The position numbers were made by a program, and so were the translations under genes. From Apostichopus japonicus (taxonomy: Eukaryota > Echinodermata > Holothuroidea > Aspidochirotida > Stichopodidae): DNA of 64,000 nt. Under the pieces are notes generated by a model that saw nothing but the letters and a program-made list of their open reading frames with translations, was not told the origin of the DNA and searched no databases. Location of the stretch: NCBI RefSeq assembly GCF_037975245.1, contig NC_092577.1, positions 11,040,013 through 11,104,012 of the forward strand. Reading direction: 5' to 3'. This document shows positions 1 to 64,000 of the stretch, piece after piece; within the stretch, counting starts at the first letter, position 1; every line of letters starts with the position of its first letter.

Positions 1-790
1 TGAACTACCCAAAAATGCCTTAACAATCTAGTCCCAGTGTTGCTGGAACGAAACTGAATTTACAGCTTCTTTTTGAGTTCAGCTGATGGCCTAAACGGTT
101 TTGCATTTTTTTTTATTTAAAGGACTGAAAACTTGTACTTCAACTTAGTGGTTTTAGCCGTTTAGGTTTACACCCCGTAGAACAGTTTTAAAATAAACGT
201 GAAGTTAATGATTCTGACCTCATAAAAAATCCGTGAGTACGGCGTTCAATGAATAAAATCATCAAAAGTGATTAGATCATAATTGGACTGTCCAGTTTAT
301 TTTTATCTTACAATTTTTAAGGCTGCTCTTCTGCATTGTTGGTCGAATTGGTTAAGGGAATAAACACGGGCAAATGGATTCGAGTCGAGGGTATCGTTTC
401 AGTTAAGTATGTTACGTAATTGAGGAAGTATATAGGTACAGAAGAGTATAAAAGGTCACTGCATTGCATTTCAAAATGTTGGAAAACTTAATCGGAATAT
501 AATTTCTACGTGCTATTTATATTTAGCTGGAACTGTTTCTCCTTTAGTCCCCGATGCCTTGTGATACGAAATCGTAGATAAGACATCACATTTATAAGTT
601 AAAAGTGATGCACAGTTTTAAATTGCAGAATTTGTATCATAAAAGGTCAGAAGACGAGACACACTATCCCGGCGAGAAACGGTAAAAAAAAGTGGCACTT
701 GCCGTTATGATCCACTTAAACCAACACCCTCTAAACAAAAAACTTAAAAATTTAAAAAAAGAAGAGAAATAAAAAAAAACTAATTTTTAC
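1..790. other. Gene-free AT-rich stretch
   Basis: No reading frame or known repeat stands out. Around 338-400 a weak Pol III-like pair is visible, an A-box-like TGGTCGAATTGG followed by GGATTCGAGTCG, which may be a worn tRNA-derived relic. The end of the stretch (about 720-790) is very A-rich and leads into a decayed TRIM copy. Confidence 0.5.
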
Positions 791-794
791 ATCT

Positions 795-1800
795 ATGGCT
801 ATCTTGAGAGAGAACACTTTATCCATTTTGCTGAAAACTAATCATAAACTTAACAAGTGTAATAATGAAAGAAAAACGAGGGATACTGGACATCGAAAAC
901 CTATAAGAAAATATGAAAACACTCCAACAAATGTTTATTTTGATAAGGAATTTGATAAGGAACCAATTAAGAGAGAAATATAGAAACATCTCAAAGTAAA
1001 TACGATGACATATATGAATAGTTTGAAAAAATATTTGCGATAAAAATGAGGGCGATCTTTTAGTAAATTTGAATGCATATTGATATCACCATCGTTAATA
1101 GTTTGAAAATATATTTGCGATAAATATGAGGGCGATCTTTTAGTAAACTTGGATGCATATTTGCTAGTTAAAGAGCTGAAATAGAGAGTCTGTTGTTGTT
1201 GTAAAGGGAATCAAAGTTAAAGACTGCTGGATCAATTGAATTACAAGCAATACGGATATCATCATTGTTATCACTGGTTGGACATTCAGTGGGTTCTCAC
1301 CCATTATTGTCATCATCAAAATACGGAGAAATACAAAAACAGGATCAGATTAGGTCTAATCAGCAGTCTACATTTTCGGTACTGCTGTTTGTTATCAAAA
1401 CTCGATGTTGTAACAATTTGTACTCCGGATGAAATCGATATTTATGATGCTCGTGATGAGAGGAAAAGCACCAGTGACGTCAGGAACATCTGCCAACAGG
1501 TCAGGTAGTGGTGTGTGTAGCTACTGATCATGTTAAAAATCACATCATTGTTGGTAATAACAACAGAAACGTGTGTGTGTACTTGTTGAATAACAGTCGC
1601 ACCATCACACTAACACATTAAATCACATATGGTGTCACTGTGCATAGAGGTAGTCTCCTGGTCTGTGACTCTACGATACAGCATATACAGTCATCATGGA
1701 GGGACGGATCAAAAGAGGAAGATGATAGATGAATTAATGAGACCAGGTCTTCATGGAGGTTACTGGGGACCTAAAAGGGTCTACACACATACAAACTTTA
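795..1800 (+). pseudogene. Decayed TRIM-like gene copy (TRIM-A)
   Basis: Pieces of the coiled coil and C-terminal domain of the neighbouring TRIM genes can be read in shifting frames. At 865-985 the DNA matches the TRIM-B segment for the TKERKRG...ENRRK part of the coiled coil. At 1035-1160 it reads CDKNEGDLL, like CDEKDGAFL in TRIM-B. At 1195-1300 a VVVVKGIKVKDCWI segment ends in a stop, and at 1395-1510 the ICTPDEIDIYDAR segment matches VCQADEIGIYDVR. At 1640-1700 another frame gives VHRGSLLVCD, as in TRIM-D. Frameshifts, stops and an internal 79-bp duplication make a functional product very unlikely. No RING or B-box part was seen. It is the same strand as TRIM-B, about 1.6 kb upstream, so it is probably an old tandem copy. 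Confidence 0.85.
1018..1160. repeat. 79-bp tandem duplication inside TRIM-A
   Basis: The segment starting AATAGTTTGAAAA at 1018 recurs at 1097 with a few substitutions, including the GATAAAxATGAGGGCGATC stretch. It duplicates coiled-coil coding sequence of the dead TRIM copy. Confidence 0.85.
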
Positions 1801-2096
1801 ATTCGTGCCTTAATGCCTTGTAAGTTATACAAGTTATTATTTTCATGTATTGGCTCTGCGTGTACATGGAATGATGTACATTGCTTTAGTTCGTGGAAAA
1901 CGCATAGGTCAAACTATAATGTACTATGATGAACCCGAAAATTGAAGTGGAAGGCTGAAACGTTCAGCACCATGAGGTTAAAGAATAAAGGAATGAAACA
2001 TAAATACTGCATTAAAATCCAGATTTATCGAACGATAATGCAGGAGTTTTTAAAAATCTAGGTTTATCAAACGGTAATCCAAGTTTTCAATTAAGG

Positions 2097-2345
2097 CGGA
2101 GTGTATAGCCTAGTGGTTAACGCCGGCGTCTCCCAGTCATGAGATCCCCGGTTCGATTCCCCTCCGACAGCAAGGTGTGTCGTCTGGCAAGGGTGTTGTT
2201 CAATAACAACTTCCCGACATGGACGTTAAATGGATGTGTGCCGAGAGATTGGCTTCGGTCAGCTTGCGAGTCTATAAGCCTCCATGGCTTCTTTCGCGAG
2301 TTCCTGCTTGCGGGAAGATCACATATACATACATACATTAATATC
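2097..2345 (+). mobile_element. tRNA-derived SINE
   Basis: The head has a Pol III A-box TAGCCTAGTGG and a B-box GGTTCGATTCC spaced as in tRNAs. A non-tRNA body and a simple ACATACATACATTA tail follow. A second copy lies reversed at 59825-59973, and the 3' half alone recurs at 41895-42002, so this is a dispersed family and not a tRNA gene. Confidence 0.85.
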
Positions 2346-2550
2346 CAGGTTTTTTCAAGTGTTACAAAATAACAATCTGGAATGTCTAGTTATCTGGCGT
2401 TTAAATTGTCATTGATGTCCCAAAATGGAACTGATGTAGTGAAAAGGTTAGCCCTATAACGTAAAGGAATAAAAGGAATGAAATTTCAATAGCGTATGTA
2501 GGCGACCCAGCAGCCGCAATTGAAGTTTTTTTTTTTTATTGTTTGATTAT

Positions 2551-3345
2551 GACAAAGGCTATATATATTACCATTCAATTCCGTACTGCTTATTCCAAAG
2601 TCCTATTTAATAATGCATGGTAAAAAATCGTCCGATTACACTACGGTTGATAATAATAAATAGTTAATATAATAAATTAGCACGCCATTTTGACTTTGAG
2701 AGCAAGTCTGTCGCGTGTTTTTGATATTGTCGGTTTCTGTTTTTTCTTGAGGACATTCGTGCGACAGGATCCGTATATAATAGGTAAAAGTTACAAATAA
2801 ATTATATAAATACGAAAAACGGTACCGTTATAGGTTACAAAAATAACAGGTTGTGCAGAACAAAAGAAGTATAAAAAAGCGAGTTTGAGAGTATCATTAC
2901 CAGGGAACCGTTAATATTCGCTTCTATAGCCTTTAACACTAGAGAGGTAACCAAGTGTATACAAGCACATATTGAAGCTGCTTTTTTATCGGTTGTTAAG
3001 ACCAAGGCTATTTACATTATCATTCAATTTTTTACTGCTTTATCCAAAGTTCTATTTGATAGTTCATCATAAACGCCATCGAGTGACACTACTGCTGATA
3101 GTAGTTATAATGATAAAATAAAAATGCACGCCAATTTTGACTACGACAGGCCAAATCTATTGCGTATTTCTGATATTGTAGGTTCTCTGTTTCTTGAGAA
3201 CATGGTGCAATAGGTTGGTTCAAGTTACAAATAAATTAAATTCGACAAAACGACGGTTTCTTTATAGATTATAGGGTGAGCAGAAACACAATAATGTACA
3301 GTAGGCGAGGTTAAGACTTTTATTATTAGTATACTGCTCCTTTTC
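2551..3345. repeat. Tandem duplication upstream of TRIM-B (period about 449 bp)
   Basis: The block at about 2551-2915 recurs at about 3000-3345 with many substitutions and indels. Shared landmarks include GACxAAGGCTAT, CACGCCA(A)TTTTGACT, TGATATTGT(C/A)GG and AGTTACAAATAAATTA. It ends about 60 bp before the splice acceptor of the TRIM-B coding exon, so it lies in the presumed 5' intron or promoter region. Confidence 0.8.
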
Positions 3346-3379
3346 ATGTGCATAGCCAATTCCATCCATCCATCCATCT

Positions 3380-3412
3380 ATCTAATATGTATCCTTGTAT
3401 ATTGCAGAAACC
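3380..3412 (+). promoter_or_regulatory. Probable 3' splice site before TRIM-B coding exon
   Basis: The sequence TTGTATATTGCAG ends at 3407, followed by AAACC and the ATG at 3413. TRIM-D has the same arrangement (AAATTGCAG ending at 28672, ATG 20 bases later), so both genes probably have a spliced 5' UTR and a single coding exon. Confidence 0.65.
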
Positions 3413-5623
3413 ATGCCTGCCACAACGATTGCTTCGTCAACACCTCTAAGTGACTTGGCAGAAAACTTTTTCCTGTGTCCTGTTTGCTTGGATCAATTTA
3501 AAGAACCGAAACAGTTACCATGTCTCCATCGATACTGTAGGAATTGCTTGAGAGCAGTCATTGGAGCCAGCCAAGATGGAAAAATTAAATGTCCAATGTG
3601 TAAACAGAATTATGTCATACCGGAAAATGGAGTTGACGATTTCAAAACTGATTTTCATATGAAGAGTGTAGTTGAGTTCATAAAGTTGCAAAAATCTTTT
3701 GAAAATAAAGATTTGAAGAAATGCATCAGCTGTTCAAAGACTACAATAGTTTCAGCATACTGTTTCAAGTGTAGGGACTTTTTATGTAATGACTGTAACG
3801 AGGTTCACGCCAGCAGTAAGATGTTCACAGATCATCAACCACTCACTCTGAAATTGGATAATAAGGAAACAAAGAACTTAACACTGGAAAAGTTAGCAGC
3901 ACTCACAGTGGATCCTAGGTGCATTGTACATGTGAAAGAGAAAGCCAACTTATGTTGCAGCAGTTGCGGAAATGTACCAGTTTGTATTATCTGTATATAC
4001 AGTAAGCACAAAGGTCATGACCTGCATGACGTAACTGAACTAGCAAAGGGTGAAAGAGAATTGCTCAAGCCGAAACTAGCTGAATTAAACATGTACAGAG
4101 CTAAGTTATACGAACTACCTAAGAAAGTCGGAATTGCTGCTCAAACACTAAAGGAAAATATTGATGAGAAAACAGAAAAGTTTATGAATCAGCACAAACA
4201 GCAGACACACAAGATAAAAGAAAAACTGGCCAAACGTACCAAAGAAAGAAAACGAGGGATATTGGAAATTGAAAACAGAAGGAAAGATGAAAACAAGCAA
4301 ACCAGTCTTAATTTTGAAAAGGAGTTGAGCCAATTGAAAGAGAAATATGATAAAATCAGAGAAAGAACTGAAAACAAATATGATAAAGAATGCGAAGAGT
4401 TTAATGTTAAATGCGATGAAAAAGACGGAGCATTCTTGGAAAAACTTAGAAGCTTAGATGTCAGTTTCAAAAACCTGACAACGGCGAATGGTTTGCTGGC
4501 AAAGCCATATGAAGAAGAACTAAGGCAAAGGTCAGACTATTGTGACCAGATTATTAAACGATACGAGAACTTCACAGCAACGACTACGTCTGTTCTTGCC
4601 TCTAATGACGTTTGGAAAGACGTTCAGTGTATTCCTGATATTAGAGCAGCTTGTGACACTTTGATAGAAGAAATGAAACATGACTTTCCTGAATTAAAAT
4701 CTTTGTCTGATTTTAAAATTAGCAAAATCAAGAAAGTTAAATTTGATGACGTAAGAATCAGTGACCAAAGTGAGTCAGATGTTGATGTTGAGGGAATCAA
4801 AGCCAAAAATTGGTGGATCACTAGTATAATAAGCAACGGGGATGGTAAAATCGTTATTACTGGTGCCGAATCACGTGAGCACTCACACATCACTCTCATC
4901 ACCGGACGAGGAGAACTTCTACGACAGGATCACATCAAGATGGATAACCGCATGCATTACCCGAACCGTTACTGTTGTAATTTATCAGAGTTCAAAGTTA
5001 TAACAGTTTGTCAAGCAGATGAAATCGGTATTTATGATGTCCGTAATGGTTCACACATCAGGAAGCACATCAGTGGCATGACAAGAAGCTGGTCAGCAGG
5101 TCAGTTGGTAATGTGTGTTGCTACTGATCTTGTCAAACATCACATCATTGTTGGTACCACCCTCAGATACCTCTACGTATTTTATAATGAATTGAATTAT
5201 AGTCACACCATTACACTACCGGATGCAATCAGTGGATCGTGGGGCATCGCTGTGCGTAGAGATAGCCTTTTGGTATGTGACTACATGAGTGCGGGAGCAT
5301 ATGCAGTCACCATGGAGGGATCGAAGAGTAAGCTGATGTATGAATTCCCGAAACCGGAACTAGATGGATGCAACTGGAGACCTATCAGTGTGTGTATAGA
5401 CAAGAATCAATTCATCTACATGTTATGGTGGGCAAGTACCTCAGGCCATCGGAGATGTCTCCTGGTACAGTACAGTCAAGATGGCCGACAGTTGTTGACA
5501 ACAAAATCAGTTGATGATAATGCTCGTTGTATAACCACATTAGAAGTTGATGATTCTGATAAACTTCTAATAGCAACACATAACTCGGGAAAGCTGTACA
5601 CTTACGGTCTGGTAGCTAAGTAG
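3413..5623 (+). CDS. TRIM-like RING/B-box E3 ubiquitin ligase (TRIM-B)
   Basis: Predicted 736-residue protein, intact in one exon. A C3HC4 RING (C22-C63, with CPVC, CLHRYCRNC and CPMC) is followed by B-box 1 (from C104), B-box 2 (C170-H205, ending HKGHDLH) and a long charged coiled coil (about 215-390). The C-terminal region of about 280 residues has beta-strand-like repeats (GIYDVR, HHIIVGT, LLVCDY, YMLWW), suggesting a propeller of NHL or related type. By family, RING/B-box/coiled-coil proteins are ubiquitin E3 ligases, often in innate immunity or RNA control; the role here is inferred. The frame is open further 5' (non-ATG, 3395), but the acceptor ending at 3407 and the alignment to TRIM-D favour the ATG at 3413. 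TRIM-D, at 28693, is its closest intact relative. Confidence 0.92.
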   Translation: MPATTIASSTPLSDLAENFFLCPVCLDQFKEPKQLPCLHRYCRNCLRAVIGASQDGKIKCPMCKQNYVIPENGVDDFKTDFHMKSVVEFIKLQKSFENKDLKKCISCSKTTIVSAYCFKCRDFLCNDCNEVHASSKMFTDHQPLTLKLDNKETKNLTLEKLAALTVDPRCIVHVKEKANLCCSSCGNVPVCIICIYSKHKGHDLHDVTELAKGERELLKPKLAELNMYRAKLYELPKKVGIAAQTLKENIDEKTEKFMNQHKQQTHKIKEKLAKRTKERKRGILEIENRRKDENKQTSLNFEKELSQLKEKYDKIRERTENKYDKECEEFNVKCDEKDGAFLEKLRSLDVSFKNLTTANGLLAKPYEEELRQRSDYCDQIIKRYENFTATTTSVLASNDVWKDVQCIPDIRAACDTLIEEMKHDFPELKSLSDFKISKIKKVKFDDVRISDQSESDVDVEGIKAKNWWITSIISNGDGKIVITGAESREHSHITLITGRGELLRQDHIKMDNRMHYPNRYCCNLSEFKVITVCQADEIGIYDVRNGSHIRKHISGMTRSWSAGQLVMCVATDLVKHHIIVGTTLRYLYVFYNELNYSHTITLPDAISGSWGIAVRRDSLLVCDYMSAGAYAVTMEGSKSKLMYEFPKPELDGCNWRPISVCIDKNQFIYMLWWASTSGHRRCLLVQYSQDGRQLLTTKSVDDNARCITTLEVDDSDKLLIATHNSGKLYTYGLVAK

Positions 5624-7430
5624 ATTATTGAAATGTTTGAAACCAAGGTGATAACAGGAACAATCGTAATCTAGTAATCCTCCACATTGACTTGATCATT
5701 AAACAGCGTGTTCGTTTGAAGTTCGAATGATCTGCTACCACTTTCCCTTATTTTTCAAAATAATCATTGAAAAATAATGATTGAACCATTGTATAGTTTA
5801 TGTAATATGGCTTACAGTTACTGGCATCGAAAACATCCAGATAAGAATTTTCTTTGTATTATCCTATGAAAGGCGGTGAATCCATAACCATAAAAACAAA
5901 ACAAACTTGCTTTGAATAAGGCGTGTATATTTTAATGTTTTTGTATTCTTACTCTATAGTTATTGATATATTTTGGTTTGTATTCCCTTTAGCGTATGTA
6001 GCCTATATTAATAGACGTATGATGTTGTCGTAAATATTCTCATATAATATGCTTAGGTGATGTTAACTGTGAATGGAACTCAACTCGTGTCCATTTTGAC
6101 AAGGGTTGTTCGTGTGGAAGTATGCTACTACTACTACGACAAATGTAAACTTTATGCAAATTATGTCCAAACATCGTTATTTCTAACTGACAAACCGAGG
6201 TTACGCTTCAAGGATTGTCGTCACTAGGCAAAAACAGGTTTTTTAAACGTTTTTTTTTTGATAAGTATGCTGTGCACAGACGACAAATAAGATCAGTAAT
6301 AGATTGACAAAAGTATATTCAAACATTGGAGTAGTAAGTAGTTCTCAGTGCTAGAGGTTCCGAGTATCAAGTACCCAAAGTGCGATTTAAACGCACATTT
6401 GAACGTAAATTTGTTGGTATGCTAAGTATACTGTTGCCCTTTAATGTTGTTGTAAATACTCTCATGCATCCGTTCAATTGGCTGGTAACGTTGAGTGGAA
6501 CTCAACTCGTGTCCATGTTGACAAGGGTTACTCGTGTGGAGGTATGGTTACACCTCGACAACTGTAATCTTAATGTCCGCACTTGGTTGTTTCTTACTGA
6601 CAAATTGAAGGTTATCTTCGTGATTGTCATCAAAAAGTAAAAAAAAAACAAAGCAGGTTTGTCAATTAAGATCATTACTAAATTGAGAAACAGTGTATTT
6701 TGTCAAATATTGGAGTAGCAATAATATTGTACGAAGGTTTCCATTTGCTTTTATTCGTATGGAACAACCTAGCAAATTTTTCGGATCACGAACTCTTGAT
6801 GGTCCAATCAAAACCATGATTTAGCTGTAATGGAGTGCCGAGGAATTCTCAGTACTTAAGGTTCCGAGTATCAAGAACCATAGTCCAATATAAACGTTAC
6901 CATGTTTCATCATTATTTTTGTTTAATAGGTTTATACAATGAACGTACTTCTGTTAGTAGGCTATGTGCACAGATGAGCTATTATAGTACAACCTACTTC
7001 ACTGATATCTACAGTTTAACTTTAAGACCAATAAACTCTAGTAAATTCGGCACATGGATCATTTATAGATCCATGCTAGATCATTTCGTTAAGTTATTTG
7101 TCAATGATGGGTAACTGTCACATTTTATGTCATATTTGATTGATGAAAATATTTTTTGGGGGGTGGGGAGGATGTGGTCCTTTTCCTGACGTAGCTAACC
7201 GGTACCGACAGTTATTTTGTATGGATCTTGCCAGCAATACCAAGATTGTCCATTGTGGCTGTTCTAGATAAAATGCCGATAGTTTGAAGTCAGCCGAGCG
7301 AAAAAAGAAGAACATCGGGAGGGGGCGGGGGGAGAGGGGCTTATGAAGTCAGTAATAAATTCTGTGTTTCTGATCCGAAAACATTCTTCCATGTATCTGA
7401 CAATAAAGCATTCTTGCTCAACTACTCGGA
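5624..7430. repeat. Non-coding region with diverged tandem copies
   Basis: No gene is recognised. The block around 5995-6365 recurs around 6420-6900: GGAACTCAACTCGTGTCC is at 6075 and 6497, a CATTGGAGTAG-like segment at 6325 and 6708, and GGTTCCGAGTATCAAG near 6356 and 6860. The second copy carries an extra segment of about 120 bp. The rest is AT-rich DNA without clear features. Confidence 0.6.
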
Positions 7431-7439
7431 CGAAAAATT

Positions 7440-8400
7440 GGTAAATTGGCGAAGACAGCAATCCACCACTTGGAGCGATGAAATTGTTCCTCGCATGAGG
7501 TTTCCAAGATGTAGCAAGGAGTGTCTTAAATGTATCAATAGCTGTGCTTCTTCAATTCGCAGAGCTTGAAAGAGGAAGCAGACACGCGACCGTTGTTGCA
7601 TGCAGTATATGCTGCAAAGAAAGAGGGTGTGAAACGCATAGTGATCCATGCACATAGTACAGTAGTTATCATATTGAGCATCTATTATTACAAGAGGATG
7701 CTTCAAGAGTTTAGTTTGCATGAGCTGTGGACGAAGACACAAAATAGGTACTTATACACGAGATAGCAGCAAACTGGGATGACGAGATGTGTCAGACTCC
7801 GCCACATATCCCCTCAGCCTCAGTGAGAGGGAACTACGAATCATCCGTACTTTACTAAGAAGAAAAGTATATATGGCTTAAAATGTCCAAAACCGTCCCA
7901 ATAGATTATCTAGCACGATTTGGGGAAGTTGATTTTACAGAGTCCAGATGCAGTTATTAAACAAGTAAGAGATCTGTTAAATGCAGTCTACTCTTCAGCT
8001 TATGAAGGGTCATCTTTTCCCAACTCTGGCTGAATTTCTCAAGAACAAGGAACCACACCTGAACTGCCACCTACAGAAGATTCAATTCTTTTGCACTTTA
8101 ACAGTGTATGCAACCATGATTGATAAGACAGCACACGAACCCAGTCTGAACTTCCAGAACCACAGGAATATGGATGGACAATGAAGACAGATAAATCAGC
8201 CCCGCTGCCAAAGAGTAATCTCGCGTGGACGTATCATAACGGACTAGCTGCTCATGCAAGAGAGGGTGCAATAAACACTTTAAATGGTACCATGGCCTGC
8301 TCCCATCGGGTGTCTTTGCAGAGGTCGTCGTGACATCTGTAGTCGAGTACGGTATGCGGAGGAGTTCACAAGTGGGATCGACAGTAGTGAGTCTGAATAA
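7440..8400 (+). pseudogene. Remnant of a transposon-associated gene with an EADTR motif
   Basis: At 7566-7690 the frame reads EEADTRPLLHAVYAAKKEG followed by a KRIVIHAHST block. From memory, this resembles a multicopy invertebrate gene family with a conserved E-x2-D-T-R motif that often travels with mobile DNA. At 8068-8120 another frame reads ELPPTEDSILLHF, and at 8160-8210 GWTMKTDKSAPLPK, both like the C-terminal part of the same family. Frames shift and stops intervene. The family assignment is from memory and would need a protein search. Confidence 0.5.
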
Positions 8401-8649
8401 AATTATTCAAAGAACCTATTCGTTATGTTGATCGACCGTGATATCATGAGGTAAGCTGATCAATCATATGCCAATGCGCCTTGTGTTTTCAAAAGAAAAA
8501 TAACTTCATGTAGACTGAAAATATGACTAAGAAACTAACATTTAGCGTTTAGTAATCCGTTTTAAATGTCCTTCAGTTTGATTCCAAAGTTGATACTCTT
8601 CGTGTCCCCATCCCTCATGTAGGACCCTCCCCATGTTACGGAGCTCGTA

Positions 8650-8985
8650 CGTATGGAAAGCCATTTTAACATTTAATCCACAATTTAATATATCTGAAAT
8701 TATAATTGATGAGTATTTCAGATATCTGTAATTTGAATTGTAGATATCTAAAATTGAATTACAGATATCTGGAATTGAATTGTACAACAAATCTGACACT
8801 GAAGTGTAGAAATCTGAAATCCCATTTTAGATATCTTACATTGAATTCTAAATATCTGGAATGTAATTATTGATATCGGAAATGGAATTAGATAAATCTG
8901 AAATAGACTTGTAGTTATAAAAAATTGAAATTGTAGATATTAAACATTGAATTATTGTTATCTAAAATTAAATTGTAAAAATTCA
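8650..8985. repeat. Degenerate AT-rich minisatellite based on AGATATCTGAAATT
   Basis: Units of roughly 25-30 bp alternate AGATATCT-like and GAATT-like blocks. Short versions of the same block, preceded by the same CCATTTTAACATTxAATCCACAATTT-type flank, occur at about 27750-27830 and 42610-42695. Confidence 0.75.
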
Positions 8986-9689
8986 GGAACAATCATAACC
9001 TTACCTTGAGGGACCAGGCTGAATGAAGAAAGAAAAAACTGGCACATGCCCATTTCTCTCAAGGCCCAAAGACACTTCACGAATCATTCAAATCCCAACA
9101 GGGGTCACAAAGGTGTGAGACTTATGTGTATGCGTGTATGCTTTCGTGAAACGCGCAGTTAGCTGTGAACAGACAATGCGTACATGTACATGTATAGTAT
9201 GAAATTAAATTGGTGTTATCTTTGCTTCAGTTATTAATATTTTTAGCAATTATGATCTTTTGTGGAGCAAATTTCCAGAATGATTTACGAAACTGACACG
9301 GTGAATTTTTACTAACTTTTCTTTCCGCCCGCCCCCAATGTGAAAATGAAATTGCTACGTACTGTGGCGGCGTTGTGTACTGTGACTGTGCGATTGAATA
9401 GTCAATGTACAGTCCCGACTACTCTCCCCAGCGTTACGTTACAATACCTATGCAGATATACCGGTGCACAATTTTCAGGAGCAATCCATACGAGATCTCC
9501 ATGCATCAATGGACACAGCTTTTCAGAAATTTTAGGATAAAATAGACTCTATATTTTTAAAACAACAAGAAATAAAGGAACGGATAACAACCCTAGAGAG
9601 GACACACAAATACCTGGAGCAAAGCACAAGCTTTTTTATGCCACACCGTTGCCGAACTTAATGACAGGCAAACAAAATGGAGGCTGAGT

Positions 9690-10130
9690 TAAGTTCTGTA
9701 TCCGCATGGTTTAGAGCTAACGAGCTGTCATTAACTGTAAGTAAAAACAATGTTCATGATATTTCGTCCCATTCAACGTAGTCAATTCGATTGACATATT
9801 TATGGAGAACAGTAAAGTAAATTTGAACAAGAAAACTAAAGATTCTCGGTGTTTACCTAGATTCCCATAAATCATGGAAAAATCAAATTGACTAACTGTG
9901 TTCTAATATTTCCAAGGTCATTGGAATATTTCATAAAAATCGTTAATTAAGTATCATCCCATTTCCTGAAAAGATTATATGAATCCCTTATCCATTCTAA
10001 ATTTTAATGTTGTAACATTATCTGGGAAAATGCTTTTTCGTCTTATTAACAACATCTACACGTTCTCAAAGAAAGCCATTCGAATGGTGATGAGCTGTAA
10101 TTATCATGCCCACAGTAGTACATTTTTTTT
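9690..10130 (+). mobile_element. Non-LTR retrotransposon remnant (reverse transcriptase C-terminal part)
   Basis: Broken frames read SAWFRANELSLTVSKNN, then KILGVYLDSHKSWKNQID, then SKVIGIFHKNR, in the order usual for the region after the RT palm in CR1/jockey-type elements (W-x-x-x-N-K/E-L-S-L, I-L-G-V-x-x-D). Stops and frameshifts show it is dead. Its boundaries are not visible. Confidence 0.65.
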
Positions 10131-10687
10131 TTAAATCTAAAAGTCCTAACTATCTACGATATCTTGAAATTCCAGGTTGGTATGTTCATGTACAGGTATG
10201 TAAACATACTTTTGCCCCGCGATTTTGATGCATAATTTTAAGTTTAACCGCGAAATTCATACCCATTACACACGATTTTTCTAAACAAATTCGTACTAAT
10301 TTGTCCACCACAGAAATATCGCGCCGCATTTTCATAAACACTGGGATCGGTATATGGAATTTTGCATACCAAACCTTTAAAGATGCTAACTCCATAACTC
10401 CCTTCAATTCCAAATTTAAATCTGCATAGAGATGCCAGTAAAATTCCTATGATACTTTTTTGAAAAAAATCAGCAAAGATAAATACCTGGGCACGAAAAC
10501 CAAACGACTTAACTGCTTCACTTTCAATCCCAGTTCCCTTGTAACGAGCCTGTGACCAAGTGAAAAGTTGAAGTTAAAGATTACCGTCTTGTTTGAAGTC
10601 CCACAAAACTGTACAACTTAACCCCTGGTCTTTGGTAACTTATCATACCCACATACCAAAGTTCGCACAATTCAAACAATCCTTCAT

Positions 10688-10862
10688 GGGGCACTGCTCT
10701 GCAACACATTTACGTGTGCCCGGGGAGGGTGCACCTGGGTGAAAAAGGCAATGGAGATAAGTTGCCTTGCCCAAGGACAGAACGTAGTGACCTGGTCAGG
10801 ATTCGAAACCGCAAACCTTCGATCTCAAGTCCGCTGCCTTGACCACTTCACCATAACACAAC
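10688..10862 (-). mobile_element. tRNA-derived SINE (second family)
   Basis: Read on the minus strand, an A-box TGGTGAAGTGG is followed by a B-box-like GTTTCGAATCC. A body containing CTTGGGCAAGGCAAC and CTCCATTGCC comes next, resembling conserved SINE body sequence known from other animals. The family name is not certain. Confidence 0.65.
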
Positions 10863-10885
10863 GCTCACAGCTTGACGATGTAAGG

Positions 10886-11330
10886 TCAAACTCATAAGAT
10901 GGTATTATGAGTCTCTGACCAATGTAAACAGTGCAAATCCTTAGTCGCTACGAAATCACTCAACATGTGTCAACTGCGTTAGTTGTTGTTTTCATGATAC
11001 AAGCAGGGAGCTACATGCTGTGTACGGCTAACCTCTTACACAACCGTATAAGACATGGTTTGTTATAGAATTGGTGGAATTATTCTGTATGTACGACTAC
11101 CTACGTGAAGTGGAATACGTTAACGGTAGAAGTTGACAATATTATATACACAGGTCAAATTCCTAACGTATGGTCTGTGGAGTCTCTGACCAGTAAAATG
11201 AGTGCAAACCCTTGGTCGCTACGAAATCACTCAACGTGTGTAAACCGCTTTATTTGATGTTTTCATACATACAGTAAGCTACATGCTGTGTATGGCTACC
11301 CTCACGCACAACCGTATGAGATGTGGCATC
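10886..11330. repeat. Tandem duplication of the FMO 5' flank (period about 268 bp)
   Basis: The block at 10886-11060 (GTCTCTGACCA..., CGCTACGAAATCACTCAAC, CTACATGCTGTGTA, CACAACCGTAT) recurs at about 11153-11330. The second copy runs into the first FMO coding exon. It probably carries promoter or 5' UTR sequence. Confidence 0.8.
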
Positions 11331-11357
11331 ACGTCGTCAGAGAAAAGTGACAGCATA

Positions 11358-11587
11358 ATGAAGCAACTTGAGCGAGTTGCCATTATCGGGTCTGGACCGA
11401 GCGGCTTAGCAGCGATTAAATCCTGTTTGGAAGAAGGATTAAAGCCACAGGCCTTCGAAAGAACAGACAAACTTGGTAGGTCATTAGTTACTAGTAAAGC
11501 TTAATTTTGGTGGTTTTTATATTGATTCATTCTCTCTGGGCATCACAACTTTTGTCTTCTCGTATTCGGCGACAATCATGTTATGTA

Positions 11588-11656
<69 letters not shown>

Positions 11657-14600
11657 TATCCCAGTGCTAAATAAAATACAGTACATTCTATTGACATGGA
11701 TACTATTCAAGTGATAATTAATTGTCGAAATTATTCTAAAACTACAGTATACTCAAGACATGATTTATAAGCAGAAATACTAAAGTTACAGTGTATTTGG
11801 TTATTAGAACTAGTTTGGTAAACTGCACTAGCACCAACAGTTATTACTGGAACTACAATGCATTGTAGATGTCCGGATATCACTAGTGTTCGTGTCACAC
11901 ATTGTAAATGAATATACCACTAGTGTTCGTTTTACACATTAGTGGGACTAATTAGGATTATGTCTATGTATATTTTCAAGTTTATACGGGTATATAATTC
12001 AATTTAATTCGCGAATATAATCGAATTTCCACACAGTGATAATTAAGATATGCGCCATACCATTTGTGGGTCGCCATTACCCTTTATAGACGGCAAAACC
12101 ATTAATTATCAATTAGAAATTCAAATGTGCTAATTAACTTCGTATTTACCCAATCAAAGGTGGTGTATGGGTCTATCGTGAATCAGGTGATCAGCGATAT
12201 CCCGAAGCGGCGTCATCCTATGACAGTTTGAAGATTAATACCAGTAGAACGTTTTTCGGATTTACTGACTTCCCTTGCCCAGACGATTGGACAGCATTTG
12301 TTTCACATCAAAAGTGTCTGGCGTATATGCAGGTATTAAGCATGCACATTGCTTCACCACCACCCCACCCCACCCCAACCCCTACAATGCATGCGACGTC
12401 CGACGTGTTGGTTGCAGGTATATAGGTGTGGAGTACATCGTGTGTGTATGTGTAAATGCGTCCTGGTGTTTGTGTCAATTTTAGGACAGTGTTGGTGAGA
12501 TGAACGTGGATTTATTGCCCACGGATTTATATGGAAATTGCATTTAGCTCTTCTTCTTCTTTACTAATGTAATCCTTCTTATTATGAAAGTTAGAGACAT
12601 TTCTTCGAATAATAAATGAAAAAAAAATGTTGTTGGATTCGATAACACTCCCAAACAGTTAAAAAAAGGGCTCCCGAAATGACGCCTGAAGGAGGGGGGG
12701 GGGGTTGGTGAAGTAGCACGACATATACTACTAACTTTTTGTTAATTTTGTTAATGTAGAAGAGGGATTGGTGCCGCGGTGATAGTTTCTATCAGAGAGA
12801 TGAAAATGATCATTATAAGGCCGTAGTATTACACACTAATCCTCATAATACCACAATACTCAATATTTCATTTGTGTAAGAGAAAATTTGAAACTGGTGT
12901 AAAATCGTCCCGGAACATTTTAACCCAATAATGTCCAACATAACCACGGAATTAACGTCAGCCATACGCGATGCATGATGTGTCTTTACTTCCAGGGATA
13001 GAGGGGCTAATTGGGTACGTATTCGTAGTGTGAAATCTCAGTATCGGGAGAAGCCCGCAGAGGCTTATGGATTACAACTCACATGTCGGATGGCTTTCAA
13101 TTCAACAAAGTAACTCAAATTTGGAATCTTTTCAATTTAGTGAGTCACTTCAGAGCGGGAAAATCGTTGGACGCTCTTGGAAGAAACACCCACCTTACTA
13201 TGCCCCGGCCGGGTATCGAACCCGGAACCTCCCGACCGATAAACCTTATTGCTTCAAAGGCTACTGCCGTTATCCACTTGGCCACAAAACCATATAAAAT
13301 ATTGCCCACCACCCCAACATCCTGCTGCATGCTGGAAAGCATGGAACTCCACAAGAGCAGAAATGTTTTGTATTTATTTTGCCATTGCATTCAGTTCATC
13401 ACGCAGTTCAGACAATTCATGTTTCAAAGAACTTGTATGAGTAGTATGTTTATCCTTTTTCTTTAGGATATGAACTGTTCATACTGTCAGCGCGAGTGCT
13501 TTTTAAGGCATGCTATGAGAGGACAGTATTGAGTGGCATTAGAATAAGAATCAGATAAAATTAGGAACTGTTTATACTGTCAGTACCAGTGCTTTAAAGC
13601 ATGATATGAGGGGACAGTATAGAGTGGTAATAGCGTTAGAATCAGTTACTGGTTAGAAACTGTTCATACTGTCAGTACGGGTGCTTAGAAGCATATATAA
13701 TAGTGCAATATAAAGTGGTATTATCACTGGAAGGTTGTCCCAACTTGCTGCTCTCCATATCCTTCTCCTATTTTTCTTTTAAAATTTTGCAATTTTTTTC
13801 TTCAAATTGTATAAAATGCAGAATTGCGATGCTTGTTTTCTTTCACTGCGACTAGATCACTTCTTATCCAAACAGTGACGATTGTTCAGAACTACATGAC
13901 ATAATATGCAGGTGATATTCTCACTTTTTGATTTCCAATTTGAACCATATGCAGGATTACGCTAAGACTTTTGACTTGGAAAGATACATTAAGTTCAATT
14001 CAGAGGTGACACACCTGTCACCAAGCGATGATTACGAAACGACTGGTCAATGGAAACTACGGTATCGGTCATCGAGTGGAGTGCAGGAAGACGTTTTTGA
14101 CGCGGTTATGATATGTTCTGGACAATACACTCACGCAAACTTACCCATGTATCCCGGACAGGAAATTTATAGAGGGAATGCATGTACTGGAAGTGCCTAC
14201 CGGAACAATAAAGAATACGCTGATAAAACAGTACTTGTTGTAGGTAAATATTTAAATTTAGAATGATGATGACGAAATCAGTTTTCAATTTATATAATAG
14301 AATATCGCATATTATAGATTAAAATTAACTGATCAGCAATTTACCTAGTCAAGACAATTTTCAATTTCTTGTGATTTTTAGTGTCAAACTATCTTCATTT
14401 CTAAGAAAATCCGTTGGGGACGAATCAGTTCTCTTTAGGATTGCATTTCACTCTTACCACTTTAACCTGTAGGTACGTTCGTAAACTTTCACTCTTAATT
14501 CAAGAATCAAGAGGACTCATTCTTTAAGAGAATGATAATGCTGGACACGATCACAGAACAAAGATCTTTCAATACAGCCGATTCTCACAGCTGGTACAGC

Positions 14601-17600
14601 AACTACTGCTCATGTCCCACAACCGTGAATCATCAATTACTACTTTGTGTTCGTAACATGTGTAACAGGAAATGAACAGTAGTTCCTGTACCAGCTATGA
14701 GTATCGGGTGTTCAGTTTGCACGAGGTCACTGGCTCGTCAATATGGCATGGTTCTTGATATAATAAATAACGTTTTGTTCCTAGTCCCTAACTTATACAT
14801 AAGTATAATTCATAACGGTATTATCATGTTGTACTTGTTGGGGTTTTAAGTGCCTCGTGAGCCATTCCAGTTTAAAATATTACACTGATCGTTACCAAAA
14901 CCTGTTATCGGTTTTTCTGGTAAGGTATCAGGTTTGGATTGAACTGAAAGAGCACTAGCTTGACTATGGTTTTCTTTCTGTTTTTCTTTCTTAGGAGGTG
15001 GAGTTTCTGGTGGAGATATAGCCATTGATATCAGCAACGTATCTAAGCAGGTAAGTACCGAAAACTCACTGCACATTACATTAAAGGATTAAGCTTGATA
15101 TCTTGTAGGCCGCTCAGACTACAAACCAATGCTATCAATCAATCAATCAGTGCTATTTCTATCAATGAATGGTATTTTCGTTCTTTTTTAATTTATTTAG
15201 ATGAGGGGGATTTAGATGTAGCTTTCAGAAACCAGCGTCTCATCAATAAAAATGGCTGGACTACTTACTCTAACATACAGACCAGTATATGAACTCCTTA
15301 GAATTAACCAAGAGAAACACTATCCTCAAAAGGAAAATATGCTCATTGGCAAGACAATTTCATTATGAAAGACAGACATTGTACCATTCTCAAGGGGTTG
15401 GATGTGATCCACTGGTGGTCACAGTGTACCACATGTATTCAAACATGCTTGGCCGGGTTACTAGAGTCTTAAACAGTTTGATCTATGTTTCATATTAAGG
15501 CCTGTACTAAAAATTGAAAATCATCATCGATTTGCAAATGCAGGCATTTGTTTATCGATGTTTAGTCATGTGGCGTATCTAAAGTATGTAAATTAAAGTT
15601 TACTCATTTAATAGTTATTATGTATTCGCATCCCATATGTTAAAATATCTAGCGAAAGGACACGTATGAGCTAAAATTTCATATATATAATCTAATTTAT
15701 TGCGACCCTCAAAGCATAATACCCGCTCGAGAAAAAACATTTGTAATACTTACATGAATGAATCACAATTATGCGTTTGATCCAAATGGCTCAGCAATCA
15801 TTTTTATCCTTTGACTCTTTGATAGACATACATGAGCAGTCGTCACGGGTTTGATATGTACGCATTACTAGCTACCAATGGGTGGCCCTCTGACGTCAGC
15901 TACGGTTGTAGATATCAACAGTATCTGCCGCCATCATTAATCTCTTGGTTACGAAAACGGCGGGATGGGAACAGATTTCCTCTACATGAGATGGGGTTTC
16001 GAGATTGTTCATCTGATGGGAAATTACCGACAAGTGTTATTGCAAACGACAATTTTGTCAATCAAGCATTATGCGGAAGAATATTACCGAAACCAGCAGT
16101 GAAAGGGTTCTCGGAACATGGCGTGTCATTCATTGATGACAGCTCGATTTCTGATCTGGATGCTGTAGTATTTTGTACAGGTTACAAGATGGAGTTCCCC
16201 TATCTCACTGATAACAGTCCAATATGTGAGTCAATTAACATTAATAATTAATTGGTAAATATAGTCGCCAAATTATTCGGGAATACACCAAATTTATACT
16301 AAAGGCAATTCAAGGCAGTTATACGCAAAGTCACTGTATAAGTTGAAATTTAAATGGATGATCAAAAACAATAACCGTACCGTTCATGAGGACGTTACTA
16401 AATATTTGCAACATAAGAGGAAAAGGTACGCAGTCATCAGGTGAAATTACAGAGATAAATTATACTTACTGCACTAAACGTATTGTACAGTTGCTATAGG
16501 AAAGTTAATTTAAGCCGAGGGGAACGGCTGGGAACCGGCAGTTGGAAAGAGTCTCAACATCTCATGAGCAGTGACAAATGCGACTTTAAGTAAAGGAAGC
16601 TAGTAACCACAATATTATGTCTTGACAATACAAATCATCTGTGTATTTTGTTGCAGAAGTTCCAGTATTTGAATGTTTCTCAGCAAATGTGATTTTTTTT
16701 TTATTTTCAATTTTTTAGCTATCTTTCTAAAGGGAATAATATTTTTCTTTTCAAATAAATAAGAACCTTTTTAACTAAAAGTCAATATGTAAAGGGTTAC
16801 TTACAAGTAACAAGATAGGAGACAATTTACATATCTCAAAAAGACTTTTTGAGGGGTGTTAGTAAACTGGTATAGGTGATTTCCATCCTGTGCTTACGGC
16901 TCTGCCGCTCCACCCTCCCCCGGAAATTTGGCATACGGTTTTGCAAATGAAACAAAGAAAAACGATTAACGTTTAAGACCTCTGAAGAGATGGCGTGTTC
17001 CATAGAACATTTCTTGTAAACGTTGTAAACGTTGTCAATAGAAGCTACCAACTAACTTTATACTCGCGGATCTCTTAGAATGAGAAGTATGCTATAAGTG
17101 GAGAATATTACCTGGCCTGCTTACAAATGTGAGAAAACAAAACCAAAATGATATAAAGAAATCCTTTGCAATTCGCATTCTGTTCATCCTTAATATTTCT
17201 CTCCGATCCTTTTTTCCGTAGTCTCCAAAGCAGGACTAGATCTATACAAACTCATCTTTCCTGCTACTTTGAAACACAAGACTCTAGCTTGCATTGGTTT
17301 CTTCAAGAACGTGTCATCCGGCTCACCAGTATCCGTACAAGATATGCAAACACGGTGGACTGTACAGGTCTGGAAAGGAAACTGTTTGCTGCCCCCTAAA
17401 GAAGAAATGATTGAAGCAGTAGCGCGGCGAAGAAAAGAAGAGCATGCGCTGTACGGGAGAGACGTCCTAATGGTATGAAATTGCTGCTTTATTCTCTTGT
17501 ACATGAATATGCATTCGTGTCATGCATAAGTCTCATTTGTGTTCTATAACACAACCATGCTTTCAAGGAAAGTTTAGGAAGTTGATGTAAGGTGGATTGT

Positions 17601-18197
17601 ATCCCAGGAGATCGTAAAACAGCTACGAACAGGCACATCGCCTACAAGGTCAGCCTTAGCAGGACAAATTGAAGATGCTTTATAGATAGAAATCAGAATT
17701 TTAGAAACTGCATGGGTCCTACCATCTTTGGTCAATATGACGCGCGCACCAAAGAAAAATATAATAATATTGCGATATTCCAATCATTGCGGTATAATAT
17801 CCCGTCAACCATTTTATTCTTGCTCACGCATATCAATTTATATGTTCATACAATTTCATTCATTTTACAGATACAAGCAATTGGATACAATGATGCCTTG
17901 GCACGAGACATGGGATGCTATCCTTCCCTTGTCTCCCTACTCATCTCTGATCCTCGTTTAGCTCTTCATATGCTCTTCAGCCCCGTTGTCCCGGCAACCT
18001 ACAGACTCGTCGGACCACACAGCTGGGAAGGCGCTCGTGACGTGATTTTAAATTCGTGGAACACTGCCTTCCTAGGAACGTGTTCGCTCGTCTTAAATAA
18101 AGAACGTTCAACTTTACCTTTGTGTACGCCTAAAATATATATTGTACTGCTTACACTAATGATACTGTTTTTGAGCTACGGTTTAGCACAAGGTTAA
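11358..18197 (+). CDS. Flavin-containing monooxygenase, seven coding exons
   Basis: Exons: 11358-11475, 12160-12332, 13955-14243, 14995-15050, 15826-16225, 17222-17472, 17871-18197. All introns start GT and end AG, and the phases join to give 537 residues, a normal FMO length. The FAD site is GSGPSG (residues 11-16), the NADPH site GGGVSG (194-199), and FCTGY is at 328-332. The last 20 residues are hydrophobic, fitting an ER membrane tail anchor. By family, the enzyme uses NADPH and oxygen to oxygenate soft nitrogen or sulfur atoms of xenobiotics or metabolites. The usual F-x-G-x3-H-x3-Y signature is [11 protein letters not shown] (169-179): Tyr replaces Phe and Thr175 replaces His. The ATG at 11358 is chosen because it precedes the FAD fold by the usual short distance; an upstream in-frame ATG at 11283 exists. 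Confidence 0.93.
11587..11658. repeat. (TA)n microsatellite in FMO intron 1
   Basis: An almost pure TA run with one TG interruption near 11638. Confidence 0.95.
13201..13291 (-). mobile_element. tRNA-like (Ser/Leu type) sequence in FMO intron 2
   Basis: Read on the minus strand there is an A-box TGGCCAAGTGG, a long variable part and a T-arm-like CCGGGTTCGATACCCGG. The ends do not form a proper acceptor stem, so I take it as the head of a tRNA-derived SINE or a tRNA pseudogene. Confidence 0.6.
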
Positions 18198-18288
18198 CTG
18201 ACACTTTGTAATACTTTAAATATGTTTAATACTACAGACATTGTTTGCATTAGTTATAAGCTAAAAGTATAATATATGGTTTTATCAA

Positions 18289-18294
18289 AATAAA
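18289..18294 (+). terminator. Candidate FMO polyadenylation signal
   Basis: AATAAA lies 92 bases after the FMO stop codon, the first such hexamer downstream. Confidence 0.6.
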
Positions 18295-18299
18295 GCAAA

Positions 18300-21200
18300 C
18301 CTGTTATCAAACTGCTCGTCCACTAATGAGCCGTGTAAGAGAATGTGTAAAAGTTAGAGGTCCTGACGTTTCGATCCTAGCAGGATCTTCTTTAGAAGCT
18401 GACATGATATGGTTTTATGGTAGATTCATGCGCATGGGTATTTCATGTTCTATGATTTATAACAGTTAAACCATCCACGGTGCAGTCATCTAAACGTTGG
18501 TTATGTATGAAGAAAGTGGAATTTGAAAATAAATTAATACCCTTTCAATTGACAGAAATACTTCATGTATACATGTCAAATATATGTGTGTGTATCATTA
18601 TATACTTACCATACTTATATACTTATATTGGTCAATTGTCGTAGTACAGTAGGACCAATCTGTGTGCTTACAATATCTTGGTGATATCGGTTAAATAGCC
18701 ATATTGTCTATATTGAAGACACGGTTAAGTATTCTTGGATGAACAAGTGCTTTAGCTCCAGAGCGATAGGTGGATTGCAACTGTAATGGTTGGATTACTT
18801 ACCCTGTTTGTCAAATACTGTTTACTCGAGTGGATTAAATGCCAAAGTTGAAGCAAATTTACTTTTTAATTTTCATTGAAATATTTGGGACTTCAGGTAC
18901 CTTGAATACTTTTCTAGTTAGACAGCATGGTATATGCTATAACTTAATACTAATTAAAAGGTCTTACCCCTGACATACCCGCCGTTCCAAATAGTCCTGA
19001 TACTTCAAAATCACCAAAATTACTTCCAACTTTGAACTTATTTTGTTTAACGCTTTTAGCATGCTTTGGTTGTTACCGACAACTTGCATTGCCTGTACAT
19101 GTACTGTGAAAATATATTTAAATATACAAACACCTTTGTTTTGATGATGGTCTTAACCCAGTTGCGGTAGAAAAAGGTGGTTCCATTAATGTTCAATAAT
19201 AATATGTGACACTCTTAAAGCCTTACAGCGTTGATAACATAGAGCGCCGATACTGCTGACTGTACTATGGGTAGTTTCTGTATTCTTTGTTAAGATGAAA
19301 ACTGATATAGAGTCGACATGATTATGATAAGACGTGGATATGAAAAGCAACCTGATACTTCATTCGGATCATAAGTTCGAGTTGAATAAAAAGTCATGTT
19401 ACAAGCAAATATGCCGCTAGTTGAAATGTACTGATTCAGATGTGCTGGTATGAGAATGAACCTAATTTGATTTGCTATCAATTCGAATGCATCTGAAAAT
19501 GAATGTTTAAAATATGTCAATCGATTAACAAGTGTGAGTTAAACAGAACCAATTTTTTTCTCAAATATAGTGTTAGATTTGAAATATAACGCTGTAAGAC
19601 TTTTGAAAGACATTACTGACAGAGACAATGTTGTTTTCACGAGTTCTAAATTTGATGGAGTACAGAAATTTAACAAAACTTGACAAATAAAACTTGCAAG
19701 CTCTCTTATCCTCCCACGTCGTTAATCAAACAGTCTAGAAACACTATGTTACGTTGTATATTATCCCATGTAAAGATCTCCCTATGTTATTCTGTATAAT
19801 AAAGATAAATAACACATGCCTATATGTACACAGAAGTATAACTTACATTTCTACCTGCAGAAAGAATTTAATGGGATCCGAGCTGGTATCAAAATTTTCT
19901 GATGAACAGATGGGTTTAAAGTTTAAATGTTACCTCTCATGGGCAACTTTTAAGCTGTTATTTGTTATTTACCTAACCCTGTGTTTGTATACATCAGTTT
20001 TGCTCGACAGATATAATAGCCTGTTTAAATTTTGCGTGTCGGGCTGGAATGAGAACGGCTTAAGAAGCCGCGCATTGATAACGTTCTTGGAGTAATCCAA
20101 AGCGTTTAACAGTACAGGATAAACACAATTCGGATTTTGTTTTATTGTAACAGAATTTGAGCGACGGAATATTTTGGCTTATTCTTTCATAAAAACATAA
20201 AACAAATTTGTAATAAACAAAACAAAATGTAATTACTAAAAAGAGATCAACTTGACAGGAATTCCCATACGTAAGAGAGATCCTGTCACATGACCACATC
20301 GATTAATCTTATCGTAATGTACAGTACAATCGATGCATACGATAGCTAACGCCGATCGTTGTTTCAGCATGTTTTTGTAATCGAAGATGGCCACTTGTCC
20401 AAGGCTTTCGTCCAGCTCAGGCCCGAACAGGATAGTACATACGTTTATTTGAAGTGTCGGACTAAGAGTTGCAAGTAAATCAACAGAAACGATCAGTCGT
20501 AGCAATGCCAGTTTTCATAACTTGCTTCCTTTACCAATATGACACAATTGTATAGGGATATTTTTGCTTCAATACTGGCGGCAAATGTTAATGAAACAGT
20601 CACTGAGGTGAGCCTACAGTGACGAAAGAAGTCCGTTTGGTGAATATTTTTCTAATATTAAAAACCAATCACTGTGAAATTTTTTTATTCCATAATCCAT
20701 TGCGTCTTACTTAGTAAATACCAGAAACTGGAGATGACTTAGATAATTGGCTTAGAACTTTAGATAATTTGATAATAAATGGTTTAAATAATTTATGAAC
20801 ACAATTCGAGTTATCATTCACAAATGCAACATCCAAACGTTTTATTTTGATAAAATGATGGGAACATAAAGATGATTCTCTACTAGCATTACTGCGAACA
20901 CTCGCAACTCATTGCGTAGGCATTTCTCTGGATGAGAGCTTATGTTCACAGATTTGAGCTGTGTATTACTGCTAACTTGAATCCACGTATAGTTGAATGA
21001 GTCACACCAATGACGCGTTAATTGTTAGCAGGCGATCACACCAAATATTTAAAAATACAGATATGGGTAGTTAATAACTACATGCTGGTTGATTACAATG
21101 TTGGCTCCATGCTTGAATTTGGTCATACTCGTCAATTTTTTTTCCATGCGTTGAGAATTTATCCAAACAGTCTTCATTGAATAAATAAGTGCAATAAGCA

Positions 21201-22060
21201 ATTTTGACAAGAACAGAACAGTATCCTTGACTAAATGTGATTTAAGTTCTCTGAGTAAGAGAACGACATCACACGTAAGTGTAATGAGCACAAAAATCGT
21301 TACTCTAATACGGTTAAGGTTACAGAATTTGAAAGTTTGTCTGTAACTTAAAGGAAATTGAAAAGAATTAGCAACAAATTTGAGTAAGAAACATTATACA
21401 TACGTGAATGTTCGTATAACACATTATACAAACTTATACAGCTTCCTCTCAGTGCACATTTCCTCGTACACTTATATAGCTGTTTGTTTCACATTCATGT
21501 ACAGTGATTGCCTTGTCGATCGAACATTACAGACATAGTTACTTTAGTGTGAGGTTTCAAAGTGGTTGCAGCATTTAAAAACCATCTTTGGTCGTAAAAA
21601 GTTATTGGCACAATGCAAATAAAAACTGTATTAATTAAAAATAACACAGATTTGTTAGGATGATCTCTGCGAACAAATGGTACTAACGTATACACGTATA
21701 TATGCGTATTGTATTTGAAAGTTTGAACACTATAGAAAAGTGCAAAAATCAATTAATTCATCAATAAATACAATATAAGAGTGTTATGAGGTTAACATAA
21801 ACCACCTATGGGAGTGCTCCCAACCGTTAAAGATCAAATGTGGGACTGGCAGTTAGAGACAAATCCCTATCATCTGTGAAATACTTATGAAATCGACTCG
21901 AAAGAACCAGATATATTAAAAGGGGGAAAAACCTCCTTCCTTGTGAAACTTACATGCTCATGTTATAATTAGTATTAAAATACATTCTAGTGTACATAGT
22001 GTACATTCTAGTGTTCGATAGGTACCTATATTGAGGAATTTCATTAAAGCTATCATGATT
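18300..22060. other. Gene-free region
   Basis: AT-rich DNA between the FMO and the minus-strand TRIM copy. Frames at 19754-20095 (+) and 20236-20505 (-) are the longest, but show no recognisable domain or supporting splice structure. A short hairpin sequence at 18361-18402 is discussed in the findings. Confidence 0.5.
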
Positions 22061-22063
22061 GCA

Positions 22064-23617
22064 CTACAAGATCGTAAGTATATAACTTCCCCGACACACA
22101 TATGTCGCTAATATAAGCTTTTCCACCCCATTCACTGATGATATGGTCATACAACAACAGTGACCGTCTACAGGGAATGTAGTCAGTAGTTGTCTGCCAT
22201 AATGACTGTACCGTACGACGACACGATTCTCATGACCAGCGATGTTTGCTCTCCATAATATGTAAACGAAGTCTTTCGTATCTGTACACACATTGAGAAG
22301 TCTACATGCATCGCTAATATCAGGTTTCGTGAATTCACACATCACCACACTCCCTGATCCCTCAATGGTAATTGCATATGCTCTCTTACCATCGTAGTCA
22401 CAGACCAGAAGACTACCTCTATATACAGTGATATCATGCAAACCACGAATTACAGATGGGAGTGATATGGTGTAACTGTAAATCAATCGATCATCATAGA
22501 TATACACCTCTCTGCTGTCTGTACCAACAATCATGTGATTGTTAACAGGATTCTTGGTCAAACCTCTTGACCTGCCGATGTGTAAACCTGCGATTGGTGA
22601 TGTCATTGAAGTCCTTCTTGTTGTATGAACAATCGCGGACATCATATAAACCGACTTCATGAGGCTAGCAAGCTGTTACAACTATCATCATCGCTGTACG
22701 CAATGCCATTAATCCACCAACTTTCAATTTTGATTCCCTGAACATCCACAACAGCAACGCTTCTTGTATCATCGGTAGCAAAATCAGAAAAAGATTCTAG
22801 ATGTAGAAATTCCTTTTCCATGTCTTCTTTAAGAGGTGCACAGGCTGCTGTAATATCAGGGATACAATGAACGTATGTTTACTCGTCTTTAGAAGCGAGA
22901 ATACATGAAGTCATTGCTTTGAAGTTCTCGTGCCGTTAAATAATCTGGTCACAATAATCTGATATTCTTTTTATTTCATCTTCATTATAATTAACATTTA
23001 AATTTGAGAGTTCTTTGTAAGTACTCTCTCATTTTCGTCGCACTTTTTAATAAACTCTTCGGTTTCGTCGTCAAATGTTCTTTTAGCTGTATCTTTGACA
23101 CGATCATATTCTCTCTTACTTGGCTCGTTTCTTTTTCCAACTTAACATTTCCTGTCAATGTTTGGCTTTTTGGTCTGTTGTCTATGATATTCATGTTCTT
23201 TGTGATTACCGTGTCTACAAATAAAGCAAATTGGTAGATTTCTATAAGAAATACAACATAAGGTTGTGGCGGGGGCATTGTGACAAAGATCAGACACAAA
23301 TTCTCTACATGTAAAACAAAACGTTGAAATTGTGTATCCTTTGTGTAGCTCACATGTCTTCATTTTCGCATAACTTTTTGCAATTGTAAAAACCCAAGAA
23401 TACATCAGTTTGGGAAAGCTTCAAAACTTTATTTTCTGATACGTTGCAATCTCTTTTACATAACGGACAATGACGTGTTTTTACCACCAATGGTTTGAAT
23501 GACTTTTTTAAAGCATTCCTTATTATCGATGAAGAACTGTACTCATTAAATTAATCCAAGCATACAGAGCACGACAAGAAGTTCTTTCAAGTCCTTAAGT
23601 GGCGCAGATGAGGCCAT
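22064..23617 (-). pseudogene. Broken TRIM-like gene copy (TRIM-C)
   Basis: Read on the minus strand from an ATG at 23617, the first residues (MASSAPLKDL) match the TRIM-D start. The RING then frameshifts at the LCMLG stretch and meets a stop. At 23405-23142 a fused B-box region is readable (CELHKG...CFTCREF and then PICFICRHGNHKEHEYH), so B-box 1 and the linker are mostly deleted. The coiled coil is fragmentary. The C-terminal domain is open at 22660-22064 (VYRGSLLVCDY, YILWRA, GRQLLTT). The order of parts is that of TRIM-B and TRIM-D, with several frameshifts. A truncated C-terminal product could be translated, but there is no evidence for it. Confidence 0.9.
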
Positions 23618-23774
23618 TGTGGTGGTAGATGAGTTTGTTTCTTTTGTTCTAGAATTTATTTATATTTTGGTAAGCAACTGCTGCGGATATTATTTATGCA
23701 CTACGTCACAGCATTGTAAGTAGGCGAAACAGTTAGTAAGTGAACAGTGAAAAAAATCCAGTCAGGATTCAAGC

Positions 23775-23945
23775 CCGGGTATCCCGCGTGATATGCAGAC
23801 ATCCTACTTAAGAAGGCTTTGGACGCTTATTGTGTGCCCAGCGGTATGAAACCGGTAAAGAACGTTGAAATCCCACTGTAGGCATTCGTGTCACAGACTT
23901 AAGTCCGTACCACTCGACCGCAGTGATTCTACTGGTGTTATTGGC
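23775..23945 (-). mobile_element. tRNA-derived repeat, minus strand
   Basis: On the minus strand the A-box-like GCGGTCGAGTGG is followed by ACGGACTTAAGTC. About 120 bp further is a B-box-like CGGGCTTGAATCC. The A-box end recurs at 32836-32900, so it is a dispersed family. Confidence 0.5.
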
Positions 23946-24207
23946 TTTGTATAACTGTACATATGTTATAATTGTACATAATGTGCCTGTTTGCTTTTAA
24001 ATCTGACAATATACACATAATTAACACTTTTTATACGCAATATTCTCACAATACACAGACAAATTTGAATTAGTTATAATTGCTATAACTTTGTAGTGAT
24101 CATCACCCTTTTGCATAATGGACTTGCCCACATCCTTGCGTAATCAGCGGTACTCTTCTCGCTATGCATCTTCCAGCGTGACACCACTTGCATACAAGAT
24201 TTGATGC

Positions 24208-25277
24208 CAGTGGCGGCGGAACCGGGGGGGCTTGGGGGGCTCAGCCCCCCCAATGAAAAAGTTGAGGGGGCAAATGCATGATAAGCCCCCCCAATATTTA
24301 CCAAGGCTCCGAAACGTGCATCTGCCCATTTTTCAATGCATACTTGTCGATCTGTCCGATGCACACGTATACTATATAGGTGTAATAATTTTAGTAGTTT
24401 TGCTGGGGGACCCTCGGCCCGTCCCCTGGCTATAGACCACATTGTCACCCCAACCGCGTCCCAAACGCCCCATGAAAAGTGGAAGCAGTGAGTGTGAGTA
24501 CCAGTAAGAGTAACACAACTTCGTCTTAGGCCAATGACTTGCCTCATTTCAGCCAGTTCTCCAACATCCCCTTACTTAGTGGCGGAGCGTCCATATATAC
24601 AGTCAGGGGGGCGGATGCCCCCCCCCTGACAGACTCAAATGGACTGCTGGAGCCCTTTTCAGCTTTTCACTATACTTTTTACTTATTCGCTATTATTGAC
24701 TATTTTATTGCGCTCTCATATACCTATTGACATTTGTCATATTCTGTTGGTGTAATTTTCCGACAAAATGGCGACGACACCTATTTATTCTCCGTTTATC
24801 TGCAAATTAGCAAGGCCCGGAAAGGGTCATTTCCTGCAATCTAGGGAGTATCTTTACTCAAAATTTTTCTGTGCGCTCCGCGCCAACCTGTGGTGGCGCT
24901 CCGCTTAGATCGTGTCGAAAGCGCCCCTACAGACCATTCTTGCCCCCCCAATACCCCTAGCTCCGCCACTGCCCTTACTACACTCAAAAACGTCTTTGCG
25001 AGTACACTACGAGTATAATAGCTACTCTCGAATATACAAATTACAATGTTTTTACAGATTTTTACGTGCAATCTGAGAAATTGCACACTTGAGACCCATA
25101 TTTTAGGGCTAGGTATTCGCAGCATAAAACACTCGGGAAGTGCCGTTTCCGGCCATCTGGGGGTTTGAAATAACCCAAAATTTTCTTGTATGCTCCGCGC
25201 CAACCAATGGTGGCGCTCCGCTTAGATAGTCTCCACACATTAGCCCCCCCAATAATTTTTCCGTTCCGCCGCGCCTG
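24208..25277 (+). mobile_element. Non-autonomous hAT-like DNA element with 8-bp target duplication
   Basis: The ends are inverted: CAGTGGCGGCGGAACC on the left, CAGGCGCGGCGGAAC when the right end is reversed. The element is flanked by an exact 8-bp duplication TTTGATGC (24200-24207 and 25278-25285). No transposase frame is inside. A second element (24577-24971) is inserted in it. A related copy lies inverted at 40593-41466. Eight-bp duplications and CAG-type ends are typical of the hAT superfamily; assignment by these features only. Confidence 0.85.
24577..24971. mobile_element. hAT-like short element nested in the previous one
   Basis: The ends TAGTGGCGGAGC and, reversed, CAGTGGCGGAGC are flanked by an exact 8-bp duplication CCCTTACT (24569-24576 and 24972-24979). 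It is 395 bp, contains poly-C/poly-G runs and carries the shared hairpin motif near its right end (24860-24911). The related element at 40593 lacks it, so it inserted after those copies separated. Confidence 0.88.
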
Positions 25278-25584
25278 TTTGATGCCGGAGAGATGTATTA
25301 ATCATCAGCCTTTTTAATGACTACATATCAACGCTATATTCAGCAGTAGCTGGAGCGTAATTAGTGGAGATTTTATACAGTCAAGGCATCATTCATCTCT
25401 TCATATTCGAGCCTACATCTCGCAATTATCTATTACAAGTCCGCGACTACGAGCAGTTGTATTCATCGTCGCCGCGAGCTACATAGCCGTTACAGTACTG
25501 TATACGCAGCGGTAGCGAGCAAGTCAGACCCTAGCATATTTACAGTTATTACTACTAGCGAGCAATTATTACGTTTCGGACAAG

Positions 25585-25825
25585 TAACCGAATTATTATA
25601 TAAATAAACATTTATCAGTTAGGAAGAGCAGTGAGTTACTACGAAGGACGGGCCTGGATTAAGTGTCAGTCTGAATGGAGGCTCCATTACGTGAGCCACG
25701 TTTTACTGTACACACGTGAAGATATCGTTAGGCGCCGCCATCTTTGTTTGGACCCGAACTTCGAGTGGACACTGCGAATTGCGGAATATCGAGGGAGCAA
25801 AGTAACATAAGTTTGGGGGTGAGTT
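25585..25825 (+). promoter_or_regulatory. Candidate promoter and first 5' UTR exon upstream of TRIM-D
   Basis: A TATA-like TATATAAATAAA lies at about 25596. A GCGCCGCCATCTTTG block, similar to a YY1-type site, follows at about 25734, and a good donor-like GTGAGT at about 25818. Together with the acceptor/donor-bounded segment at 26510-26595 and the acceptor at 28672 this would make a spliced 5' UTR for TRIM-D. This is a model only. Confidence 0.3.
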
Positions 25826-26509
25826 TATTATTAATCTTAGCCTTCAACAACTTGACAGTATGAACAAATTTGTGCAGACTAGTTATTAATTTGCTCAATC
25901 AGCCTGCTTTGCGAGTCGACATTTTTCCAAAAATATGCAGAATGATGTTTAATTTTAATAAGTTAAACGGTGCGGAGGGAATCTACGTATTACAGGACAA
26001 GTAATAGTTTTTGCAAGTTTTATCTGAAGTTATACAAAGAAGGCGAACCCAATCCTTTGGTGCAAATATCTAAGTGGTAAAATTTAGTACACAGTCATTT
26101 TGTGATAAGATCACATATGTGCTCTTCTAAAATGATAATCAATATCACGTCTTCACAGGATATAACCTTGTCAAGCTTAAATGAACATTTAACACGTCTA
26201 AGATAAGTGGACATTTTCCATACCATCGAAAAACTTGACTATGAAAAATCGTTGGATGTGATTGATTGATTGACACATTCATGAATTTCCCCTACGAGTG
26301 TTCTAACATGTAAAAGCTTACACCTTATTCATCCACATTGTTATGTTTAATTATATATATTGGTTTTCTGCCGGTCTGTTGTGAAACACAAGCAACCTTG
26401 AATTGAAATGTATTATAATTGCATTAACACAGAGTACAGTATAGCCTCATGTAAACGTGATACCGGTAAGTGGTATAAGAAAATGATTTCAAGTTGTGTA
26501 TTGGTGCAG

Positions 26510-26595
26510 TTGTTACTATTTGTTTTGAAGCACACTATTTATTGAAAACAACTCCGAGGCAATACCTTTGTGTGAGATCTTTACGATATAATAAG
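26510..26595 (+). other. Candidate non-coding exon upstream of TRIM-D
   Basis: The segment is bounded by an acceptor-like TATTGGTGCAG and a consensus donor AAG/GTAAGT. Both signals are kept in the duplicate at 40079-40146, although the sequence between has changed, which supports a spliced 5' UTR exon. Confidence 0.4.
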
Positions 26596-26929
26596 GTAAG
26601 TGAACATTCACTCCACTCTATGTTTTAATGTCTGCCATTGGCCATTTGCATTGAAACAATAATCGTTCGATATATACATTGATCGACTACGTAAATCCAC
26701 ATTGGAGTATCTACATTGACTTCCATTGTAACAGACATACTCTCTTTTGACTTATTCAGTCTATCTGAATTTATCATGAAATCCAGTCCAGGCCTTTTTC
26801 TGGTTTGTATCGAAGGAAACTGGGGTGTGATGCCTGGTTATACGGCATGCGAAGTATTGCGGCCACTGCCCCTAGCAACGAAATGGCCATGTAGGGATTG
26901 CAATCAAGTACAATGACTGGATAGCTCCT

Positions 26930-27000
26930 TTGGTATAGCTGGGCTTGTAATCCAGAGGTCAATGGTTCGAATTCCATTCTACCCCTGAATTTCTTTGCTA
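26930..27000 (+). other. tRNA-Thr(UGU)-like sequence, probably a pseudogene
   Basis: An anticodon arm CTGGG-CTTGTAA-TCCAG with TGT at the anticodon place and a T-arm-like AATGGTTCGAATTCCATT are visible. The T loop has one extra base and the acceptor stem is imperfect, so it is more likely a tRNA relic or SINE head than a working gene. Confidence 0.45.
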
Positions 27001-27885
27001 TTTTACATTGTCTTACATAAATATTGTTAAATTTTGACAAAGACCTAGACTAAATATGACAGTAGGAGAGGGATGTGGTCTCGGCACTCCATGCTCACGC
27101 CGCTGATCATACTGTGGACTAATGGAAAATAAGAAAATTTTGAGTACATACACATGTCCAAATTAGTAGTATTGTCATATAGGTGCCGACACTATTTACT
27201 AATCCACACGTAGATAAAGTACGTTACTCTTTCAACGTTACTTAAACGATAACGCTTTTATTTAGCTATTCAAGTTATGGAATTTCTTAGAAATAATGCA
27301 AACAAAATTATATACAGTTTTATAAGCCAAATTTTTAAATGTTCTTTGACATAACTGTTATTATTGAGTTAACTTAATGTTCCATCATGGTGGTACAAAA
27401 CAGTTTTCCGAAATTCGATGAATTGAACATCTTATGGACTATCAACAGAACGAATATGGTAACTACTGAAAATCTGAATTGACCCATATATATTCTTGAT
27501 ACTAAGTTGCTATACACAGAAACTTTGGAATAAAGTGTATATTGATTAATACCTAGACAATGTTGTTAACATGCGGATATTTTCATATGAGCAATGATGG
27601 TGTTTCATGGATATATGAAGACCTTCCTCTTCAGCACAATGGCGTGGCTAGAGGGATATCGGTAAGAGGTTTAGACGCAAAATGATGATATCATTCTATT
27701 ATTGTAACTACAATTGTGTAAACTACTTTTTCGTGCGTTTGGAAAACCATTTTAACATTGAATCCACAATTTCAGATATCTAAATTTAATTGCAGATATC
27801 TACAATTAATTGGAGATATATAAAATTCCATGCGCGTGAGTATTATAGCATGTAATCAAGTTGTAAGAAATTTTCCGAAGTATGC

Positions 27886-28083
27886 TTGACCGTGGGAGGG
27901 GAGGAAGCAGGTATCTCCATTCTACAGATGGCTTTTGCCCTGTATATAATTACTATCAAACATTCAAAAAAGCAAAACAGTACGAATGAGAAGGTACAAA
28001 AATCAGTAACTCATCCATATTTCTTATTTGACCCAAATGGAGATGTTGTGTTGATATTAATGACGTCAGTCAAGTTCGAATGA
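27886..28083 (+). other. Small open frame with a DPNGDVV block (duplicate at 42755)
   Basis: A 65-codon frame starting at an ACG or later ATG ends DPNGDVVLILMTSVKFE. The duplicate ends DPNGDVVFILMTTIKFS. Only the C-terminal part agrees well; the rest differs. It may be a decaying exon or chance survival in a segmental duplication. No function is known to me. Confidence 0.25.
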
Positions 28084-28659
28084 TGTGCGGAACTTTGACT
28101 CATAGTGCTAACATATGAATAAATATTCAACACGTTCAGAGAATTGTTTTTTTTTTGTGCTCAATATGGCTAAAAAGACAAATCTACGAATAGCAGATCA
28201 CACCTAGGTATATAAAAAAATCGCTTACCAATTATTAAATATGTCATGGCTACTTATTTACTTTCTTGGCTTCTTTCTTTGCCTTATCTGTTGGAAATTC
28301 TGTGACGCGATAAGAATGGTTATAAAAGTTTAAGTGTAGGTTAGTGGATATTGTAACTATCCCTATATCGTGCACGTGGAACAGAGAGAGAGAGAGATCT
28401 TATAAGGGAAGAATTGTATAGCCTTCTCCGTCGATCTAGTAAAATTTATACAATTAAAAGTCTTTGAACTTCCAAAATGTAACCGTTCCCAACCGTATTT
28501 ACATGACTGGGGGAACAATATAGAGAGAGCAACTTCACTAAAAACTGATTTAATTAATGTTTTATTTCCCCATGTTCGTGACAAATTTGTTTTAACACAT
28601 TTGAATGTAGTTAAAATAACAGGACGTCTACATCAGTATTTTTAAATTTCTATATTATT

Positions 28660-28692
28660 TTGTAAATTGCAGAATCTCGTCAATCAAGCTCA
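28660..28692 (+). promoter_or_regulatory. Probable 3' splice site before TRIM-D coding exon
   Basis: A T-rich tract leads to AAATTGCAG ending at 28672, 20 bases before the ATG at 28693, matching the TRIM-B arrangement. Confidence 0.65.
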
Positions 28693-30882
28693 ATGGCTTC
28701 GTCAACTCCTCTCGCGGATCTGGCAGAGAACTTCTTCATGTGTTCTGTTTGCTTGGGTCAATATAAAGAACCGAAACAGTTACCATGTCTTCATCGATAT
28801 TGTAGAAATTGCTTGAAGACAGTCATTCAAGCCAGTTATGATGGGACGCTTAAGTGTCCATTGTGTAAACAGGAATACGTGATACCAGAAAATGGTGTTG
28901 ACGATTTCAAGACAGACTTCCATATGAAGAGTATGATTGAGTTCATACATTTGCGAAAGTCTATTGAAAATAAAGATTTCAAGAAGTGTGTAAGCTGTTT
29001 CAAGAATACTGAAGTTTCAGCTTATTGTTTTAAGTGCAGAGATTACTTGTGTGACCAATGTTACAAAGTTCATGTAACCAGTAAAATGTTTACAGATCAC
29101 AAAAGCCACATTCTGAGATTGGATAATATAGAAGTAAAGAATATGACACTGGATAAAATAACATCACTAACGGAAGATCCCAGGTGCCATATCCATGCAA
29201 AGAAGGAAGCACAATTATGCTGCAGTTCTTGCGGAAATGTACCAGTGTGCATAGCTTGTACATATAATAAGCACAAAGGTCATGACCTGCATGACGTTAC
29301 TGAAATAGCAGAACGTGAAAGAAAACTACTAAAACAAGAACTTGCTGAACTAACCAAATACAAAAGTAAACTATATGGCCTACCAACGAAAATAAAAGCT
29401 ACTACACAGAAGCTGAATGAAAATGTCGTGAAAAAAACAGAAAGATTGATAAATCAGCACAAGCAGCAGACACACAAGATTAAAGATAAACTTGCGGAAA
29501 GTACTAAGGAACAAAAAAGAGGTTTAGAGGACATCGAAAGCAGAAGAAGAGAAAACCACCGTCGGATAACTCTTAATTTGGAAGAGGAGTTGAGCCAAGT
29601 GAGAAAGAAATATGATAAACTCAGGAAAACAACGAATCAAAAATATGACAACGAATCTGAAGAGTTTATAAACAAATGTGATAAAACTGAGAGCGAGCTC
29701 TTTAGAAAACTTGGAAGCCTAGATATTAACTTGAAGAAATTGACAACAGCAAAAGACCTGCATGTAAATAAAAATGAAGATGAACTAAAACACATAACAG
29801 AATATTGCGAACAGGTTATTAAACGATACGAGAACCTCACAACAACGACCTCAACTATTCTTGCTACTAAAGACGATTGGACAGACGCTCAGTGTATTCC
29901 TGATATTAGAGCAGCCTGTGATCCTCTGATGGTAGAAATGGAAAAAGGATTTCCAGAGTTGGACTCTTTATCTGATTTCGTTATCAGTGATGTAACGAAG
30001 GTTATTAGAGACATTGTTACGATTGCTCAGCATAAAGAGTCAGTGGTTGATGTGGCAGGAATCAAAGTTAAAGTTGGATATTTCACTAATATTACAAGCA
30101 GAGGAGATGTCAAGATTGTCATTATTCATAAGGCATATGAAGGGTATTTACAAATCACTGTGTTCAACAGAAAAGGTGAAATACAACGACAGGATCAGAT
30201 GAAGAGTGAAACTGGCAGACTCACCTGCAGTCTGCTATCTGAGTTGAAAGCTGTAACATGGGATTATTGGTATCACATCGGTATTTACGATGTACGTGAT
30301 GGTGCATTTAGCAGGAAGAACATTCGTGATGTCATTACAAGTTGGCCATCTCATCAGTGCGTGAGTTGTGTAACTATTGATCCTGTGAAGAATCATATTA
30401 TTGTTGGTAATGACAGCAGAGTTGTGTATGTATTTACTGATCAGTTGATTTACAGTCACAGGTTTACCCTACCAGATGTAATCGATGCATCTGATGATAT
30501 CACTGTACATAGAGGTAGTCTCCTGGTCTGTGACAACTCGCGTGGTAGATCATATGCAGTCTCCATTGAGGAATCACAGAGTAAGCTGATGTATGAATTC
30601 ATCAAACCAGATCTTGATGGATTGGCCTGGAGACCTACCAGTGTCTGCACAGACAATAATGGTTTCATCTACATGCTGTGGAATGCAGAGATCTCATATC
30701 AGTGGAGATGTATTCTGGTACAATACAGTCAGAATGGCCGACAATTACTCACAACAAGAAGAGTAGCAGGTAACGCTTACCGCGTGTCAACATTAGAAGA
30801 GAACGGGCCGGAAAAACTTCTAATAACAACAAATAGATGGGGAGAGCTGTACATGTACGACCTAGTAGTGACGTGGACGTAA
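28693..30882 (+). CDS. TRIM-like RING/B-box E3 ubiquitin ligase (TRIM-D)
   Basis: Intact 729-residue frame in one exon. The RING is C17-C58 (CSVC, CLHRYCRNC, CPLC), B-box 1 starts near C99 and B-box 2 runs about 165-200 (ending HKGHDLH). A coiled coil at about 210-385 has many K/E heptads, and the C-terminal domain (about 450-729) has the same strand-like blocks as TRIM-B (GIYDVRDG, HIIVGN, GSLLVCDN, YMLWN, GRQLLTT). All zinc ligands seen in TRIM-B are kept. By family it should be a ubiquitin E3 ligase with a coiled-coil dimer; its target is unknown. The broken copy TRIM-E is its closest relative here, sharing long DNA stretches in coding and upstream regions. Confidence 0.93.
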   Translation: MASSTPLADLAENFFMCSVCLGQYKEPKQLPCLHRYCRNCLKTVIQASYDGTLKCPLCKQEYVIPENGVDDFKTDFHMKSMIEFIHLRKSIENKDFKKCVSCFKNTEVSAYCFKCRDYLCDQCYKVHVTSKMFTDHKSHILRLDNIEVKNMTLDKITSLTEDPRCHIHAKKEAQLCCSSCGNVPVCIACTYNKHKGHDLHDVTEIAERERKLLKQELAELTKYKSKLYGLPTKIKATTQKLNENVVKKTERLINQHKQQTHKIKDKLAESTKEQKRGLEDIESRRRENHRRITLNLEEELSQVRKKYDKLRKTTNQKYDNESEEFINKCDKTESELFRKLGSLDINLKKLTTAKDLHVNKNEDELKHITEYCEQVIKRYENLTTTTSTILATKDDWTDAQCIPDIRAACDPLMVEMEKGFPELDSLSDFVISDVTKVIRDIVTIAQHKESVVDVAGIKVKVGYFTNITSRGDVKIVIIHKAYEGYLQITVFNRKGEIQRQDQMKSETGRLTCSLLSELKAVTWDYWYHIGIYDVRDGAFSRKNIRDVITSWPSHQCVSCVTIDPVKNHIIVGNDSRVVYVFTDQLIYSHRFTLPDVIDASDDITVHRGSLLVCDNSRGRSYAVSIEESQSKLMYEFIKPDLDGLAWRPTSVCTDNNGFIYMLWNAEISYQWRCILVQYSQNGRQLLTTRRVAGNAYRVSTLEENGPEKLLITTNRWGELYMYDLVVTWT

Positions 30883-31940
30883 GAAATTATTTCAAGCCAA
30901 TATTATTAGAAGCAATTTAAAACTTCAGGGCGCAATCAACCTAAACACAGAAATTTGTTAATCGAGAATTATGACCTCTTAAATTTTTAGCTCATGGCAG
31001 AGGATAATATTTACTATCAAATCCTATAAGGAAATATTCCGACCACTCTTTCTGGCATCCATGTGAATATGGTCGATCACTGCATAATCTTCTTAGACTT
31101 CTTTTTTTCGTAAATACCACTATTTAAGATAATGATTTCATAGTATACAATACTGACTGCGCCTGTAGTACTTAACCGGCACATCATAGTCAAATTTAGT
31201 TTGTCTCAAAGTTTAAACTTAATATTGAAAATGGCATCGTTGTATTGCCATAAACACTTTTGACTGTACCTAAACCTATATATCATATCCACAGTACTTG
31301 ATAAACACACATAACCCAATAAAAACACATTTTTGAAAAGTATCGTTTTACATGCACCTCTGACGGTTCCTGTTTAAATAATGTGAGATAAATGTTTAGG
31401 TTAAATTTATTTTTCAAATACACGTCTGTATATTATTCCTTTAAAGGAATATATCAGTATACACTCTTAGGTAGTTTTGTTTGTAACTTTTAACTTTTTG
31501 AATGTTATTCTATCCCTCTGATCAAATTGATCAAGCAAAAACATTCAAAACTTCAGAACCAAAATATGTTATACATATTTAAAAAAAATATTTAACATAT
31601 AGGAAATTGCAAAACGTTTTAGTCATAATTTAAAAACATGTTGTTTGTGCTTCATTCTTCTCTATTAATCTGAAAAATTCTTGTCGACTTATTAATCATA
31701 AATATGACTGACATTTATTTTTCTCTAAAATATTGTCTTTTTCTTCTTTGCATTACTTCAGCTTTGGGGTTGGTGTGGGCGGGAGTGGGTGGGGGTGGGG
31801 GTGGGGGGGGGGGGTGAGGGAGTGGTTACCGTAAGATGTCTGCTGCAGCAAAAAAGGGAGATGTAGTTGCATCTCCTTTCAGATCCGTAGGTTTCTTTCT
31901 TAACTACTTGAGCTTCCGTCGTGGTAATGCGTCAGTCTGT
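30883..31940. other. Gene-free 3' flank of TRIM-D with a G-rich tract
   Basis: A polyadenylation-type AATAAA is at 31318-31323, about 435 bases after the stop. From 31759 to 31822 the plus strand has many GGG/GGGG runs (GTGGGTGGGGGTGGGGG) that could form G-quadruplexes. Nothing else is recognised. Confidence 0.55.
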
Positions 31941-32041
31941 CTGTTGTGGCAATAAATGTCTTTCATTTGATGAACATAAAAGTCTTATCAAGGCCACACA
32001 ATGCCAAGAATTTCATAGAAGGCTCTGATTTGGCAAAGTTA

Positions 32042-32160
32042 TGTCCGCGTACTGAGCGGGTGTCCGCGTACAGAGCGGGTGTCCGCGTACAGAGCGGGAG
32101 GCCCGGGTTCGAATCCCGGTGGAGGCTGGAAGTTTTTTCACTGTGCTTGATTTTCCAATT
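32042..32160 (+). mobile_element. tRNA-derived repeat with the anticodon arm present three times
   Basis: The 19-bp unit TGTCCGCGTACAGAGCGGG occurs three times in a row (32042-32060 with one change, 32061-32079, 32080-32098). The T-arm CCGGGTTCGAATCCCGG and a GGAAGTTTTTTCACTGT tail follow. The D-arm part is missing here but present in the copy at 32428. Confidence 0.8.
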
Positions 32161-32427
32161 CATTACGATTTTCAATTATATATGCACATTAGCCTTTGTC
32201 TTTAACCTTCATTTCATTAGCATAAAGTATGTTCAAAGTATCTCTTTCGAGATCCAGCTTTAGGAATCACAAATGATATTCGAGTTGGTTAGAATCATGT
32301 TTGATCTCTAGAGTAAGGCAAATATGTCACCAAAATCAGAACTAGTATTGTTCGATACAGGTGACAAACGCATACAGTGGAATTACAACCTTCCTTACCT
32401 GTTTCGAACCTCTGGACGTACAATCAG

Positions 32428-32530
32428 CGTCCATAGCCTAGTGGTTAGGGTGTCCGCGTACAGAGCGGGAGGCCCGGGTTCGAATCCCGGTGGAGGCTGG
32501 AAGTTTTTTCACTGTTCTTGATTTTCCATC
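32428..32530 (+). mobile_element. tRNA-derived SINE head with near-complete tRNA fold
   Basis: GCGTCCA pairs with TGGAGGC at 6 of 7 positions. The A-box is TAGCCTAGTGG, the anticodon arm is TCCGC-GTACAGA-GCGGG (ACA at the anticodon place) and the T arm is CCGGG-TTCGAAT-CCCGG. The tail GGAAGTTTTTTCACTGT is shared with the copy at 32042, so this is a SINE. An ACA (Cys) anticodon would be unusual for a real tRNA. Confidence 0.7.
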
Positions 32531-32835
32531 TCAACGCATATGCTAAATGTAACACTCTTATACACATATATTGCTGATAGCAAGTCGGAAGTCCTATGTT
32601 ATTTAATTGCTCCCAGCTACTACTATATTAGATCGCTAGTTACGACTACCTGCTTATTTCCTTGCATTTGGGCAACTTTGTATTTTAGTAGGAAGCCATC
32701 GATTTCAAGTTTCGCTTCCCTAGTGCTCTTCATGCACGGAAGTCACAATATCCATATCTCCTCCTCTCTTTAAGACACCCATATGTTGAAAGTTGCGTCA
32801 CTCGTAAATTAACTCTATACTAACCTGTAATGTAT

Positions 32836-32900
32836 CCATTGTTCAGTGCAGACCTAAGTCCGTTCCACTCGGCCAAAGTGATTCTACTGGTGTGAATGCG
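32836..32900 (-). mobile_element. Fragment of the tRNA-derived repeat also seen at 23775
   Basis: On the minus strand the block TTGGCCGAGTGGAACGGAC with its CAGTAGAATCACT flank matches 23895-23945. Only the A-box end is present. Confidence 0.55.
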
Positions 32901-33039
32901 AATTAATGGCATTGTATAACTGTCAATTAGAGCGTATTACGCACGTGTAATACTTTTACACAGTGCACAGGTCTCAGTATATTTGCTGCAATCCATTATA
33001 TATGTCAATGACATTTGTCATTTGACATTTGCCAAGTGT

Positions 33040-34240
33040 CATAAGTTGCTAATACTATTTTGTTTGCCGATGATACCTCTATTTTCATCAAGTTGGAAAA
33101 CGCACATAGAATACAGAATGCTGTCTCTACTGAATTAAATACATTTTCTGATTGGTTTGCTGCTAATAAGTTATCACTTAATGTAGACAAAACTCACTTC
33201 TTATCTAGCCTATTTCGCTCCACTGCAGAATGAAGGCCTCTTCACCAATTTTCCAATTAACTCTGTACTGAGCTGTTCTCTTCCATGGGACCCCATTATA
33301 TTCTCTGTCATCCATCCATCTCCTACTCTGCCTACCTCTGCCTCTTACATAACCCCTTGGTGTCCAATCTGTCAATTTCTGTGTCCATCTCTTAACCTGA
33401 CATCTAGCTAAATTCTCCACACATCTCCACTTCTTTTGCTTTATGACTTGGAAATTATCCAAAACGCATGTACTGTTTCTAAAGTCCTGGTTTCTGGCTT
33501 TATCCTTTCTTGTTACACCCCTCATAAGACAAAACTCACTATATACGATGAAATGGAAGAAGAACACATTATTGAAATAATGATGTATCAATGGACGGTA
33601 AACAAATTAAGGAAGTATCAACTACTAAATTTCTAGGGATTACTATTGATAGTAGACTTTCATGGAGTGACCATATTACAAAAGGTTGCTCCAGCGTCGT
33701 AAGAGGTATTGGAATTTTAGCATAGCTAAAATATTTCCTCCCCAGAATATACTAAGAATGCTTTATCAAACTTAAATAGCACTGCATTTATGATACTGCT
33801 TGATTATTTGGTCTGGTACAAACAGTTCACCTTTAAGCCACTTCAAAAGTGTGCAATACGTCATATATCTCACTCAGCATCGCGTGAACATACTACTTAC
33901 AAGCCCATTTTTTGGTAAGAAACTCGATTTATTGAGATTAGATGATATCATAAAAGTCAATTTTGCGACATTTTCATACAAGGTTTGGAATGGTTTATTA
34001 CCAAACAGTTTCCGAAATTTTATAAATAGCAACAGAGAGTTCCATAATCATTATGCAAAAACGGCTAGCAACGCGCATTATAACTTATATTATGCACGCA
34101 CTGTTATACTAAGCATAATATACCGTGCAATCTAAACATGGGACTCACTATATCAAATGCTTTCAAAACTAAGAAATCAAGCTCCATACTTAGAAAATGC
34201 CTTATCAAAGAAATTATGATTTCTTATTAACTATGAATTA
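33040..34240 (+). mobile_element. Non-LTR retrotransposon remnant with FADD catalytic box
   Basis: Broken frames read LFADDTSIF (the RT catalytic FADD box) near 33062, then FSDWFAANKLSLNVDKT. After an interruption come TTKFLGITIDSRLSWSDHI (near 33630) and a C-terminal tail with FATFSYKVWNGLLPN at 33960-34010. This is the usual order for CR1/jockey/RTE-like ORF2. Stops and frameshifts show it is dead. The interruption is a second element at 33199-33526. Confidence 0.85.
33199..33526 (-). mobile_element. 5'-truncated non-LTR element nested in the previous one
   Basis: The 14-bp duplication AGACAAAACTCACT flanks it (33185-33198 and 33527-33540), and removing it restores NVDKTHY in the host element. 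On the minus strand it encodes a C-terminal ORF2 piece with RGRGRQSRRWMDD, W..T..YRVNWK and GEEAFILQW, a pattern common at the ends of non-LTR reverse transcriptase proteins. It stops shortly before the target duplication. Truncation at the 5' end fits target-primed insertion. Confidence 0.88.
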
Positions 34241-34484
34241 GTGGTAACTGAAACATATACATATTATTATCATAACTTTAACTTTTTTCTCTCTTCTCTC
34301 TGGGAGTATTCTGTGTTGTTAAGCCAGTATAGGCTATTCAGAAGACTTCCCAATTCATTGCAAATATTTACGTGAAAAAATACATAAATAAACAAACAAA
34401 CAGACTATGAACCAGAATGCAAAAATGCATTGTGTTTTCAATGATGTAACATGAGAAGTTTTCTTCATAAATCTGACGTAATGT

Positions 34485-34945
34485 ATAGTGAGGGTGTACA
34501 TATTTACAAGGGTTTCACGATTTGACCTCTGATGACCCCAAATGACCTTTAACTCCACCAAATACAATATGCTTCTTGAACTAAATGTGGTACTTCTACA
34601 CACTAAATTAGAGGTCGGCCCAAGTTTTTCTTCTTGAGATGTCGTGTTTAAAAGGTTTACATAATTTGACCCCAGGTGACCCCAAATGACCCTTGCCCTC
34701 CACCAAAAACAATAGGTTTCTTTTAAACAATGTGGTACTCCTACACCACAAATATGAGGTCTGTCGATGATTCCCTTCTTGAGATATCGTATTTACAAGG
34801 TTTATATAATTTGACCCCTGGTGATCCCAAATGACTTTGACCTCCACCAAAAACAATAGGCTTCTTGTACCTAATGTGGTACTTTTACACACTAAATATG
34901 AAATTGGTCTGATCTTCTTTTCTTGATATATCGTGTTTACAAGCT
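34485..34945. repeat. Satellite-like tandem repeat, about 146-bp unit, three or more copies
   Basis: The landmarks TGACCCCAAATGACC, CCACCAAAxACAAT(A)xG, ATGTGGTACT and CTTGAGATxTCGTxTTTA recur at about 34522, 34669 and 34814 with moderate divergence. Each unit has three TGACCY half-sites spaced four bases apart. Confidence 0.85.
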
Positions 34946-35512
34946 GGGCGTCACAAACGCGCTCACCCATACACACAAAAGCACATACATACGCCATAGA
35001 GTAAGCAATAAACAAATAACGTCACTCTTATACGTTGTACTGTGCGACAATTAAAACAGAGCAGTTCCTAGTCACAGAAAGATGATAACATAATTAAACA
35101 CATTAATAAGAACCAGGATGTGTTGGCTGAAGTAATATAGGTATATCCGAAGAATATTTTACAGTTGCTGGATTCTTAAGCAGCGAATTTTTCGAAGATA
35201 CAACAAATTTATGTTGTGATAAACATAATATAAATAAATGCATTTTCAAACACTGTCCGTCTCCTGAAGTATGCCTCAAGACACTCCTTTAACGCAAATG
35301 TAACTAGTCAAAAACGCAGTGACCAGGCAAATATATTTCTTTTTAGGTTTGGGAAAATTACAAGTAGCACCCTTCCCATGAGAGTAGGGTCGGATCACTC
35401 TGAAATTGTGGGGACAACTTGAAAAGGCGTAGCGCTCACACAAAAATAAATATATATAGAAAAAATGTAGGATTGCCATGCACATGAGACTTGTGTTAAA
35501 AACAATGGGATC

Positions 35513-36625
35513 ACTTAAAACTAAAAGAAATATGTTAATGATATAAGTGGGTAACTTACAGATCTTACTAGAGCTGTTACGTCAAACAAGAAATCCACTG
35601 AACTTATTGGAAAATAAAATGCTTAAAAGTCCAAACGAAATAATAACACAATCGCGGCGCGGGTCAACCAAATACAAAGTCGTAAAGTATAATTGCTTCT
35701 TTGGGTTACATCCGGGCAGGTTCACTCTGTTGGGGGACGTCTCTGGAGTAGGTGAGCTCAATGGACGGCTCTAGACCAGCTTGCTCTTCACTCCCTGGTA
35801 TCTGGGGTCCATTGACCTATCAGCTGTCAATTACGTTACAAAATAATTTACAAAATAATTACCAGACACATTACTTAACCTCGTATCTAAACTTATAAAT
35901 TGGTCTCATCAGTGTCCTTGAACAAATTTGAAGATACACATCCATCACCAGGAATATTTCTACCAAAACAAAATAGATATTAAGCTGTATTTTTCTACTA
36001 CAGTTCTCAAAAGTGATAGAGGCTTGGAGCCAGCACATGTGTACCTAGAAAACAGGGACCACACAAAACACTTAAAACTAAACGAAATATGTTAATAATA
36101 TAAGTGGGTAACTTACAGATCTTACTAGAGCTGTTACGTCAAACAAGAAATCCACTGAACTTATTGGAAAATAAAATGCTTAAAAGTCCAAACGAAATAA
36201 TAACACAATCGCGGCGCGGGTCAACCAAATACAAAGTCGTGAAGTATAATTGCTGCTTTGGGCTACATCCGGGCAGGTTCACTCTGTTGGGGGACGTCTC
36301 TGGAGTAGGTGAGCTCAATGGACGGCTCTAAACCAGCTTGCTCTTCACTCCCTGGTATCTGGGGTCCATTGACCTATCAGCTGTCAATTACGTTACAAAA
36401 TAATTTACAAAATAATTACCAGACACATTACTTAACCTCGTATCTAAACTTATAAATTGGTCTCATCAGTGTCCTTGAACAAATTTGAAGATACACATCC
36501 ATCACCAGGAATATTTCTACCAAAACAAAATAGATATTTAGCTGTATTTTTCCACTACAGTTCTCAAAAGTGATAGAGGCTTAGAGCCAGCCCATGTGTA
36601 TCTAGTAAACAGGGACCACACAAAA
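35513..36625. repeat. 557-bp tandem duplication
   Basis: 35513-36069 and 36070-36625 are about 97-98% identical, including an open frame (35547-35774 and 36104-36331) that begins at GTG and is the same but for one residue. The recent duplication keeps the frame open, so I do not call it a gene. Confidence 0.9.
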
Positions 36626-36629
36626 CAAT

Positions 36630-38559
36630 TACTTTGTTTAAAAAAGACAGGGTCACACAGGGCCACCTTGAAACTTTAGGGAACTCCTCAGTCTACGAAA
36701 GTAAGTTATTCATTGTCAGGTGAATAAAAAAAATAATAAGAAATGGTAAGGAAAAGATCAAATGAATAAACAAATTTTAAAATGAAAGAAAATGATAAAC
36801 ATAAACAAAACAAAACACTAACCAGGTTATGCTTTGGTTACAAAAACAATCCTTTCTGAGTTATATGACTTCCTCGTCACTGACAACATGACCAACACCC
36901 AAATCCAATTGCTTATAGGAAGAAGTAGTCTTCCTCTATGATGTGTAAACAGAATGTCTTGGACAATATCATTTTAATCCTTTCATCACATCTCTGTTCA
37001 GCAGCTTCTTTTAGCTGTTTTTCAGCATCTCGTGTCAGACACTGAGACAGCTGTTCTGTCTGCCCGCTACCACATCTTCAGGCTTTCAGAAACTTGAGCC
37101 CTGATTTTCCACAAGTTTTTGTTGTGCCAGTGAAATATCTGGAGATGAAGCATCGCAAATATCCTTTTCTTTGGCGACGATGGGCCTGCACTTTGATCTG
37201 CAACAAATCGAAACCAAATTTGTTTGGTTTATACAGTATTTTAAATTTCCTGTCGATCACACTATGGTTCACATTAATTGTCTACACTGGAACTCAACTG
37301 ACTAATAAGCCATCTGATATTCCATTTATTTCAGTGTAAGCCTGGAGCCATGTTCTTGGTATGGCATAGTTACAAACACACACACTACAAAGGTTTGAGA
37401 ACACATGCAATCCTACTTTACATGATTTTCCATCCTAAAAGAAGGCCTCACCATACTTGCATCAACATAAAATAAAATAAAACAAGCAAGATGCTTTATT
37501 ATAAAATATTTTATTCCAAATTTTTAAAGAGTTGTAATGAGACTATAGGTGCTACTAAATCGAGTGCCATACTGACGCTAAATAGCTGGAAATATACAAA
37601 TGCCAACTCGCTTTGTTAGGTGTACAAAATACACGAAGGGATCTGAGACTAGGCAATATTGTAGCATTACATATGGCCTATATACTAAGAGGCCAATATA
37701 TAAGCTACATTACACGCTACATTTGTTTGTGTGTTCGCCAGTACTACCAGCAGCCATAGACACATGCTTTGGGCTTAGTTAGGCCATGTTTAAAAAAAAA
37801 CTACTCCAAGACTCGAGGTTAGACCAAAGGCCTAGGCTTTTATGCCGACATTGCACATTGATAGGCCTAACGTTAGTCTGCCCATCGATCCTACACTGGT
37901 GTTGATTTCATTTCTTTGTTTCATGACAACAACAAAAACCATGAAATAAATGGTATCATAACATAACAGATACCAGTATAAAGTAGCTGTCGATCTATCC
38001 TTCATGGGTGCTACGTAAATCACTTCTAGTCTTAGGCAAACTAGTAGTAGCATGGTATTGAAGAGCCTTGTCCTAAATTGTCATAGTTGGCATTCCTTTC
38101 ACTTGAGGAAGTTATGTATACTTTCTTGTCATATATAGTGATGATCTAAAATGATTATTAGTAACATGCCTAGAATTACCTTCATCGTTTGTGTATTGAA
38201 TCATGGAAGCAAATTCTAGGCATATAGTCGATCTGTTGGTGAATCTTGAATACAGGAATCATGGGCGACGATCGGGGAGCGGAGGGGGGGGGGGCATATC
38301 CCCAAATATTTTAGGTGGGGGATATAGTATGTAATATCCCCCAATATTTGGTGGCATATGTTTTTGTTGTGGCTATAAATAGAAAATAATGCCTGAGATT
38401 ATTTATCCAAAACGTATTTGGCGGTGGCTAAAACTTCATCCAACACATGCTGCACAAGGTAAATGACTCTTCGTGGTCATTTCTGTGACCTGTGACCGTA
38501 TAGCATGTAGTCACTCATGATTAATATCATAATGTCTGTACATTTCTTGTGTATGAGTG
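36630..38559. other. Gene-poor region with a possible coding relic on the minus strand
   Basis: On the minus strand 37272-36930 gives a basic stretch (QAHRRQRKGYLRCF), a stop, and then GQTEQLSQCLTRDAEKQLK and an EDYFF ending in the same frame. It looks like a decayed exon, but I do not recognise the family. At 38265-38350 there is a G-run element end. Several AGGCCTA blocks occur near 37830-37870. The rest shows nothing. Confidence 0.3.
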
Positions 38560-39210
38560 TAGGTGCGTAGCCAAGGGGGGGGGGGGGGCGAAGGAGGAAC
38601 CGCCTTCCCTCGAGCATATTTTTGTATTTTTTTTATGATATCGAAGTTTTATAGTAGCTGTTATAAGAGGTTTTCATATTTGTACACCAATAAATTAACT
38701 GTGTCTGAATTTTCGAAAATTCCCTGACCAACATTCTTCATCATACTTCCGTCTACTCGTGCAATTTTGACAAGTCTGGTAATTTAAGGTTGAAGGTTTT
38801 TTTCTATATTGATTGTCCATGGATGAAATTTTGTGCAACATTATGTTTTGAAGTGAATTTTTTGTCAAATTCTGACAAATAATGGGCTTAAAACCTTGAA
38901 AAGTGGGGCTGACGGGTATTGTGGGCCGTCACGTAGAATTACCTACAAAAGCAATGGTCCATAGGAGATGCGATAAGGTCAAACATGATGTGTGACTGGT
39001 GAAAATATTGAAAAAGGTTATGAATGAAATAAAAAAAAAATTGGGGAAAACTTGGTTCTCAGACAAAAGTGTACATCTTGTTGGTCATTTTCAAGCCCGA
39101 GAAGTGTCATTTCCGGTCATCTGGGGGGGGGGGGGCTATCAAAACCAGAAATTTTCTTGTACGTTGCAGCTCGCCAACCAATGGTGGCGCTCCACTTTGA
39201 TTGTTATATA
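38560..39210 (-). mobile_element. Short DNA element related to the one at 58882
   Basis: It starts TAGGTGCGTAGCCAAGGGG. Read on the minus strand it is collinear with 58920-59510 over most of its length (CCAAATTT-type blocks, GTTCATAATTTATTGGTG-type block, TTATAAGAGGTT), and it includes the shared hairpin motif (39149-39200). The second end is missing, so no target duplication can be read. Confidence 0.65.
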
Positions 39211-39570
39211 TGTATATATACATACATCCCAAAAGTTCACCTCCAAGTATCATAACCAAATTCACCAGATTGATTTATTTTCTCTTGGAAATTTGCCACC
39301 CTCAATACTGCTTTTACAAATTCATTTGACGTCAGCTTGCCAACTGTTGGCTGCAAAGTTCTTTAGACTTTCAGCCATCGTTCTCTTGTTATGCAGAACG
39401 TTATGCAGACGAATTGTAAAAACGTACAAACGTAACATAAACCAGGGAGCTGTTCCCTGCATATACACAGTATTTGCATGTACATAACGCCGAGCCAAGC
39501 AGTTTCTGTATCAGCTGACATATCACAAGACACACGATAAGGATTTTGATTAGCTCTTACTAACAAAATC

Positions 39571-39830
39571 AAAGCGGACTAAATTAGTCCGTCTTAAACT
39601 GCTGTTAACTCCTTAAAACAAAAACACTTCCTTAACCATCCAACATCGAGAATTGTAATTAGCATATGAAAACACAACATAATATAAAACGCTGCGTCGG
39701 AAAAGTCCTAACAACGCAAAGCGGACTAAATGAGTCCGTCTTAAATTTCTGTTCACACTTCAGATAACACTTCCCGAACCATCCAACATCGAGAATTGTA
39801 ATTAACATATGAAAACACATCAGAGTATGT
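39571..39830. repeat. 147-bp tandem duplication with a palindrome
   Basis: AAAGCGGACTAAA begins copies at 39571 and 39718, each followed by CCATCCAACATCGAGAATTG. The first copy has the palindrome CGGACTAA-A-TTAGTCCG; in the second it is reduced to a 6-bp stem. Confidence 0.8.
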
Positions 39831-40078
39831 GGTCAAACCGTAGTACTAAATATGTGCAACGACAGTGAACGATATCGAGCTTACCCCGATGGATTATTGC
39901 CGCCATTTATCAGGAATTCCCCTCTATGTTGCAACTTCGTCAAAATACGTCAATACAAGCTGTATTGAAATGTACTATACTTGCATATAGACAGAGTACA
40001 GTTCTTAGTTTAGCCGCATGTAAATTGATACCGGTAATTCTTACAAGAAAAATTATTGTAAACTGTGTTTTGTTGCAG

Positions 40079-40146
40079 TTGTTATCTTTTTTGAAGTACA
40101 CTATTATTGATATCAACCTTTGTGTTAGATCTTGACGATAGAATAG
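40079..40146 (+). other. Duplicate of the candidate 5' UTR exon
   Basis: The acceptor TTTTGTTGCAG and donor ATAG/GTAAGTGAACATTC match those at 26510-26595. The body is about 18 bases shorter. Confidence 0.4.
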
Positions 40147-40592
40147 GTAAGTGAACATTCACTCCAATATATTTGTCAATGTCTGCCGTTTGTCATTTGC
40201 CATGGAACAGAAATCGTTCGATATATGCAATTGCTAGCAAGTAGATCCTCATTGGGAATCTGTACATTGTGTTCCATTGTAACGGCCGTATTCCATAATG
40301 TAGCGCGGAATTGGCTAGACTGGGGTTTCTGTTTGTACTGCCAGCAGCTGTCATACTAATAACATTTCGATCATGATGAACAGTTTTCCGCAATTTGATG
40401 AATTGAAAATCATTGATTTCTTATAGATTTCAACAGAATGAATCTGGTATAACTACTGAAATTTGAAACTTCAGCATAAGTACAAATCTGAATTTAAGTA
40501 CCTTTCTTGAGTTGATCATAAGCGGGCATAGTTTCATTTCAAAGCATAATTGGAACAAAAATTGAAGTGTTCTAGGCTAATTCAACATCACG

Positions 40593-41466
40593 CAGGCGCG
40601 GCGGAACGGGAAAATTATTGGGGGGGGGGGGGGGCTAATGTGTGGAGACTATCTAAGCGGAGCGCCACCATCGGTTGGCGCGAAGCGTACAAAAATGTTT
40701 GGGTTTTTGAAACCCACAGATGGCCGGAAATGGCACTTTCCGAGTGTTTCATGCTGCGAATACCTAGCCCTAAAATATGGGTTTCAAGTCTGCAATTTCT
40801 CAGACTGCACGTAAAAATCTGTAAAAACATTGTAATTTGTATATTCGGTGGTTTTTTAAGAGAGTAGCTATTATACTAGTAGTGTACTCGCAAAGACGTT
40901 TTTCAGTGTAGTAAATTACTACTTTAAATGCAATAATTAAATAAATATTATAAGAAAAAAACAGAAAGCATTTCTTAATGTCAACAAATGGGTAATTCCA
41001 AAACCATGTGCAGTTGCCAACAAATTTCTATGAACCAAGCACCACAGTACAGGTGAAATGCTAATATTGTGTTTTTGTTCGTTTAATAATTGATTGCGTT
41101 TAAACATAGATCCATGTTCCACACCTTGCGTGTACTCGTAGTGTAAAGTGAGTAGTGCCTAAGACGAAGTTGTGTTGCGCTTTCCGGTACTCACACTCAC
41201 TGCTTCCACTTTTCACGGGGCGTGAAGACGCGGTTGGGGTGACAATGTGGTCTATAGCCAGGGGACGGGCCGAGGGTCCCCCAGCATTTACTAAAATTAT
41301 TACATCTATATAGTATACGTGTGCATCGGACAGATCGACAAGTGTATGGGCAGGTGCACGTTTCGGAGCCTTAGTAAATATTGGGGGGGTGGGGCTTATC
41401 ATGCATTTGCCCCCTCAACTTTTTCATTGGGGCCCCCAAGCCCCCCCCCCGGTTCCGCCGCCACTG
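40593..41466 (-). mobile_element. hAT-like element, inverted relative to the copy at 24208
   Basis: The ends CAGGCGCGGCGGAAC and, reversed, CAGTGGCGGCGGAACC match the 24208 element. The flanks ACATCACG and ACATCATA are a target duplication with two changed bases. The nested element is absent and about 200 bp of interior sequence differ. Confidence 0.82.
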
Positions 41467-41894
41467 ACATCATATCTATCTGGTTATGGACATATCGCCG
41501 GTTGAATATAATCAAATGTTTTACGAGGGAAAACAATTAAAAGTCACCAAAATGTACACGGGAGACAATGAAACGAGACTGCAGTGCAATGTATATGTGA
41601 TAACAACATCGAAGCAAACAAAATAATGTTGTAAAGATGGAAGTAAGTGATAAGTACAAATGGAGTTCATCTAGCCTATATAAAACGGTTTCTTTTAGTG
41701 GCATTTATAGCAAGAAGTGTGATCAATTTAATACATTTTGAGTAAATATTGATAAAATACTAACCCAATGCAAACATTGTGTCTTTAGATTTTCTAAAAA
41801 CGGGAATGACAATTTTTATAATAGAGGTATTATATTGTATGTCTTCCGATAACAGAGTTGTTGACAATTGACCATTCTAAATCATAAACGTTAA

Positions 41895-42002
41895 ATATGA
41901 ATCTAAGAGACTGATTTCGGTCAGCTTGCGTCTTTGATAAGCCAATGACGTGATTTCCTGCTTGCAGGAGGATCTAAAATACATACAATTCATACATACA
42001 TA
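41895..42002 (+). mobile_element. 3' half of the tRNA-derived SINE
   Basis: GAGACTGATTTCGGTCAGC, TTTCCTGCTTGCAGGAGGATC and the ACATACATA tail match 2247-2345. The Pol III boxes are missing. Confidence 0.75.
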
Positions 42003-42754
42003 TAATTTATGCTGAAATCGAAGTTATTATACTTCAAATTACGCAGCTAGGCGCATGGCTAGGGTGTTCAACCGTATTTTATTGAGCAAAACTTTATGTT
42101 TACAGCTTAATATGGACCTCTTTATAATCTAAATATGACTCACAGCACATCACTTGATGCATATTGGTTGATTTTGCTGGGGAAGGAACCCCAGCAGCCC
42201 TACATATGAGAGTCTGTTTTAATGACCCAAGTACCACATCCCTTCCCTTTATCCTTCATTCGCGCTTGGTCCTTCCACATAGGTGCAGCAAGGGGTGGGG
42301 AGGGGGGGTTGCAGTTAGCATGACTATATAAAAACGAACGGTAGGCTAAAGACTCTGGCAACTAGAAGAAACTGCTCTCTTTTTTGATAGTCAGAAATGG
42401 CAATATATTGTATAGTATATTTGTAACTGCACAACGATGATATTGTCATGACAAATGATGGTGTTTCATGGATATAAGAAGACCTGCCTCTTAGGCACAT
42501 TGGCGTGTCTATCAAGAGGTATAACGGTAAGAGGATTTAGACGCAAACTTATGCTATCATTCCATTATTGTTACTACACTTGTGGATACTACTTTACGTG
42601 CGTATGGAGACCCATTTTAACAATAAATATTTAATTTCAGAAATCTGAATTTAATATTAGATATCTACAAATAATAAGAGATATCTAATATTCCAAACGT
42701 GCGTGTGTTATAACATGTAAACAATTCGGAAAAAAAATCCGAAGTACTGTATGT

Positions 42755-42955
42755 TTGACCGAGGAGAGGGGAGGAAACATGTGTCCTCATTCTCCAGATG
42801 GCTATTGCCCTGTATATAATAACAATATCGAACATTCGCATGAGCATAGCAGTACGAGTGGGAAGGTAGACACACATATACCTCATATATCTTTAGTAAT
42901 TGACCCAAATGGAGATGTTGTGTTTATATTAATGACGACAATCAAGTTTTCGTGA
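42755..42955 (+). other. Small open frame paired with that at 27886
   Basis: The C-terminal block DPNGDVVFILMTTIKFS matches the duplicate; the N-terminal part is different. It is too short and isolated to call a gene. Confidence 0.25.
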
Positions 42956-43317
42956 TGTGCGGAGCGTTGACTAATAGTGTCATTCAATGAACCAAATTTA
43001 GCATGTTCAGAGAAATGTCGTTCTCTGGTTGATATGGCTAGAGAAGAAAACCTTATGATAAGTAGATCACACGCTGGTATAAATATAAGTAGCCTACCAA
43101 GTATTGAATACACCTTGGGTAATTATTTTTTACTTTTTACGATTTCTTTAAGATCCTCGTTTCGTTCGGTATTTCTGTTGCGGGAGGGGGGGGGGGTGGT
43201 GGGGTGGGAAGGTAGGCAGGACCACCCAGGGTACTGCTACTGACTCTTGCATTTTTCACTTTTACACTCCCACCACAATGTCTCTTTGGCGCGATAACAC
43301 TATATCTGCAAGTTTAA

Positions 43318-44607
43318 ATGCATTTTGATATATACAAAGGTCATGACCTGCATGATGTAACTGAAATAGCAGAACGTGAAAGAAAATTACTGAACCAAGA
43401 ACTTGCTGAACTAACCAAATACAAGGGTAAACTATACGAATTGCCAACGAAACTACAAATTACTCAACAGAGGCTGAATGAAAATGCCATGAAAAAGACA
43501 GGAAGATTGATAATCCAGTACCAGCGACAGACACACAAGATTAAAGATAAACTTGCAGATTGTACTACGGAACGAAAGAGGGGTTTAGAGGCCATCGAAA
43601 ACAGAAAAAGAGATAACGACCGTCAGATCACTCAGAATTGGTACAAGTGAGAAAGAAATATGATAAAATCAGGAAAACAGCAAATCAAGAATATGACAAC
43701 AAATCTGAAGATTTTATTAACAAATGTGATGAAACCGAGGGCGCACTCTTAACAAAACTTCGCAGCCTATATGTTAATTTGAGGAGTTTGACAACAGCAA
43801 AAGACCTGCTTGTAGGGCAAAATAAAGATGAACTAAAACAATTAAGAGAATTTTACGAACAGATTATTAAAAGATACGAGAACCTCACAACAACGACCTC
43901 ATCTATTCTTGCTTCTAAAGACGATTGGACAAACGCTCACTGTATTCCTGATATTAGAGTAGCATGTGAACACCTTGTAAAAGAATTGAAAAAAGAATTC
44001 CCAGAGGTAGAACTTTTATCTGATTTCGATATCAGTGATATAACGAAGGTAATTAGAGATAACGTCAAGATTGCTCAGCATAAAGAGTCAGTGGTTGATG
44101 TTGCAGGAATCAAAGTTAGCGGTGTACGCATCACTGATATTATGACCAGAGGAGATGTCAAGATTGTCATCACTTATAAGGCAACTGAAGGTTACTCATA
44201 CATTACTGTGTTGAACAGTAACGGTGAAATACAACGACATGATCAGATCGACATTGATATGGACATACCCATCTGCTTAATGTTTTCTGAATCCAAAGCT
44301 GTTACATGGGATGGTTGGTATGACATCGGTATTTACGATGTACGTGATGGTGCATTTAGCAGGAAGAACATTTGTGACGTCATTACTAGGTGGCCATCTG
44401 ATCAGTACGTGACCTGTGTAACTACAGATCCTGTGACGAGTCATATTATAGTAGGTACTAACAGCAGAGATGTTTATGTATTGACTGATCAAATGAATCC
44501 CAGTCACATGTTTACATTACCAGATGTAATCGGTGCAGCGCATGATATCACTGTACATAGAGGTAGTCTCCTGGTCTGTGACAATTCGCGTGGTAGATCA
44601 TATGCAG
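43318..44607 (+). pseudogene. TRIM-D-like gene lacking RING and B-boxes (TRIM-E)
   Basis: The coding match starts in the last B-box zinc ligands (KGHDLHDVTEIAERERKLL) and continues through the coiled coil, close to TRIM-D. Near 43640 an 11-base deletion relative to TRIM-D shifts the frame. From 43638 the frame continues to GSLLVCDNSRGRSYAV at about 44607. There it meets a minisatellite, so about 100 C-terminal residues are lost. The 5' junction falls at about 43330, directly against upstream DNA that in TRIM-D lies before the coding exon. Deletion, frameshift and truncation together point to a pseudogene. Confidence 0.9.
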
Positions 44608-44882
44608 TCCGTGACCGGACAAATACCCCCCAGACAATAACCCCCCGGACGATTACCACCAGGAGAGATACCCCCCGGACAAATACCATCCCGGACAACT
44701 ACCCCCAGGACAACTACCACCCGGACAGAACCCCCCCGGACAATTACCCCCGAGGACAAAACCCCCCGGACAAGTACCCACCCGGGCAAGTACCCCCTCG
44801 GACGCATACCCCCTAGACAATTACCCCCCTAGACAATTACCCCCCGGATAAATACCCCCGGACGAATATACCCCTGGACATA
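44608..44882. repeat. Minisatellite of about 17 bp (CCGGACAAATACCCCC)
   Basis: About 16 imperfect units of the form CCGGACAAxTACCCCCC replace the end of TRIM-E. The frame continues through it as a proline/threonine/asparagine-rich tail to a stop at 44816, which I regard as an accident. Confidence 0.9.
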
Positions 44883-44966
44883 TGCCGTTAACTTTAGGAG
44901 ACGGATACAGCGACGGATACGCCCGTCTTTTTTTCGAGTTTAGTTTCCCGCGGGGCTCAACATATA

Positions 44967-45430
44967 CACTGTTAAAAATATCTGTCAGTTTACAGACTTT
45001 TTTAACATAAATTTCCGGTTTTTTCCCATTAACCAAAAATTACTGTATTTTTACAAACAGTTTGTATTACTACAAAAACAAAATGTAATATAACCTATAT
45101 TTTCTGTTTATTTAGAAAACAATTATTTTCTATTTTTTAACAAAATTTGACTGCAATCATTAATATTTTTACAGAAGTAACTGTAAATTAAAGTAACAGT
45201 TGAAAAATCCTGTTATTTACAACTTATATCTGTTTTATTGCAATAACATGATCGCACTGTTTTTTTTTACCATCAATTTGTATTTACTACGACAAAAAAA
45301 TGTTTTTAAACAGAAACTTTTCATTTTTGCGGAAAAACAAATATTTAGTATTTCAATTAGCAACACTATAGGGTCCTTTTATAGACCAATTCATCGTATG
45401 TTTCTTCAAGCACAATCTGACTGAACAATA
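44967..45430 (+). repeat. Left terminal and subterminal region of the CACTA-like element
   Basis: The inverted end is followed by repeated TTTACAGAC, TTTACAAACAG, TTTTTACAGAAGTAACTG and CTGTTATTTACA blocks. Confidence 0.65.
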
Positions 45431-46867
45431 TATGGGATGCGCTCATCTCGGGTGTGTGGTCCAGGGACCCGCTTCGGGCCCTAGGTTAGTCAATGTGTTT
45501 TCGGGACCTTTGGGCGATGCCCATGCACGGAAGCTCTGGGGTTTAAAAAAATTGTGATCATTATTAACTGTCTTCAATTGGCATTGAATGCGCACTAAAA
45601 AGACGAAAAACATTCTATTTAATTTGGGCATTTTTATTTCAAATAATTTAAATTTGAGTAAATGCCGATCGATTTCGTGATACAGCGAGCATGTGGGTGA
45701 GACAGATTGATGTTGTTAAAGGTTGCATTGGCGTGAAAAACAACGTACAGCGCGTATGGCACACCTAATGCAGTCCAGTGGTTTCGCAATGGCTCGGTGA
45801 CCTAAGGTCACGGTTTCCACCTGGGTTCACGAGTGTAACATATGCATATTAACGTTTCCCGCCAAAATAACAGTCCACGGCCTGACGTATCAGTGCACAA
45901 GAAACTTTTTCAGTTATACGTACAATACAACAGCGCACCGAACTCCGACCACGTACGTACGTACACACTACTACTACTTGCGTCCAGCATGCAGTACACA
46001 ACACCAGCTGCCTTTTCACTGATGACGCAGGAGAATTCTGCAATATTCGACTGAGGTGGGTGTAGTGGAAGTTCATTCAAGTTTTGTTAGCAAATAAGTT
46101 GGTAGAAACATTGACTATTCATCAATAACAAATTCTTAGAAGGTTTTTTCTTGCCGTTTCGGAAAATCTGTTAAATGTTTTTGTATAACGGATGCGATAA
46201 CTGAGCTTTATAGTTATAGGCTAGGCCTAATAGCGAAGGGCCTAGCATAACGTTAGGCATCAGTGGCTAACGGTGGTCTTAGTCCGGAGCGATATTGATG
46301 AAATAAAATAATAGCCTAGGCCTATAGGCTTGGCCCATATACAATTTAAAAACTTAGGTTTTTGCTATTGCCTGTGCGGCTGTAGCCTAGGCTATTAATA
46401 TTAATAGGCTACTTTTAACCGAATTGTTGATTAAGTTTAAGCCAACATTACTCATTAGCTTTGAAAACCTATGATACCCAACAAAGCTAGGGCCTAACAG
46501 TAATGCTACAGTAGTTTTACTGTGTGAGAACCAGTATGAGTTGGACTGAGCCTGTCCACACTACCAGTACCACAGTCTGTCAATCATTTTGACACAACCA
46601 TTTGCATTGATTATGCATCTAGACAAAATCATGTGTACAAAAAGAAGCAAGTAGGCAAGAGCTTTCCTATATCTTGTACTGTAGCTGTACTCAGTACATG
46701 TTCAACTTCAAACATATAAAAATTGTGTAAATTCACTGTAGCTTTAACAACCGAAGTTAGTGCAAATGAAATTGGTGTGGGTTTATAAGTAGGTTATTCA
46801 AACTTTTCCAAATTGGCAGGGTTTTCCTACTCGTATTCTCATAGTTCTGTACGTCGTGAGACTAAAA
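45431..46867 (+). promoter_or_regulatory. Presumed 5' region of the transposase gene
   Basis: No coding region is seen. Between 46200 and 46420 there are several palindromic TAGGCCTA/TAGCCTAGG blocks. An acceptor-like AAATTGGCAG at 46812-46821 suggests that the transposase mRNA may have a spliced 5' UTR. No TATA box is obvious. Confidence 0.35.
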
Positions 46868-49588
46868 ATGTTTGTTGGACTTTGCAACATTTGCAAGGTA
46901 ACAACACGTTCAGTGAGTGAGTATGTGGCTCATGGACGGCGCCATAGAAATCAAGCCAATTCTCAATTTCGGTGCTGTTTTCAAGGATGCAGATACATAT
47001 TTTCAACTTTTACAGCACTGAAAGTTCATATAACAAGGAAGCATCGTAACCAGAGACATGTAGAGCAGTCAAACAGATTTCATTCTGTTAATGTACCACT
47101 GAAGTGTGCTATTGCATACTGTAAGAAAGAATGCTCTGATTTGCATGCATTTTTAAGTCATCTCAAAAGTCACATGAATAATGGTCAGACAGTTGAATGC
47201 CCGTATGTTTCATGCAAGAGAAGGTACCACAAAAAGGCAACATTTTGTGTTCATTTGTCTCGTTGCCACAGAAATTGGTGTGCAAAACGTGTGAAAAATG
47301 CTCGCAAAAGTTTCAGATTTGATGCTGTAATTTCAGAAACAGCAAATAATTATGATGTAGAAACTGGCAATGCTAATAAGCCCACTACTGCAGAAGAAAG
47401 TTTGGATATGGAATTTGGGGAAACTGAACATGACAATGTCATAGAAGTTGAGAGTAATTCTGATCAGTCAAAAGGGGAATTTTTGAAAAGTTTTGCATTA
47501 TTTCTACTTAAGCTGCAAGGGAAACAATTAGTCCCAGAATCAACCGTACAAATTATTGTAGAGGAACTAAGAACCATACATGACATTTGCCTAGAATCTC
47601 TTAAAGTTAGGCTTACAGCAAAATTAAGGGCCGAAAACATTTGTAATGACCGTATTCATTCATTATTAGATGACCTTAACTTGGGAAATGAGTGGGATGT
47701 TGCTTTGGACAGTAAGAAGGGAGAACTGCGCTCAAAACATAGAAGAAAAGAGTACTTTAAGTCACTGAATTTTGTTTCCCCAGAAGCTGTTCCCCTTGGG
47801 AGGGATATTTCAGGAAAAATGCATTACTGTCATTATGTTCCCATCTTGCAGACAATTAAAGTTCTCATTGATAATGACTTGATTCCAATAAAATCAGACA
47901 GGAGAGCCCACAACATGCAGCTACCAGTGTTTACAGATATAACAGATGGGAAAATTTTCAAAGAAAATACACTTTTTGGAAGTGAGGAAAATGCATTGTC
48001 GGTTATTTTATTCCAAGATGCCTTTGAAGTAGTGAATCCACTTGGATCTGCCAAAAAGAAACATAAAATATTGGCTGTGTATTTCACTCTGGGAAACATT
48101 CCTCCTCAGTATAGGTCCCAGGTAGAGTCATTGCAACTTGCACTTCTTTGTAGAGAGGTTGATTTCAAGAAGTATGGACAAGAAAAAGTATTTAAAAGGC
48201 TATTAAGAGACTTGAAATTACTAGAAGAAACTGGTGTACAGGTCAAAGGTGGGCAAATTCGGAAAGGTTCATTGGCATGCATACTAGGAGATAATTTAGG
48301 CTCACACACTATTGGCGGATTTGTTGAAAGCTTTTCATCTAAACATTATTGTAGGTATTGCTTACTGAGTTCAGCTGAATTTCAGTCAGGTGAGCCATAT
48401 GCTCTGGGAAAGTGCAGAAGTCCCACCGAATATGACAGATGTGTAGAACATCTCCAACAGTCTGGTGAAGATAGCTTTGAGGGTATTAAATTTAACTCCC
48501 TCTTCAATAATTTAAATTACTTCCATGTCTGTAATCCTGGCCTGCCACCTTGCTTGGGCCATGACCTTTTTGAAGGGGTAGTGGATTATGATTTGAAACT
48601 CTATATCGATTACTGGGTTAATCAGAGACATTGGTTTACGTACCAAGACTTAAACAGAAAGTTAGAACTGTTTAAGTTCACTGGTAGTGACATCAATAAC
48701 AAGCCTGCTCAGATAAATTCAAATAAAAGCAGACTTGGTGGAAATGCAGTTGAGAACTGGTGTTTGCTTAAACTTCTCCCAATTTTGGTGGGCCAGCAAA
48801 TTTTGGATAAATCTGACAATGTTTGGAAACAATTTCTGCGTTTAAGAGAGATTGTTCAGCTTGTTTGTGCTCCTCAAATATCATGGGATGAAATTGTTTA
48901 TCTGAAGGTGTTAATAGAAGAGTACCATGAGGAAAGAAAACAAATCTTTCCTGATGTGAAGCTTAGACCAAAACATCACTTTCTTTGTCATTATCCAGAG
49001 TTGACAGTTAAGTTTGGCCCTTTAATCAGAGTGTGGACACTGAGGTTTGAAAGCAAACACTCTTACTTCAAACGGTGTGCTAGGAATTGCCATAACTTTG
49101 TTAATGTAACACATACGCTGTCAGAAAGACATCAGCAGCTGCAGGCATATAATAGTGCAGGGAGTATGTTTCCTGAAAAAAATTTCATTGAAAAAGGTGA
49201 GCAACTAAATCCTGAGATTTTTAGTCCTGAAATTAGGGCTTCCCTGCAGTCAAAAGAGTTACAGGTTGATTCAGCCACAGTGAGTAACAAATTAAAGGTC
49301 TATGGTACTCAGTACAGTGCAGGTTTGTTTGTGGCATGCAAATGTACAGATTCAGTCTTGCAATTTGGCTGTATTCTGTTGACTCTTTTATGTAACAATG
49401 ATGCATTTCTTGTTGTTAAACTGCATAATGCTACCCTTCTTGAGGAACTAGGTGTGTACTTGCTGCAACCATCAAATGATATAGACTGTCTGAAGGTTTC
49501 AGAACTTTGTGACTATTATCCATTGTCAGCTTATCCAGTTCAAGGAAGACTCCTGCTTCCACTGAAGCATAATTGTTTCCACTCATGA
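46868..49588 (+). CDS. Zinc-finger DDE transposase of the CACTA-like element
   Basis: Predicted 906-residue protein in one exon; the ATG at 46868 is the first in frame and lies five residues before the first zinc ligand. Four C2H2 fingers occupy residues 6-134 (C6/C9/H22/H26, C36/C41/H54/H59, C80/C85/H98/H102, C111/C116/H129/H134). An acidic linker follows. The core has FQDAFEVVNPLGS (D384), ILGDNLGSH (D475) followed by a CRYC knuckle, and GHDLFEGV (H565, D566, E569). The D, D and E in these settings fit a CACTA/EnSpm-type DDE catalytic core; this is from memory and not tested by search. The frame is uninterrupted, so the protein may be active or only recently silenced. It would bind the element's ends in the nucleus and cut and rejoin DNA. 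Confidence 0.8.
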   Translation: MFVGLCNICKVTTRSVSEYVAHGRRHRNQANSQFRCCFQGCRYIFSTFTALKVHITRKHRNQRHVEQSNRFHSVNVPLKCAIAYCKKECSDLHAFLSHLKSHMNNGQTVECPYVSCKRRYHKKATFCVHLSRCHRNWCAKRVKNARKSFRFDAVISETANNYDVETGNANKPTTAEESLDMEFGETEHDNVIEVESNSDQSKGEFLKSFALFLLKLQGKQLVPESTVQIIVEELRTIHDICLESLKVRLTAKLRAENICNDRIHSLLDDLNLGNEWDVALDSKKGELRSKHRRKEYFKSLNFVSPEAVPLGRDISGKMHYCHYVPILQTIKVLIDNDLIPIKSDRRAHNMQLPVFTDITDGKIFKENTLFGSEENALSVILFQDAFEVVNPLGSAKKKHKILAVYFTLGNIPPQYRSQVESLQLALLCREVDFKKYGQEKVFKRLLRDLKLLEETGVQVKGGQIRKGSLACILGDNLGSHTIGGFVESFSSKHYCRYCLLSSAEFQSGEPYALGKCRSPTEYDRCVEHLQQSGEDSFEGIKFNSLFNNLNYFHVCNPGLPPCLGHDLFEGVVDYDLKLYIDYWVNQRHWFTYQDLNRKLELFKFTGSDINNKPAQINSNKSRLGGNAVENWCLLKLLPILVGQQILDKSDNVWKQFLRLREIVQLVCAPQISWDEIVYLKVLIEEYHEERKQIFPDVKLRPKHHFLCHYPELTVKFGPLIRVWTLRFESKHSYFKRCARNCHNFVNVTHTLSERHQQLQAYNSAGSMFPEKNFIEKGEQLNPEIFSPEIRASLQSKELQVDSATVSNKLKVYGTQYSAGLFVACKCTDSVLQFGCILLTLLCNNDAFLVVKLHNATLLEELGVYLLQPSNDIDCLKVSELCDYYPLSAYPVQGRLLLPLKHNCFHS

Positions 49589-50254
49589 CTTTCTCAACAA
49601 TGATGATGGTATTTGGCCATGGTATGAATGTATGTGCATGCATTTACCTTGCCTCATGTGTTCAATATGTCACATGTTTACACAGGGTCCAATACCGTAC
49701 ATTCAGCATATATCGTTCTAAGTTGTGTATGTTTATTGCATGTAAGGCATATATGCAGTTTCCCCAACAATGCTTCAAACATCATATAAACCTATCAAAT
49801 ATCAATGCTGGTGCTTCTCTGAGAAATTTTAGAGCATTTGGATGAAATGTTGCACCTAGCCTCAATTCAACAATTTATTCATTTAGTTCTGTTTTCATGT
49901 GAGTGAACACTCACTCCTCACTTGGCCTATCATAGTCCACCAAATTCAAATTTTGGGACTGCATTTGCTATTTAATACATATTTATTCAGGCTTTATAAT
50001 GTACTGAGTAGTTATCTTTCCTTGAACAAAGATCTACATTCTTGATAGTGCAGGAAAACAAAGTAATCTGAGCTATAGTAAAGGAATGGTCAATGCAGTG
50101 GTCATTATTTATTGCTTGAGCCATTGTGTAAAAATAGTATAGTTAGTATTTGTCAGTTTGAGGTGTCAACTCAATAGTGACAGACGTTCACATTAACAAA
50201 ATCAGTCAGCTATATGTTTCTTGCTGTTGGCAGAGTGGTTTGTGTTGATTCAAA
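49589..50254 (+). other. Spacer between transposase and SAM-domain gene
   Basis: A 666-bp AT-rich spacer without a gene. It must hold the 3' UTR of the transposase and the 5' UTR or promoter of the next gene. An AATAAA at about 50797 lies beyond the start of the next gene, inside its first intron. Confidence 0.4.
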
Positions 50255-52793
50255 ATGGAACTGTCAGATACATCTTCAGATGATACTGTTCTTCTTGGTC
50301 CAATTGAGAGTGCTGTGAGTGATGTCTTTCCACTACTGCCCACCTACAAGATTAAGGAGGTGCTAGAACTGCTCATAAGAGCAGGAGTTGAAAGTGTTGC
50401 AGATTTAAAGTATGTTACAGAAGAGGATCTCCAAAATTTGAAACCAATTCAGCGGAGAAAGCTTTTGAAAGCTTGGTCTACAAGGGTTGAAGGTACTGTA
50501 TCGTCCAGACCCCAGTATTTTGTACATTTCTTTTAGTAGGCCAATTTAGTGTGCACAGCACAGTACTTGCAGAGTGAGGAGGCAATATGTGACCTGGAAA
50601 CTATCATGTTTACCAAAAGGACAAAAAAATCACTACCAAAAGTCATTACAGTTCTGAAATGAAGAGTTTGTGACTAGATCATGCTTGAACAGCCTACATG
50701 TAATCTTGCAAGTTTATCTGCTTTATAGTTGAGGTAATCATTCATGGACAGTTGAAACTTTGCAGTGTAAATATGTACAAGACTCTAAATTTGTAATTAA
50801 TAAACATTCCAGTGCTTTTATGTCCACACATTCTCATCCTTGTTTTCAGATAGACAGTGTTTTCGTTGTGCCAATGGCATACTGTACACTACTTGTATTC
50901 TGTATCAATTTCAATTGCAGTTGTTTAGAGAAATGAGGAAATGCAAGTTTGTTGGCTTGTAGCTAATGCTTTCATATCATTGTAAGACTGGTTATGTACA
51001 CATGTGGCAACAAGAGACTACACTAGTTCTTACATATTTCTTGGAAATTTAATGTTTTTATTCATTGAAAACATTTCTGTTAGTTTTAGAGGTAGTCCTC
51101 GCCCCATTTCATGAAGAGTTACCCTCAGTCTTAGTTTGATTTATTGCTAACTTATGTTCTACATATCAAACTTGACTGAGCATAACTCTTTGTGAAACAA
51201 GGCCCTGATGTTCAGTTTTTCCTTTTTTTCGCCAGCTACTACCCCAAGTGAACTAAATCACCAACTGGAGTTGGGAATGGAAGATTTTCAACTAGTCGGA
51301 TCAGTTGCTTCTTCAGAGTCATCCAGCTCAAGTCCAGGAACTCCTACCTCACTAAAGAAGCACTGGGTGGAAACTTTTACAGTCCAGTGGAACAAAATGC
51401 CTAAGAACTTAAGTGATTCATTAAAGAAATGTACAAGGCCATCACCAAGAGACAGAAGGGAAATGATACGAATAATATGTGATGACATCATGAAGAAAAA
51501 TCGCAATCCGGGCCGTAAGAATCTTGCCATTATTTCAAAAACAATTGTTGATTCTTACCCAGCAAGCTTTAGAGATGACATAGGCGGGGAAGTTATTGGA
51601 GATGGCTTTGAATCTGTACTTAAGCAAATGGAAAACAGAATCAACAACCTGAGGCGGACTGAAACATATCTGCCAGGAACGTCTTCATTGACCAGCACAT
51701 CAGATGATGAGTCTTCAGAACAGAAGCCTAAGCGAGCAAAAAAACGAGACTCTTATGGTTGTCAGAACTGGCAACCAAAAGGGTTGCCAGAGAGGGAAGA
51801 CGAAACATCTCAAAAAAGGAGAACCCTTGAACTAAAGGAAATGTATGAAAATGAAGATAAGTGGGATGAAGACATCATTCAGATGAACATGAAACTGTTG
51901 TATTTCACTATCCGCACAATGATCAATACAAACAGCATAACCCTCATAGGGATAATAGAAGAATACCCATTTCTCCTGGAAAGCATTGGTATGATGAGCC
52001 ACTTTCATGAATTGGTTGGTATTGAACTGATGCCTACTCTTTCTAAATCTTTAGATACCAAAGGTCAGTCTGTTATGCACTATTTGAGGAAAGTTGCTAC
52101 CAAAAAGCCAGCTTTAAAAGATGTTTTTGATGCCATAGAAGTTGCCAGAGCAGAAACAAACGATCTTACTCCTGAGATGCCTGGATTAATCTGGCTACTT
52201 ACTTGCTACTTTGGGGAGAAAGTAGATACCCTGTTGTACCTATCAAAGGTGAGTATTTCTATAAAGTGAACTGATATTTTTTTTCTATTTCATTTATTTG
52301 CAAAGGTTGTCATGCTGGTAAATTACTTGGCAAATATTATAGCAAGATAAGGTTGAAGACTACAGTAAAAAGTGCAATTTCACCCTGGTAAAGTTGAACT
52401 AACCATAGATTAGTTGAAAGCCTCATTTTAAGCAAGGGATGGCAAAGTGGGGATTTTAAGTAAAATTTCAGTGTCACATTGTTATAGTCTCTGTAGTGTT
52501 ATGTTGATCAGCCTTTCAGGACACCTTACATAGAGTTGCAAATCAGCCCCATGACAACAACCTGACTATGCCACAGGTGCAGAATATGTTCTTAGATCAT
52601 GCCAAAAGCAATGTGTGTACTCGAGGTGTAATGCCACATGTGTTCTTTTAAGTGTGTTTATACAGACTTGGTCAAAATGTGTGCTGTATATGGCCAATAA
52701 TTAAACATTATTTAGTAATGAGTAGTCATGTAGACTGCCATCATGATGGCTACTGAAGTGAACTTTGACCTACACTAAGGTGACAATTAACTG

Positions 52794-52843
<50 letters not shown>

Positions 52844-55509
52844 CTGCTATATAATATCCTAACTAGGGCCCTGTTCCATACAGAGTTTTTCTTTGTCTTG
52901 AGTGTGATTTAAAGTTAAACACAGACTGAATCAAATCTAAGATTGTGGGTTACTCTTTGTAGAATGGGGCCCAGATCAAATTGTTATCCAATTTCTGCCA
53001 CCAGACAACTTTGTATAAGTTTCAGGTTTTAAAATACAAGTTGCACATATTTTACTTTCCCAGGAGACAAGCAGTGATCAGGAGGCTGTTTCTGGCTTGA
53101 ACTCTCCATCACCCTGTAGTGTTGTTTCGGGTAAGCTTCTTGAATGTACATTTCGGGTGTTTCTGTTTACAGAGCTTTGTTATTTTCATCAACAATATTT
53201 AAGCACATCAGATTTAAAGTATCCCTTGGATCCTGCTCAACATTTTTTTTGAATACTACTGATTGTTTTACCAAGCCTGTCTTTTCCTACCATTGATCCC
53301 TTGCTAGGCTCAGACTAAAGTAGGAATTCCTGTTTCTTAATTCAAATGCAAAGTCTTCCTTTCCAAATTGTGCAATAGAGGTATATACTTATCAAAAGTG
53401 TTCTAAATGTGACATGGGAATAAATGTACTAGCTTTCAGTGTGGTAGATACTTGTTAGATACTGAGAAGCAGTTTGCCAAGATTTAGTATAATGTGATAT
53501 TTAGATGAAAGAGAAGATTCATTTATTGAAGTTACATCTTCTGGCTATGATGGGAAGTGGCTCTAAATATGCCACAAACCATTGTCAAAATTTAGGGATT
53601 AGTCTGGCGGCAGTAATTTAGACTCAGTTTGGTGTAATGGCATAAGCAATCATCCAACTCTTACTTGGAAGCATCAGCTAAATCCTTCAAATCTCTCATT
53701 CAGGTTGGTTCAGAATGTTAATGTCCAGTAGTAAAGGTAAAAATGTAACAGAAACATTGTTTTGAGATTAAAAGAATGACGTGTACATATTTATGAATTA
53801 GTATAGAGGGTTTGTAGTCAGAATGGGGTAATTGCATTTGGCCTTTCAAGTTATGCATAAGGTTTGCATAGAATCCAAGATGCAAGGCAATAGATAGATG
53901 ACCAATGATCTTGTTTGGTGTGATACCTATTCTTACAGAGGCAGGGCAGAGAATTTTTTTCTTCCAATGTGGGGGAGGGGTTGTCCACTGATTTAGGCTT
54001 TGCATCATTCAGTGAAAAATCAGTGGGTTCTGCTTGCAATTCACTTTTGATCTTGTCATTGCAGTTTCTAGGTTAAGTGTTTAATGGACATACCTTTTTT
54101 AAGGTCCCTAAAATAGTTACTACTCTTGAGAATGTTACATGATAATCCTTCAGTAAAAGAATGGAAACATATTCTTAGTCCGTAACAGCACTAAAAAAAA
54201 ATTCAATTTCGGAAAATAATGACAAAGTGAAACTCGGATTGACATTTTTATCTTTGTTTGAATATTGATATCACAGGAACCACACTGTTGGCCGGGCGGA
54301 AGTATATGATCGCAGTTGACAAGGTAGTTGTCAATCATCTTATTGCTGATTTTCAGAGTGCCCTTGCCTACCTCTTTGCCACATACTATGTTTTAAACAT
54401 TCAGTATCCTGCAGACAGCTGTGTGACATTGGAGTTCATCCAGAGGTAAGTGTTAATGGAATATGAATGAATATTTGTACAGTAGTGGTTATAGCTGGGA
54501 TTGGAGTTGTAACTCATGGTAGTGTTTTCCTTGTATAGTGTGTTTCTACCAACACTTGGGAAAGACTTGAACCAGTGTAAAATTCAGTTGAGTAGTTACA
54601 CAAGTAAGTCATAATTTGTCAGTCTAGAGAGAAGATCATGATCCCAACTTAGAATACCATTGAAGGTACTGTTACTTGAAATTTGGTCATAGTCTAACTT
54701 AACAATTATTTACCTCAGTTTAGATGAACTGCTGCAGTAGGTGTTTAGTGTTAAATAGTAACAGCATCATTAATTTGAAGATCGTAGAATATTTATGCAG
54801 TGACATTTGTAGAGCCTTAGTCCCATCAACATTGGGATTAAACTTGCAACAAAATGCACAGTTGAAAAAGTCGATCCTGATCGTTGCTCCAAGAAGATCA
54901 GTGTCCTATTTCCTTTCAACTACAATCCACCTGCATTTTGTCGATTTTGAAGTTGATTCTTGTGTTTCATCGTCAGACTTTGTTTAAAATTTACTGCTTG
55001 TAGAATTGTATAGATGGGACCCAGGCTTTAATCCTTCAAACTGTACATTCCAAATTGATTTCATGGACAGTCTTCTTGTGGAATTGACTGTTATAAACAA
55101 CAACTGTTCTCTAAAAAAAAGTTATAAAAGAATTGTGAATTAGGAAATATGCTTGAAAATGTTTTGACCACAATCATTATGACTTTCATAATTATAAATA
55201 CAAACTAATATGAAAGCAGTGTGAGAAGCCATTTAATTTATACCTGAAACAGTGAAGTGAATAATTAATGTGCAACAAATTTTCAGAAGTATCATGTTTT
55301 AAAGACATGGTTTTCTACTGGTCAAGTGTCAAGGTCAATGATGAAAATATTAATTCCCACCAAAAGTAACAAAAATCAACTCTTTTTTTTTTGGCAGGTG
55401 CTTTGTTGGAATCAACCCACCCACATCAGGAAAAAGTAGGAAATCCTCAGCCATAAATCCCAAAGTGTTGTCTCTTTTGGGACATATCAAGGATGAGTCA
55501 ACAAAGTAA
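50255..55509 (+). CDS. SAM-domain (SAMD3-like) protein, five exons
   Basis: Exons: 50255-50492, 51236-52248, 53064-53130, 54277-54445, 55398-55509. All junctions are GT/AG and the phases join to 532 residues ending in TAA. Residues about 24-78 form a SAM domain (TYKIKEVLELLIRAGVES, TEEDLQNL). A W/R-rich conserved block follows (KHWVETFTV at about 121, RREMIRIICDDIM at 153-165, SYPASFRDD, NRINNLRR). A basic nuclear-import-like KPKRAKKR is at 243-250, and the end reads YVLNIQYP and EFIQRCFVGINPP. I recall this pattern from fish and invertebrate proteins named SAMD3-like, many of them repeated in genomes. Its place 0.7 kb after a transposase on the same strand and inside the same ends suggests an accessory transposon protein. 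The biochemical role is unknown to me. Confidence 0.85.
52795..52836. repeat. (TA)n microsatellite in an intron of the SAM-domain gene
   Basis: A pure TA run between two copies of AACTGCTATATA-type sequence. Confidence 0.95.
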
Positions 55510-58000
55510 TAAAAAAATCAAACAGTGTAGTATGGTGATCAGTGGACTTATTTCGAGTTTAGTTACTACAGGAACCATTTAGAAACGTTTGTTTTTTTGT
55601 TTTTATTCAACTCATTTAAAATCAAGTTAAGATGGTTACTTCTGGCTGGAACCTCAATGTCGCCTTTAGCCACTCTTAGTGTTTCCTTCATGTATATAGA
55701 CATTCAGCTTATATGTAAGGAACGTTCAGGTGGATGATGTTTTTATGTACTACGATCAGTACTGAGTACACAGACATGAAATAATCTGCACCCCAATCTC
55801 CATATTCTGTGCCTCTAAAGCAGAATGGTTTCAGATGAAATTTTGTTTTAGATAATTAAAGAGAACTGAAATCTATGCATTTTCATGGGCTTTGCATCAC
55901 ATTTTCTACCTAAGGTGGACTTGAAGCAAGCAGGAGATGAGACTGTAGAGTTTGTTTATGGAATTCTATTCATTCATGTTGGCATGTTATTCAGACATAT
56001 AAAGTATTGATTAATATGAAGTTCTATTACTAACACTATATTGTTACACCTGCCTGCTAAAAGTTCACTTTTGATAGTAAATGTGACACCTTCTATGACC
56101 TTACATTTCAAATTGCCCAAAGAATTGACTGCAAATTTGTGCCCCCTTCTATCCTCTTCCTAGAGTGCTATTCAATTGAAGAAAAATTTCATCCAGTGGA
56201 TTTCCTGATCATAGCATGCATTAAGGCAGTAGCCACAAAAGGAAACTTTCTAATAAGTATAAATGTTTACAAGGACAATGGGTTCATTTTAATACCAGTG
56301 CTCATGCACATTGAACCATTCCTTAAATGGTGAAATGTTTGCCATTTTTCGTTTTCAGTGGTGAGTTTATACTATGTGATATTATTTAAACTACTTCATT
56401 TAAAAAAAAGTGTGATTACAGTGTGTAGTGCCACAAAACTATACTAACGTTTTTTCGTTTTCAGTGGTGAGTTTATACTATGTGATATTATTTAAACTAC
56501 TTCATTTAAAAAAAAGTGTGATTACAGTGTGTAGTGCCACAAAACTATACTAACGTATGCTTGTCTATTACTGTGTGTAGTGTAGGGTCTATAGGAATTG
56601 CACTGCCTATGCATTAAGACCAAGTTTTCCCTTTCTACATCCCCTACCCCAGTGAAATACTCCATCAAATAATTATTAATGTACTTGTGAGAATATCCAT
56701 TTCTGGCTGGAATTTATATTTTAGTCTTGGTATTCATAGACATCTGGTTTGGAATTGACAGGGCCTGAAGTTTATATTGGCATGCACCAATTTTTTCAAC
56801 ATTGAAAAAGAGGTTTACTGTTTCAGTTTTGGACTTTAAGTTACTTCCTTGTTGATTTACTAAGTTCTGTGTTTTTAGTTTCCATTTTGACATTTGCATT
56901 GCATAAATGATTGCATGTTCATGATATCATGGCTCAGCTTTATATGAAAATGTTTGAAAGTTGTGTAATAATAATTAGAAAGTTTGAAGCTTATAACGTC
57001 AATTAACCCTTAAGCCTACCATGTAATAAGGTTTTGGCTAATGATTGTATTCCATTTGAAATGACCACTTTGGGATAGTTTCAGGGTGTTTGTCGTCCCA
57101 AACTGGGGTCTTCCACTTCATGGGTTGAAAAATAATGTTTGAAAGTGATATACAGAAGATGATCATATAGTTGTTGTTGAATAGTTGGTCATAAGGCACA
57201 TGCCTTGACCAACTCTATGGAGAATTTTTAATACTGTGAGGAGGTTGACATAATATAGTATATGATTATAAATACATTACAAGGATATTATTGTATGAAA
57301 AATCTTACTTTAGCTTAATATTCGGTGAAGAGCTTTTTGCAGTATATGCCATTTAGAAAGTTTATAATTGCAGTCAGTTTGTAAAATTAAGGGTCACATA
57401 GTTTGTGGTTTTTTTGGGCAACTTAATTGGCCCTAACCAAAGATAGCAACAAATGAAGTAGCTTTCAATGTGTTGCTTTTGGTGTAAGGTGATCTTACCA
57501 CCTCTTGAGAACAGTTGCAAAACCTGTATCTCTTATTGTTCCTATACAGACTTTTGTAACTGGTTTGTAATTGCCTTGGCCTGAAGTTTGTGATATCAGT
57601 CACCAGTCTTTTCTCAAATCTTGAAAAGTAGAATTATTGTTTCAGTGTTGAAGTTTAAGTTCTCTACTTGTTGTTTTATAATTGAGTTTTTGTGTTTCTA
57701 GGATCTACTTAAGAAGCTTTTAGTTTTAGTAAAGTGGTGAAAAGTGATAGGTTAAAAGCACCTTTGTATGTGCATGTTTTTGGGGAAGACCTCACTCCAA
57801 GATGAATGAAGAAGTTGTGTAAATAAAGGGTGAAAATAAACATGAGCATTTCAACGTACTTCTACCGTATATTTTTGGCGTATTCCTTAAGTATGTACTT
57901 ACTTTTTGTAGAAACTTTGCCGTAAACTAAGACGGATAAAACCCATCAATTTATTTTAATTGTCAATATCAAATTTTCACACTTATGTTTCTTTTTTATG
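55510..58000 (+). other. 3' part of the CACTA-like element, no gene recognised
   Basis: A long T-rich stretch that may be 3' UTR. AATAAA occurs overlapping the stop (55508) and twice near 57822-57837. The frame at 56139-56333 has no recognised domain. A perfect 106-bp duplication is at 56345-56555. Confidence 0.4.
56345..56555. repeat. Perfect 106-bp tandem duplication
   Basis: The segment TTTTTCGTTTTCAGTGG...CTAACG occurs at 56345 and again at 56451 with no difference seen. Confidence 0.95.
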
Positions 58001-58654
58001 GAATTGATAAACCATTAATAATTCACATAAAAAAAATTGTTAAAGGACAGATTTAGTAGACAAACACGTTAAAAGCGTCTGTAAAAAAAAACATAAATTT
58101 GAATTTTATCAGAAGATTTAAGCAAATTGACTGAACGATTAACATCAAAAACTTGTAAAAAGACAGAATTTAGAAGTAAAACCGTCTGTAAAAAAACAGA
58201 CAAAAATTGTAATTTTATCAGACAATTTGGTAAATTAACATCGAAAACTTGTAAAAAGACAGAATTTAGAAGTAAAACCGTCTGTAAAAAAACAGACAAA
58301 AATTGTAATTTTATCAGACGATTTGGTAAATTAACATCGAAAACTTGTAAAAAGACAAAATTTGGTAGTAAAACACAATAAAACTGTCTGTAAACAAACA
58401 GGAATAAATTGTAATTTTATCAGAAGAATTCAGTTAAATATACATGAGAAAAATGCTAAATAAAACAGAATTTTTATGTTATTCTATTTAACAGATTATT
58501 CTTGTAAAAATTTTAACTGGAAAACTATGTAAAAAGAAAACATTATTTTCCAGTTAATTACTTTTTACAGAATGTCTGTAAAAATAACAGGAAACGATTG
58601 GAAACTTTTTTTCCAATCGTTTTCTGTTAATTTACAGAAATTTTTTTAACAGTG
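58001..58654 (-). repeat. Right terminal and subterminal region of the CACTA-like element
   Basis: It contains 96-bp tandem repeats, several TTTACAGA and CTGTAAAAA motifs, a GGAAACGATTGGAAAC/TTTCCAATCGTTTTC inverted repeat near 58588-58625, and the terminal TTTTTTTAACAGTG. Confidence 0.65.
58090..58400. repeat. 96-bp tandem repeat, about three units
   Basis: The TAACATCxAAAACTTGTAAA block starts at 58140, 58236 and 58332. Each unit has CCGTCTGTAAAAAAACAGAC, itself an inverted pair CTGT/ACAG. Because 96 is divisible by three, a frame (58127-58381) stays open through it; I do not consider it a gene. Confidence 0.9.
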
Positions 58655-58881
58655 TACACTGGTCCTTCGGGCAACTCCGAGAGCATATTTACAATTGGGT
58701 CAGGGTGACGGTTAAACTGGCACCACTAGGTCGTCGTGTGCCCTGGCCCTTATAACCTCCTCCCGACTTTTAAAAAGATTCGAGCTTTTCATATATAAGC
58801 CCCCCAAAACTCCTGGATTGGGTTCGACAATGGACCGAGGCCCGGGGGTTTGTTTGGGAATTGCTCAATGCTGGTAGTAAC

Positions 58882-59551
58882 CAGGGGCGTATCCAGGATT
58901 TTCTAACCCGGGGGCGTGAATTACTATCTAAGCGGAGCGCCACCATCGGTTGGCGCGGAGCGTACAAGAAAATTTCAGGTTTTGATACCCCCTAGATCAC
59001 CGGAAATGGCACTTCTCGGGCTTGAAAATGACCAACCAGATGTACACTTTTGCCTGAGAACCAAGTATTTCCCAATACTTTTTTTTTCCATCCATAACCT
59101 TTTTGAAGATTGTAACCAGTCACACATCATGTTCGACCTCATTGCATGTCCTGTTGATCATTGCTTTTGTAGGTGATTCTACGTCACGGCCCAAAATATC
59201 CGAAAACCCCACTTTTCAAAGTTTAAAGCCCATTATTTGTTCAGAATTTGAAAATTCACATTTCTCGTGAAGACAATCACTTCAAAACATATACATAATG
59301 TTGCACAAAATTCAATCTATGGACAACCAATATAGAAAAACCTCCTTCAACCCCTAACAGACCGGTCAAAATTGCTACGAGTAGAGGGAAGTATGATGAA
59401 GAATGTTGCTCAGGAAGTTTTCGAAAATTCAGACACAGTTAATTTATTGGTGTACAAATATTACAACCTCTTATAACGGCAATTATAAAACTTCGTTGAA
59501 GGAAATGAAAAATACCAGATATTTCCGATATCAGATATTTCGAAACCGAAC
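58882..59551 (+). mobile_element. Left part of a hAT-like element interrupted by other insertions
   Basis: It begins CAGGGGCGTATCCAGG, has the shared hairpin motif at 58924-58975, and continues collinear with the reversed 38560-39210 element. The right end was not found. A second element is inserted at 59560. Confidence 0.65.
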
Positions 59552-59559
59552 ACTACACA

Positions 59560-60061
59560 CAAAGGCGTAGGAGGCGGGGCTGCAGCCCCCCCCCCCACCA
59601 AAGTTGTTCCCCTGAAAATTCGGGCAATATGCTGAGAATAAATGAATAGTTTAAAAATTATCTCCTTGGTAATTAAAATAAAGTTCTAAGCTTGGCAGAC
59701 TAATTCGCCATTACTACTGTAAAAGAGAGTTTTGACATAATTGGACCTGTATGCTTTTTCTCCATCTACATAAGACATTTCGTTGTTTACATTAGCATCC
59801 TGCGGATGACTGCGCAACTTTCACGGACACATCCATTTGACGTCCACGTCGGGAAGTTGTTATTGAACAACACCCTTGCCAGACGACACACCTTGCTGTC
59901 GGCGGGAAATCGAACCGGGGATCTCATGACTGGGAGACGCCGGCCTTAACCACTAGGCTATACACTCCGCCTATTGACATTAACATGTTGAAATTTTGGT
60001 TATATTTTTTCGGGCAAGTCGTTATACAGCCCCCAAATCCAATTGGGCTCCTACGCCTTTG
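59560..60061. mobile_element. hAT-like element with exact 8-bp target duplication
   Basis: The inverted ends CAAAGGCGTAGGAG and CTCCTACGCCTTTG are flanked by ACTACACA on both sides (59552-59559, 60062-60069). It holds a reversed tRNA-derived SINE at 59825-59973 and no transposase. Confidence 0.88.
59825..59973 (-). mobile_element. tRNA-derived SINE, same family as 2097
   Basis: Reversed, it has GGCGGAGTGTATAGCCTAGTGG and a B-box GGTTCGATTTCC, then the ACAACAACTTCCCGACGTGG-type body. It stops within the body, so it is truncated. Confidence 0.85.
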
Positions 60062-60161
60062 ACTACACACATAGACAGTTTTGAGGCTGTTCATTTTTGA
60101 ACATGCATTTTCATGCTCACTGATATTATGTGATGTCTGCTCTTTGCTTTACAAATTCGAA

Positions 60162-60290
60162 CAGGCGTGTAGCGAGTAATTTGCCAACGGAAGGGCGAAG
60201 CCTGTAGGCAAACTATCTAAGCGAAGCGCCACCATGAGTTGGCGCGAAGCGTACAAGAAAATTTTGGCCGAAAAAGCCTCCCAGATCGCT
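60162..60290 (+). mobile_element. Left end of another short element with the shared motif
   Basis: It begins CAGGCGTGTAGCGAG and carries the hairpin motif at 60213-60265. The other end is not visible. Confidence 0.5.
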
Positions 60291-62014
60291 GGAAATGACA
60301 CACAGGCCTTGTAAGTTGCATCTAAGCATTGTCTATTTTTAAATTACTAGCGATATCATAGAGAAAATTTGCTCGGGTGGGGGGGGGGCGGTCGCCCCTT
60401 CCCGAAATGCGTCATGTTCCCCGACGACTCGGTCGAGTTCAAGACCAGCCACAGTTTGTTCCATTGCACAATTGAACAATTGTTCAAGGCGTCCAGACAC
60501 ACACACGCGTTATGCTAGACCATATATAGTATATATATATATATATATATAGATACATTAGTGAGAGAGGAAAAATGGAAACGTCAACTAGAGCACCAAT
60601 GGTGCAGAAGCTCATACCTTTTCGAGCTTTAAAATGTAGGGCCCACAAAACTTTATGGCCCACCAAATTTCATGCCATTTTCAGATTCCACCAATTTTGG
60701 GCCCATGAGGGATACCCCCCCCCCCCTCCGTTAGCAGAATACTGGCCACACCACTGGCTATAATTCCTATTTTCCCCCTTTAAATCCTGTTTTACCCACT
60801 CTCTCAAACAATACCACTGACCTACCCTATTAAACTTTCTCCCCTCTACCTGAGCAGACCTGAAGTATGGAACGCGAAAAGGGCAACCGTATTTCGTTGC
60901 CTAAACTAAGTTTGTTTCGTTGCCTCAACTAAGTTTGTTGCTGTCTAATCTAAAGCTGTTGCTGCTAGTTTACCATGTTGCTGTTGTTCGTTGATGTCTA
61001 AACTTACGTTGATGTCTAAAGTCACGTTGACGACTAAACGCGCCTTAATGTCTAAACTCACGTTGATTTATAAACCTTACGGTTGATGTCTAAACTCACG
61101 TTGATGTCTAAAACTTTCGTTGCTAAGTTAACTTACGGTTGATGTCTAAACTCACGTTGATGTCTACACTTTCGTTGCTATCTAAAGTTCCGTTGTGAAC
61201 ACATTGTGAACGAACATAATTCTTTCTTTTCAAAACAATTATAACAATCAACCGCAAGTTGCTTCCGTGCAGTGCTAACAACATATCTATTACAGAGATT
61301 TTCATGCTAAATACAGCCAATGATGTTTTCTCAAATTTCCCGAGATTTGTTTGGTTAATAGTCCCTTACCCATTGTCTGCAAACATGCTTGCATCTTCAG
61401 TGCTCAATGAACGCAAAGTATGATGGTTTAACTACGTAACGCGAAAAGGGGGGGGGGGGGGGTATCGTTAATGTCATGCCGGATTTGTAGCAACAGCCAT
61501 GTAAATATCCTTAACAACCTGATTTGTCGAACAAAATCACGTTGTTAACGATATTTACATGATAGTTGATACAACTCCGAGGACGTTATTTACATTTATA
61601 TTGTTAATGTCATATTTGAATAATTGTTTTATCACAGAAAGTTATGAGTTGAGAAAATCTATGAATTTTGTGGGAAGCTACCACAACATCTCTGATACTG
61701 AAAAGGACTTTAAATCTCACAGTATGTTTTGTTCTCTCCATATTGAGAGTTGATAATGTAAAATGTGCATTTATACCACAGTTATTTCTTCGTTGCAAAC
61801 TTGCGTAAAGTTTTGCGGTCCCTTTGACCACGTGCTTCAAGTCATGATTCTGGTGCAACACTAATTCGTGTGCATAAACTACTGCAGTCATACATCGTCA
61901 AAAGTAGTCGTTGAAGTTTCGACATTGCGTAAAAATGTTATTTAAATACTATCATTTTCGTGGAGTTGGTTGTTTCTAAATACTGAAAAGCATCCAGGGT
62001 AAATGTGTTGTAGG
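60291..62014. repeat. Repeat-rich gene-free stretch
   Basis: It holds a (TA)n run (60522-60552), an element-like end ACTGGCCACACCACTG at about 60742-60756, and a degenerate 18-bp minisatellite GTTGATGTCTAAACTCAC at 60890-61200. A G-run lies at about 61448-61463. No gene is recognised; frames at 61123-61320 and 61559-61891 have no domains. Confidence 0.6.
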
Positions 62015-63211
62015 CAAGGACGTCGCTAGAGGGGGGGGGGGGGGTGTGGGGGTGTCTCATCCCCCCAATCTTGGTAAAACTGACGATAGTTGGAAAATTT
62101 CAGTGCCACAGTCGGAATTTCCGACTGTCGCACTCTAATTTTTCCAACTGTCGCACTCTAATTTTCCGACTGTCGCACTCTCATTTTCACATATTCTTGT
62201 AATTTGTGATTGACCTAAAATTTTCGGTCAAAATTGACCTTTGATCAGTGATATTTACCACGTTTTCCTTGTCACATTGAGAAATTGTATCTCGCGATCC
62301 TTATACTCCACCATACAAAACTTCGTATGATTTTGAATACTCTAAAAAAAAAATTCTAATAGAACTACTGTACAAAGTTCGCCAGCTTCAATTCGGTTAA
62401 TTCATGTATTAATTTTGCTATTGGTTTGGTTGACCCTGTTCGCTAGCTTCAAGTAAGTTCAGGATATACATTGTATGGTATACGCGCAATGTTTATCTAC
62501 GGAAGCTTAAAAGTGCCATCAATAAGAAAAACTTTGCCCCATAAGTTGATATTTTTCAGTAAATTGTTTAGATAACAAGATAAAATCTTATCAAAAATGT
62601 TGGATTGCTCAGTTGCTTTAACTGAGCAATTGAAAAAATTTCTGAAAATGTTTAATTGACAATTACTTATCATAGCCTATCTCGTCAATTGGACATTTTT
62701 CTGTAAAATGTTTAATTGTTCACCTCATTCTGAATGCTCAGTTGGAATGAAGTAAACAATTGAAAGTTTTTCATGTGAGTGATAAATAGCCCCCCCCCCC
62801 CCAAGAAAACAATATTAAGCGTGCCAGTAAAAAGCACTGTATATTTTGGTAATTCACTATGTCGTCGAATATAATTTGTTGGAAAAACAATTTCCCCTTT
62901 GTTACATTAACATAGCTTTTGTAGTTAGTAGTCTATGTAGCCTAGAAGCAGATAACTTTACTCAGTTGCTAACTTGCTTAGCCAAAGTGATTAATAAGTT
63001 TGTGAAGTGAGGGCCTGTGTACAAATGTATCGAAAAAAAATTTCCGCGCGCTATGCGCGCGTTCGACATGTTAATGTTGACGAGTAGTACGGGGGGGGGG
63101 GTGGGTACAAGGCAGCAGTCGGAATTTTCTTGCTCCAAAACCCATCCAGTTGGAATTTCAGACACTACACCCCCCCCCCCCCCCAATCATCAGGCCTTAG
63201 CTACGTCCCTG
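62015..63211. mobile_element. hAT-like element, 1.2 kb, exact 8-bp target duplication
   Basis: The ends CAAGGACGTCGCTAGAG and, reversed, CAGGGACGTAGCTAAGG are flanked by GTTGTAGG on both sides (62007-62014 and 63212-63219). Long G/C runs follow each end. Inside are three copies of CGACTGTCGCACTCT (62120-62185) and a hairpin GCTCAGTTGCTTTAACTGAGC near 62608. No transposase is present. Confidence 0.88.
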
Positions 63212-63219
63212 GTTGTAGG

Positions 63220-64000
63220 TAAGGTGATATGATCTTTTCTCCACAAATTTTCAGGATTTTCAGTTGAAACTCCGAAGTTTGAACAGGCCTAATACAAATT
63301 GCGTGGAATTTAGCGAGATATGCACACTACATTTGCGGGGATATTTGAAGAGTTGGGGTAGCTGGTGAAATCGCTGCAGGTCAAAGCATCGAGGTACTAT
63401 ATACGGAGTTGGAGAGGAGGAAAGAGTGGCAGGGCAGGCGAAATGAAGGTCGGACGGCCGCCCTTGTAAAACAGCGAAGCTAGGGCACTGGATGGCATCC
63501 GCCATATATATATATTGTGTAGAGAATTCACAAAGTACAGGCAGTGATAATATCGCATCTTCTCAACTATAAACACTAGTAAAAGTATAGGTCATATAAT
63601 AAACGCAATTGGTGTTCGATCGGGACGAAAACATTTGTCTTTAGTAATATTACTGTCATTCGTTTTCCAGACATATATCCAGACATCATGTAATGGTTCA
63701 ATAATTCAATTTTAAGTACAGTATTTTATGCTGGCATTTTGTCTCGACACTCCTTTTACTTGATTACCGACATTCCCAGATTATCTCTACACATTGTTGG
63801 AGGGGCTCAATGAAATTAGTTTAAAAATGCAGTATTTTTATGCTGGTACTTTGTCTAGACACTCGACGTTGTACTTGATTTCCGACATTCACAGCGTATA
63901 TGCATAGCCTATAAGTATAACATTAAAACATTTTAAAAGTTGTTTACCGTGCAGCCTCCTATTCGTATGAGTTGTACTAACGCACATGTTATCTGATAGG
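63220..64000. other. Gene-free right edge
   Basis: A weak internal repeat is visible: the CAGTATTTTxATGCTGGxxxTTTGTCT block with GACACTC and TTCCGACATT occurs near 63718 and 63829. No gene is recognised. Confidence 0.5.

Follow-up and report, generated by a model that had tools for sequence, protein, structure and literature searches.

The 64,000-nucleotide stretch of Apostichopus japonicus DNA analysed here (the window) almost certainly contains, between positions 44967 and 58654, a single DNA transposon of 13,688 bp that carries two genes, a zinc-finger transposase and, downstream of it, a spliced partner with a SAM-like N-terminal domain. From its sequence, the element is a complete, recently active cut-and-paste transposon. 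We regard it as probable that it is an autonomous, CACTA/EnSpm-like member of the CMC(T) group, in which the co-inherited partner acts like TNPA. The coordinates of its features are collected in Table 1.

Table 1. Features of the two-gene element (window coordinates)
Feature	Position	Strand	Basis
Left 2-bp target-site duplication (TA)	44965..44966	.	Sequence; CA/TG in two other copies
Left terminal inverted repeat, CACTGTTAAAAA	44967..44978	+	Sequence, genome-wide end pairing
Left subterminal repeats CTGTAAA/TTTACAG, at 44989, 45168 and 45181	44989..45187	.	Motif count
Transposase gene, single exon, 906 aa, no internal stop	46868..49588	+	Open frame, motifs, profile homology
Four C2H2 zinc fingers, residues 6-134	46883..47269	+	Alignment; PDB profile match
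Putative catalytic core, D384, D475, C495xxC498, H704xxxH708, E728	48017..49051	+	Alignment
Partner exon 1, SAM-like domain	50255..50492	+	SAM_TNK E 4.8e-4 (below cut-off), fold comparison
Partner exon 2, conserved body	51236..52248	+	Family alignment
Partner exon 3, short, only in copies of the window element's family (F1)	53064..53130	+	
Partner exon 4, C-terminal motif ...NIQYP...LEFIQR	54277..54445	+	Conservation
Partner exon 5 and stop	55398..55509	+	Conservation
Tandem duplication in the non-coding tail, two identical 106-bp units	56345..56556	.	Sequence
Right subterminal repeats	58079..58637	.	Partly 96-bp tandem units at 58138-58374
Right terminal inverted repeat, inverted copy of CACTGTTAAAAA	58643..58654	-	End pairing
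Right 2-bp target-site duplication (TA)	58655..58656	.	Sequence, end pairing

The limits of the element were established by a genome search with its left end, in which 14 of the 17 matches had a right-end partner and an identical 2-bp duplication. The three others were a pair on C16 (1.1 kb) with a right end that does not match the exact motif, a left end on C12 for which no right end was found, and a match at C16:15887490 that lacks the first bases. A first-pass annotation of the window had reported TA on both sides. This was correct for the window copy and for 12 of the 14 paired copies, but the duplication is not strictly TA, since one copy each showed CA and TG (13 duplications were re-checked). 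Because CA and TG occur in these two other copies, the duplicated 2 bp can be assigned to the target DNA. Thirteen of the 14 paired copies represent independent loci. On the contig of the window, another copy lies at a distance of 348 kb; its flanks match over 600/600 nt and at 99.7% of 746 nt, and it is therefore attributed to a segmental duplication and not to a second insertion. When joined empty-site queries for 13 loci (excluding the duplicate copy C17b) were run and the best 40 of 3705 candidates were scored, uninterrupted empty sites were found for two of the 13, and one further weak junction-spanning match was obtained; the empty site of the window copy had no match among these best 40 candidates.

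The genome-wide search with the ends and both proteins that the first-pass annotation had suggested showed that both genes are matched between the same ends in at least eight of the 14 paired copies, two of them frame-broken. Copy numbers are lower bounds here, as the best 50 of 404 transposase candidates and the best 100 of 172 partner candidates were considered. Full units recur collinearly on C15 (99.1% over 13.5 kb) and C5 (98.4% over 11.5 kb). Together with the paired ends, the 2-bp duplications and the empty sites of two other copies, these collinear copies bear out the 13.7-kb two-gene unit that had been proposed. The shorter copies that were read (C21, C14 and C8a) are internal deletions of the 13.7-kb element with intact ends, and not pairs of separate short elements: C8a has lost most of the transposase and retained the partner, while in C21 and C14 the deletion removed the transposase together with partner exons 1 and 2. 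Such deletion copies could have moved in trans. Hypermutation of the C13 copy was considered and dropped, as 182 of its 189 transposase mismatches are confined to one stretch of the compared frame, bases 2000-2399; this cluster is most simply read as an out-of-register stretch between compensating indels.

As initially predicted, the transposase is uninterrupted, its 906-aa frame running without a stop and encoding four C2H2 fingers. All 16 zinc-finger ligands are invariant among seven family representatives, and the fingers matched GLI fingers in a PDB profile search (E 2.1e-6). The signature formed by D384, D475, C(2)C, H(3)H and E728 is equally invariant in seven representatives. By these predicted catalytic motifs, as defined for the CMCT group in the available text of PMC12730594, the transposase is a member of the CMC(T) group (CACTA/EnSpm, Mirage, Chapaev, Transib). 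The window transposase gave no direct match to Transposase_21 (PF02992; curated cut-off 28.6 bits), and its relatives scored below that cut-off, with 16.3 bits (E 0.0056) for the F2 protein and, in a genome scan, 21.8 bits for the F7 locus and 18.4 bits for five F2 loci. In hhalign comparisons, for which the E-values are those of single comparisons, the transposase core was aligned with L066, a protein of the same genome that itself matches PF02992 at 53.6 bits (probability 97.3, E 2.5e-11), and more weakly with L067 (PF02992 53.2 bits; probability 72.3, E 3.3e-5). On this profile evidence, the catalytic core is homologous to a Transposase_21-positive transposase of the same genome, and the original label 'CACTA-like' could be retained on the grounds of this homology and the CMC(T)-group motifs. 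A search of viral contigs confirmed no relative of either the transposase or the partner.

The partner gene comprises five exons encoding 532 aa, and every intron is bounded by GT/AG and keeps the frame. The exon 4 splice donor falls at the same codon in F1-F5. The splicing predicted by the first-pass annotation thus appears sound on the basis of its conservation across families. Neither a DNA-binding domain nor a chromatin domain was recognised in the partner; for its body, the PDB search returned no relative and Pfam gave a few isolated matches, each from a single member (best E 0.014), and the single-sequence structure model of the body (mean pLDDT 39) was unusable for a fold search.

Across families, the partner body is conserved, while the N-terminal domain resembles SAM in F1-F5 and PB1 in F6. 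The window SAM exon matched SAM_TNK with an E-value of 4.8e-4 and 20.6 bits, against a cut-off of 25, and the F2 exon with an E-value of 0.016; the exons of F3-F5, each searched on its own with an E-value limit of 1, gave no SAM match. A single-sequence structure model of the SAM exon (pLDDT 79.8) resembled many SAM chains at Z 6-7 (for example 7.0, with 2.4 Å over 61 residues). The same model scored Z 5.5-5.8 against Rad51 chains, and such values can arise from a common helix arrangement alone. The top Foldseek match was also a SAM domain (E 0.39), and a profile of the exon found no SAM chain among PDB sequences. The F6 N-terminus matched PB1 (PF00564) with an E-value of 3.1e-4 and 21.1 bits, against a cut-off of 23.6; PB1 was matched in three of seven relatives at E up to 10, and the match was gone when the F6 domain was cut four residues longer. 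Searched against the PDB, the PB1-like profile returned ubiquitin chains first, without a significant single stretch, and an NBR1 chain at E 0.54, while the F6 domain alone had no PDB match. Profile comparison identified the F6 partner body as homologous to the SAM-type body (probability 96.4, E 1.2e-9), and the N-terminal domain appears to have been exchanged between families. For F9, we do not claim a CIDE-N identity, since the E-value was only 0.17 and phmmer returned no CIDE chain.

The families referred to here (F1-F11) are labels for loci, with one or a few sequences per family, and are not a census. Ends were sought in F2-F6, F9 and F10 by scanning for pairs that start with CACT and finish with AGTG. 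Six further families (F2-F6 and F9) were found to carry both genes, transposase first, and to be bounded by CACTGT ends and 2-bp duplications; the duplication in F9 reads TG, and the scan found no ends for F10. The transposases of these families are about 31-60% identical. In F1-F7 and F9, the transposase is followed by a partner homologue of like orientation, and F8 has a C-terminal piece of one. Decay is evident in some relatives, with a broken transposase frame in F9 and one stop each in the F4b transposase and the F3c partner. The motif comparison, the dN estimates and the trees include F7, but alignment A2 omits its row because of stops within the coordinates used. The distance matrices of transposase and partner from six families were correlated (Mantel r 0.83, a value reached in 3 of 720 permutations), and both trees recovered (F1,F2) and (F4,F5). 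The two trees are thus largely congruent. Between families, both genes show long purifying selection: in the 11 pairs listed for each gene, synonymous sites are saturated, whereas dN is 0.27-0.60 in the transposase and 0.36-0.75 in exon 2 of the partner. Within F1, dN/dS was 0.66-1.85, where defined, for near-complete transposase frames, whose few changes look neutral, and 0.09-0.54 for partner exon 2, also with few changes. On these comparisons, the partner is an old shared component of the element lineage and no recent passenger.

The subterminal CTGTAAA/TTTACAG repeats noted earlier at both ends proved to be far from random. At the right end, CTGTAAA occurs at 58079, 58186, 58282, 58388 and 58576, and TTTACAG at 58564 and 58631. 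The outer 400 and 700 bases together hold 10 such motifs, a count that averaged 0.37 and never exceeded 4 when the dinucleotides were shuffled 1000 times; the 12,588-base interior holds four. Subterminal enrichment of the motif was seen in F1, F2 and F3 and was weak in F5. In F4, the enriched words did not include CTGTAAA, and in F6 no strong subterminal word was found, although both families have the partner.

We propose that the transposase would bind the ends through its four C2H2 fingers and cut with its DDE core, while the partner would act like TNPA of maize Spm. SAM and PB1 folds are known for head-to-tail assembly, and the N-terminal SAM domain of the partner (PB1 in F6) may self-assemble. 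The assembled partner would then line the 7-bp subterminal repeats, join both ends, and recruit the transposase or license cutting. That the partner is required for efficient transposition seems to us reasonably probable; its assembly at the subterminal repeats, argued by analogy, is put forward tentatively, as possible rather than probable. The zinc fingers of the transposase could also bind these repeats themselves, leaving another task for the partner. A wider generalisation strikes us as rather unlikely, namely that the partner is obligatory throughout the clade, combining the conserved body with an exchangeable, self-polymerising N-terminus (SAM; PB1 in F6; perhaps CIDE-N-like or ubiquitin-like in F9 and F10) that would polymerise along the subterminal repeats and so bring the ends into synapsis, with vertebrate SAMD3 as a tamed descendant or ancestor. 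Precedent for a second protein that binds subterminal repeats is provided by TNPA, as described in the available text of PMC2613891 and PMC1636069.

Alternatively, the partner might act against the host, countering silencing or chromatin or setting the transposase level, with no role in the end complex. We consider this unlikely, yet a serious contender: Spm TNPA also reactivates methylated promoters, according to the available part of PMC1636069, fungal CMCT relatives carry TET/JBP dioxygenases for which the accessible portion of PMC12730594 proposes an escape from methylation-based silencing, and variable N-terminal domains would suit an arms race. However, the in-step evolution of the two genes is explained no less well by a direct functional link, and the partner contains no recognised chromatin domain. 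An improbable reading, which concerns the filing of the element and is compatible with the mechanism outlined above, would assign it outside CACTA/EnSpm proper, to a different lineage that also makes 2-bp duplications, for instance the fungal ESTA group. The available text of PMC12730594 defines ESTA by TA duplications and CMCT motifs, and the sub-cut-off PF02992 scores would agree with such a placement. The CACTG ends and CTGTAAA subterminal arrays speak against it, as do duplications reading CA at one F1 locus, TG at another and TG in F9, and animal CACTA relatives (TRC) duplicate 2 bp as well (available text of PMC1636069). It is very improbable that the transposon picked up the SAM gene from its host as a mere passenger. 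The presence of introns in the partner and their absence from the transposase would suit a capture, and the SAMD3 likeness named in the first-pass annotation, together with a possible relatedness to vertebrate SAMD3 over its length, leaves room for an ultimately host origin, but recent capture was rejected in view of the same gene pair recurring across families, with the partner downstream and in the same orientation, with conserved exon order and largely congruent trees. Lastly, short inverted-repeat elements are common in the window according to the first-pass annotation, but the idea that two unrelated ones flank two genes by chance can practically be discarded in the face of the end pairing, collinear copies (C15, C5), matching duplications at independent sites and empty sites, and of related families with homologous gene pairs between homologous ends.

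The role of the second CACTA protein is known mainly from plants, where TNPA-type proteins show little mutual similarity (available text of PMC2613891). The second gene described here can be aligned between families whose transposases are only about 31-60% identical, and its apparently exchanged N-terminus makes the assembly of the partner on the ends a simply testable question. The element also offers a possible origin for vertebrate SAMD3-type proteins, and with its near-identical copies it could serve to study how CACTA elements transpose in organisms other than plants. Among the papers listed by our literature search, none links the SAM domain (sterile alpha motif) to a CACTA element or transposase, and none joins SAM domain, PB1 domain and DNA transposon; the literature that pairs sterile alpha motif with EnSpm looks unrelated, as far as its accessible text goes.

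Among known systems, CACTA/EnSpm elements are recognised by ends starting with CACT(A/G), a 2-3 bp duplication and subterminal repeat arrays. Such ends are present in F1 (CACTGTTAAAAA) and in F2-F6 and F9 (CACTGT), and the duplication and arrays in F1. With plant En/Spm, the element shares CACT(A/G) ends, subterminal repeats, a DDE transposase that has the C(2)C and H(3)H motifs, a second element-encoded protein and internal-deletion derivatives. It differs in its duplication (2 bp instead of 3 bp) and in its gene layout, in which a zinc-finger transposase encoded by one exon is followed by a gene of its own for the partner, in place of the alternative splicing of one long transcript; moreover, the partner, which is likened to TNPA by its putative role, has a SAM- or PB1-like N-terminus. 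Vertebrate SAMD3, which is annotated as a host gene, may be related to the partner over its length, with a seemingly similar body and C-terminal motif and an N-terminal SAM domain. RAG-like/ProtoRAG elements of the Transib group also combine two cooperating genes, a DDE core with a C(2)C/H(3-4)H insertion and CACTG-like ends, and have 5-bp duplications and a RAG2-like kelch partner, in contrast to the 2-bp duplication and SAM- or PB1-type partner found here. The animal TRC elements, SmTRC1 and its relatives (DeMarco et al. 2006, PMC1636069), have, in the available text, a Transposase_21-type transposase and 2-bp duplications like ours, whereas TRC ends begin with CCC rather than CACTG, and the second proteins of SmTRC1, PrA and PrB, are described there as having no detectable relatives, that text mentioning no SAM/PB1 partner. 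ESTA and fungal EnSpm elements, as presented in the accessible portion of PMC12730594, resemble the element in their CMCT motifs, short duplications (TA in ESTA) and extra genes (TET/JBP), but they are fungal and their extra gene is a dioxygenase, while the duplications of the element described here are not strictly bound to TA.

Searching the 671.6 Mb genome with both ends and both proteins yielded 17 matches to the left end, and in 14 of these the right end and an identical 2-bp direct repeat were also present. The duplicated dinucleotide was TA in 12 paired copies, CA in one and TG in another; since CA and TG were duplicated at two copies, TA represents the duplicated target and is not part of the ends. 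One paired copy (G000:C17:11433570-11447240), located 348 kb away on the window contig, has flanks in common with the window copy (600/600; 99.7% of 746 nt). By these flanks it is judged a segmental duplication, or perhaps a haplotype that was assembled twice, which leaves 13 independent loci among the 14. The joined flanks of these 13 loci were used as queries for empty sites, and the best 40 of 3705 candidates were scored. The insertion site of the copy on contig C2 recurs uninterrupted in further members of a repeat, three of which match all 158 bases at 100%; for the C8 copy at 34.6 Mb an uninterrupted empty site was detected at 99%. The C16 site at 1.08 Mb gave a weak 66-base match (84%) across the junction, and for the remaining ten loci, window included, no empty site was found among the best 40 of 3705 candidates. 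The paired, identically duplicated ends and the C2 and C8 empty sites uphold the proposal of the first-pass annotation that this is a single large element.

Both genes were matched between the same ends in 8 of the 14 paired copies, an outcome that the annotation would count as support, with a broken frame in two of them (C13, and C16 at 12.9 Mb). Full-length, stop-free transposase matches at 99-100% were found in seven places, including the window and its duplicate, two with slightly shorter frames. Compared with the window, the C15 copy was 99.1% identical over 13.5 kb and the C5 copy 98.4% over 11.5 kb, and this high identity between copies points to recent activity of the element. The C21 and C14 copies are without element bases 1557-7384 and thus without the transposase and partner exons 1 and 2; the C8 copy at 30.1 Mb is without bases 1683-3988, most of the transposase. 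From their alignments, these three copies are internal deletions that retained both ends.

Within the window, the claimed positions of the ends, duplications and both genes were confirmed. The partner, which is the second gene and lies downstream of the transposase, has five exons with GT/AG borders that join in frame to encode 532 residues. The claimed subterminal CTGTAAA/TTTACAG words were also borne out: 10 occur in the outer 400 + 700 bases, three of them within ~220 bases of the left end and seven within ~575 of the right end, against a shuffle mean of 0.37 (0/1000 shuffles reached 10).

Features of the window element and its immediate surroundings
Feature	Window position	Strand	Description
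Transposon	44967-58654		13,688 bases; starts CACTGTTAAAAA, inverted copy at end, TA on both sides
Transposase frame	46868-49588	+	906 residues, stop-free
Partner end	55480-55509		stops after KDESTK; as far as this point, matched by the copies on C15, C5 and C8 (30.1 Mb)
Tandem duplication	56345-56556		106 bp, exact; non-coding tail
Tandem unit	58138-58374		96 bp; right subterminal region; several alignment registers between copies
Open frame	43617-44816	+	399 residues, immediately left of element; no confident family in Pfam
Degenerate repeat	about 44640-44880		CCCCCGGACAATTAC-type; entered by final part of the 399-residue frame

The transposase search and the partner search returned the same ladder of families, in which the window element is F1. 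In F2-F6, whose transposases are 60, 52, 40, 43 and 31% identical to that of the window, respectively, the partner lies downstream in the same orientation, and both genes are enclosed by inverted CACTGT ends (13, 14, 14, 12 and 14 of 14 bases matching) with a TA duplication. These scans covered CACT...AGTG pairs only, and in each of them no rival pair with equal flanking dinucleotides matched in as many bases as this end pair. F9 (transposase 39%, frame broken) has both genes, ends matching at 13/14 and a TG duplication; F7 has transposase and partner in order; F10 has candidate partner exons, and the scan of CACT...AGTG pairs found no ends for it. F8 (L069-L070, G000:C7:2757500-2771000) encodes a zinc-finger transposase, 28% identical by profile alignment, with at least the partner C-terminal motif downstream. 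F8 is nearer to Transposase_21, and its possession of this motif suggests that the pairing of the two genes predates this clade. By eye, locus L078 (G000:C2:8084600-8086500) forms a further family, F11, in which the tail of a transposase-like frame is followed by a frame of 423 residues that resembles the partner and whose start is PB1- or ubiquitin-like.

Partner exons 1, 2, 4 and 5 follow the same order in F2-F5; the short exon 3 was looked for beyond F1 and not found. F1-F5 share the codon position of the splice donor after EFIQ, a donor that is missing from F6, and the C-terminus is conserved as FESEW/FESDW/FENDW in F2-F5. Judged by these comparisons, the partner is an old component of the element. 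Across the 11 between-family pairs reported per gene, synonymous sites were saturated for both genes, while dN was 0.27-0.60 for the transposase and 0.36-0.75 for partner exon 2: between families, selection has maintained both proteins. Within F1 little has changed; the transposase differences look neutral, and partner exon 2 (dN/dS 0.09-0.54) has too few differences for a verdict. The distance matrices of the two proteins correlated over six families (r 0.83; 3/720 permutations as high). Both trees joined F1 with F2 and F4 with F5, and in the partner tree F7 and F3 share one open fork.

The transposases of seven family representatives have in common all ligands of the four C2H2 fingers (residues 6-134), together with D384, D475, C495xxC498, H704xxxH708 and E728. 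Direct Pfam scans were weak (Transposase_21, E 0.0056 in F2; DUF4218, E 0.032 in F6), and the window transposase matched neither model. Profile comparison with L066, a transposase of the same genome above the Transposase_21 cut-off, gave a match across the catalytic core (probability 97.3, E 2.5e-11); L067, also above it, gave probability 72 (E 3.3e-5), and L069, a nearer relative slightly below it, probability 100.

Exon 1 of the partner encodes a domain of ~60-80 residues in F1-F5, predicted to be helical for the window. SAM models matched below cut-off in the window (E 4.8e-4) and F2 (E 0.016), and did not match the first exons of F3-F5. A single-sequence structure model of the window exon (pLDDT 80) retrieved SAM domains at Z 6-7, with Rad51 chains close behind. 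The F6 partner has a body homologous to that of the SAM-type partners (probability 96.4, E 1.2e-9) behind a different, PB1-like front; the PB1 model matched three of seven relatives (best E 3.1e-4), but gave no hit once four more residues were included in the domain. The F9 body is likewise homologous (probability 99.8, E 2.7e-29), and its front is of a third kind, for which CIDE-N (E 0.17) was the sole hint. PB1-like N-terminal domains occur in a partner sub-lineage (L048, L074-L078 and, by eye, L080), and the F6 partner has many copies at 90-98% that carry one or two in-frame stops, usually TGA and often TAA too; such copies may represent an amplified non-autonomous relative. Head-to-tail self-assembly is known of both SAM and PB1 domains. 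Since self-assembling domains appear exchanged on a conserved body, this suggests that assembly itself is what the partner front end must supply.

The titles and opening lines of abstracts surveyed mention no CACTA element whose partner is of SAM or PB1 type. Earlier entries for the element in Repbase or Dfam are possible. Human SAMD3 and fish 'SAMD3-like' proteins presumably resemble the partner.

How the partner acts may be conceived in two ways. In the main rival explanation the gene pair is kept, but the task of the partner is anti-silencing or regulatory; the CTGTAAA word is not enriched in F4 or F6, which counts against a role at the repeats. The reading we prefer, in which the partner would coat the subterminal repeats through self-assembly and help the transposase to pair and cut both ends, draws on the 7-bp words at both ends and on a plant precedent. 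Element, gene pair, selection and repeats are shown by sequence; this reading would further entail partner assembly, DNA contact and a need for the partner in transposition. In maize Spm, TNPD is presumed to be the transposase, the subterminal repeats are bound by TNPA, and neither protein can be dispensed with (PMC2613891, PMC1636069). The partner would here take the place of TNPA.
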